The notes under the pieces: model-generated
Databases searched by the model: none
What the model was told of the DNA's origin: nothing
What the model saw: only the letters and a program-made list of their open reading frames with translations
Program-made: the position numbers and the translations under genes
In this document: one piece after another, positions 1 to 41,744 of the stretch
Layout: every line of letters starts with the position of its first letter
Numbering within the stretch: the first letter of the stretch is position 1
NCBI GenBank assembly: GCA_035764505.1
Contig: DASTZC010000016.1
Coordinates: forward strand, 1-41,744
DNA: 41,744 nucleotides
Direction of reading: 5' to 3'
DNA from: Candidatus Polarisedimenticolia bacterium
Lineage (GTDB): Bacteria; Acidobacteriota; Polarisedimenticolia; Gp22-AA2; AA152

Positions 1-242
1 ACGCCAACGTGGTTCCGTTCGTGCAGCCGATCTACATCAAGACGGCGCCCACGTGGGACGGCTGGAACAAGGTATGGGAGTTCCAGGGCGACACCACCAA
101 CGGTGCCGACTACACCCTGATCAGCCGCGCCAAGGACGGCGTCGCGAGCGCCATCACGGGCGGAATGACCAACGACTTTCTCTGCGACATCTTGTTCGCC
201 AACGGCCAGTTCTTCCAGTGGCCGCAGGGGACGCAGACCTAG
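1..242 (+). CDS. Pilin/pseudopilin-like protein, C-terminal part (5' end outside window)
   Basis: Only the last ~80 codons are present; the reading frame enters from the left edge, so the start is not visible. The tail contains TAPTWDGWNKVWEFQ, then YTLISRAKDG. This resembles the C-terminal half of GspG-type pseudopilins and many type IV pilins, where a D-G/P-W-G-x-x-(F/Y)-x-(Y/F) strand is followed by Y-x-(I/L)-x-S-x-G-x-D-G. The N-terminal prepilin signal that would confirm it lies outside the window. A strong terminator follows 22 bases after the stop, so this gene ends its transcript. The pilin genes further right make a pilus role plausible, but the assignment rests on a short stretch. 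Confidence 0.6.
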   Translation, partial: ANVVPFVQPIYIKTAPTWDGWNKVWEFQGDTTNGADYTLISRAKDGVASAITGGMTNDFLCDILFANGQFFQWPQGTQT

Positions 243-264
243 CCGAGCGCTTCAGCGCTTCCAG

Positions 265-296
265 GGCGGTGCCGGATTCGGCACCGCCTTTTTTTT
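265..296 (+). terminator. Rho-independent terminator after the pilin-like gene
   Basis: A perfect 10-bp inverted repeat, GGCGGTGCCG (265-274) and CGGCACCGCC (279-288), encloses a GATT loop and is followed by eight T residues (289-296). This is a textbook intrinsic terminator. It separates the pilin-like gene from the O-antigen-ligase-type genes downstream. Confidence 0.93.
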
Positions 297-310
297 GTCC
301 GCATGCCGCC

Positions 311-339
311 GCGACGGGGAAGGGGCGCTGCGCTACAAT
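311..339 (+). promoter_or_regulatory. Weak candidate sigma-70 promoter for the O-antigen-ligase pair
   Basis: TACAAT at 334-339 matches five of six bases of the -10 consensus. The hexamer 17 bases upstream (GCGACG, 311-316) matches only the central GAC of the -35 box. Some promoter is needed because a terminator lies just upstream. This one is weak and could be a chance match. Confidence 0.3.
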
Positions 340-396
340 CCCCCGGCCCGCGCATAGGCGCCGGGAGGAGAGTCTTCCCGGTTCTTCCAGGAGGCC

Positions 397-2088
397 ATGC
401 CCCACCGACGGCTCCCCGCGCGCTCCCTCCTGCTCTGCTCCCTCGTCGGGACGGCGGTCATTCTCCCGCCCGAAATGCATCCCATCGGGCTGGCCCTGTG
501 CTGCTTCCTCGCCTTGGTCCTTGGACTCGTCCTCCTATGCCGGATGCGCAGCGCGGCTGCTTTCGGCGGACTGGAGATTGCCGCGGCCGTCTGGCTCTTA
601 ACCCTGCTGCGCGTCTCCACCGATCGTCATGCGAGTGGGATGCTTCTCCTGTTCATCCTACTTGCCGCGACGGCGTTCAAGGCGGGCCGGGAGGAAGCAT
701 CCTCCAAGACGGGGGCGGATTCTTTGTCCGACACCATCATCCTGCTCGGTGGCGTGGTCTCGCTGTGGGGACTCTATCAGGTGGCGATTGGTCTCCCTGG
801 CGCGGCGCGGTCGCTTCGCGCGATGGGACAGCCGGAACTCGACGCCATGGTGCTGCGCGCCGAGTCGGGGCGCGCCTTCGGCCCCTTTCCCCTCCCCGCG
901 GATCTGGGAATCTACCTCGCCATGGCGCTGCCACTGGCCTTCCGGAAGCTGCTCGCCGAGAAAGGACGCCTGTCCCGAGCGGCCGGCGCGGCGCTTGCGG
1001 CGCTCCTGCTCGCCGGGATCGCCGCCAGCCGCTCCTACGGTGCCGTCCTTTCCCTGGGGGTCGCGGCCCTCCTCCTGCTCCCGATCACCCGGTTTCCGAA
1101 GAAGCTCCCCGCTACGTTGCTGGTCAGCGGGGCCGGAGCCGTCGGAACGGGGGCGTTTTTCCTGTCGCGTGGGGCCGAGCGCTTTTCCCCCCTGGCGCTG
1201 CGATGGCGCAACTGGGAGGCGGCGGCCTCGCTGTTCCTCGACAGTCCGGCCCTGGGAGCCGGACTGGGAGGATTTGGCGATGCCGTCACGCGGGTCATGA
1301 AGACCGGCATGAACGAAACGATCTTTGCCCATAACAGCTATCTCCAGGTCGCCGCCGAGACGGGCATGGTCGGGCTCGGGGCGGTGTTGCTCGGAGTCGC
1401 GCTCCTTCTGGGGCAGATGATCCGGGGCCTGAAGGGAGACCGCGACTCCGTCGGAAGGGCCCTTCTTTGTCTGGCTCCCCTGACCTTTCTCGTTCACAAC
1501 CTTTTCGATTTTTCCGCCTACCTGCCGTCGCTCCTGATCCCCTTCGCGGCGATGGCCGGCTGTGCCGCTCGCGATGCGCTCCCCGGGGTTCCTCCCCGTC
1601 CGGCCATCAGTTCGAGAGGGGGCTGGTCTTGGCAGCGTCCGGCGGCGTGCGTCCTGCTGCTGGCCTTGGGACTCGGTTGGGGGCTGCGCGAATCGCTGGC
1701 CGCCGCGCTGATCCGCAGCGCGAAAGAAGAAAGTCCTCTGCAGGCCGGGCAAGCCGCGCTCGCCCTTGGGAGAGCGGCGCGGGTTTCTCCATGCCACCCC
1801 GATCCGCCGGCGATGCTTTCCGAGATGAGCCTCGTCGGCACGCCTGACGATCCCAACCGCCTCAGAGTGGGGGAGGCGTGGGCACGGCGGGCGGTCCGGC
1901 TGCGCACCGGGCGGGCTTATGGCTACTACATCCTCTCGCTCTACCGCCTGGCGGCGGGAGATATCGGGGAAGCCTACGTGATGCTGGAGCGCGCCCGGGA
2001 TCGATACCCGGAGCGCCCGCTGTACCAGGAACAGGAGCGCCGGCTCAAAGAGATGAGAGGCAATCCGGCTGCCGCAGGCGGAAGCTGA
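397..2088 (+). CDS. O-antigen ligase/polymerase family membrane protein with C-terminal helical tail
   Basis: A 563-residue polytopic inner-membrane protein with roughly ten hydrophobic segments up to about residue 450. The Wzy_C/WaaL-type core is recognisable near residues 260-345. It includes a W-x-x-A segment, GAGLGGFGD and AHNSYLQVAAETGMVGL, the conserved H-N-x-x-L in a periplasmic loop. The last ~100 residues are soluble and TPR-like (YYILSLYRLAAGDIGEAYVML). The superfamily includes O-antigen ligases, polysaccharide polymerases and protein O-oligosaccharyltransferases (PglL, PilO/TfpO), which sequence alone does not separate. AGGAGG lies only 2 bases before the ATG, unusually close, but no better in-frame start was found. 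It ends 1 base before the next gene, a relative with the same architecture. Confidence 0.82.
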   Translation: MPHRRLPARSLLLCSLVGTAVILPPEMHPIGLALCCFLALVLGLVLLCRMRSAAAFGGLEIAAAVWLLTLLRVSTDRHASGMLLLFILLAATAFKAGREEASSKTGADSLSDTIILLGGVVSLWGLYQVAIGLPGAARSLRAMGQPELDAMVLRAESGRAFGPFPLPADLGIYLAMALPLAFRKLLAEKGRLSRAAGAALAALLLAGIAASRSYGAVLSLGVAALLLLPITRFPKKLPATLLVSGAGAVGTGAFFLSRGAERFSPLALRWRNWEAAASLFLDSPALGAGLGGFGDAVTRVMKTGMNETIFAHNSYLQVAAETGMVGLGAVLLGVALLLGQMIRGLKGDRDSVGRALLCLAPLTFLVHNLFDFSAYLPSLLIPFAAMAGCAARDALPGVPPRPAISSRGGWSWQRPAACVLLLALGLGWGLRESLAAALIRSAKEESPLQAGQAALALGRAARVSPCHPDPPAMLSEMSLVGTPDDPNRLRVGEAWARRAVRLRTGRAYGYYILSLYRLAAGDIGEAYVMLERARDRYPERPLYQEQERRLKEMRGNPAAAGGS

Positions 2089-2089
2089 G

Positions 2090-4006
2090 ATGCCTCCCGA
2101 GACGAAGCGCTTCCGGCTGGCCATCCTGATCGCGCTCCTTTTCCTCACCCCTTTCGGCGAAGGAGGAGCGGGAGCCGCGGGGCTTTTCATGAGCCAGAGC
2201 CTGATCGCGCTGGCCTGGGCCATTCTGCTTCTCGACCGCGGCGAATCGTCCGGGTCGCGCTTTCTGCCGACTTCCGTTGTCGTACCCCTCGGCTGTTTTC
2301 TCCTCGTTGCCCTGCTTTCCGGATCCTTCTCCGGGTACCCGTATGCTTCCTTCCTGCGGACTCTCGATCTGGTCACCTTCGTCGCGGTCCTCTTCCTGGC
2401 GGGCGGAGAAGGATGGGACCCTGAGGAGAAGGGATGGATTGCCGACGCGCTCCTTGCTTCGGCGACGCTGCAGTCCCTCCTGGTCATCGTCTCCGTCGCG
2501 CGCGGCACCCTCGCCAGCATCCTGGCGAATCTCGGTCTTTTGAATTCGAATCATGAAGCCGCTTACCTTCTCCTCGGGGCGCTGGTGACCCTTCCCCGGC
2601 TTCTCCAGCAGCCCAAGGGACCACCCGCCCTGGCACGCGGCACAGCCGTCCTGATCACGGGGATCGGCTTCTTCCTTCTCATGTCGCGCGGCGCTCTGCT
2701 CGGTTTGCTCGCGGGAGCGATTCTTCTGTTGAGCTACCGGAAATCCATGGGCTGGCAGGTCGGCCGCCGCCGCATCGCCTTGCTGCTGGCGGCAATTCTG
2801 CTGGCCTGCGCCGCCGGGGTGGCGGCCCGTTTCTGGCGTGCCGAGGACCCGTATCGCTATCAACGCATGCAAATCTGGCAGGCCGATCTCCGCACCTTCG
2901 CCCAGGGCCCGCTGCTGGGGATCGGACCGGGGATGTTTCGGCACGTGGCGCAGCGCCAGAACTTCCCGCTCGCCGGACCCATTCGTTTCGGTCGCACCTT
3001 CCAGACCCCGCACAGCGATCTCCTGGGCACGCTGGTGGAGACGGGACTGCTCGGCCTCGGCGCGGCGATTCTCGGCCTCGCCGCGATCCTGCGGCATCTG
3101 GCCTCGAAGGGGAGCAGGGAAGGGGGCTTCTCCTTCGGAGTCTTCCTCGCATGCGCGGGAATCGCATCCCAAGGGCTGGTGGAAGATCTCTCCACCCGTC
3201 CCGCGATCCTGATCTCGCTGGCCATCCTGCTCGGGATCGCCCTCGCCGGAACCGATCCAAGGCGGTCGAGGCTGTTCGTAGGGCGCGGCCGGTGGCACGC
3301 CCTGGTGGCCGGCAGTGCCCTGGCCTTCTCCTGGTACCTGGCCTGCGTGCGTCCGTTCCTGGCGTATCGCAGCGATGCCGCGATGCGCCGCGCCACGACC
3401 TATGCGGCCATGGAGGGGAAATTCCAGGAGGCCATCTGGCGCAACCCATATCAGGCTCCCACCTATCTCTATCCGGCCATCCTGTTCCTCTCCGCCGATC
3501 CGAAGCAGCGGCTGAGCCTCGATCTCTACGCCCGCTTCCGCCGTGATCTCGATCGGGGCATTGCCCTGAACCGCGCCTCCGCCGATGCCAGCCTGGCACT
3601 CGCCAGGCTCGAGGCCACCGCGTTCCGCGAGCTCTTCCACGATGTCCCTTCGATGGAGCGCAGCATCGAGGCCTATCGCGCCGCCGTGCGGCTCGCGCCT
3701 CACGATCCCAGGATCCGGGTGGAGCTGGGAGGATTCCTGCACGAGGTGCGGCGCGGCGCGGAGTCGGCGCGGCAGATGGTCCTCGCCTTGCATGAGGAGC
3801 CGACGTACCTGAGCGCGCGCTATCTCCTCAGCCGGCTTCGTCTGGAGAGCGGCGATGATGAGTCGGCCCGCAGCGAGTTCAGGAGAGCGGAGGAGATCCG
3901 CGCCGGGCTCGCGAGCTACAAGCCCGACAGTCCTTATGCCCGGGACATCAGCCGCGACCCCGCCCCGCTGCGCCAGGCCCTTCAAACCCAACTTCCTGGG
4001 GAATAA
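2090..4006 (+). CDS. O-antigen ligase/polymerase family membrane protein with TPR-like C-terminus
   Basis: A 638-residue protein with the same plan as its upstream neighbour: about ten membrane segments (residues 1-425), then a soluble helical-repeat region (about 430-638) with TPR-like pairs such as ASLALARLEA and AYRAAVRLAPHDPRIRVELG. The Wzy_C signature is near residues 260-335: WQADLRTFAQGPLLGIGPG, then TPHSDLLGTLVETGLLGLG, where the conserved His is followed by Ser rather than Asn. It starts 1 base after the previous stop, so translation is probably coupled. As polymerase or ligase it would use undecaprenyl-linked glycan in the periplasm; the TPR tail may bind an acceptor or partner. Two related copies in tandem suggest divided roles, for example polymerase versus ligase or oligosaccharyltransferase. 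Which does which cannot be told here. Confidence 0.82.
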   Translation: MPPETKRFRLAILIALLFLTPFGEGGAGAAGLFMSQSLIALAWAILLLDRGESSGSRFLPTSVVVPLGCFLLVALLSGSFSGYPYASFLRTLDLVTFVAVLFLAGGEGWDPEEKGWIADALLASATLQSLLVIVSVARGTLASILANLGLLNSNHEAAYLLLGALVTLPRLLQQPKGPPALARGTAVLITGIGFFLLMSRGALLGLLAGAILLLSYRKSMGWQVGRRRIALLLAAILLACAAGVAARFWRAEDPYRYQRMQIWQADLRTFAQGPLLGIGPGMFRHVAQRQNFPLAGPIRFGRTFQTPHSDLLGTLVETGLLGLGAAILGLAAILRHLASKGSREGGFSFGVFLACAGIASQGLVEDLSTRPAILISLAILLGIALAGTDPRRSRLFVGRGRWHALVAGSALAFSWYLACVRPFLAYRSDAAMRRATTYAAMEGKFQEAIWRNPYQAPTYLYPAILFLSADPKQRLSLDLYARFRRDLDRGIALNRASADASLALARLEATAFRELFHDVPSMERSIEAYRAAVRLAPHDPRIRVELGGFLHEVRRGAESARQMVLALHEEPTYLSARYLLSRLRLESGDDESARSEFRRAEEIRAGLASYKPDSPYARDISRDPAPLRQALQTQLPGE

Positions 4007-4031
4007 AGGGTTTCGGGATCTCGTCAATTTC

Positions 4032-4060
4032 TGGACAAGGCCTGGAGGGGAATATATATT
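4032..4060 (+). promoter_or_regulatory. Sigma-70 promoter for the glycan operon, -10 inside an inverted repeat
   Basis: TGGACA (4032-4037) and TATATT (4055-4060) are separated by 17 bases; each differs from consensus at one position. Transcription would start near 4067, about 50 bases before the asparagine synthase start codon. The -10 box sits inside an inverted repeat, GGGGAA (4047-4052) and TTCCCC (4060-4065), which could be an operator. The AT-rich TATATAT tract stands out in this GC-rich region. Confidence 0.6.
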
Positions 4061-4117
4061 TCCCCGCTGCAAGTGCTTGTGTTTGTAAAAAGATGGCCCC
4101 TTCTCTGGAGAGTTCCC

Positions 4118-6064
4118 TTGTGCGGCATCTGCGGATTCTTCCGCTTCGGCGAGCCTCCCTCGGCGCTGAAAGGTGATGAGCCGATCCTGCGCCGGATGCG
4201 GGACTCGCTGATCCATCGCGGCCCCGACGACGCGGGACTCTGGCTGGAGAGGCGAGGGCGCGTCGGCTTCGGGCACCGGCGGCTGTCGATCGTCGATCTC
4301 TCCCCGGCCGGCCGGCAGCCGATGAGCAACGAAGACGGAGCGGTCTGGATCACCTTCAACGGAGAGATCTACAACCACCGCGGCCTGCGCGGCCCCTTGG
4401 AAGCGAAAGGCCACCGCTACGTTTCCGCCACCGACACCGAGACCATCCTCCATCTCTACGAGGAGGAGGGGGATGAGATGCCGCGGCGGCTCGACGGAAT
4501 GTTCGCCTTCGCGCTTTACGATGCGCGGAGCGAGGAGCTGCTCCTGGTCCGGGACCGGATCGGGGTGAAGCCGCTGTATTACGCCGTCGTTCCCGGCGGA
4601 TTGCTGTTCGCCTCCGAGATCAAGGCCATCCTCGCCCATCCCTCGATGTCGGCGACCCTCGATCTCGAGGCTTTCTATCACTACCTCACCTTCGTCTCGA
4701 CACCCGCGCCTCTGACGTTGTTCGCCGGGATCCGCAAGCTGCGGCCGGGAACGATGCTGAAGGTGGGGCCGCGCGGCAACCTGCGCGAGCAGGTCTGGTG
4801 GGACGCGATCGTCCCCGGAACTCTGGAGCGCGAAGACGAGGAGGAAATCTGCGCCGAGATCCTCCGGCTCCTGGAAGAGGCGGTCCGCAAGCGGATGATG
4901 TCGGACGTCCCCTTCGGCGTCTATCTGTCGGGCGGTATCGATTCCTCCGCCAACGTGGCGCTCATGGCAAAGCTGATGGACCGGCCCGTGCGGACCTTTT
5001 CCGTCGGATTCGAGAACCAACCCTCCTACAACGAGCTGGAGGAAGCCCGCGCCGTGGCCCGCCGGTTCGGATGCGATCACCATGAGGTGGTCCTGTCGGC
5101 CCGCGACCTGCAGGCTTCGGTCCCGGAATTGATCCATCACCAGGACGAGCCGCTGGCGGACTGGGTTTGCGTTCCCCTGTTCCACCTCGCCCGCCAGACG
5201 CGCGACAGCGGCACGGTCGTGGTCCAGGTGGGGGAGGGAAGCGACGAGCAGTTCTTCGGCTATCCCGGCTACCTCTCGGTCTTCGGGCTCGAGAGCGCGC
5301 TGGGCCGTCCGCTGCGGGCGCTGCCGTCCGCCGCCCGGGGATGGCTGCGCGACGCGGGAGAAGCGGCGGCGCGCTGGCTGGGACGCGGGGGCGACCGGCT
5401 GGAGCTCTTGCGCTGCGCCGCGGCGGCGCGCACCTCCTTCTGGGGCGGGGCGATTGCCTTCCGGGGGGACGAGAAGCTGCGCATCCTTTCGCCCGCGGCC
5501 CGCGACCGCTGCCGGCCGCTCGACTCCTACCATGTCGTCGAGGAGATCTGGGAGCGCATCGCCCGCGACAAGCCGGAATCCGATTTCGGCGAGCGCATGG
5601 TCTACCTGGAGCTCAAGCAGCGCCTGGCGGAGCTGCTCCTCATGCGGGTCGACAAGATGACGATGGCGGCGGGCATCGAAGCCCGCGTCCCGTTCCTCGA
5701 CTACCGGCTGGTGGAATACACCATGCGGATTCCCACCCGGCGGAAGATCCGCGGCGGGGTGCCCAAGTACCTGCTGAAGCGGGCGCTGAGGAACGTCCTG
5801 CCGGAGGAGGTCCTGCACCGCCGCAAGATGGGCTTCGGCGCGCCCGTTTCCGAATGGTTCGCCGGCGAGCTGGCGCGCTATGCCGAGAGCGTCCTCATGA
5901 GCTCCCGGATCCGCGAGCTGGATCTGCTCGACTACGAGGTCGTCGGGCAGCTGCTGCGCGAGCACCGGGAAGGCCGCCGCGATCGCGCCTTCCTGATCTG
6001 GAACCTGTTCAACCTGAGCCGCTGGTACGACTACTGGGTGGCCGGATTGCGGGAGGCGGCGTGA
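4118..6064 (+). CDS. asnB: Asparagine synthase (glutamine-hydrolysing), exopolysaccharide-cluster type
   Basis: Converts aspartate, glutamine and ATP to asparagine or, in polysaccharide clusters, may amidate another carboxylate. I chose the TTG at 4118 because it gives Met-Cys-Gly-Ile-Cys-Gly: the class II amidotransferase needs Cys2 as nucleophile after Met removal. A purine-rich CTGGAGAG lies a suitable distance upstream. An ATG at 4073 would add 15 residues and bury the cysteine. The 648-residue protein has the glutaminase domain (HRGPDD near residue 35, NGEIYNH near 83) and the synthetase domain with PP-loop SGGIDSS at about 271-277. Such AsnB proteins are common in exopolysaccharide and O-antigen operons, where the true product is often unproven. 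It is first in the operon and overlaps the flippase start by 4 bases. Confidence 0.93.
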   Translation: MCGICGFFRFGEPPSALKGDEPILRRMRDSLIHRGPDDAGLWLERRGRVGFGHRRLSIVDLSPAGRQPMSNEDGAVWITFNGEIYNHRGLRGPLEAKGHRYVSATDTETILHLYEEEGDEMPRRLDGMFAFALYDARSEELLLVRDRIGVKPLYYAVVPGGLLFASEIKAILAHPSMSATLDLEAFYHYLTFVSTPAPLTLFAGIRKLRPGTMLKVGPRGNLREQVWWDAIVPGTLEREDEEEICAEILRLLEEAVRKRMMSDVPFGVYLSGGIDSSANVALMAKLMDRPVRTFSVGFENQPSYNELEEARAVARRFGCDHHEVVLSARDLQASVPELIHHQDEPLADWVCVPLFHLARQTRDSGTVVVQVGEGSDEQFFGYPGYLSVFGLESALGRPLRALPSAARGWLRDAGEAAARWLGRGGDRLELLRCAAAARTSFWGGAIAFRGDEKLRILSPAARDRCRPLDSYHVVEEIWERIARDKPESDFGERMVYLELKQRLAELLLMRVDKMTMAAGIEARVPFLDYRLVEYTMRIPTRRKIRGGVPKYLLKRALRNVLPEEVLHRRKMGFGAPVSEWFAGELARYAESVLMSSRIRELDLLDYEVVGQLLREHREGRRDRAFLIWNLFNLSRWYDYWVAGLREAA

Positions 6065-7365
6065 GGTTCTCGCGCGAGGTGGCGACCACTTTCACCGGCC
6101 GAATCCTGCTGGTCGGGCTGGGAGTCGCCTCGTCGGTCCTGACGGCACGCTTCCTGGGGCCCGGAGGCCGGGGGGTCCTCGCGACCGTGACGGCGATGGC
6201 CGGCATCGGTCTGCAGCTCGGGAATCTGGGGCTGCACGCCTCGAACACCTTCCAGGTGTCGCGCCGTCCCGATCTCCTGGCGCCCATCTGGGCCAACAGC
6301 CTGCGCACCGCTTCGGCGCTCGGATTGGCCCTCGCCATCGCGGCGCTCGCGGTCGGCTCGGTCTTCCCCGAGATGCTGGGGACGATTCCCCTGCCTCTGC
6401 TCCTTCCGGCGGTGCTGTCGATTCCTTTCCAGCTGCTGGTCCTTTTCGGGCTGAACCTGCTCGTCGGGATGGGGCGGACGGCGCTGTTCAACGTTCTCGA
6501 GCTGGCTTTCCGCGCCGCCACGGTGGCGGGGCTGGCGGTGATGCTGATTTGGTTCGGCAAGGATGTCCGGTGGGTGCTCGGGCTGAACCTGGTGCTGGCC
6601 ATCGGCGCCGCGGCGGTCCTCGCCGGAGTGCTCGGGAGAATGGTCCGCAACAGCGGTGCTCCCGAATCGCACGGCAACATGACGCTGTTTCGCTCCGGCG
6701 TCGCTTATGGCGCCAAGGCCTACGTCGCCGCCTTGCTCGCCTACCTGATCGTGCGCTCCGACATGCTCCTGGTGAACGCCCTGCGGGGCACCGCGGAAGC
6801 CGGGGTCTACTCGATTGCCGTGCAGATTGCCGACCTGCTCTACCTGTTGCCGATGAGCATCGGGCTGGTGCTCTTCCCGCGCCTCAGCCGCCAGGGCGAA
6901 GGGGATCCGATCTTCGCCCTGAAGATTGCCCGGCACAACGCCTTCCTGATGCTTCTGCTGTGCGGCGGGGCCGCGGTGCTGGCTCCCTGGGCAATCCGCT
7001 TCCTGTATGGCGGCGAGTTCCTGCCCGCGGTGCGCGCCCTGTGGTGGCTGCTCCCCGGGATCTGGGCGTACGGCGCCTGCAATCCGATTGCCACGCAGCT
7101 CGCCTCCTCGGGAATGCCGATCTCGGCGGTGGTGGTCTGGATTCCGCCGCTGGTCCTCAACGTGGCGCTGAACCTGGTCTGGATCCCGCGCATGGGAATC
7201 GAAGGGGCCGCCGCCGCTTCCAGCCTCTGCTACCTGATGGTCCTGGTGCTGCACCTGGGATTGTGGAAGCGGCGGATCCGCGGCTCGATCTCCGACACGC
7301 TGCTGCTGAAGCGCTCGGACGTAAGAGAGATGACGGCGCTGGCGAGGTTCACCGCATGGTCGTGA
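6061..7365 (+). CDS. Polysaccharide flippase (Wzx-like, MATE/MOP superfamily)
   Basis: A 434-residue integral membrane protein with about 12 or more hydrophobic helices throughout. The N-terminus (REVATTFTGRILLVGLG, then TARFLGPGGRGVLATV) is the typical start of oligosaccharide flippases, with the conserved R-x-L-G-P-x-x-x-G. It would move undecaprenyl-pyrophosphate-linked repeat units from cytoplasm to periplasm. The start is a GTG whose last bases overlap the asnB stop (GTGA); longer in-frame extensions run inside asnB and are shadows. The order synthase, flippase, sugar-modifying enzymes is typical of Wzx/Wzy-dependent clusters. Confidence 0.88.
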   Translation: MRFSREVATTFTGRILLVGLGVASSVLTARFLGPGGRGVLATVTAMAGIGLQLGNLGLHASNTFQVSRRPDLLAPIWANSLRTASALGLALAIAALAVGSVFPEMLGTIPLPLLLPAVLSIPFQLLVLFGLNLLVGMGRTALFNVLELAFRAATVAGLAVMLIWFGKDVRWVLGLNLVLAIGAAAVLAGVLGRMVRNSGAPESHGNMTLFRSGVAYGAKAYVAALLAYLIVRSDMLLVNALRGTAEAGVYSIAVQIADLLYLLPMSIGLVLFPRLSRQGEGDPIFALKIARHNAFLMLLLCGGAAVLAPWAIRFLYGGEFLPAVRALWWLLPGIWAYGACNPIATQLASSGMPISAVVVWIPPLVLNVALNLVWIPRMGIEGAAAASSLCYLMVLVLHLGLWKRRIRGSISDTLLLKRSDVREMTALARFTAWS

Positions 7366-10300
7366 GGCGGAACTTCGAGGATCTCTACCGGCGCGAGGAC
7401 GATCCCTGGACGATCGGCGGCGCCGAGGCGCAGCGCTACGGGCAATACCTGGAGTGGATTCGCCGCTTCGCGCCGGATGGCGGGTTCCGCGCTGCCCTCG
7501 ATCTGGGATGCGGCAAGGGGGCCTTCACGGCGCGCCTCGCCAGACTCGCGCGCGAGACGACCGGGGTCGAGCTCTCCGAGATTGCCGCCGCGAAAGCCCG
7601 GCAGGCCCATCCGGGCATCCGCTTCCTTCAGGGAGACGTCCGGGATCTCGACCGTCTCGGCCTGCCCGTCGGCGGATTCGATTTGATCGTGGCCAGTGAC
7701 GTGATTGCCTACCTGACGCCACGCGAGGCCGACGTCTTCCTGGAGCGTGCCGCGCGGCTCCTGGCGCCGCAAGGACGCTTCTTTCTGGCCGCCTGGTCTC
7801 CCGGCGGCCGCTATTTCACCCCCGAGTCGCTGGAGCGGCTCGCGGCGCGGCGCTTCGCGCTGCTGCTGCGGCGCCTGCTTCCCAGCCGACACGCCGCTTT
7901 CATGATGCGCCGGCGCCGCACCGACGTGCTGCTCACCTACGATTACGAGACCTGGCAGCCGGTCCCGGAAGGGAAGCGGGTCGACTGGCGCGAGACGGTA
8001 ATCCACCCGACGGAAGCGCTGCTGGACGCGGCCGAGCGCTGCGGCGCGCGGCTGACCTTTTTCGTGGAGATGGGAGAGGTCCTGACGCTGCGCCGGCACG
8101 ACCCGGAGGTCTCGGCCGAAGTCGAATCGCAGCTGCGCTCCATCCGGCGACGTGGGCACGACCTGCAGCTCCACTTGCACCCCGAGTGGCTTCCCGAATC
8201 CTCTCCCCGCCACGATCCGGAGAGCGGATCCTGGGCGTGGGATCCGGATCGCAGCCGGATCCAGGCCCTCGAGGAGAATCCCGAATCGCTGGCGCGCCGG
8301 CTCAAGGAGACCCTCGAAGCGATCGTCCGTCCCGAGGATCCCACCTACCGGGTGCGGGCCTTCCGGGCGGGGAAATACCGCATCCAGCCGCACGCGGAAA
8401 TCTTCCGCGCCTTTCTGCGCGCCGGCATCGTCGCCGACTCGAGCGTCTGGCAGGGGGGCTGGTCCTTCGAGCATCGCTTCGATTTCCGCCGCGCCGGATC
8501 GCGGGCCGTCCCTTATTTCCCGGCGGATTCCGACATCAGTGTTCCGGCGCCTCCCGCGGAGGAAGGGGTGCTGGAGCTGCCGATCTGCTCGGCCGACGGG
8601 GAGCGCCTCGCGCTGGACGGCGCCTCCGCGAAGCAGCTGCTGCGGCAGGTGCGCGCGCTGCGCCGGCGCGATTACATCACCCGGCTCAAGGACGATCATC
8701 CCGACCTCTGGCGGCGCTCGGCGCGCTGGCTGAGGCGCCTGCCGTTCTGGAGCGACTGGCCACGATGGGACCGCGAGCCCGTGGCCGACTTCCACGTCGA
8801 AGGGGACGACACGCTGGTGGCCATCGGCCACACGAAGGCGCCTTTGCGCCTCGAGGAGATCGAGTCGTTCGTGCGCGCGCTGCGGAGCGATCCGGAGGTG
8901 CGCTTTCCGACCCTCGGGGAGGCCCTCCATGAGCAGCTGGCGGAGCGCGCCCGCCGGCGCCCCGATCCTGAGGAGATCCTCCAGCTGCAGGTGGAGCGTG
9001 AGACCGAGGCGGTCCTCGGAGAGAGCCGCAACGAAGCCCAGTCCTCCCATCTCCAGCAGATGATCCCGGTCGACCGCTGCCGCATCCTCGATTTCGGGTG
9101 CGGCGCCGGCTACTGGACGAAGGTCCTGGAAGCTCGCCACGGCTTTTGCGTCGGAGTCGATTACGGCATGCCCTTTCTCGAGAAGGCGGCAGCGGAGCAT
9201 CGGGTGCGCGTGGCCCGCTGCGATTTCAACCGGCTCCCCTTCCCCACCGGGGCCTTCGACGCCGTCTATGCCGACAATGTGCTCGAGCATTCGGCCGACC
9301 CCGCAGCCGCCCTGGCGGAGATCCATCGTGTGCTCGCCCGCAAGGGGATGCTCGCGGCGGCGCTGCCGCCCGACGCGCGGAACCGGCGGTACCCGGTCTC
9401 GGATCACCTCTGGAAGACCGACCGGAGGGACCTGGAGCGGCGCCTCTGGAACGCCGGCTTCAGCCGTATCCGCGTGAGCGAAGTGGACACGGTCGAGGCC
9501 TTCGGGATGGCCCCTTACCCGGCGGCCGGCAACGCCATGCTTTACGTGACCGCCTGGAAAGCAGAAGGGGAGGAGATAACCGATCGGCGGCGTGCCGAAG
9601 ACCTGATGGAATTCGTCTATCGCCGCCTCGATCCGTCGCGCAGCCAGCGCTCGCTGCGCCCCGAGGAGATCCTGAAGGACGGATTCGCCTGGTGTCTCGG
9701 CTACTGCGCCGTGCTCGGAGCCCTGGCGAGGCAGGAAGGAATCCCGAGCCGCTACGTCACCCTCGAAGCGCGCGATCATCCGCGCGGCCGCGGCACGGTG
9801 GGATTGGACACCCACGAGCTGGTCGAGCTGCGATTGTCGGGCCGCTGGGTGGCCTTCGATCCGATGGCCAACCGCGTCCTGGGGGGCAGCGTGGAGGAGA
9901 TCCTGGCCGACCCGGGGCTGGCCGATAAGGCAATGACCTCCCGCCTGGCCGACGAGCGCTTCCGGAACCGCGGCTATCATCTCTATTGCTCCGCCTTCTT
10001 CTACGAGAGGGTGATCCGCTACTGCCGGCGCGATGATCTCGCCTCCGGCGATCCCTGGAACTGGGTTCCGGTGCGGCGCCCGCGCCGCCGGCGCCCGGGC
10101 GGGCAAGTCCGCACCCTCCTGCTCACCGATCGTCCCGAAGCGGATCGCCAGCGCCTGGCCGAGGAAGCAGGGCGATCGGCGGATCGGATCTGGACCCGCG
10201 GCGATCTGGCCGCCCTGGGAGGCGCGCGCGCCGTGGCGCGCCGCCTGCGCGCCGCGCGCGAGCCGCGCCTGGAGATTCTCAGCGAGGATCTCGCCTGGCA

Positions 10301-11717
10301 CGAGCGGGCCATCCGCGTGCATCTCCTGGGGGCCTTTTCGCGCGCCAAGGAAAAGCGCTTCCTCGATCGCCGCGGCCGCAGCGAGGATCTGGGATGGTGG
10401 CCGCTCGCGAGCCGCCAGGCGCCGCAGTTCCTGGCCGGCTGGCTGAGGTCGGCGGGCGCCTTGGGAACGATCCGCGCCGCCGCCGAAGTCCTGCAACGGG
10501 TTCCGCGCATCGCGCCACGCCGCGACGCGGCGCGGCGACCGACCTCGGTGCTCTACCTGCGCTCCGATCTCTGGCGCGGCGTGCGCGCCGGAGGATCGGT
10601 CGGACATGTCGCCGGCATGGCGGAAGGTTTCCGCCGGGAAGGCTATGCGGTCAGATTCCTGGCCGCAGAGGTTCCGGAGGGAATCGATCGGGAGGCCATG
10701 CCGGTTCACGTCGTCCCGCCGCCGGCTTCCTATCGTGTCTCGCGCTCGGGCGGCCGCTTCGAGCATGCGTTCCATCTATTCGCCGCGGGACGCCAGCTGT
10801 ACCGTGACGACCCGCCCGGATTGCTCTACCACCGATTCGACGAAGGCAGCCTCGCGGGAGTTCTTCTCTCCCGCTCGCTCGGGATCCCGCTGGTGCTCGA
10901 ATACAACGGCTCGGGAGTCTGGATCGCGGACCACTGGGATCGGCCGCTGCCGCACCGCGGGACCTTCCAGGCGATCGAGGCGGCGAACCTGAAGCAGGCT
11001 CATTTGATCGTCACCGTGTCGGGCGTGCTGCGCGACGAGCTGGTCGAGAAAGGAGTAGAGCGGCATCGCATCCTGGTCTGTCCCAATGCGGTGGATGCCG
11101 ACGAATACCGGCCCGATCGCGACGCCGCGGCCGTCCGTCGGCGGCTCGCGCTGGAGGGGCGGAAGACCATCGGGTTCATCGGCACTTTCGGGCCCTGGCA
11201 TGGAGCACCGATCCTGGCCGCGGCCGCCGGAGCCATCCTGCGCGGCGATCCGCAGGCAGCGCTGCTCTGGATCGGAGACGGGACGGAGCGAGGCAGAGTG
11301 GAAGCCATCCTCGCGGAGCAGGGCGTGGCGGATCGCTGCCGCTTCACCGGACTGGTCCCCCAGAAAGAGGCTCCCGATTTCTTGGCCGCCTGCGATCTTT
11401 TCGTCTCGCCGCACGTCCCCAATCCCGACGGCTCGCGCTTCTTCGGCTCACCCACCAAGCTGTTCGAGTACATGGCGACCGGGCGCGGCATCGTGGCGAG
11501 CAACCTGGAGCAGATCGGCGAGATCCTCGAGGACGGGAGGACGGCGCTGCTGGTGCCGCCCGGAAGTCCGGAGGCGCTGGCGGAAGGCATCCTCCGCCTG
11601 CTGCGCGATCCGGATCTCGCCGCGCGCCTGGGCGATGCGGCCCGGCGCCAGGCGATCGCTCGCCACTCCTGGGAGCGCAATGCCCGATCGGTTCTGGACC
11701 TCGTCGAGTTCCTCTGA
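7356..11717 (+). CDS. Five-module fusion: methyltransferase, NodB-like deacetylase, methyltransferase, transglutaminase-like, GT4 glycosyltransferase
   Basis: One uninterrupted frame encodes 1453 residues with no signal peptide or membrane segment. Modules in order: (1) residues 1-185, class I SAM methyltransferase, NodS-like at the start, SAM loop DLGCGKG at 49-55; (2) 190-545, NodB-like carbohydrate esterase with TYDYETW (Asp196) and GHDLQLHLHPEW (His268, His273, His275), a variant of the usual HxxxH metal site; (3) 560-735, second SAM methyltransferase, DFGCGAG at 579-585; (4) 755-900, transglutaminase-like domain with Cys780, His820 and Asp835 in triad order and spacing; (5) 1060-1453, GT4 glycosyltransferase with GFIGTFGPWHGAPIL and PTKLFEYMATGRGIVAS. 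Residues ~905-1060 match nothing I recognise. ATG 7356 has GAGG 8 bases upstream and overlaps the flippase end by 10 bases; GTG 7362 is the alternative. These activities usually come as separate genes in polysaccharide loci. Confidence 0.87.
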   Translation: MVVRRNFEDLYRREDDPWTIGGAEAQRYGQYLEWIRRFAPDGGFRAALDLGCGKGAFTARLARLARETTGVELSEIAAAKARQAHPGIRFLQGDVRDLDRLGLPVGGFDLIVASDVIAYLTPREADVFLERAARLLAPQGRFFLAAWSPGGRYFTPESLERLAARRFALLLRRLLPSRHAAFMMRRRRTDVLLTYDYETWQPVPEGKRVDWRETVIHPTEALLDAAERCGARLTFFVEMGEVLTLRRHDPEVSAEVESQLRSIRRRGHDLQLHLHPEWLPESSPRHDPESGSWAWDPDRSRIQALEENPESLARRLKETLEAIVRPEDPTYRVRAFRAGKYRIQPHAEIFRAFLRAGIVADSSVWQGGWSFEHRFDFRRAGSRAVPYFPADSDISVPAPPAEEGVLELPICSADGERLALDGASAKQLLRQVRALRRRDYITRLKDDHPDLWRRSARWLRRLPFWSDWPRWDREPVADFHVEGDDTLVAIGHTKAPLRLEEIESFVRALRSDPEVRFPTLGEALHEQLAERARRRPDPEEILQLQVERETEAVLGESRNEAQSSHLQQMIPVDRCRILDFGCGAGYWTKVLEARHGFCVGVDYGMPFLEKAAAEHRVRVARCDFNRLPFPTGAFDAVYADNVLEHSADPAAALAEIHRVLARKGMLAAALPPDARNRRYPVSDHLWKTDRRDLERRLWNAGFSRIRVSEVDTVEAFGMAPYPAAGNAMLYVTAWKAEGEEITDRRRAEDLMEFVYRRLDPSRSQRSLRPEEILKDGFAWCLGYCAVLGALARQEGIPSRYVTLEARDHPRGRGTVGLDTHELVELRLSGRWVAFDPMANRVLGGSVEEILADPGLADKAMTSRLADERFRNRGYHLYCSAFFYERVIRYCRRDDLASGDPWNWVPVRRPRRRRPGGQVRTLLLTDRPEADRQRLAEEAGRSADRIWTRGDLAALGGARAVARRLRAAREPRLEILSEDLAWHERAIRVHLLGAFSRAKEKRFLDRRGRSEDLGWWPLASRQAPQFLAGWLRSAGALGTIRAAAEVLQRVPRIAPRRDAARRPTSVLYLRSDLWRGVRAGGSVGHVAGMAEGFRREGYAVRFLAAEVPEGIDREAMPVHVVPPPASYRVSRSGGRFEHAFHLFAAGRQLYRDDPPGLLYHRFDEGSLAGVLLSRSLGIPLVLEYNGSGVWIADHWDRPLPHRGTFQAIEAANLKQAHLIVTVSGVLRDELVEKGVERHRILVCPNAVDADEYRPDRDAAAVRRRLALEGRKTIGFIGTFGPWHGAPILAAAAGAILRGDPQAALLWIGDGTERGRVEAILAEQGVADRCRFTGLVPQKEAPDFLAACDLFVSPHVPNPDGSRFFGSPTKLFEYMATGRGIVASNLEQIGEILEDGRTALLVPPGSPEALAEGILRLLRDPDLAARLGDAARRQAIARHSWERNARSVLDLVEFL

Positions 11718-11727
11718 GAGGGAGCGC

Positions 11728-13785
11728 ATGGCCTATCGCCTGGAGCAACTCCGCGAAGACTTCCGCAAGGCGCTGGCGCTGCCGCCGGGGGAAGCCTTCC
11801 GGCGCTTCGCGGGACGGGCCCGCGGCTGCGCCGATCGGCTGCGCCATCGCCGCCGCCGGGAGCTCACCGAGGCGGAGTTCCTGGCGGCGCTTTGCACGCC
11901 GGCTGGCAGCTTGACGGAATTCGCCGCCGGGCGCGCGGCGCAGCCGCCCCTGATTGCGGCGGCGGCCGCGGCGCCCGCTCTGGCGCGCCTCCTCGAGTCG
12001 CGCGATCCCGCCAGTTTGCCTCCCATCCTGACGGCGGCGCGCGCCCTGCGCGAGGGGCGCTTCGACCTCCTCGGCTCGGGGAGCCGGCCTCTCGGAGAAG
12101 CGATCGACTGGCAGCTCGACTTCAAATCGGGAAAGCGGTGGGACGCTTCGGAGTACTCGCTCGACATCCTGCCCGAGCCCGACCTCGGGCACGACATCAA
12201 GGTCCCCTGGGAGCTCGCCCGGATGCAGCACCTTCCGACCCTGGGGATCGCCGCGGCCATCTCCTCCGATGAGGCGTTTCGCGCGGCGGCCATTCGCCAG
12301 ATCGCCTCGTTTCTGCAGGACAACCCCGCCTACCGCGGAGTGAACTGGAGCTGCACCATGGATGTGGCGATCCGTGCCGTAACTCTGCTCGCGGCGGAGG
12401 GTTTCATGAAAGGAGCGGGAGAGCCCGCCTTCTGGAGCGCCTTCTATCGCCATCTGCTGACCCATGCGCGCTTCATCCGCGATCATCTGGAGGACGGCCC
12501 CCTGCGCGGCAATCATTTCCTCGCCGATGTCTCCGGGTTGTACCTCTGCGCGCTGTCGCTTCCGGAGCTGGCGGAATCGTTCCGCTGGAAGCTGGAAGCG
12601 CGCGGCTTGCTGATCGGGGAGATGCAGCAGCAGGTGCGATCCGACGGCTGGGATTTCGAGGCCTCCACCTCGTACCATGCCTTCGCCACCGAGATGTTCT
12701 TCTTCCCGGCGCTGTTCGGAGCGCGGCGCGGAGATCCTTTCCCCGCCGCCTACCTGGCGCGGCTCGAGTCGATGCTCGCGGCGCTGGCGTCAGTCGTGCG
12801 GCCCGATGGGAGCTTGCCGCAGATCGGCGACAACGACGATGGCCGCTTCCTGATCGTCTCTCAGTACCACCGCCCGCGACGCGACTGGCGACCGTTGCTG
12901 GCGCTCGGCTCGTACCTGTTCCGCAACCCATCCTGGCTGGAGCTGTCGGGCGACGCCTGGGTGGAAGGGGTCTGGATGCTGGGCGAGGAGTTCCTCGAAT
13001 GGACCGATTCGATTCCCACGCCGCGCCGTGCGCATCCTTTCGCCAGCCGGGCCTGGCCGGAGTCGGGGTATTTCCAGCTTGCGTGCGGCCCCATCCAGAT
13101 GCTGGTAGACGCCGGAGGAGTCGGCCAGAAGGGTAACGGTGGACATGCCCACAACGACACCCTGTCTTTCGAGCTGCACGCCTTCGGCCGCGAGATGCTG
13201 GTGGACCGTGGCGTCGGCTGCTACACACCGTCGCTGGCCACGCGCAACCGCTTCCGCGCCACGGCCGCCCACAACACGGTGCGGGTGGACGACGAGGAGA
13301 TCAACCCGATTCCGCCGGCGACCTTCTCCCTGGTGTCGGCCGACGAGCCTTCGGCTTCGAGGTGGCGCACCGGGACGGCCTTCACCTATCTCTCCGCGGA
13401 GCATCGGGGTTACCTGCGTCTATCCGCCCCGCTCCTGCATCGCCGCTCGATCCTGCTGCGTCACCACGACGGCGAGCTGCAGATGGAAGACCGCTTCGAG
13501 GGAGCCGGCGCGCATCGTTATGAGGCCGGCTTCCACCTGCCTCCCGGATGGAAGGTCCGCACCGAGCCCCAGGGATGGATCGCATTCGAAGAGGGAGGGG
13601 AGGCTGGAATCAGCTTCCGCTGGATGCGGCCTCCGGAAGCAGCCGTCGTGCGCATTGAGGAAGACGAGCATTCTCCCTCTTACGGTGTGCGGGTCCCGGC
13701 GCTCGTAGTGCGCATTCTGTGGGAGGCGAGCGCCCCGCAGCGCATCCGCTATCGCCTGCAGCCTTTCGTGGGAGGCGGCGCATGA
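11728..13785 (+). CDS. Heparinase II/III family protein (uronate polysaccharide lyase-like)
   Basis: A 685-residue protein with the two-part architecture of the family. The N-terminal alpha-toroid (about 130-400) shows HDIKVPWELARMQ near 154, NWSCTMDVAIRAV near 207, GNHFLADVSGLY near 261 and a YHAF motif near 316. The beta-sandwich Hepar_II_III domain (about 430-680) carries GNGGHAHNDTLSFEL near 471 and TAAHNTVRVDDEE near 514. Characterised members cleave heparan- or alginate-like uronic-acid polymers. Copies inside exopolysaccharide operons, as here, may trim or modify the nascent polymer. No signal peptide is visible, which is puzzling for a lyase acting on exported polymer. ATG 11728 is preceded by GAGAGGGAG; the 3' end overlaps the next ATG by 4 bases. 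Confidence 0.9.
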   Translation: MAYRLEQLREDFRKALALPPGEAFRRFAGRARGCADRLRHRRRRELTEAEFLAALCTPAGSLTEFAAGRAAQPPLIAAAAAAPALARLLESRDPASLPPILTAARALREGRFDLLGSGSRPLGEAIDWQLDFKSGKRWDASEYSLDILPEPDLGHDIKVPWELARMQHLPTLGIAAAISSDEAFRAAAIRQIASFLQDNPAYRGVNWSCTMDVAIRAVTLLAAEGFMKGAGEPAFWSAFYRHLLTHARFIRDHLEDGPLRGNHFLADVSGLYLCALSLPELAESFRWKLEARGLLIGEMQQQVRSDGWDFEASTSYHAFATEMFFFPALFGARRGDPFPAAYLARLESMLAALASVVRPDGSLPQIGDNDDGRFLIVSQYHRPRRDWRPLLALGSYLFRNPSWLELSGDAWVEGVWMLGEEFLEWTDSIPTPRRAHPFASRAWPESGYFQLACGPIQMLVDAGGVGQKGNGGHAHNDTLSFELHAFGREMLVDRGVGCYTPSLATRNRFRATAAHNTVRVDDEEINPIPPATFSLVSADEPSASRWRTGTAFTYLSAEHRGYLRLSAPLLHRRSILLRHHDGELQMEDRFEGAGAHRYEAGFHLPPGWKVRTEPQGWIAFEEGGEAGISFRWMRPPEAAVVRIEEDEHSPSYGVRVPALVVRILWEASAPQRIRYRLQPFVGGGA

Positions 13786-15905
13786 AACAGGTGGTGCTGC
13801 GCGAAGGCAAGGTGGCGGTAGCCGAGGTCCCCGCGCCGGCCCCGTCGCCACACCGGGCGCTGGTCGCCACTGCGGCGTCGGTCATCAGCTCGGGCACCGA
13901 AGCGGCGGCGCTGGGGGCCGCACGCTCGGGACTGCTGGAGAAGGCGGCCGCGCACCCGGCTCCTTGGCGCCGCCTCGTGGAGGTGGCGCGCGAGGAAGGG
14001 GTGCGCGGGTTGTGGCGCCGCATGGCGCCGGCAGCCGGGAGCGATCTGGTCGAGATGGGGTACTCGGCGGCGGGAATCATCCTGCAGGCCGGCGAGGGGA
14101 TCACCCTCCCCGCCGGCTCGCGCGTCGCCTGCGCCGGCGCGCAGTTCGCCCATCATGCGGAGCTGATCTCGGTCCCCGAGCATTTGATGGCGAAGATTCC
14201 GGCCGGCGTCTCCTTCGAGCAGGCTGCCTTCGGAACGATCGGCTCGATCGCTCTGCACGGCTTCCGGCGCAGCGAAGCGGGGCTTGGGGAGACGGTGGCG
14301 GTCGTCGGTTTGGGGCTGGTCGGTCTGCTCGGAGCGCAAATCGCCCGCGCCGCCGGGTGCGAGGTGATTGCTTTCGACCCCGATCCGGAGCGCGTGGCGC
14401 TGGCGCGCTCGCTGGGGATCCAGGAAGCGCGAACTCCCGAGGAGGCCGATCCGGTGATGCAGGTATTGCACCGCACCGGCGGACAGGGGGCGGACGCGGC
14501 CCTGATCTTCGCCGCCACCCCGAGCGACGAGCCGCTGGCGCTGGCGATGCGGCTGTGCCGCAAACGCGGCAGGGTCGTGGTGGTGGGTGATGTCGGCATG
14601 AAGGCCGAGCGCTCGTTGATGTACGCCAAGGAGCTGGATCTGCGGATCTCGACCTCCTACGGGCCGGGTCGCTACGATCCCGGCTACGAGGAGAAAGGCC
14701 GCGATTATCCCTACGCTTACGTCCGCTGGACCGAGGGGAGGAACCTTGCCGCCTTCCTGGATCTCCTGGCCGCAGGCAGCGTCCGGGTCGAGCCGCTAAT
14801 CGAGCGCATCGTCCCGGTCGAGCAGGCGGAGGAAGCCTATCTCCTGCTCCGCGAAGGAGGCAGGAAGCCGGCGGTCCTCCTGTCTTTTCCGAGGGCTCCC
14901 GAGCCGGAGCGCGGCGCGCGCAGCGTGCGCCTGCTGTCGAGCAGAGCTCCGGGGTCGGCGCGCCGGGCCGTCGTGATCGGACCGGGCACTTTCATGAAGG
15001 AAGTCTTCCTCCCGGCCTTCCTCTCGCAGCAGGTGGCGGCAATCGAGACGGTGGTCGCGGGGACCGGCGCCGGCGCGCGATCGGCGGCGGAGCGCTTCTC
15101 CGCCCGCATCGCTTCCACCGACCTGGACGAAGCGCTCGCCGACCCTTCGGTGGATCTGGCCATCATCGGGACGCGGCATCACCTGCACGGCAGCCAGGTG
15201 GAGCGCTGTCTGCGATCGGGCAAGTCGGTATTCGTGGAAAAGCCTTTGTGCCTGACTTTCGAGGAGCTGGAGCGGATCCGCGCGGCGCGCGAGCAGGGGG
15301 GCGTCCTGGCGGTCGGCTTCAACCGCCGCTACGCACCGCTGGCGCGCAAGATGAAAGAGGCCCTGGCCCTGCTTCCCGGTCCACGCATCGTGCAGATTCG
15401 CGTCAATGCGGGATGGCTCGAGAAGGAGCACTGGACCCAGGATCCGGAGCAGGGAGGCGGCAGGCTGGTCGGGGAAGGGTGCCACTTCTTCGATCTGATT
15501 CCCTTTCTGGCGGGATCACCGATCGAGGCCGTGCGGATCGAGGGAATCGCCGACAGCCGCCTGCAGGTCCCCGACAACTTCCTGGTCCTCCTCCGCCTCG
15601 CCGACGGCAGCCTCGGGTCTCTGTCTTACACCAGCCAGGGAGGCGCCGAGCTGGGTAAGGAGCGGGTCGAAGTTCACTGCGCCGGAACCTCGCTTGTCCT
15701 CGAGGATTTCCGCGAGCTCGCCATCCATGGCCCCGGCAGGACGCGACGCATCGGTGCGCGGCAGGACAAGGGAATCACCGGCGAGATCCAGGCGCTCAAG
15801 GCGGCGCTGGAAGGCAAGCCCTCGGAGTTGATCTCCTGGGCCGAGATCGAAGCTGCCACCACCTGGACGCTGCGGGCCCAGGCCTTGCTGGAGCACAAGG
15901 AATGA
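13782..15905 (+). CDS. Bi-domain oxidoreductase: MDR alcohol dehydrogenase fused to Gfo/Idh/MocA dehydrogenase
   Basis: A 707-residue fusion. Residues 1-375 are a medium-chain dehydrogenase/reductase with a Rossmann loop VVGLGLVGLLG near 173. Residues 390-707 are a Gfo/Idh/MocA sugar dehydrogenase with a second nucleotide-binding start (AVVIGPGTF near 395), the family EKP motif (FVEKPLC near 484) and GEGCHFFDLIPFL near 565. This pairing is a known family, typically next to heparinase II/III genes in exopolysaccharide loci, exactly as here. It probably oxidises or epimerises a nucleotide sugar or sugar intermediate, but the substrate is not established. The gene overlaps both neighbours by ATGA. 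Confidence 0.9.
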   Translation: MKQVVLREGKVAVAEVPAPAPSPHRALVATAASVISSGTEAAALGAARSGLLEKAAAHPAPWRRLVEVAREEGVRGLWRRMAPAAGSDLVEMGYSAAGIILQAGEGITLPAGSRVACAGAQFAHHAELISVPEHLMAKIPAGVSFEQAAFGTIGSIALHGFRRSEAGLGETVAVVGLGLVGLLGAQIARAAGCEVIAFDPDPERVALARSLGIQEARTPEEADPVMQVLHRTGGQGADAALIFAATPSDEPLALAMRLCRKRGRVVVVGDVGMKAERSLMYAKELDLRISTSYGPGRYDPGYEEKGRDYPYAYVRWTEGRNLAAFLDLLAAGSVRVEPLIERIVPVEQAEEAYLLLREGGRKPAVLLSFPRAPEPERGARSVRLLSSRAPGSARRAVVIGPGTFMKEVFLPAFLSQQVAAIETVVAGTGAGARSAAERFSARIASTDLDEALADPSVDLAIIGTRHHLHGSQVERCLRSGKSVFVEKPLCLTFEELERIRAAREQGGVLAVGFNRRYAPLARKMKEALALLPGPRIVQIRVNAGWLEKEHWTQDPEQGGGRLVGEGCHFFDLIPFLAGSPIEAVRIEGIADSRLQVPDNFLVLLRLADGSLGSLSYTSQGGAELGKERVEVHCAGTSLVLEDFRELAIHGPGRTRRIGARQDKGITGEIQALKAALEGKPSELISWAEIEAATTWTLRAQALLEHKE

Positions 15906-17080
15906 GCGGCAAGGTGCTGATGTGGGAGCATCACTCCTGGGGAAGCCCGATCCGGGTCGGGGGTCGCGCGATGGCCGAGGGTTTCCTGGCGCGCGGCTGG
16001 GAGGTGGCCTGGATCAACGGCCCGCTGGCTCCCTGGAACCTGGCCGGAGGCAGCGAGGAGACGCGACGGCGGCGCCGAGCCTGGGCGACGGGAGGCGAGG
16101 AAATCACGGTGGGAGCGGGACGCCTGCATGCCTGGGCGCCGTTGTCTGGGATTCCTTATCGCTCCTATCCGATCCTGCGAGGCGGCTGGTTCCACCGCCA
16201 TGCCCTCGGTCTCGCCGTTCCCCCTTTCCTCCGGCATCTCCGCCGTCACGGCTTCGAGCGGGTCGATCTCCTCTGGCTCGCCACCGGCAGCCCGTTCCTC
16301 CCCCTGCTGGAGCAGGTGCCGCACGCCACCAGTGTCTATCGCCTGTCCGATGACACGGCGGCCTTTCCCGACACTCCTTCGAGCTATCGGTCGCTGGAGG
16401 AAGAGATGATGGGGCGCGTCGATTGCGTCGTGGCGACGGCCGCCACGCTGGCGGAGCGCGCGGCGCGCTTCTGCCGGCGCGTCCTCCTCCTTCCGAACGG
16501 CGTGGACCTGGCGCGATTCCGCCCGCCGGCGGGTGAGGAGCGGGGCGATAAAGCCGATCGGCGGCCGCGCCTGGTTTACGTCGGCGCCCTGGACAGCTGG
16601 TTCGACGGTGCCCGCATCGATCGGATCGCCCGCCGCTTCCCCGGTGCCGAGATCCTCCTCGCCGGCCCCTTGCGCGGCACGGCGCCCTGGGCTCAGCGGG
16701 AGAACGTGCGCCTGCTCGGAGCGGTTCCTCCCGAGGAGGTCCCCGCGCTGCTGCGCCGCTGCGACGTCGGGCTCATCCCTTTCGTGGATTCGAGGCTCAC
16801 CCGCGCCATCCATCCGGTCAAGCTGTACGAGTACTGCGCTGCGGGCCTGCCCGTCGTTGCCGCCGATCTCGACGAGATCCGGCGCATCGGCTCGCCGGCG
16901 CGCCTCGCCTCCAGCGACGAGGAATGGTTCGCGGCGATCGAAGGAGCGCTGCAGGATCCCGATCCGGCGGGCTCGATCGCCTTCGCCGCGCAGCACGACT
17001 GGAGCGCGCGCTTCGCCCGCCTGGCCGCATTCCTGGAATTGTCCGAGGCGGTGCACGGCGCGCGGCGGGTGGCGCGATGA
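15902..17080 (+). CDS. GT4-like glycosyltransferase
   Basis: A 392-residue GT-B glycosyltransferase. The N-terminal domain opens with GKVLMWEHHSWGSPIRVGG. The hinge region has LLLPNGVDLARFRP near 200, and the donor-binding domain shows VYVGALDSWFDGARI near 222 and HPVKLYEYCAAGLPVVAAD near 305-325, equivalent to the E-x7-E region of GT4 enzymes. It would add a sugar from a nucleotide donor to the growing lipid-linked glycan at the cytoplasmic face. Donor and linkage cannot be read from sequence. It begins with an ATGA overlap and ends overlapping another glycosyltransferase. Confidence 0.86.
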   Translation: MSGKVLMWEHHSWGSPIRVGGRAMAEGFLARGWEVAWINGPLAPWNLAGGSEETRRRRRAWATGGEEITVGAGRLHAWAPLSGIPYRSYPILRGGWFHRHALGLAVPPFLRHLRRHGFERVDLLWLATGSPFLPLLEQVPHATSVYRLSDDTAAFPDTPSSYRSLEEEMMGRVDCVVATAATLAERAARFCRRVLLLPNGVDLARFRPPAGEERGDKADRRPRLVYVGALDSWFDGARIDRIARRFPGAEILLAGPLRGTAPWAQRENVRLLGAVPPEEVPALLRRCDVGLIPFVDSRLTRAIHPVKLYEYCAAGLPVVAADLDEIRRIGSPARLASSDEEWFAAIEGALQDPDPAGSIAFAAQHDWSARFARLAAFLELSEAVHGARRVAR

Positions 17081-18177
17081 GGATCGGGATGGACGCGCGC
17101 TTCCTGGTGCAGGAGCGGACCGGCGTGGAGACCTATTTCCAGGAGCTGCTCCAGCAGCTCGTGCGCCTGGACAACGATGAAATCGTCCTGTTCCACGGCG
17201 CCGGGGTCCGGCCGAATCTTCCGCCGGGGCGGTGGCGCAGCGTCGAGGCCGTCGGACCGTCGTGGCTCTGGGCCCTCAACGGCGCGCTTCGCCGGGAGCG
17301 ACTCGATCTCTTCTACTCTCCGGTCACCGCCTTCCCGCCGCTGGGCTCTCTGCGCATCGTGGCCACCATCCACGATCTCTCCTGGCATCACGTGCCGGAA
17401 AGCTACACCGCGATGGAGAGGCTGCGACAGAAACGCTGGACCGCCCTGGCGGTGCGCCGCGCCCACCGGGTGGTGACCGTCTCGGACGCCAGCGCCAATG
17501 ATCTGGCCGCGCTGTTCGCGGAAGCACGCCGCAAGACCGTGGTCGTGCCTCCCGGCGTGCCGGAGATCTTCCATCAGGCCGTTTCCCCCCAGGAGCGCCG
17601 GCGCGTCGCCGGGCGGTACCGGCTGGAGGGGCGGTACCTGCTCACCGTGGGCTCATTCCATCCACGCAAGAACCTGACCGCGCTGGTGAGCGCCTACGAC
17701 CGCTTCCGCTCCCAGACGCCGGAGAGAATCCAGCTCCTGCTGGCCGGCAAAGGCGGACGCGAGTCGGGCGCCGTCCTGGGAAGGATCGCCCGCAGTCCGC
17801 ACCGCCGCGACATCCTGGTTCCCGGCTACGTTCCGGCGGAGGACCTGCCGGCGCTGTATGCCGGCGCGGACCTGTTCGTCCTGATGTCGAGCTACGAAGG
17901 CTTCGGAATTCCGGCACTCGAGGCGATGGCCTGCCGGACCCCGGTGCTGGTCTCCGACCTGCCGGTTTTCCGCGAGGTCTGCGGTGCGGGCGCGCTGTGC
18001 TCCGCTCCGGGCGATGCCGCCGCGGTGGCCGCCGCCATCGCGGAGTCGATCCGCGACACCCCGGAGCGCGGCAAGCGCCTCGAGGCGGCGGCGCGGCGGG
18101 CGCGCGAATTCAGCTGGGAGAGATCGGCCGTCCGTCTGCGCCAGGTCTTCGAAGACGTGGCGCGGGAGGCGGCATGA
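17077..18177 (+). CDS. GT4 family glycosyltransferase (mannosyltransferase-like)
   Basis: A 366-residue GT-B protein. The start MRIGMDARFL and the block TIHDLSWHHVPE near 97 are typical of the WbaZ/mannosyltransferase-B-like branch of GT4. Later motifs are VPPGVPEIF near 157, TVGSFHPRKNL near 191 and SSYEGFGIPALEAMACRTP near 272, which contains the E-x7-E donor signature. Mannosyl specificity is a family resemblance only. It has 4-base overlaps with genes on both sides, in a run of three glycosyltransferases. Confidence 0.89.
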   Translation: MRIGMDARFLVQERTGVETYFQELLQQLVRLDNDEIVLFHGAGVRPNLPPGRWRSVEAVGPSWLWALNGALRRERLDLFYSPVTAFPPLGSLRIVATIHDLSWHHVPESYTAMERLRQKRWTALAVRRAHRVVTVSDASANDLAALFAEARRKTVVVPPGVPEIFHQAVSPQERRRVAGRYRLEGRYLLTVGSFHPRKNLTALVSAYDRFRSQTPERIQLLLAGKGGRESGAVLGRIARSPHRRDILVPGYVPAEDLPALYAGADLFVLMSSYEGFGIPALEAMACRTPVLVSDLPVFREVCGAGALCSAPGDAAAVAAAIAESIRDTPERGKRLEAAARRAREFSWERSAVRLRQVFEDVAREAA

Positions 18178-19292
18178 TGGGCGGGGGAGGGGAGAAGGTG
18201 CTGATGCTGGCGGTCGGCATGGGCACGGGCGGGGCCGAGTCGCTGATCCGCGACGCCATCGAGCCGCTGCGTCAGGAGGGCTTCGACGTTTCGCTGTGGA
18301 CCCTCAAGGACCTGTGCGCACCCGCATCCGGGGAGCGCTCCGCACCGGCGGAGATCGCCCGCTGGGTCCCGCCGGCGCGGCTGGCGCGCGAGCTGAACGC
18401 GGAAGGCTTCGACTTGATCCATTCGCACCTCTTCTGGGCGAACCTCGCGGCCCGCACGGCGGGACGCCTGGCCGGGGTGCCCGCAATCGTCAATTCCCAC
18501 CATGGCATCGACGCCTGGCCGACCGCCTCGCACCGCTGGCTCGAGCGGCACACCATCGGTCTCGCGGACCGTGTCATTCTCTGCTCCGAAGCGGTCCGGA
18601 TCCATGCGCGAGATCGCCTCGACCTGCCGGAAGACCGTCTCGTCGCCATCCCCAATGGCGTCGCCGCGGCGCGCTTCCGGAAGCCGCAGGCGCGGGAGGC
18701 GGCGCGCCGGGCCCTCGGATTGGGCCCTGAGGATCGGGTGGTCGGCAGCGCCGGCAGGCTGGACGAGCCGGTCAAGGGATACGCGGTTCTCCTCGCCGCG
18801 TTCCAGATCGTCGCGGCGCGGCGCGCCGACGCGATCTGCCTGGTGGCGGGGAGCGGCCCGGCCGAGGTTGCCCTGCGCGCCGCGGCGGAGGCGGCGGGCC
18901 TCGGCTCCCGCTTCCGCTTTCTCGGGGAGCGGCAGGAAATCCCAGATTTTCTCCAGGCGATCGATCTCTATGTCCAGCCTTCGCGGCTCGAAGGATTCGG
19001 GCTCGCGGCGCTCGAGGCGATGGCGGCCGGGCTGCCGGTGATCGCCTCGAGGACCGGGGGGCTGCCCGAGGTGATCTCGGAAGGGGTCACGGGCGATCTG
19101 GTGCCGCCGGGAGATTCCGGCGCTCTGGCGGAGGCGATCCTGACGCTCCTCGCCGATCCCGATCGGCGTCGTTCCTATGGCGCACTTGGGATGGCCCGCG
19201 CCGCCGAGAGCTTTCCTTTGGAGAAGATGGTTCGTTCCTGGGCCGAGGTGTATCGGGCCGTGCTGCGGGAGAAAGGGAGGCAGGCGGCGTGA
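18174..19292 (+). CDS. GT4 family glycosyltransferase
   Basis: A 372-residue GT-B glycosyltransferase. The acceptor-side domain begins VLMLAVGMGTGGAESLIRD, and SHLFWANLAARTAGRLAGVP near 83-102 is a familiar block of this family. The donor domain has IPNGVAAARF near 159, GSAGRLDEPVKGY near 193 and SRLEGFGLAALEAMAAGLP near 270 with the E-x7-E motif. ATG 18174 overlaps the previous stop; a second ATG follows at 18177, giving a one-residue ambiguity. The role is sugar addition during repeat-unit assembly; substrate unknown. Confidence 0.89.
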   Translation: MMGGGGEKVLMLAVGMGTGGAESLIRDAIEPLRQEGFDVSLWTLKDLCAPASGERSAPAEIARWVPPARLARELNAEGFDLIHSHLFWANLAARTAGRLAGVPAIVNSHHGIDAWPTASHRWLERHTIGLADRVILCSEAVRIHARDRLDLPEDRLVAIPNGVAAARFRKPQAREAARRALGLGPEDRVVGSAGRLDEPVKGYAVLLAAFQIVAARRADAICLVAGSGPAEVALRAAAEAAGLGSRFRFLGERQEIPDFLQAIDLYVQPSRLEGFGLAALEAMAAGLPVIASRTGGLPEVISEGVTGDLVPPGDSGALAEAILTLLADPDRRRSYGALGMARAAESFPLEKMVRSWAEVYRAVLREKGRQAA

Positions 19293-20284
19293 CCCGCATT
19301 CTCGTCACCTTCATCCTGGCTGCCGGCTTCGCCCATTACCTGACGCCGGTCCTGCGGCAGGCGGCGCTGCGCTTCGGCATCGTCGATCGTCCCGACGGCA
19401 AGCTGAAGAACCACCGCTCTCCGGTGCCTTACCTGGGCGGGATCGCCGTCTACCTCGCCTTTCTCCTCTCGCTCGCGCTGACCGCCGAGTTCGAGAGGCA
19501 GGTCCTGGGAATCCTCCTGGCCGGATCGATCGTCGTGATCCTGGGGCTCATCGACGACCTCGGCGCTCTGGGTCCTTCGGTGAAGCTGGCGGGACAGATC
19601 GTCGCGGTGCTCACCCTGATGAAGGCGTCGGTGACGATTAAGCTCTCCTTCCTGCCGCCGGGGGTCTGTCTGGTCCTCTCCTTCCTGTGGCTGCTCGCCA
19701 TCACCAATGCCTTCAACCTCATCGACATCATGGACGGTCTGAGCGCCGGCGTGGCCCTGATCGCCTCGCTCCTCCTCTCCGCCGTGGCTGCCGGCAGCGG
19801 CCGGATGGTGGTGGCGCTGCTGCTCGCGGCCCTGGCCGGGAGCCTGGCCGGCTTCCTGCGCTACAACTTCGAGCCGGCGCGCATCTACCTCGGCGACACC
19901 GGCAGCCTCTTCCTGGGTCTCATGCTCGGCGCGCTCGCCATGAACAACAGCTACACCTCCAAAAACCTGGTCGCCGCGGTGTCGCCCGTCGTCATCCTGG
20001 GGGTGCCGATCTTCGACATGCTGCTGGTGATGTTCATCCGGTGGCGGCGCGGCATCCCGATCATGCGCGGCTCTCCGGACCACTTTGCCCTGCGGCTGCG
20101 CAAGTGGCGCCTGAGCGTCCGGCAGACGGTGGTGGTCAGCTACGCGGCCACCGCGCTGCTCGGCGCCGTCGGCCTCGCCATGATGCTGGTGGACGCGCGC
20201 GGCGCGGCGCTGCTCTTGGCCGGTACCCTGCTCGGAGGGCTGGCGTTGGGCTTCACCCTGAAAAAGATCGACATGACGCTGTAG
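19289..20284 (+). CDS. WecA/TagO/MraY-family undecaprenyl-phosphate sugar-1-phosphate transferase
   Basis: A 331-residue polytopic enzyme that starts lipid-linked glycan synthesis by moving a sugar-1-phosphate (often GlcNAc-1-P) from a UDP-sugar to undecaprenyl phosphate. Family landmarks are present in order: VDRPDGKLKNHRSPVPYLGG near 32, the catalytic LIDDLG with Asp89-Asp90, NAFNLIDIMDGLSAG near 139-153, YLGDTGSLFLG near 199, and a cytoplasmic loop RGSPDHFALRL near 261 containing the H of the HxxH-type region. The GTG start overlaps the previous stop. It is the only initiating transferase in the window, which supports the cluster building its own lipid-linked product rather than only modifying one. 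Confidence 0.92.
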   Translation: MTRILVTFILAAGFAHYLTPVLRQAALRFGIVDRPDGKLKNHRSPVPYLGGIAVYLAFLLSLALTAEFERQVLGILLAGSIVVILGLIDDLGALGPSVKLAGQIVAVLTLMKASVTIKLSFLPPGVCLVLSFLWLLAITNAFNLIDIMDGLSAGVALIASLLLSAVAAGSGRMVVALLLAALAGSLAGFLRYNFEPARIYLGDTGSLFLGLMLGALAMNNSYTSKNLVAAVSPVVILGVPIFDMLLVMFIRWRRGIPIMRGSPDHFALRLRKWRLSVRQTVVVSYAATALLGAVGLAMMLVDARGAALLLAGTLLGGLALGFTLKKIDMTL

Positions 20285-20294
20285 GAGGGGAAGG

Positions 20295-21635
20295 GTGCAA
20301 AGCGTCAGGAACCTGATTCTGGGTGCGGGGCTGGCGGGACTCTCCGCCGCCTGCGCCCTGCGCGAGCGCGAAGACGAGACGCTGGTCCTCGAGAAGGAGG
20401 ACGAAGCCGGAGGATTGTGCCGCTCGCGCCAGGTGGACGGCTTCACCTTCGACTGCACCGGGCACCTGCTGCACCTGCGCGATCGCGAGACCCGGGAGTG
20501 GCTGCTGGATCTGCTGCCAAAATCATTCGCCGCGGTGGAGCGCAAGTCGCTCATCTACTCGCATGGCGTCTACACCGGCTATCCCTTCCAGGCCAACACC
20601 TACGGCCTGCCGCCCGAGGTGATCCGGGAATGCGTCGTCGGCTTCGTCGAGGCCCTCATGCGCCGGCAGGCGGGGGGCGATGCCAGCCCGGCCGATTTCC
20701 GCGCCTGGGCCCTGGCCACCTTCGGCGAAGGGATCGCGCGCCATTTCATGTTTCCTTACAACGAGAAGCTCTATCGCGTCGACCTGCGCGAGATGGAATG
20801 CGGCTGGGTTTCCTGGTCGATCCCGACGCCGACCCTCGACGAGGTCGTGCGCGGCGCCCTGGGAATCGAGGTGAAGGGGCTCGGGTACAACCCGCAGTTC
20901 CTCTATCCGCGCCGGGGCGGCATCGCCGCCATTCCGAACGCCCTGGCGCAGCGCTGCGGCGGGCTGCGTCTCGGATCGGCGGTGCGCAGCATCGATCTCG
21001 CCGGACGGTGCGCGCACCTGGTCTCCGGGGAGAGGATCGCCTACGAGAAGCTGATCAGCACGATGCCGCTGGACGCGCTGCTGGGAATGCTGGATCCGCT
21101 TCCGGAGCCGTCTCTGAAGAAAGCGCGCGGCCGGCTGCGCGCCGTCAAGGTGGTGAACCTCAATCTGGGAATCGATCGCGCCGGGGTGCTTCCGGGGCAC
21201 TGGGTCTACTTCCCGGATGCCTCCTTCCCCTTCTACCGGGTGGGCTCGCCGACCAACTACTCCGAAGGAGTCGCGCCCAGGGGCTGCTCGTCCCTCTACA
21301 TCGAGGTGGCGCAGCGGCGGAACGAGACGCTGGATGCTCCGCGTCTGGAGGAAGAATGCCTCGAAGGGCTGCGGCGTGCCGGCATCCTGCGCTCCGGCGA
21401 CCGGATCGTGGCGCGCGAGATGCTCACGCTCGATCCCGCCTATGTCGTCTACGACCACTTCCGCAAAGATGCCCTGCCCGCCATCCACCGGATCCTGGAG
21501 CGCTACGGCGTGATCTCCACCGGCCGCTTCGGTGCGTGGGAATACGGCTCGATGGAATCGGCGATGAAGCAGGGGCGCGAAGCGGCGCTGCGGGTGCAGG
21601 ACGAAGGGCGGCGCGCCGCCGGAGGAAGCCGATGA
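20295..21635 (+). CDS. FAD-dependent NAD(P)-binding oxidoreductase (protoporphyrinogen oxidase/amine oxidase-like)
   Basis: A 446-residue flavoprotein. The N-terminal dinucleotide fold has ILGAGLAGLSAACAL (GxGxxG near residue 9), then LEKEDEAGGLCRS, as in amine oxidases, protoporphyrinogen oxidases and UDP-galactopyranose mutases. HFMFPYNEKLYRVD near 153 is typical of the version found in polysaccharide clusters. Haem synthesis genes are absent, so a role in sugar chemistry is likelier, but the substrate is unknown. Start is GTG 20295 with GGAGGGG upstream. There is a 10-base gap from the preceding gene and an ATGA overlap with the following glycosyltransferase. Confidence 0.83.
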   Translation: MQSVRNLILGAGLAGLSAACALREREDETLVLEKEDEAGGLCRSRQVDGFTFDCTGHLLHLRDRETREWLLDLLPKSFAAVERKSLIYSHGVYTGYPFQANTYGLPPEVIRECVVGFVEALMRRQAGGDASPADFRAWALATFGEGIARHFMFPYNEKLYRVDLREMECGWVSWSIPTPTLDEVVRGALGIEVKGLGYNPQFLYPRRGGIAAIPNALAQRCGGLRLGSAVRSIDLAGRCAHLVSGERIAYEKLISTMPLDALLGMLDPLPEPSLKKARGRLRAVKVVNLNLGIDRAGVLPGHWVYFPDASFPFYRVGSPTNYSEGVAPRGCSSLYIEVAQRRNETLDAPRLEEECLEGLRRAGILRSGDRIVAREMLTLDPAYVVYDHFRKDALPAIHRILERYGVISTGRFGAWEYGSMESAMKQGREAALRVQDEGRRAAGGSR

Positions 21636-22795
21636 GATCGAGGATGCCGGGACGCGTGCATGTCTGCCACATCGTCACGCTGCTGGAGCTGGGAGGCGCG
21701 CAGCAGAACACGCTGTACACGGTGGGGCACCTGGATCGGAGCCGCTACCGCGTCTCGCTCGTCGCCGGCAAGGGCGGGCTGCTGGACGCAGAAGCGCTCG
21801 CCCTGCCCGACGTCGAGGTCCATCTCCTTCCCGAGCTGGTGCGCGAGGTGGATCCCGCCTCCGATCTGAAAGCCCTGGGGCGCCTCACCGCGCTGCTGCT
21901 GCGCCTGCAGCCCGACGTGGTGCACACCCACTCCTCGAAAGCGGGAGTCCTGGGGCGGTGGGCCGCCTATCTGGCGGGCGTCGGCACGGTGATCCATTCG
22001 ATCCACGGCTTCGGGTTCCACCCGGAGATGCCGCTCCTGCAACGGGGCTTCTACCGGGCCCTGGAGGCGGGCACCTCGGCGGTGACGACGCGCTTCCTGG
22101 CGGTTTCCCAGGCCAGCCTCGACGCCGGCGTGAGCCAGGGGATCCTGACGCCGGAGCGCTCTACGCTGGTGCGCAGCGGCATCCGTCTCGCCGCTTTCCG
22201 CCGCGCCGTCCCCGATGGCGCCCTGCGCCGCGACCTGTCGATCGCGGCCGAAGCACCGCTGGTCGGGATGATCGCCTGCCTGAAGCCCCAGAAGGCGCCG
22301 CTGGATTTCGTGCGGGCCGCGCAGCGCGTGGCGAGCCGCGTGCCCACGGCGCACTTCCTCCTGGCCGGAGACGGCGAGCAGCGCGGGGCGGTCGAGGAGG
22401 CGGCGCGCGCGGCGGGCCTGTCCGGGCGGCTGCACCTGCTCGGGTGGAGGCGCGATATCCCGGCTCTCCTTTCCGAGCTGAGCCTGCTGGTGCTGACCTC
22501 ACTCTGGGAAGGGCTGCCGCGGGTCGTTCCCGAGGCCATGGCCGCGGGCCTTCCGGTGGTGGCCACCCGGGTGGACGGAACGCCGGAAGCGGTGCGCGAC
22601 GGAGAGACCGGCTTCCTGGTCGATCCGCACGACGTGCAGGCCATGGCGGAGAAGATCGAATACCTGCTGACCCATCCCGCGGAGGCCCGGCGGATGGGGG
22701 AGCGGGGCAGGTTGCAGGTCGAGGAGTTCGACATCGACGCGATGGTCGAGCGTCAGGAGGCGATCTATGAAAGCTTGCTGTCGCGCCAGGTCTGA
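21632..22795 (+). CDS. GT4 family glycosyltransferase, last gene of the glycan block
   Basis: A 387-residue GT-B glycosyltransferase. It shows HIVTLLELGGAQQNTLYTV near the start, VHTHSSKAGVLGRWAA near 97, HSIHGFGFHPE near 122, VRSGIRLAAF near 180 and TSLWEGLPRVVPEAMAAGLP near 289-308, the donor-site motif. This is the subgroup often annotated as glycosyltransferase family 1/4 in WecA-type operons. It starts by ATGA overlap inside the FAD gene. A 27-base gap, the largest in this block, separates it from the ABC transporter genes, and there is no terminator in the gap. Confidence 0.89.
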   Translation: MRSRMPGRVHVCHIVTLLELGGAQQNTLYTVGHLDRSRYRVSLVAGKGGLLDAEALALPDVEVHLLPELVREVDPASDLKALGRLTALLLRLQPDVVHTHSSKAGVLGRWAAYLAGVGTVIHSIHGFGFHPEMPLLQRGFYRALEAGTSAVTTRFLAVSQASLDAGVSQGILTPERSTLVRSGIRLAAFRRAVPDGALRRDLSIAAEAPLVGMIACLKPQKAPLDFVRAAQRVASRVPTAHFLLAGDGEQRGAVEEAARAAGLSGRLHLLGWRRDIPALLSELSLLVLTSLWEGLPRVVPEAMAAGLPVVATRVDGTPEAVRDGETGFLVDPHDVQAMAEKIEYLLTHPAEARRMGERGRLQVEEFDIDAMVERQEAIYESLLSRQV

Positions 22796-22822
22796 AGAAG
22801 CCGCGGCCGGACGGAGGGGGCG

Positions 22823-23743
22823 ATGAGCCGCGAGGCGGTCCTCGAGGTCGCGCACGTGGCCCGCAGCTATCGCGCCAATTTCTCGCCCAGGAAGTACTGG
22901 ATTCTGCGGGACCTGAGCTTCAGCGTCGAGCCGGGCGAGCTGTTCGGCTTCATCGGCCCGAACGGCGCCGGCAAGACCACGACCATCAAGCTGATTATGG
23001 ATCTGGTGCGGCCCGACGCCGGGAGCATCCGCCTGTTCGGCCAGCCGCACCGGACCGTGGCGGTGAAGCGCCGCGTCGGCTTCCTTCCCGAGAACCCTTA
23101 TTTCTACGATTACCTGACCGCTGGGGAGTTCCTCGATTTCTACGCCCGGCTCTTCGCGCTCCCCGCCGAGGCGCGCCGGCGCAAGGTGGACGAGCTGCTC
23201 GAGCTGGTGGGTCTCACCAACCGCCGCGATCGCCAGCTGCGCAAGTTCTCGAAGGGGATGCTGCAGCGGCTGGGGCTGGCGCAGGCGCTCATCAACGAGC
23301 CCGATCTGGTGATCCTGGACGAGCCGATGTCGGGGCTGGATCCAGTGGGCCGCCGGGAGGTGCGGGACATCATTCTCTCCCTCAAGCGCTCCGGCAAGAC
23401 GGTGTTCTTCTCGACGCACATCCTCTCCGACACCGAGCTGCTGTGCGACCGGGTCGGGATCCTGAGCAAGGGGGAGCTCAAGGCGGTGGGCAAGATCCCC
23501 GACCTGATCGCCTCGGATGTGAAGCATTGGGAGATTGCCTTCGAAGGCGTGGCCGCCGAAGGGCTGCCGGGGCTGGAGCGCATCGTGTCGCGCGATGGCG
23601 CCAAGTTCCTGGTCACCGCCCGCGACGAGGGCGCCATGCGCGCTCTGGTCGGCGCCTTGCTGCAGCGGGGGGGGAGCCTGCACTCGGTCCTGCCGCAGCG
23701 GGAGCGTCTGGAAGATCTGTTTCTGCGGGAGATTGGCCGATGA
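22823..23743 (+). CDS. ABC transporter ATP-binding protein (ABC-2 exporter type, PilH-like by context)
   Basis: A 306-residue ATPase with Walker A GPNGAGKTT at about residues 45-53, an LSGGQ-equivalent FSKGMLQRL near 148, Walker B LVILDEPMSGLDP near 165 and the switch His in FSTHILSD. The C-terminal ~80 residues follow the CcmA-like family pattern. Its partner permease follows with a 4-base overlap. The order ATPase, permease, accessory protein, prepilin peptidase resembles the Myxococcus pilG-pilH-pilI-pilD region, where an ABC transporter is needed for pilus function. That is the best contextual guess; glycan export is an alternative. GGAGGGGG precedes the ATG. Confidence 0.92.
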   Translation: MSREAVLEVAHVARSYRANFSPRKYWILRDLSFSVEPGELFGFIGPNGAGKTTTIKLIMDLVRPDAGSIRLFGQPHRTVAVKRRVGFLPENPYFYDYLTAGEFLDFYARLFALPAEARRRKVDELLELVGLTNRRDRQLRKFSKGMLQRLGLAQALINEPDLVILDEPMSGLDPVGRREVRDIILSLKRSGKTVFFSTHILSDTELLCDRVGILSKGELKAVGKIPDLIASDVKHWEIAFEGVAAEGLPGLERIVSRDGAKFLVTARDEGAMRALVGALLQRGGSLHSVLPQRERLEDLFLREIGR

Positions 23744-24504
23744 GGCGCATCGGCGTGATCGCGCTGAACACCTTTCGCGAGGCGATCCGCGATCGCATCC
23801 TCTACCTGCTGCTGGTCTTCGCCCTCCTCCTGATGGTCTCGGCGCAGCTGCTGAGCCTGCTGACGGTGGGAGGCGAGGAGAAGATCATCAAGGATCTGGG
23901 GCTGGCATCGATCTCCCTGTTCGGTGTGCTCACGGCCGTCTTCATCGGCGTCTCCCTGGTAAGTAAGGAGATTGAGCGTCGCACCATCTACACCATCGTC
24001 TCCAAGCCGATCCATCGCCACGAATTCCTGCTCGGCAAGTTTTGCGGCCTGGCGCTGACCCTGGGGGTCAACACCGCGATCATGACCGCTTTCTTCTACC
24101 TGCTCCTGCTGCTCAAGGGGTTCGCCGACCCGCGCCTTCTGCTCGCGATCGTCCTGATCTACATGGAGCTCCTTCTGGTGACCGCATTCGCCACTCTGTT
24201 CTCCGCCTTCTCCACTCCGATCCTCAGCACGCTGTTCAGCCTGTCGCTTTATCTCGTGGGGCACCTCACCTGGAGCCTCGACCTGCTGAGCGCGCGGCTG
24301 GCGGCGCCGTCCGGCAAGGTGCTGTGCCGCATCCTCTTCCTGGCGCTCCCGAATCTGGAGATCTTCAATATCAAGGGGGACGTGGTGCACGGCGCGCCGA
24401 TTCCGCTTTCCCTGCCGCTGCTGGCGCTGGCTTATCTCCTGGGCTATGGAGGCGCCGTCCTCGCGGCAGCCTGCTGGATTCTCGACCGCCGGGACTTCAA
24501 CTAG
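23740..24504 (+). CDS. ABC-2 type transporter permease (PilI-like by context)
   Basis: A 254-residue membrane protein with about six hydrophobic helices. It shows the ABC-2 permease pattern: N-terminal NTFREAIRDRILYLLLVFAL, and VSKEIERRTIYTIVSKPIHR with the coupling E-x-x-x-x-T near residue 75. It overlaps the ATPase gene by 4 bases, so the two surely form one transporter. The next ATG follows its TAG directly with no gap, suggesting the TPR protein belongs to the same complex. The substrate is unknown. Confidence 0.9.
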   Translation: MRRIGVIALNTFREAIRDRILYLLLVFALLLMVSAQLLSLLTVGGEEKIIKDLGLASISLFGVLTAVFIGVSLVSKEIERRTIYTIVSKPIHRHEFLLGKFCGLALTLGVNTAIMTAFFYLLLLLKGFADPRLLLAIVLIYMELLLVTAFATLFSAFSTPILSTLFSLSLYLVGHLTWSLDLLSARLAAPSGKVLCRILFLALPNLEIFNIKGDVVHGAPIPLSLPLLALAYLLGYGGAVLAAACWILDRRDFN

Positions 24505-25344
24505 ATGAGGGTCGTGCGGATCCTGGGGATTACCGCGCTCGGGGCCCTGGCGGCGAGCGCCGCCTGGCGCGTCGAGACGCTGCGCTCCGAGCGCGCTCCC
24601 GGATATCATCTTCTCTATCTCCCCAGCGGCCGCTATCTGAAGGCGATGACTTTCGGCTATCCGGAAGTGGCCGCCGATCTGATCTACATCTGGTCGATCC
24701 AGTACTACTCGAACTACCAGATCCAGGACCGCTACGATTATCTCGATCAAATCTACCGGCGGGTGATCGCCGAGCTCGATCCCCGCTTCGTGGACCCCTA
24801 CCTGGTGGGCTCGATGATCATGTCGGTGGAAGCGGGCCGCGACGATCTCGCGCTGAAGCTCCTCTCCGACGGGACGGCCAAGAACCCGGGTGAGTGGATC
24901 CTTCCGTTCCAGGCGGGATTCCTCTGCTACCAGAAGCTGGCCGATTACGGCTGCGCGCGCGATCGCTTCGAGCAGGCCCTGCAGATCCCGGGTGCGCCGG
25001 CGGCCGTGCGCCGCCTTTACGCCGAGATGTACAACCGCCTCGGGGACAAGAGAAGCTCGCTGCGCTATTGGACGGAAATCCTGGAGAGCGCCGATTCCGA
25101 CTACGTGCGCCGCATCGCCTGGCTGCACGTCCACGATCTCGCTATCGACGTGCAGCTGGAGGACCTCGACCATCTGCTGGATCGCTATGCCGCCGCCAAC
25201 GGCCGTCCGGCGCGGTCGCTGGAGGATCTGGTGCGGGGGCGGCTGATCGCCGGGGTTCCCACGGATCCCAACGATCAGCCTTATCTGCTGGACCGGACCA
25301 CCGGCCGGGCGGCCTCCGCTTCCCGCCGGCTCCTGCAGAGGTGA
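24505..25344 (+). CDS. Membrane-anchored TPR-like protein, ABC transporter/pilus accessory candidate
   Basis: A 279-residue protein with one N-terminal hydrophobic segment (about 5-22) that can serve as anchor or uncleaved signal. The rest is mostly helical with TPR-like pairs (YLDQIYRRVIAELDPRFVDPY, DDLALKLLSDGTAKNPGEW, CARDRFEQALQIPGAP). Near the end PTDPNDQPYLLDRTTGRA resembles a short hairpin seen in secretion-associated proteins. I recognise no named family. It abuts the permease stop and precedes the prepilin peptidase by 2 bases, placing it where Myxococcus-like clusters carry ABC accessory genes. It may link the ABC exporter to the pilus machine. Confidence 0.8.
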   Translation: MRVVRILGITALGALAASAAWRVETLRSERAPGYHLLYLPSGRYLKAMTFGYPEVAADLIYIWSIQYYSNYQIQDRYDYLDQIYRRVIAELDPRFVDPYLVGSMIMSVEAGRDDLALKLLSDGTAKNPGEWILPFQAGFLCYQKLADYGCARDRFEQALQIPGAPAAVRRLYAEMYNRLGDKRSSLRYWTEILESADSDYVRRIAWLHVHDLAIDVQLEDLDHLLDRYAAANGRPARSLEDLVRGRLIAGVPTDPNDQPYLLDRTTGRAASASRRLLQR

Positions 25345-25346
25345 GC

Positions 25347-26174
25347 ATGTCCCTTCTCATCCAGGCCTTCGTCCTGGCGCTGGGAGCGGTGATCGGCAGC
25401 TTCCTCAACGTGGTCATCCATCGCCTCCCGCGACGCGAGTCGGTTGTGTTCCCCCCGTCGGCCTGCCCGAGCTGCGGATCCCGCATCCATCCCCTGGACA
25501 ACGTCCCGATCCTGTCGTTCCTTCTCCTGCGAGGCCGCTGCCGCCGCTGCAGCGCCCCGATTTCCCCCCGTTATTTCCTGGTGGAGGCCCTCACCGCCGC
25601 CTGCACGTTGCTGCTCTTCGTTCGGCTGGGGCCGACCGTTACGCTGGCCATCTATCTTCCCTTCGCCTGGGCGCTCATTGCTCTGGCCTTCATTGACGCC
25701 GAGCACCAGATTCTTCCCGACAAGATCACGCTGCCGGGGATTGCGGTGTCGGCACTGGTCCCTCTCCTGGGACGCCTGCACCCCTGGAGTCCCGTGGTGG
25801 AGCGCCTGAGCTGGGGAAGCTGGGCGGCCGGCGTGGTGCTGGGAGCCGCGATGCCTTACCTGGTGGTCCTGGCCTATCGCCTTTCCCAGCTGCGCAAGCC
25901 TCCCGACGAGCGGGTCGAGGGGATGGGCATGGGAGACGTCAAGATGCTCGCGATGGTGGGCGGCTTCCTCGGATGGAAGCTGGTCCTCCTGACGCTGTTC
26001 GCCGGCTCGGTGCTCGGATCGGCGTGGGGTCTGGGAGGCATGGCGGTGCGGCGCTACGGCATGAAGCACGCCCTGCCCTTCGGTACGTTCCTGGCGATCG
26101 GGGCGTTTCTGTCGCTGCTTGCCGGTCCCGCGCTGCTGGCGTGGTATGCGGGGTGGCTTCCCCCCGAGGAGTGA
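25347..26174 (+). CDS. pilD: Prepilin peptidase/N-methyltransferase (type IV leader peptidase)
   Basis: A 275-residue integral membrane aspartic protease that cleaves prepilin leaders after Gly and methylates the new N-terminal Phe. The N-terminal part has GSFLNVVIHRLPRRESVVFP, then two zinc-binding pairs, CPSCGSRIHP and CRRCSAPI. The catalytic aspartates are Asp117 (FIDAEHQILPD) and Asp197 (GMGMGDVKML), both intact. Length and topology match full PilD/GspO enzymes. Start ATG 25347 follows the previous stop by 2 bases. All four pilin-like genes downstream are plausible substrates. Confidence 0.95.
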   Translation: MSLLIQAFVLALGAVIGSFLNVVIHRLPRRESVVFPPSACPSCGSRIHPLDNVPILSFLLLRGRCRRCSAPISPRYFLVEALTAACTLLLFVRLGPTVTLAIYLPFAWALIALAFIDAEHQILPDKITLPGIAVSALVPLLGRLHPWSPVVERLSWGSWAAGVVLGAAMPYLVVLAYRLSQLRKPPDERVEGMGMGDVKMLAMVGGFLGWKLVLLTLFAGSVLGSAWGLGGMAVRRYGMKHALPFGTFLAIGAFLSLLAGPALLAWYAGWLPPEE

Positions 26175-26178
26175 GGCG

Positions 26179-28098
26179 ATGCTCCGTGGATTGTCCACCT
26201 ACGAGGGAAGGGTCCGGATTTTCCTGGTGCTCCTCGTCCTCTTTCTGTCCGCCGCCATCACGGTCAACTTCCGGCTGCTGATGACCGGCCGCAATGCGGT
26301 GCTGGAGGAGACAGGCGAGCGGGTCCTGCTGGAGGCTGAGTCGGCCGTCGCCCGATTGCAGCTGAGCGCCGCAGCGTCGGGCGACGGTTTTTCCGCCGGC
26401 GCGCCGGGCGGGGTCACGCAGGCACAGCTCGCGCGGATCGCGCGGGAGCACGATCTGGCAGGCATCGAAATCCTGAGTCCTTCAGGGCGCATCGAGGTCT
26501 CCTCTTACATCGGCCGCAGCGGGCTCCCCGACGGCGAGTATGCGTCTCTCGAGCCGGCGCGTCGGAGCGACCTCGAGGCGGGACAGGCGGTCGTCGCTTC
26601 CCTGCGGGACGAGGAGGGAGTCGCCTATGCGACGATTTCCGGCTTCCTTCCCCTGATTGGCTCGTCCGGGAAGCCGGGAGCCATCCTCAAGATCGAAGAG
26701 CATGCCGGAGAGCTGGCTCGCCTGCAGCGCAGCCTGAGGGTCCTGGCGGCGGTGCAGGCAGCGGGCGTCTGCTGCGTGGTGCTGCTGGTTCTGCTGTTCG
26801 CGCGCTGGCTTCTGGCTCCCTACCGGAAGCTGATGAGCACCGCCGCCGCGGCGGCGGGCGGCGTGCAAGCGGCGGCGGGGGAGCCCGACGAGCTGTTCGC
26901 GACTTTCCAGACCGTGACCGAGAAGCTGAAGGCGCAGGAAGACGAGCTGATTCGCCTGCGGGGCGAGGCCTCCGGAGGGTCCGCCGCGGGGCTGCCGGCG
27001 GAGAGCCTGGCCGCCGGATTGACCTCCGGCATGCTGGCCTTCGACGCGCAGGGGATCCTGCGTCTGGCCAATCCGGCGGCGCTGCAGATTCTCGGCGTCG
27101 GGCGCGCCGAGATTGCCGGCAGGGAGCTCGCGAGCCTCTTCGATCGCTTCACGCCGCTGGGGCGCCTCCTGTCGGAGGCGCTTCGGGATCAGGCGCCGCG
27201 CAGCCGCGAGATGGTGCCGTTCCAGCGCTCCGACGGCCGCGAGATCCATCTGGGGATTGGCGTCTCCCCGATGGGTGGACCGGCCGGCGGCGGGGGTCTC
27301 GTCTGCCTGCTTTCCGATCTCACCGAGATTCGCCAGCTCCGCGATCGCGTCGCGCTCAAGGAGAACCTGTCGCACCTGGGAGAGCTCTCGGCCGGGATCG
27401 CCCACGAGTTCCGAAACTCCCTGGCCACCTTGCAGGGCTACGCCCGGCTGCTGGAGCGATCGGAAGGGGAGGAGACGGTCGATCTATCCCGCCGCATCCT
27501 GCGGGAGGTGGAAGGATCTAGGAAAGTCGTGGAAGAGTTCCTGCAGTTCGCCCGCCCCGCCCGTCTGCAAATGGGGGAGCTGGACCTCCGCACCCTGCTC
27601 GAGTCATTGGGCCGCGAGCTCTCGAGCTCTGCCGGCGCGGGCGCAATCCGTTTCAAAGTCCAGGGGGAGTTCCCCTGCCTGGTGGGAGACGAGACGCAGC
27701 TTCGCAGGGCCTTCCAGAATCTCCTGCTGAATGCCGTCCAGGCATGCAACGGCCGCCCGCTGGAGATCGAAGTGACCGGCTCGGTGGAGGAGGGGAAGAC
27801 CCTGCGGATCGAAGTCTCCGACAACGGCATGGGCATTCCTCCCGAGATCCTCCCGAGGATTTTCACTCCCTTCTTCACGACCCGCCCTGAAGGCACCGGG
27901 CTTGGCCTGCCGCTCGTGCAGAAGGCGATCGTGAGCCATGATGGCAGCATCGAGGTGGCCAGCCAGCCGGGGAAGGGAGCCTGTTTCACGATTCGCCTCC
28001 CGCTCGCAGGTTCTCCCGTTGCCGCGGCGGGCGAGGGAGAAATCCCGGAATCGGCGTCCACCTGGGAAAAGGCGGGCGGCACCCGGCACCTTTTGTAA
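26179..28098 (+). CDS. Membrane sensor histidine kinase with PAS domain (PilS/NtrB-like)
   Basis: A 639-residue kinase. A membrane helix at about 12-32 and another at about 195-215 flank a ~160-residue extracytoplasmic sensor. A PAS domain follows (about 285-385, SGMLAFDAQGILRLANPAAL), then HisKA with phospho-acceptor His409 in GIAHEFRNSLATLQGYARL. The ATPase domain has QNLLLNAVQAC (N box), SDNGMGIPPEI and TGLGLPLVQKAI. H-E-F-R-N is typical of NtrB/PilS-type kinases that partner sigma-54 activators. The likely partner is the NtrC-type regulator at 34756-36195, with the sigma-54-promoted minor pilin genes between them. ATG 26179 lies 4 bases past pilD, so it is probably translated in the same operon. 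Confidence 0.92.
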   Translation: MLRGLSTYEGRVRIFLVLLVLFLSAAITVNFRLLMTGRNAVLEETGERVLLEAESAVARLQLSAAASGDGFSAGAPGGVTQAQLARIAREHDLAGIEILSPSGRIEVSSYIGRSGLPDGEYASLEPARRSDLEAGQAVVASLRDEEGVAYATISGFLPLIGSSGKPGAILKIEEHAGELARLQRSLRVLAAVQAAGVCCVVLLVLLFARWLLAPYRKLMSTAAAAAGGVQAAAGEPDELFATFQTVTEKLKAQEDELIRLRGEASGGSAAGLPAESLAAGLTSGMLAFDAQGILRLANPAALQILGVGRAEIAGRELASLFDRFTPLGRLLSEALRDQAPRSREMVPFQRSDGREIHLGIGVSPMGGPAGGGGLVCLLSDLTEIRQLRDRVALKENLSHLGELSAGIAHEFRNSLATLQGYARLLERSEGEETVDLSRRILREVEGSRKVVEEFLQFARPARLQMGELDLRTLLESLGRELSSSAGAGAIRFKVQGEFPCLVGDETQLRRAFQNLLLNAVQACNGRPLEIEVTGSVEEGKTLRIEVSDNGMGIPPEILPRIFTPFFTTRPEGTGLGLPLVQKAIVSHDGSIEVASQPGKGACFTIRLPLAGSPVAAAGEGEIPESASTWEKAGGTRHLL

Positions 28099-28179
28099 CA
28101 CCCTCCATCCTTTCAAAGCTCCTCTGCCAGCAGCCCCGGCGCGAGGGTCATCCCCAACCCCTCTGTTTTCCGCCACCTG

Positions 28180-28197
28180 GGGAATCGTCAGATTCCC
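28180..28197 (+). promoter_or_regulatory. Inverted repeat upstream of the sigma-54 promoter, possible regulator site
   Basis: GGGAATC (28180-28186) and GATTCCC (28191-28197) form a perfect 7-bp dyad with a GTCA spacer. It is 9 bases upstream of the -24 element. Activators of sigma-54 usually bind about 100 bases upstream, so this is close for an enhancer. It could be an operator, an auxiliary site, or chance. Confidence 0.35.
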
Positions 28198-28206
28198 GCC
28201 GAGGCG

Positions 28207-28222
28207 TGGCACCCCCCTTGCT
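28207..28222 (+). promoter_or_regulatory. Sigma-54 (-24/-12) promoter for the minor pilin operon
   Basis: TGGCACCCCCCTTGCT contains every conserved base of the sigma-54 consensus (TGGCAC, five bases, TTGCA/T), with GG and GC in the required register. Transcription would start near 28234, followed by AAGGAG (28255-28260) and the ATG at 28268. It lies between a PilS-like kinase gene and pilin genes whose cluster also encodes a sigma-54 activator, which makes it very credible. Confidence 0.85.
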
Positions 28223-28267
28223 GTTCTCCTTGGCGTGGCTCAGGCGATGTTTCAAAGGAGCAGGAGA

Positions 28268-28762
28268 ATGAGACCAGCGCGACGACCGATTCAATTCTCC
28301 GCGAGCAAGCGGAACCAAGACGGCTTCTCCATCGTCGAGATGCTCCTGGTCCTGGCGATCATGGGGATTTTCATCACCTTTGCCGGTCCCGCCTTCACCC
28401 AGGCGTACCGTGCCTACAAGGTGCGCTCTTCGGCCCAGGAGCTGACGATCGCCCTGCGGGCCGTCCGGCAGGTGGCGGTGAGCACGCGCGCCGCCAGCAG
28501 CCTGGTGGTCAACACCGCGAACCGCAACTACGCCTGGACGGACGCCAAGGGGAGGACACGGACCTGGGAGCTCCCGAACGGCGTCGATTTCGTGACGGCA
28601 AGCCCGGCGACTATCACCTTCGCCACCAACGGCACGGTCGCCACGGGCGCCGCCACGGTCGCCGTGCAAGGGATCGTGGCCGCCGGCCGGGCCGACCGCT
28701 GGACGTTGGACCTGAATACGGTGGGGCGCGTCACCAGCACCTTCAGCACCGTTGTGCCCTGA
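28268..28762 (+). CDS. Minor pilin/pseudopilin, GspH/FimT-like
   Basis: A 164-residue type IV pilin-like protein. A basic leader ends at Gly19, cleaved before Phe20: G-FSIVEMLLVLAIMG, with Glu at mature position 5 (Glu24) and a hydrophobic helix to about residue 45. The rest is a beta-rich globular domain with the GspH/FimT pattern (AQELTIALRAVRQVAVSTRA). ATG 28268 was chosen because AAGGAG lies 7 bases upstream; an in-frame ATG at 28247 lacks such a site. It is the first gene after the sigma-54 promoter and probably part of the pilus-tip or priming complex with the next three. Confidence 0.9.
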   Translation: MRPARRPIQFSASKRNQDGFSIVEMLLVLAIMGIFITFAGPAFTQAYRAYKVRSSAQELTIALRAVRQVAVSTRAASSLVVNTANRNYAWTDAKGRTRTWELPNGVDFVTASPATITFATNGTVATGAATVAVQGIVAAGRADRWTLDLNTVGRVTSTFSTVVP

Positions 28763-28774
28763 GGAGACAGCGCG

Positions 28775-29278
28775 ATGAAGCCGAAGCAGACGTTTGCAGC
28801 GCAGCCATCCGGTGGAGCCCCCCGAAAGCGGGAGTCGGGCTTCAGCCTGATCGAAGTGACCCTGGCCCTGGGCTTGCTCGCCACGGTCCTGATATCGATC
28901 GCCACCCTGTTCATCCTGGGCGGCAAGCAGGTTCACCAGGGAAAGAGCACCACCAGCGCCACCGCGCTGACCCACACGATCATGGAGCGCATCGACCAGC
29001 TGCCCTACACCGATATCTATACCTATTTCGGCGGCACGGCGGCGACCACGAGCATGACGGTCAATACCACCACGACCGGCAACAATGCCAACCAGTGGCA
29101 GTCGGAAATCACCTCGCGCCTGGGCCCCGGCGCCTTCGGGACGATTCTCGTGACGCCGCTGGGGAGCGCCAGCCCGCTGAACATGGGGAGCGGCTCGGCC
29201 TTGCAGGTCCGCGTGTCGATCGTGTGGAGAGAGCTGGGGCGGTTCCGGACGGTCCAGCTGCAGACGATACGCTTCTAG
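28775..29278 (+). CDS. Minor pilin, PilV/GspI-like
   Basis: A 167-residue prepilin. Gly22 precedes FSLIEVTLALGLLATVL, with Glu27 at mature position 5, followed by the membrane/assembly helix. The globular part is rich in Thr, Ser and Gly (TTSATALTHTIMERIDQLPY, then a Thr/Asn-rich loop), typical of PilV-like minor pilins. GGAGA lies 8 to 9 bases upstream of the ATG. It is substrate for the prepilin peptidase encoded upstream and sits in the usual order FimT-PilV-PilW-PilX. Confidence 0.9.
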   Translation: MKPKQTFAAQPSGGAPRKRESGFSLIEVTLALGLLATVLISIATLFILGGKQVHQGKSTTSATALTHTIMERIDQLPYTDIYTYFGGTAATTSMTVNTTTTGNNANQWQSEITSRLGPGAFGTILVTPLGSASPLNMGSGSALQVRVSIVWRELGRFRTVQLQTIRF

Positions 29279-29287
29279 CGAATGAAC

Positions 29288-29307
29288 GGCCCCGGTGATC
29301 CGGGGCC
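29288..29307 (+). promoter_or_regulatory. Intercistronic hairpin just before the PilW-like gene's ribosome site
   Basis: GGCCCCGG (29288-29295) and CCGGGGCC (29300-29307) form a perfect 8-bp stem with a TGAT loop. No T-run follows; an AGGAGGT ribosome site (29311-29317) comes 3 bases later. It is therefore unlikely to be a terminator and more likely a processing, stability or translation-modulating element. Confidence 0.55.
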
Positions 29308-29323
29308 GCAAGGAGGTTCTTCG

Positions 29324-32122
29324 ATGCAACGGTACCGGCGCGGGAAGGGCAAGAGCGAGCAGGGCTTCAGCCTGGTGGAGATGATCGTCGCCTCGGCCAT
29401 CTTCGCCATCGCGGCGGCGGTCGCGTTCATCCTCTACAACGCCGCCCAGAAGTCCTTCAAGGCGGGGCAGAACTTCACCGACCAGCAGCAGAACACCCGG
29501 GCGGCTTTCGAGAGAGTGCTCTCGGACCTGCGCAATGCTGGCTACAACTACAACCCCGACGGCAGCAAGTCCCGGCCCGACGAGCAGATCGAGGCGGCCT
29601 TCGACACGGCCGTGGTCCTGCGCGCCGATCTCGACTTCGAGGACTCCGTCCTGAAGGACGCCCCGGAAAGCAGCATCAAGGGAGTGTTCAACACCGTCAG
29701 CACCGGCAACGATGAGATCGTAGCCTACGTCCTGGGCAAGCCCGGCTGGACCGGCGGCAGCACCCTGGGGTTCACGGCCGACATCGACAATCCGACCCGC
29801 ACCACCATCACCTACCAGGGAAACAACATCAGCGTAGGACCGCGCGACGCCATCCTGGAGGATGTCCGTCTGGGGAACGTGGCGCTGGTGCAGGACAGCC
29901 CGCCCTACACGCTGTACCGGGTCACTCTGAACAACGACCTGACGAACTACGTCTCGAGCGCGAACCCGACGGCCGCCGCTTTCTTCACCCGGCAGCCGGT
30001 GGCCGACAACATCCGGACGATGACCTTCCACTACTACGACGACGGCGGCACGCAGATCGGCACCTTCACCCCGACCGATTCGTCCGATGATATCGGCGGG
30101 GCAACCGCCAATGCGGCGCTGCGCAGCCGCATCCGCCGCATCTCCGTCGACCTGGTCGGGATGACCCCCAATCCCGATCAAAGCTATCTCGATCCCGCCG
30201 AGGCGAGCACCAGCAGCACGGCCCACTACCGCAAGTTCCAGCTCACCTCCAACGTCACGGTGGAGAACATGGGCCGCTCCGGGATGCAGGATTCGGACAC
30301 CACGCCTCCCGGACAGGTGACACCGGCGCCGACCCTGTGCGGCGGACATTGCCAGGGGGTCCTGGTGAACTTCGTGGGACGCCCCGCCTCGGAGCTGGTC
30401 TCCAGCTACAACGTCGGCTACGGCAGCACGAGCACGGCGACGCCTTACGTGGTCAACAGTCCGTATCCGCACATGGATAACGGCGTGCCGAGCTACACGA
30501 CCCATGCTTTCGTCCGTGACGCCACGCATTTCACCCAGGGGTCGACCTGGTACTTCAAGGTCCAGGGAAAGGATTCCTCGAGCAACGTCGGGGCATTCTC
30601 CACCTCGGCCTCCTCCGGTGCTTTGACTGACACCACCACGCCCTCGGCTCCCGGATCGGGCTGGGCGACGGAGCGGGGAAGCGCCACCCATCCGCCGCTC
30701 GACGCGCAAGTCCAGGTCCATTTCGGCGCCGTCACCACCAACACTTCGGGACCGACCGGCTGCGTCGACGCCGACGCCCCGATGATCCGGGACCTGAAGG
30801 GGTACCGGGCCTGGCGGGGCATCACCTCCGGCTTCACGCCGGGAGGAACCCCCTACGTTGACGAGACGACCATGACGGCGGCCGACACCCAGTTCACCGA
30901 CTCGAACGTCGCCCAGTGCCAGACCTACTACTACAAGTTGGCGGCGGTGGATCTGTGCGGCAACCAGGGAGCGGTCTCTCCCGCGATCTCCGGCTCTTCG
31001 GAGACCAACGTCCCGCCGATGCAGCCCTACACCGTGAATGCCAGCCGCACGACGCAGAACGATGTGACCATCACCTGGCCGGCGGTAGTGCAGGACGTCC
31101 AGAGCCGGACGATTCAGGTGGCCAGCTACGAGGTGGTCTACGCCGCCGGGACGATCAGCTCCGATCCTTCGCTGCTGACCTACACCGCGGTGCCGGGAAG
31201 CCCCGTTACCGGCGGCACCCTGACGCTGGTCCACAGCCTGACGTCGTCGGACAAGAGCTACCTCCAGGTCCAGAACAACACCTATTTCTACAAGGTCCGG
31301 GCGACCGACGCCTGTCCGAATCTCTCGGCCTGGTCGACGCCCTCCTCGCTGATCTGCACCTTCAACGGCACCCCGACCATGTCCCCCGCGAGCGGCTCGA
31401 ACGTCGCCGGCTCGGTCCCGATCTCACTGGCCGTGTCGGGCGGCGGCGACACCTACGTACGGGCGCGCATTTACATTCCCAACCCGCAGGGAGGGTCCCC
31501 CTACTACGACCAGACGGCGACGGCGTATCCCTTCGTCTTCCCGAACTGGAACTCGGCGGCGACGCCGGCCGGCACTTACACCATCTACATCGAGGTGGAG
31601 AACAGCAACGGCTGCATCAACTACCGCACGCAGACGGTGACGGTCAGCTCGGTCCTGGCCTGCCAGATCTCGCCCGCCAACCCGAACCTGAGCCCGACCA
31701 CGGGCACCGCGGGCGGCACCAAGAAGAGCGACCTGACCTGGGACATCATCAACAACGCCCAGAAAGACCTGTACATCGATCGAATCGACGTGGCATGGAC
31801 CAACACCTTGGGCTTCAACCCGCTGCTGAGCTCCTTCCTGTATCCGAGCTTCATCAGCCCGCCGAGCTTCACCTGGCCCACACCGGTAATCTCTCCCGCG
31901 ACTACCGGCACCTTCTCGCTGCCCCTGTTCTTCGATCGGTTCAACGACGCCACCAGCCCGGTGAACGTCAAGCTCGACTTCACCAACTCGCTGGTGAACA
32001 GCAGCGGCACCAGCGGCGAAGTGATCACCATCCGCTTCACGTTCCACGACTCCTCCAGCGTCACGGGCAGCTGCACCTTCCAGGTCATCGCGAAGGACCT
32101 GTCGATCGTGGCAACCCCGTAG
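29324..32122 (+). CDS. Large PilW-like prepilin with fibronectin-III-like beta-sandwich repeats
   Basis: A 932-residue prepilin. The leader ends at Gly14, followed by FSLVEMIVASAIFAIAAAV, with Glu19 at mature position 5. Residues ~20-330 are PilW-like (SFKAGQNFTDQQQNTRAAFE; RSRIRRISVDLVGMTP). From about 330 to 930 come beta-sandwich repeats of fibronectin-III or Ig style, beginning with TPPGQV and containing repeated YYYKLAAVDLCGNQGA and YFYKVRATDACPNLSAW segments with paired cysteines, then a C-terminal Ca-free-looking beta domain. A PilW is normally 250-350 residues, so the extra ~600 could reach out from the pilus tip as an adhesin. ATG 29324 has perfect AGGAGGT 6 bases upstream; ATG 29282 would put a hairpin inside the coding region. 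Confidence 0.86.
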   Translation: MQRYRRGKGKSEQGFSLVEMIVASAIFAIAAAVAFILYNAAQKSFKAGQNFTDQQQNTRAAFERVLSDLRNAGYNYNPDGSKSRPDEQIEAAFDTAVVLRADLDFEDSVLKDAPESSIKGVFNTVSTGNDEIVAYVLGKPGWTGGSTLGFTADIDNPTRTTITYQGNNISVGPRDAILEDVRLGNVALVQDSPPYTLYRVTLNNDLTNYVSSANPTAAAFFTRQPVADNIRTMTFHYYDDGGTQIGTFTPTDSSDDIGGATANAALRSRIRRISVDLVGMTPNPDQSYLDPAEASTSSTAHYRKFQLTSNVTVENMGRSGMQDSDTTPPGQVTPAPTLCGGHCQGVLVNFVGRPASELVSSYNVGYGSTSTATPYVVNSPYPHMDNGVPSYTTHAFVRDATHFTQGSTWYFKVQGKDSSSNVGAFSTSASSGALTDTTTPSAPGSGWATERGSATHPPLDAQVQVHFGAVTTNTSGPTGCVDADAPMIRDLKGYRAWRGITSGFTPGGTPYVDETTMTAADTQFTDSNVAQCQTYYYKLAAVDLCGNQGAVSPAISGSSETNVPPMQPYTVNASRTTQNDVTITWPAVVQDVQSRTIQVASYEVVYAAGTISSDPSLLTYTAVPGSPVTGGTLTLVHSLTSSDKSYLQVQNNTYFYKVRATDACPNLSAWSTPSSLICTFNGTPTMSPASGSNVAGSVPISLAVSGGGDTYVRARIYIPNPQGGSPYYDQTATAYPFVFPNWNSAATPAGTYTIYIEVENSNGCINYRTQTVTVSSVLACQISPANPNLSPTTGTAGGTKKSDLTWDIINNAQKDLYIDRIDVAWTNTLGFNPLLSSFLYPSFISPPSFTWPTPVISPATTGTFSLPLFFDRFNDATSPVNVKLDFTNSLVNSSGTSGEVITIRFTFHDSSSVTGSCTFQVIAKDLSIVATP

Positions 32123-32132
32123 GGGAATGAAC

Positions 32133-34040
32133 ATGGCTTCCAGGATGCTTCCTTCGTCGCACCGTCCGGCGCCTTCCGCAGGGGGCGCCGGATCCTCCGA
32201 GCGCGGATCGGCCCTCCTGATCAGCGTGCTGGTCATGGTGATCCTGACGCTGCTCGGCATCTCCTACCTGATGCTGGCCCAGACCGAGAGCCAGATCGCC
32301 GAGAACGAGCTCAACGCGCAGCAGGCCCTCTTCGTGGCCGAGGCCGGCGCGCGCACGGTCATGAACTGGTTCAACGATCCGACCGGCACCGGCTACAAAG
32401 TCCCGACGGTGGCCCAGATGAACCGCGGGATCCGCTGGTACGACCACGACGGCAACCCCGGCACCGCCGTGGTGCAGGGAGTCGCGGGAAATCCCACGAC
32501 GCCGATCTACCGCGACGGGACCGACGACCCGTTCGAGAAGGCATACCGCGGCAACAATTTCCTGGCTTTCATGGGAGAGGAATCCCACAGCGGCGGGGAC
32601 GAGGGACCCGACCTGCGGATCGACGCCGCGGCGGGCGGCGCGCAGGCGGCTTTTCTCGCCGACATGAACAACACGATGTTCTCCAACTATCCCTCGCCCA
32701 ACAAGCGGGCGCGGATCACCCGGATCGACGTCTACGCGCCGCCGCTCATCAACATCGGCGGGCAGATGGTCCGCTTCGGCATCGCCACCGTAAAGGTGAC
32801 CGCGGGAGTGTTCATCAACCCGGGCACCGCGGCGGAGCGCCAGGTGGCGCAGCGGATGACCAAGGTCACGGTGGCCGAGGTCCCGTATCCCGGAGATTTC
32901 GGCCCTCTCACTTCGTGTAACTACCTGAGCACCTCGGGAGACCTGGCGGTCCACTGGGGCCTCATCAACGCGGCGGGGAACTTCCGCTTCAACACCAGCT
33001 CCATGAACAACAAGATGGACAGTGGCTTTCCCTATGACGACTCGGGAGCGGCGGGTTTTCCCAATGCTTATATCACCGGGGCCAAGCTGACCGCCTTCCT
33101 GAACGCCAACGACACCTCGCTGGAGGATCCCTGGTTCGGATCCAGGGCGGGCCAGGAGATCCAGGACAACTCCGGCACGCCCCTGGGCACCGCGGCCATG
33201 CAGCCGTGGCCCTACTCGTGTCCTACCCCCGCCTCCGGCAGCTGCACCGACGATGATCACAGCAACCTGTTTCAGAACCTGGGATTCTCCACGATTCCCT
33301 GTCCTGATCTGGATTACGGCTTCTGGCGCCAGGTCGCCATCTCGGGGATCAAGAACGCCTACTACTACAAGTATGCGGGAGGGGGGAATTTCAACCTGAA
33401 CGGCAGCGGAGCGGCGGTGGACATTCCCACGGCGACCACCGGGAAAACCGGGCTGTTCTTCTTCGACACCGCCAACGGTCTGCCTCCGACCGACTCCGAC
33501 GGCGACGGCGTCTTCGAGAACCTGACGGCGGCCGTGACCCTCAGCTCCGGCTGGAACTCGGGCGGCTTCATCTTCATGAACGCCGGGACCCTGACCAGCA
33601 GCGGATTGGGGAACTCCCCGCCGACCCGGACGATGTATGCTCCCGGCGAGCCCTGGATCGAGTCCAACGGCATCGACGGCTGGCAGAGCGGCGAGACGGT
33701 TCTGGACCTTACCTACCCGACGGGCGATCCGACCGCGAACCCCAAACCCACTTTTACGAGGGCCGGAACCAGCACGACCGCCCGGCTGGCCAGGGGACCG
33801 AACGTCACCGGCGCCGTGCATATGGCGGGAGTCATCTACAACAGCGGCTACTGGAACGCGAAGGGCAACGGGGCGTTCTTCGGCAGCATCATCACCAAGC
33901 AGGGAATCATCGAGGCGGGCGGAGGACCGGCCGGTACGCCGGACATCTGGTTCGACACTTGCCTGAAGGACAAGTGCTGGCCGCCTCCCTCCCTGAAGCT
34001 GCCCCGGGTCGTCGCGACCAGCTGGGAAAGCGATATGTAG
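32133..34040 (+). CDS. PilX-like pilus assembly protein with long C-terminal domain and a Ca-loop motif
   Basis: About 635 residues. The N-terminus matches the PilX family: SSERGSALLISVLVMVILTL, the hydrophobic helix, then ESQIAENELNAQQALFVAEA. Like other PilX proteins it lacks the usual Phe/Glu5 prepilin consensus. The remaining ~550 residues are beta-rich and Gly/Asn/Ser-rich, far longer than typical PilX (~200). Asp454-Ser-Asp-Gly-Asp-Gly-Val-Phe-Glu462 fits the DxDxDGxxE calcium loop of EF-hand-like and PilY1 sites. ATG 32133 has AGGGGA at suitable distance; ATG 32127 is immediately beside that site and less likely. No PilY1 gene lies in the window, so this protein may do part of that job. 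Confidence 0.83.
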   Translation: MASRMLPSSHRPAPSAGGAGSSERGSALLISVLVMVILTLLGISYLMLAQTESQIAENELNAQQALFVAEAGARTVMNWFNDPTGTGYKVPTVAQMNRGIRWYDHDGNPGTAVVQGVAGNPTTPIYRDGTDDPFEKAYRGNNFLAFMGEESHSGGDEGPDLRIDAAAGGAQAAFLADMNNTMFSNYPSPNKRARITRIDVYAPPLINIGGQMVRFGIATVKVTAGVFINPGTAAERQVAQRMTKVTVAEVPYPGDFGPLTSCNYLSTSGDLAVHWGLINAAGNFRFNTSSMNNKMDSGFPYDDSGAAGFPNAYITGAKLTAFLNANDTSLEDPWFGSRAGQEIQDNSGTPLGTAAMQPWPYSCPTPASGSCTDDDHSNLFQNLGFSTIPCPDLDYGFWRQVAISGIKNAYYYKYAGGGNFNLNGSGAAVDIPTATTGKTGLFFFDTANGLPPTDSDGDGVFENLTAAVTLSSGWNSGGFIFMNAGTLTSSGLGNSPPTRTMYAPGEPWIESNGIDGWQSGETVLDLTYPTGDPTANPKPTFTRAGTSTTARLARGPNVTGAVHMAGVIYNSGYWNAKGNGAFFGSIITKQGIIEAGGGPAGTPDIWFDTCLKDKCWPPPSLKLPRVVATSWESDM

Positions 34041-34041
34041 C

Positions 34042-34070
34042 TTGAATCCGGCGGCGCCGGAATCTAGATT
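34042..34070 (+). promoter_or_regulatory. Possible sigma-70 promoter overlapping the pilin operon terminator
   Basis: TTGAAT (34042-34047) and TAGATT (34065-34070) are 17 bases apart, each matching four of six consensus positions. Transcription would start near 34077, inside the left arm of the terminator, so transcripts from here would lack most of that arm and escape it. The 34130 and 34756 genes need a promoter if the terminator works. The spacer is largely filled by TCCGGC-GGC-GCCGGA (34047-34061). Confidence 0.4.
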
Positions 34071-34116
34071 AGCCCGGGGCCGGAGTCTCTCTCCGCCCCG
34101 GGCTCTTATCTTTTTG
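34071..34116 (+). terminator. Rho-independent terminator of the minor pilin operon
   Basis: AGCCCGGGGC (34071-34080) and GCCCCGGGCT (34095-34104) form a perfect 10-bp stem, extended inside by CGGAG/CTCC. The U-rich CTTATCTTTTT follows. This ends the sigma-54-driven transcript after the PilX-like gene. Confidence 0.85.
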
Positions 34117-34129
34117 AAAGGAACGCTTT

Positions 34130-34755
34130 ATGAGGACTCGCGCCGGCGCTGCGGCTCTGGGAGCCGGGCTTGCCATTCTAGCCCTCCTGGCGCTGCCGCC
34201 TTCCCCAACGCTTGCCGAGCAGGCCTCCTCATCGACGAGCCAGTCCCAAAAAAGCCCGGCCAAGAAGCACTCGCCCCAGACCCGGCCGGCCCAGACGCAC
34301 CCCGCCAAAAAAACCGCTCCGGCCAGGACCTCTGCGGCACCGGCAAAGAAGCAGGCCAAGCCGCTGGTCTTCACGGACGCGGATCTCGAGAAGTACCACA
34401 CCGGCGGGGAAGCCACCGCCGGTCGGGGGACCGCTCCTCCCGCTCCCTCCAGCGACCCGCTGAAGGCCTTCAAGGACAAGGCGGAAAAGGATCGTTGGCG
34501 GCAGACGAGATCGGCCGAGCTCCAGAAGAGGGTCGCGGATCTGGAAGGGAAGCTGAGATTCCTCGAGCAGAAGCGGCTCTCCATACAGAACCCCCTCGTG
34601 CCGCGCCCCGTGGATCCGTCCGGGGAGTCCGACGGCGATGCGGGACTATCCGGCGAGGAGCGTCTGGCGAAGAACGACGAGGAGATCCGCAACACCAACA
34701 GCCAGCTCGAGACCGCCCGGAAGGAGCTGGCCTCTTTCCTGGCAGCAAATCCTGA

Positions 34756-34759
<4 letters not shown>
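34130..34759 (+). CDS. Secreted Lys/Ala/Pro-rich protein with coiled coil, unknown function
   Basis: A 209-residue protein with a clear signal peptide (about residues 1-29, hydrophobic core LGAGLAILALLAL, cleavage probably after TLA). Residues 30-80 are low complexity, rich in Lys, Ala, Pro, Ser and Thr, cationic and probably unfolded. Residues ~110-150 and 180-205 have heptad-like charged helices (ELQKRVADLEGKLRFLEQKR) consistent with a coiled coil. I recognise no family. AAAGGAA precedes the ATG, and the 3' end overlaps the sigma-54 regulator start (ATGA), so the two are translationally coupled. Its place in a pilus locus suggests an envelope or structural role, but that is only context. 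Confidence 0.75.
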
Positions 34760-36191
<1,432 letters not shown>

Positions 36192-36195
<4 letters not shown>

Positions 36196-36219
36196 CAAGT
36201 TGAAGGTTCTAGGTATACT
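36192..36219 (+). promoter_or_regulatory. Sigma-70 promoter for the aminotransferase/carbamoyl-phosphate operon
   Basis: TTGACA (36192-36197) is a perfect -35 box, and TATACT (36214-36219) is one base from the -10 consensus, with a 16-base spacer. The -35 overlaps the TGA stop of the upstream regulator. Transcription would start near 36226, leaving an untranslated leader of about 240 bases. Confidence 0.75.
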
Positions 36220-36225
36220 TGCGGC

Positions 36226-36468
36226 GCTCTGAGCCGGTCGCAAGGCCTTATCCCGAAACCTGGGACGGCCGGTTCGGGCAGGAGCGATCGACCCAAGGTT
36301 GCTCCATTTTTTTGCGGCTGGAAACCGCCCGCCTCTGCCGGTCGTTTCTGGCAATCCCAAGGGCTTCAAAGTGTTGTGCGGCGGCCCTGGATCCCTTCGG
36401 CCGATCTGGCCGTCCCGGTCCGCCCGGCGCCCGAGCAAACGGTCCTTCATATTAATAAGGAAGCAGCC
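36226..36468 (+). promoter_or_regulatory. Long structured 5' leader with candidate attenuator or small RNA
   Basis: No gene is seen here. Possible pairings include GAGCCGG (36231-36237) with CCGGTTC (36269-36275, one G-U) and the competing CCCGAA (36252-36257) with TTCGGG (36273-36278). A terminator-like element follows: GGAG/CTCC plus CGACC/GGTTG arms at 36281-36305, then A and seven T (36307-36313). A further hairpin is CGGCC-GATCT-GGCCG (36398-36412). The competing stems ahead of a terminator suggest attenuation or a ~90-base small RNA. No known riboswitch class was recognised. Confidence 0.45.
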
Positions 36469-37767
36469 ATGAGCAGCATCGTGGATCGCGGCAAGCAGGT
36501 TCTCACCACGGCCCTGGGATGGGACACCGAAATCGTGGCGGTCAAGGCCTCCGGCGCCGTCGTCACCGACGAGAAGGGGAGGGAATACCTCGATTTCGCC
36601 TGCGGCACGGCCGTCACCAACATCGGGCACAACCACCCGGCGGTGATGCAGGCCGCCAAGGAGCAGATCGACCGGGTGATCCATACGGGCGGGGTGTTCT
36701 ACTACGAGAGCATCGTCCGCCTGGGAGAGGAGCTTGGGAAGATCTGCCCCGGCGGGATCGACACCTTCTTCTTCTCGAACGCCGGCGCCGAAGCGGTGGA
36801 AGGAGCCATCAAGCTGGCGCGCTACGTGACCGAAAGGCCCGGGATCATCTGCTTCACCGGGGCATTCCACGGGCGGACTCTGGGGTGCGTCTCGCTGACC
36901 ACTTCGGCCGTAAAGTACCGCACCCACTACCGGCCGCTGCTGCCGGAAGTCTACCGGGTGCCCTTCCCGAATCCGTACCGCAATCCCTGGCGCCGGACGC
37001 GCGAGACGGTGACCGAGGACGCGGTGGCGCACCTCGAGAAGATGTTCCGCGAGGAGATCCATCCTTCGGAGGTCGCGGCAATTCTGATCGAGCCGGTGCA
37101 GGGGGAGGGAGGCTACATCCCGGCCCCGAAGGAGTTCCTGGTGCACCTGCGCGAAATCTGCACCAAGCACGGCATCATGCTGATCTTCGACGAGGTGCAG
37201 AGCGGCTTCGGGCGCACGGCGCAGTGGTTCGCGGCGCAGGCCTACGGCGTGGATCCCGACATCATGGCCATCGCCAAGGGAATCGCGGGCGGCTTCCCCC
37301 TCTCCGCGGTCGCCGCCCGGCGCGAGACGATGCGCCGCTGGTCGCCCGGGGCGCACGGAACGACCTTCGGAGGCAACCCGGTCTCCTGCGCGGCGGCGGT
37401 GGCTACCATCGACGCCATCCGGCGCGAGCGCCTGCTGGAGAACGCGCGTGCGCAGGGGGAGATCGCGCTCGGCGAGCTGAAGCGCATGGCCCGCGAGAAC
37501 CCGCGCATCGGCGAGGTCCGGGGCATCGGGTTGATGATCGGCATCGAGCTGGTGAAGGACCCGAAGACCCAGGAGCCCGATCCCGATGCCGTGACGGAGG
37601 TGCTCGCCGCGTGCCGCGAGAACGGGCTGGTTCTGATCAATTGCGGCACCTACGGCAACGTGATCCGCTTCATCCCGCCCATGGTGGTCACCGAGACTCA
37701 GATGCGCCAGGCCCTCAAGGTCCTGGAAGGAGCGCTGGCGCAGGTGCTCGGCGGAGTGCGGGCGTAG
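36469..37767 (+). CDS. Class III PLP aminotransferase (4-aminobutyrate/ornithine-type)
   Basis: A 432-residue fold-type I aminotransferase. Typical blocks are LDFACGTAVTNIGHNHPAV near 42, FFSNAGAEAVEGAIKLAR near 103, GAFHGRTLG near 128, FDEVQSGFGRTAQWF near 241, and the PLP lysine Lys270 in AIAKGIAGGFP, followed by TTFGGNPVSCAAA. Family members move an omega-amino group (GABA, ornithine, acetylornithine, lysine) to 2-oxoglutarate or pyruvate; specificity cannot be read reliably. With ornithine carbamoyltransferase three genes downstream, ornithine is a sensible candidate. ATG 36469 has AAGGA 7 bases upstream; in-frame upstream codons are leader. Confidence 0.9.
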   Translation: MSSIVDRGKQVLTTALGWDTEIVAVKASGAVVTDEKGREYLDFACGTAVTNIGHNHPAVMQAAKEQIDRVIHTGGVFYYESIVRLGEELGKICPGGIDTFFFSNAGAEAVEGAIKLARYVTERPGIICFTGAFHGRTLGCVSLTTSAVKYRTHYRPLLPEVYRVPFPNPYRNPWRRTRETVTEDAVAHLEKMFREEIHPSEVAAILIEPVQGEGGYIPAPKEFLVHLREICTKHGIMLIFDEVQSGFGRTAQWFAAQAYGVDPDIMAIAKGIAGGFPLSAVAARRETMRRWSPGAHGTTFGGNPVSCAAAVATIDAIRRERLLENARAQGEIALGELKRMARENPRIGEVRGIGLMIGIELVKDPKTQEPDPDAVTEVLAACRENGLVLINCGTYGNVIRFIPPMVVTETQMRQALKVLEGALAQVLGGVRA

Positions 37768-37803
37768 TTCCCAGGATTCTTCCAACTCTTTCGAGGTGAT
37801 GTC

Positions 37804-39114
37804 ATGAGCGCGCGCAGGGTCCTGATCATGGGGGCCGCCGGCAGGGACTTCCACAATTTCAACGTCGCTTTCCGGGATCGGGACGACGTGGAGGTCGTGG
37901 GGTTCACCGCGACGCAGATTCCCAACATCGACAACCGCAGCTATCCCGCCTCCCTGGCGGGCCGGCTCTACCCCAAGGGGATTCCGATATTCCCGGAGTC
38001 GGAGCTGGCGACGAAAATCCGCGAATTGAAGGTGGACGAGGTGATCTTCGCCTACTCCGACGTGAGCCACGAGTACGTGATGCGGCGGGCGTCGTTGGCG
38101 CTCGCCTCGGGAGCCGATTTCCGCCTCATGGGGGCGGACGCGACCATGCTCAAGGCGAGCGTCCCCGTGGTCTCCATCTGCGCCGTGCGGACCGGCAGCG
38201 GCAAGAGCCAGACGACGCGCCGGGTCTGCCGCAAGCTCGCCGCCAAGGGGCGCAAGGTGGTGGCGGTCCGCCACCCGATGCCCTACGGTGATCTGGAGCG
38301 CCAGCGGGTGCAGCGCTTCGCGCGCCTGGAGGACCTGGACGCCGCGAACTGCACCATCGAGGAGCGCGAGGAGTACGAGCCGCACCTCAAGAGTGGCACG
38401 ATCATCTACGCCGGCGTCGACTACGAGCAGATTCTCCGGCAGGCGGAGCGCGAGGCGGACGTCGTGGTGTGGGACGGCGGCAACAACGACCTGCCTTTCT
38501 ACCGCGCCGATCTCGAGATCGTGGTCGCCGATCCGCTGCGGCCGGGGCACGAGCTCTCCTACCACCCGGGGACCACCAATCTCTACCGGGCGGGCTGCAT
38601 CGTCATCAACAAGATCGACGCGGCCTCCGCCGAGAACGTGGCCAGGGTGCGCGAGAGCATCCGGCAAATCAACCCTCGCGCGACGGTGATCGAGGCCGCC
38701 TCCCCTCTGACGGTCGAGGATCCCGCGGCCATTGCCGGCAAGCGCGTGCTGGTGGTGGAGGACGGTCCGACGCTGACCCACGGCGAGATGAAATTCGGGG
38801 CCGGGGTGGCGGCGGCGCGCAAGTTCGGGGCGGCGAGCCTCGTCGATCCGAGGCCTTTCGCTGTGGGCAGCATCCGCAAGACTTTCGAGGACTACCCGGA
38901 GATCGGGGTGCTGCTTCCCGCGGTCGGCTATGGTGACGCCCAGATGGCCGACCTGCGGGCGACCATCGACGCGGCCGACTGCGATCTGGTGATCATCGCC
39001 ACGCCCATCGACCTGCGCCGCGCCATCCGGATGAGCAAGCCTGCCCTGCGGGTCACCTATGAGCTGCAGGAGATCGGCAAGCCCGATCTGGACGACGTCC
39101 TGTCCAGGTTCTAG
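37804..39114 (+). CDS. P-loop GTPase-like protein, cyclic 2,3-diphosphoglycerate synthetase family (COG2403-like)
   Basis: A 436-residue protein. An N-terminal Rossmann-like start (RRVLIMGAAGRDFHNFNVAF) is followed by FTATQIPNIDNRSYP and FAYSDVSHEYVM. The nucleotide-binding Walker A loop RTGSGKSQTT is at about 129-138, and later VVVWDGGNNDLPFYR and VINKIDAASAENV (NKxD-like) fit a GTPase-type fold. The closest characterised relative by memory is the archaeal cyclic 2,3-diphosphoglycerate synthetase, which forms an intramolecular anhydride; bacterial members are uncharacterised as far as I know. Here it sits between an aminotransferase and carbamate kinase, which suggests a role in carbamoyl-phosphate or amino acid metabolism. 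GAGGTGAT precedes the ATG, after a 36-base gap. Confidence 0.8.
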   Translation: MSARRVLIMGAAGRDFHNFNVAFRDRDDVEVVGFTATQIPNIDNRSYPASLAGRLYPKGIPIFPESELATKIRELKVDEVIFAYSDVSHEYVMRRASLALASGADFRLMGADATMLKASVPVVSICAVRTGSGKSQTTRRVCRKLAAKGRKVVAVRHPMPYGDLERQRVQRFARLEDLDAANCTIEEREEYEPHLKSGTIIYAGVDYEQILRQAEREADVVVWDGGNNDLPFYRADLEIVVADPLRPGHELSYHPGTTNLYRAGCIVINKIDAASAENVARVRESIRQINPRATVIEAASPLTVEDPAAIAGKRVLVVEDGPTLTHGEMKFGAGVAAARKFGAASLVDPRPFAVGSIRKTFEDYPEIGVLLPAVGYGDAQMADLRATIDAADCDLVIIATPIDLRRAIRMSKPALRVTYELQEIGKPDLDDVLSRF

Positions 39115-40104
39115 GTGCCCGCGCGTCGCCTGGCCGTAGTGGCGTTCGGCGGGAACGCCCTGATCCGCCGCGGGGAGGAAGGGACGCAGACCGAGCAGAT
39201 CGAGAACTCCGATCGGCTCGCCACGCGTCTGGTGCCGCTGATCCAGGGCGGCTACTCCCTGGTATTGGTGCACGGCAACGGACCCCAGGTCGGCAACATC
39301 CTCATCCAGGTCGAAGAAGCGGTCACCAAGGTGCCGCCGATCTCCCTGGATGTGTGCGTCGCGCAATCGGAAGGAAGCATCGGCTACATGCTGGCGCGCT
39401 CCCTGATCAATGCGCTCGCCGCACGCCGTGTCCGGCGCGAGGTGATCTGCCTGGTGACGCCGGTCGTGGTCGAGCGAACCGATCCGGCCTTCCGCAAGCC
39501 CAGCAAGCCGATCGGCCCGTTCTACACGAGGTATCGGGCCGAGTACCTGATGAAGAGGATGGGCTGGCTGATGGTGGAGGACTCCGGCCGGGGCTATCGA
39601 AAAGTGGTGGCCTCCCCGCGTCCGCAAAAGATCCTCGGGCTTGGAGCAGTGAAGGAACTCGTGGCGCAGGACCGCGTCGTCATCACTGGCGGAGGAGGCG
39701 GCATTCCGGTCTTCCGCACCGACGAGGGCCGGCTCAAGGGAATCGAGGCGGTGATCGACAAGGACCACACCGCCGGCCTGCTGGCGGCCGAACTGGACGC
39801 GGAGCTGTTCGTCCTCCTGACGGGAGTCGACCAGGTCTATCTGAACTTCGGGCGGCCCGATCAGATCCGCATCGAGCGTCTAACTTCTTCGGAGGCGCGG
39901 CGGCACCTCGAGGGGGGGCAGTTCCCTCCGGGGAGCATGGGCCCGAAGGTAGAGACCGCGGCGACCTTCGTCGAGAAGACCGCGAAAGAAGTCCTTATCA
40001 CGTCCGTGGAGAGAATGAAGGAGGCGCTGGCCGGCCGGGCCGGGACCCGCGTGGTGCCCGATTCCCGCCGCAGCGTGGCCAACAACCGACGGAGCCGACG
40101 ATGA
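39115..40104 (+). CDS. arcC: Carbamate kinase
   Basis: A 329-residue amino-acid-kinase-fold enzyme that interconverts carbamoyl phosphate plus ADP with carbamate plus ATP. Family blocks are present: VVAFGGNALIRR at the start, LVLVHGNGPQVGNIL near 50, VITGGGGGIPVF near 192, EAVIDKDHTAGLLAAELDAE near 210 (catalytic/ATP-site Lys), and FPPGSMGPKVETAATFVE near 264. The start is a GTG directly after the previous TAG; it overlaps the OTC gene by ATGA. Tight coupling to OTC suggests ATP production from citrulline or supply of carbamoyl phosphate. No arginine deiminase gene is in the window. Confidence 0.95.
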   Translation: MPARRLAVVAFGGNALIRRGEEGTQTEQIENSDRLATRLVPLIQGGYSLVLVHGNGPQVGNILIQVEEAVTKVPPISLDVCVAQSEGSIGYMLARSLINALAARRVRREVICLVTPVVVERTDPAFRKPSKPIGPFYTRYRAEYLMKRMGWLMVEDSGRGYRKVVASPRPQKILGLGAVKELVAQDRVVITGGGGGIPVFRTDEGRLKGIEAVIDKDHTAGLLAAELDAELFVLLTGVDQVYLNFGRPDQIRIERLTSSEARRHLEGGQFPPGSMGPKVETAATFVEKTAKEVLITSVERMKEALAGRAGTRVVPDSRRSVANNRRSRR

Positions 40105-41039
40105 AGCTGACGCGCAAGGACCTCTTGAGTCTGGCGGACCTCTCGCCCGAAGAATTCAAGGAAATCCTGGACCTGGCGGTGACCATCAAAGCGGAGCCGG
40201 ATCGCTTCGCCCGCTCGCTCGAGCGCAAGACCCTGGCGATGATCTTCGAGAAGCCGTCGCTGCGCACCCGGGTCACCTTCGAGGCGGGAATGACCCAGAT
40301 GGGCGGGCACGCCATCTACCTGGCACCTTCTGACATCTCGCTCGGAAGCCGTGAATCGGTTCCCGACGTGGCGCACAATCTCGAGCGCATGGTGGACCTC
40401 ATCATGGCCCGAACCTTCCGGCACGATACGGTCGTGCAGTTGGCCCGGCACAGTCGGATCCCCGTCATCAATGCCCTGAGCGACTATTCCCACCCCTGCC
40501 AGGGGCTGGCGGATTTTCTGACCCTGAAAGAGGTCTTGCGCGATCTCCGGGCCGTGAAGCTGTGCTACGTGGGGGACGGCAACAATGTCTGCCACTCGCT
40601 GATGTTCGCGGGCTCGAAATGCGGCGCCTCGGTGACGGTGGCCTGCCCGGAAGGCTTTGAGCCGCTGCCGGAAGTGGTGGAGAAGGCCCGCCGGGACGCC
40701 TCGCAGACCGGAGGGAGCGTGCGGATCGTCCACGATCCCGCCGAAGGAGCCCGCGGCGCCAACGCGATCTACACCGACGTCTGGGCCAGCATGGGGCAGG
40801 AGGCGGAGACGGAGGCGCGCGCCAAGGTATTCCGCCCCTTCCAGGTCAACGAAGCGCTCATGGGCATGGCCGCGAAGGGGGCCTGCTTCCTCCATTGCCT
40901 GCCGGCCCACCGCGGCTGGGAGGTGACCGACGGGGTCGCCGACTCGCCGGCCTCGGTGATTTTCCAGCAGGCGGAGAACCGGCTGCACGCCCAAAAGGCC
41001 GTCATGCATCTTCTGGCAGGAAGAGAAATTCGTCCTTGA
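40101..41039 (+). CDS. argF: Ornithine carbamoyltransferase
   Basis: A 312-residue transcarbamylase that makes citrulline from ornithine and carbamoyl phosphate, or the reverse in catabolism. Both substrate-site signatures are intact: carbamoyl-phosphate loop EKPSLRTRVTFE near 50 and ARTFRHD near 100, HPCQGLADFL near 128, the ornithine loop DVWASMGQEAE near 225 and HCLPAHRGWEV near 265. Length is typical. Whether it is the anabolic (argF) or catabolic (arcB) form cannot be decided from motifs; the neighbouring carbamate kinase argues for catabolic use. Its TGA stop lies inside the -35 box of the rplM promoter. Confidence 0.95.
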   Translation: MKLTRKDLLSLADLSPEEFKEILDLAVTIKAEPDRFARSLERKTLAMIFEKPSLRTRVTFEAGMTQMGGHAIYLAPSDISLGSRESVPDVAHNLERMVDLIMARTFRHDTVVQLARHSRIPVINALSDYSHPCQGLADFLTLKEVLRDLRAVKLCYVGDGNNVCHSLMFAGSKCGASVTVACPEGFEPLPEVVEKARRDASQTGGSVRIVHDPAEGARGANAIYTDVWASMGQEAETEARAKVFRPFQVNEALMGMAAKGACFLHCLPAHRGWEVTDGVADSPASVIFQQAENRLHAQKAVMHLLAGREIRP

Positions 41040-41064
41040 CAAGCCACGGAGGTTGTTGTAAAAG
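41036..41064 (+). promoter_or_regulatory. Sigma-70 promoter for rplM-rpsI
   Basis: TTGACA (41036-41041) is a perfect -35 box. TAAAAG at 41059-41064, after 17 bases, matches four of six -10 positions. Transcription would start near 41071, about 55 bases before rplM. The -35 contains the stop codon of the OTC gene. Confidence 0.6.
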
Positions 41065-41126
41065 TTACGCTTCTGCGAACAGGCCTTCAGGCGGGACCTT
41101 CCCCGCGGAGGACCCGGAGGAAGTTG

Positions 41127-41561
41127 ATGGCGACGTACGTTCCCACGAAAGAGACTGCCGAGCATCGCTGGCTGGTGGTCGACGCTGAAGGCCAGACCCT
41201 GGGAAGGCTCTCCACCTTCGTGGCAACCCGCATCATGGGCAAGCACCGTCCGCAATGGTCTCCCGCGGTGGATACGGGCGACTTCGTCGTGGTGGTGAAT
41301 GCCGAGAAGGTGAAGCTGACCGGGCGCAAGCTGGACCGCAAAGTATATCGCTGGCACACCGGCTACCCCGGCGGGCTGAAACAGGTGACCGCGGGCAAGC
41401 TCCTGCGCGAGAAGCCGACCCGGGTGGTGGAGCTCGCCATCCACGGCATGCTCCCGAAGAGCCGGCTCGGAAAGAAACTGCGCCACAAGCTGAAAGTCTA
41501 TTCGGGGCCGGAGCACCCGCACCAGGCCCAGCGTCCGGAGCCGATCAAGATCGGCGCTTAG
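41127..41561 (+). CDS. rplM: 50S ribosomal protein L13
   Basis: A 144-residue protein, the usual length. It reads RWLVVDAEGQTLGRLSTFVA near the N-terminus, then the signature PAVDTGDFVVVVNAEKVKLTG, HTGYPGGLKQ and HGMLPKSRLGKKL, all diagnostic of L13. GGAGG (41116-41120) is 6 bases upstream of the chosen ATG; a TTG just before it is not needed. It precedes rpsI, as in most bacteria. Confidence 0.97.
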   Translation: MATYVPTKETAEHRWLVVDAEGQTLGRLSTFVATRIMGKHRPQWSPAVDTGDFVVVVNAEKVKLTGRKLDRKVYRWHTGYPGGLKQVTAGKLLREKPTRVVELAIHGMLPKSRLGKKLRHKLKVYSGPEHPHQAQRPEPIKIGA

Positions 41562-41579
41562 CTCAGGAGGAATTCAGGC

Positions 41580-41744
41580 GTGACCTCGATCCAGTATTAC
41601 GGCACCGGCCGGCGGAAGCACGCGACCGCCAGGGTTTTCCTGAGACCGGGAGCCGGCGCCATCCAGGTTAACGATCGACCCATCGACGAATACTTCAAGC
41701 GCGAAAGCCTCAAGCTGATCATCCGCCAGCCGCTCATGCTCACC
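41580..41744 (+). CDS. rpsI: 30S ribosomal protein S9, N-terminal part (3' end outside window)
   Basis: The first 55 codons are present and run off the right edge. The start is GTG with AGGAGG (41565-41570) 9 bases upstream. [19 protein letters not shown], followed by INDEYF-like [10 protein letters not shown] and a PL-x-LT ending, is the conserved S9 N-terminus. The 18-base gap from rplM indicates one operon. Confidence 0.96.

Follow-up and report, generated by a model that had tools for sequence, protein, structure and literature searches.

Does a type IV pilin gene followed by two genes for O-antigen-ligase-type membrane proteins mark a system for the glycosylation of pili, or do these proteins belong to a polysaccharide pathway that happens to neighbor pilus genes? 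The question is raised by the window analyzed here, a stretch of 41,744 nucleotides that runs from the first base of contig C16 of a 4.46-Mb Acidobacteriota metagenome-assembled genome. Three classes of pilin-specific O-oligosaccharyltransferases, TfpO, TfpM, and PglS, have been described, and their genes lie near those of their pilins (PMC12645811). The reading that we favor, with moderate confidence, is that the locus constitutes a pilin-glycosylation module in which the first of the two proteins (WzyA) would transfer a glycan to the pilin and the second (WzyB) would serve as its partner. The phylum follows from named relatives, among which Candidatus Polarisedimenticola svalbardensis points to Polarisedimenticolia as the probable class. 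The pairing of pilin and ligase-type genes, which recurs in much of the phylum and is fused in one family, suggests that these bacteria may decorate their pili with sugars by means of a two-part enzyme.

The first-pass annotation of this DNA had described a pilin gene with two O-antigen-ligase-type genes behind it, a terminator, and a glycan operon running into pilus assembly genes, and each of these elements is borne out. All features from the pilin to pilR lie on the forward strand. A type IV pilin gene, represented by its 3′ end (positions 3–242, 79 codons, C-terminus WPQGTQT), is followed by wzyA (397–2088; protein P0002, 563 aa) and wzyB (2090–4006; protein P0003, 638 aa). An intrinsic terminator with a 12-bp stem (263–298, that is, 263–290 plus eight T) separates the pilin from wzyA and is predicted to be strong (−32.6 kcal/mol for a 58-nt stretch, z −5.2); similar hairpins are found 3′ of pilA in relatives. 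The terminator does not separate wzyA from wzyB, the junction of which (1 bp gap) contains none. Downstream of wzyB, a weak sigma-70-like promoter match (4032–4060) precedes the glycan operon, which is recognizable by domain matches and comprises genes for an asparagine-synthase-like amidotransferase (asnB, 4118–6064), a Wzx-type polysaccharide flippase (6061–7365; PF01943, PF13440), a multidomain protein with two methyltransferases, a transglutaminase-like domain, and a GT4 glycosyltransferase (7347–11717), a heparinase II/III-like protein (11701–13785), a two-domain alcohol dehydrogenase/Gfo-Idh-MocA oxidoreductase (13719–15905), and three GT4-type glycosyltransferases (15902–19292). The multidomain ORF (7347–11717) spans 1,456 codons and is kept at 65–68% identity within the same family. 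A WecA/MraY-type sugar-phosphate transferase gene (PNPT, 19289–20284) follows, the product of which would initiate glycan assembly on undecaprenyl phosphate. This first-sugar enzyme is retained in relatives while the remainder of the cassette varies, and the genes for an FAD amine-oxidase-like protein and a GT4 glycosyltransferase (20295–22795) are conserved beside it. The operon then leads into ABC transporter genes (22823–25344) that occupy the position of pilHIG in a Myxococcus-type pil cluster, and which we provisionally name pilHIG from this position, and into genes for the prepilin peptidase PilD (25341–26174), a PilS-like sensor kinase (26173–28098), minor-pilin-type proteins with N_methyl motifs and associated proteins (28208–34755), and a PilR-like sigma-54 response regulator (34756–36195). 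Past pilR, the window holds genes unrelated to pili (36376–41744), coding for a class-III aminotransferase, a P-loop protein, an amino-acid (carbamate-type) kinase, and an ornithine/aspartate carbamoyltransferase.

Because the window begins at base 1 of its contig, the pilin gene is truncated by the contig edge. A full-length pilin, with 96% identity across the 79 residues in common, is encoded on contig C273 of the same genome. It carries the leader MRGQKG, followed by the N-terminus FTLIELLIVVAIIGIIAAIAIPNLL, and its 142 mature residues also end in WPQGTQT. This gene is succeeded by a terminator-like hairpin, a sigma-54 promoter match (TGGCACCGAGCTTGCT), the start of a second pilin, and the end of the contig. 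Since C273 stops inside the start of the second pilin, the window pilin probably represents the 3′ portion of this tandem copy, a join deduced from the two contig sequences. The C273 locus (L036, 1–1000) thus contains near-identical tandem pilins, each preceded by a sigma-54 promoter match, and the assembly breaks within the repeat. A sigma-54 promoter match is found upstream of pilA in most loci, as expected under PilSR control.

Both WzyA and WzyB belong to the O-antigen ligase/Wzy_C superfamily (PF04932), which they match with 45.5 and 58.7 bits, respectively, past the curated cut-off of 31.7 bits. Matches to NCBIfam families are weak and far under the cut-off (PEP_O_lig_1 for WzyA, IctB for WzyB). 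A predicted model of WzyA, obtained from a 28-sequence alignment (pLDDT 88, pTM 0.89), combines a membrane domain with the WaaL fold (residues 4–396; Z 22.3 and rmsd 4.4 over 347 aligned residues against WaaL 7tpg_B) with a C-terminal TPR domain (residues 430–560); the VIA-align matches below WaaL mostly reflect the TPR domain and are uninformative on the absence of other enzyme folds. WzyB likewise joins a Wzy_C domain to TPR repeats, and its sequence profile matches WaaL 7tpg_B with an E-value of 1.2e-11, along with TPR proteins. Neither protein shows a match to PglL_A or Wzy_C_2 at E up to 1. These two domains mark PglL and PglS only (PMC12645811), and their absence from both proteins rules out membership of either class; judged by domain content, WzyA and WzyB are neither PglL nor PglS. 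Within the Wzy_C region, a histidine is invariant in WzyA (H312) and nearly invariant in WzyB (H308). These residues are presumably equivalent to H324 of PglS, the mutation of which to alanine inactivates that enzyme (PMC6385209). In the WzyB of one relative (L058, 8410–10311), the conserved histidine motif reads TDSD, and the usual catalytic histidine may therefore be missing.

The association between pilin and ligase-type genes extends well beyond this genome. In 39 relatives (L037–L075), read as far as each contig reaches and with some elements not seen in some loci, the genes follow a shared order of pilS, pilR, pilA, in places a second pilin, wzyA, wzyB, variable glycan genes, PNPT, amine oxidase, glycosyltransferase, ABC transporter, and pilD. 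Among the 37 loci with enough upstream sequence, the window included, 36 have a pilin upstream of wzyA, the exception being L062; most of these loci come from the same class, and two (L046 and L054) come from outside it. The distance from pilin to wzyA is usually below 0.75 kb and reaches 1.8 kb, and in several families the second pilin gene and the start of wzyA overlap by 4 bp. A wider search through 396 genomes of the phylum uncovered additional members of the A family outside these bacterial families, and 20 of the loci that carry them were retrieved. B adjoins A in all of them except L131, which is cut by a contig end, and pilins stand beside the pair in 15 of the 19 testable loci, including one (L128) with the order B-A and three divergent pilins. 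The four remaining loci (L126, L127, L129, and L138) have A and B without a pilin, so the pair can occur away from pilins. Two of these, L127 and L129, from another family, consist of a minimal wzyA-wzyB-PNPT-amine oxidase module, and in L139 and L140 the wzyA-wzyB pair is flanked by pilin genes on either side. Over an equal span, a pilin-like ORF is present in 27/33 wzyA loci and in 0/25 loci of other Wzy_C genes, those of this genome included (Fisher p 5e-11, a value that overstates independence, as the loci are related). The linkage between pilin and wzyA is not due to chance.

Gene context alone cannot separate a ligase from a polymerase. Two observations nonetheless favor WzyA as the transferase: it is the protein whose gene adjoins the pilin, and in L046, from another class, wzyA occurs with a pilin ending in Ser in the absence of both wzyB and glycan genes (12521–18441). 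WzyA is best read as a putative pilin-dedicated oligosaccharyltransferase that would use the neighboring pilin as its acceptor. If WzyA is the transferase, WzyB is most simply a polymerase, and we infer that it probably polymerizes the repeat units. The L046 locus also encodes a nearby multi-TM protein with C-terminal TPR repeats (16510–18441) that appears TMTC-like by eye.

Phylogenetic analysis reinforces the distinctness of the two proteins. All WzyA sequences form one clade (SH-aLRT 100) and all WzyB sequences another (97), and 24 other Wzy_C proteins, 19 of them picked for the nearness of their genes to Wzz or OPX genes and five taken from this genome, fall outside both; E. coli WaaL, which shows no match to the A or B profiles, was excluded from the tree. 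Placement of both proteins among polysaccharide polymerases was the outcome that the first-pass annotation had set against its own proposal, and the tree instead locates WzyA and WzyB apart from the Wzz/OPX-linked Wzy_C proteins. Outside family f4, wzyA and wzyB usually overlap by 4 bp. In f4 they constitute a single ORF of ~1,230–1,270 codons, with eight full-length cases that each contain two Wzy_C stretches; the N-terminal halves score 275–357 bits against the A profile and the C-terminal halves 214–298 bits against the B profile. The AlphaFold model of the fused protein is poor (pTM 0.53) and carries no information on the interface, and an alignment that combined the fused proteins with separate A and B sequences was set aside because its B rows seemed to be placed on the A half. 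A bolder proposal is that in much of the Acidobacteriota the two proteins depend on each other as the halves of a single membrane enzyme, one half polymerizing the glycan and the other transferring it to pilins, with a natural fusion in one family. They would then represent a new class of pilin oligosaccharyltransferase that has its own polymerase; we put this forward tentatively and regard it as somewhat doubtful.

Among the alternatives, the one that best withstands these data, unlikely as we consider it, is that an LPS O-antigen cluster has settled inside the pil locus, with WzyB as the polymerase and WzyA (or the reverse) as a WaaL ligase acting on lipid A-core. The WaaA gene of the LPS pathway is present in 19/19 genomes tested, which keeps an O-antigen role in play, and WaaL is the best structural match of WzyA. 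The Wzx/Wzy route to O-antigen moreover works without an OPX exporter, and the enzymes that it uses are exactly Wzx, a polymerase, a ligase, and a starter of the WecA type; loci with A, B, and PNPT but no pilin do exist. However, this explanation accounts neither for the fixed adjacency to pilins in many families nor for the 4-bp overlap between pilin gene and wzyA, and the chain-length regulator Wzz is found in no cassette, among the matches listed.

Export genes bear more directly on a second alternative, which we regard as improbable, namely that WzyA and WzyB alike polymerize a polysaccharide that is secreted or associated with pili, comparable to the type IV pilus-linked exopolysaccharides of Myxococcus and Geobacter, and that the neighborhood reflects co-regulation only. 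The operon, with its asnB, heparinase, and oxidoreductase genes, does resemble Wzx/Wzy exopolysaccharide clusters. Among the matches listed, however, neither Wzz nor OPX (Poly_export) genes occur on the 40 pil-cassette contigs, some of which are short, although the cassette-bearing genomes have several such genes elsewhere and, again among the matches listed, a Wzz or OPX gene lies within 20 kb of 61/141 other Wzy_C genes. Their absence from the cassettes argues against a secreted polysaccharide, and in the tree A and B stand outside the export-linked Wzy_C proteins. It is very unlikely, finally, that the pair acts as a general O-oligosaccharyltransferase for periplasmic proteins, with a role like that of PglL and many substrates, and lies in the pil locus by happenstance: pilins are also glycosylated by general oligosaccharyltransferases (PMC12645811) and four A-B loci do lie away from pilins, but PglL-type genes are usually unlinked to those of their substrates (PMC12645811), whereas the WzyA/WzyB pair is linked, and both PglL_A and Wzy_C_2 are absent from it.

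The identity of the acceptor residue calls for a revision of the TfpO-based proposal. The pilins are short; complete ones from the order to which the window belongs end in WPQGTQT, and those from elsewhere end in WPEGxQQ and similar sequences. The C-terminal residue is Ser or Thr in 14/29 pilins and Gln in 12/29, and across relatives it may be T, Q, S, K, R, or D. Since a terminal Ser is not conserved, a TfpO-like terminal Ser provides no general rule, and a C-terminal Ser/Thr acceptor was rejected as a general rule on the same count. The C-terminal Ser acceptor suggested by the analogy with TfpO is not supported either for the window pilin, which ends in Thr, or for relatives that have the same ligase pair and often end in Gln. 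A TfpM-like use of the terminal Thr is possible in the window pilin; alternative acceptors are the internal residues Thr 119 (Ser/Thr in 86%) and Ser 104 (97%), which may be conserved for structural reasons. Of the original suggestion, the notion of a pilin-dedicated transferase with the O-antigen-ligase fold is strongly supported by synteny, by the natural fusion, by the separate clades, and by the lack of export genes, and its analogy with the Ser acceptor of TfpO is not supported in the form proposed.

In the pilin-glycosylation model, the WecA-type enzyme, the glycosyltransferases, and the Wzx flippase would build an undecaprenyl-linked glycan and flip it. WzyB, made together with WzyA and working as its partner, would most likely polymerize the repeat units, and WzyA would attach the glycan to a hydroxyl residue of the neighboring pilin before or during pilus assembly. 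The known pilin-specific oligosaccharyltransferases (TfpO, TfpM, and PglS) come from a few Proteobacteria, and a search covering part of the literature found no paper on pilin glycosylation in the Acidobacteriota. If correct, the model would extend pilin glycosylation to this large and little-cultured phylum. The natural fusion of two O-antigen-ligase-type enzymes would make the division of labor between polymerization and transfer testable, and the system would supply new enzymes for glycoengineering.

The proposed module shares features with each of the known systems. Compared by description, it resembles TfpO/PilO of Pseudomonas in having an O-antigen-ligase domain, a gene beside the pilin gene, and neither PglL_A nor Wzy_C_2, but differs from it in having two tandem or fused enzymes, C-terminal TPR domains, and a link to a whole glycan operon; the conserved Ser end associated with TfpO/PilO is replaced by Thr in the short pilin of the window and often by Gln elsewhere. 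Like TfpM of the Moraxellaceae, with which it is also compared by description, it would represent a pilin-linked type of O-oligosaccharyltransferase. TfpM accepts a C-terminal Ser or Thr, and the window pilin ends in Thr, a residue that its relatives do not consistently share at this position; unlike TfpM, the module features a tandem partner and TPR domains. With the PglS/ComP system of Acinetobacter, in which PglS is a pilin-dedicated oligosaccharyltransferase that can use an internal residue, it has in common the linkage to a pilin gene, but PglS possesses both PglL_A and Wzy_C_2, which WzyA and WzyB lack. WzyA has a fold in common with WaaL (PDB 7TPG) over residues 4–396 and departs from it in its added TPR domain and in the location of its gene, which adjoins pilins and is not in an LPS core cluster. 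The Wzy_C domain, lastly, is common to WzyA, WzyB, and the proteins encoded near Wzz and OPX genes in the same genomes, from which the pair differs in both clade and gene context.
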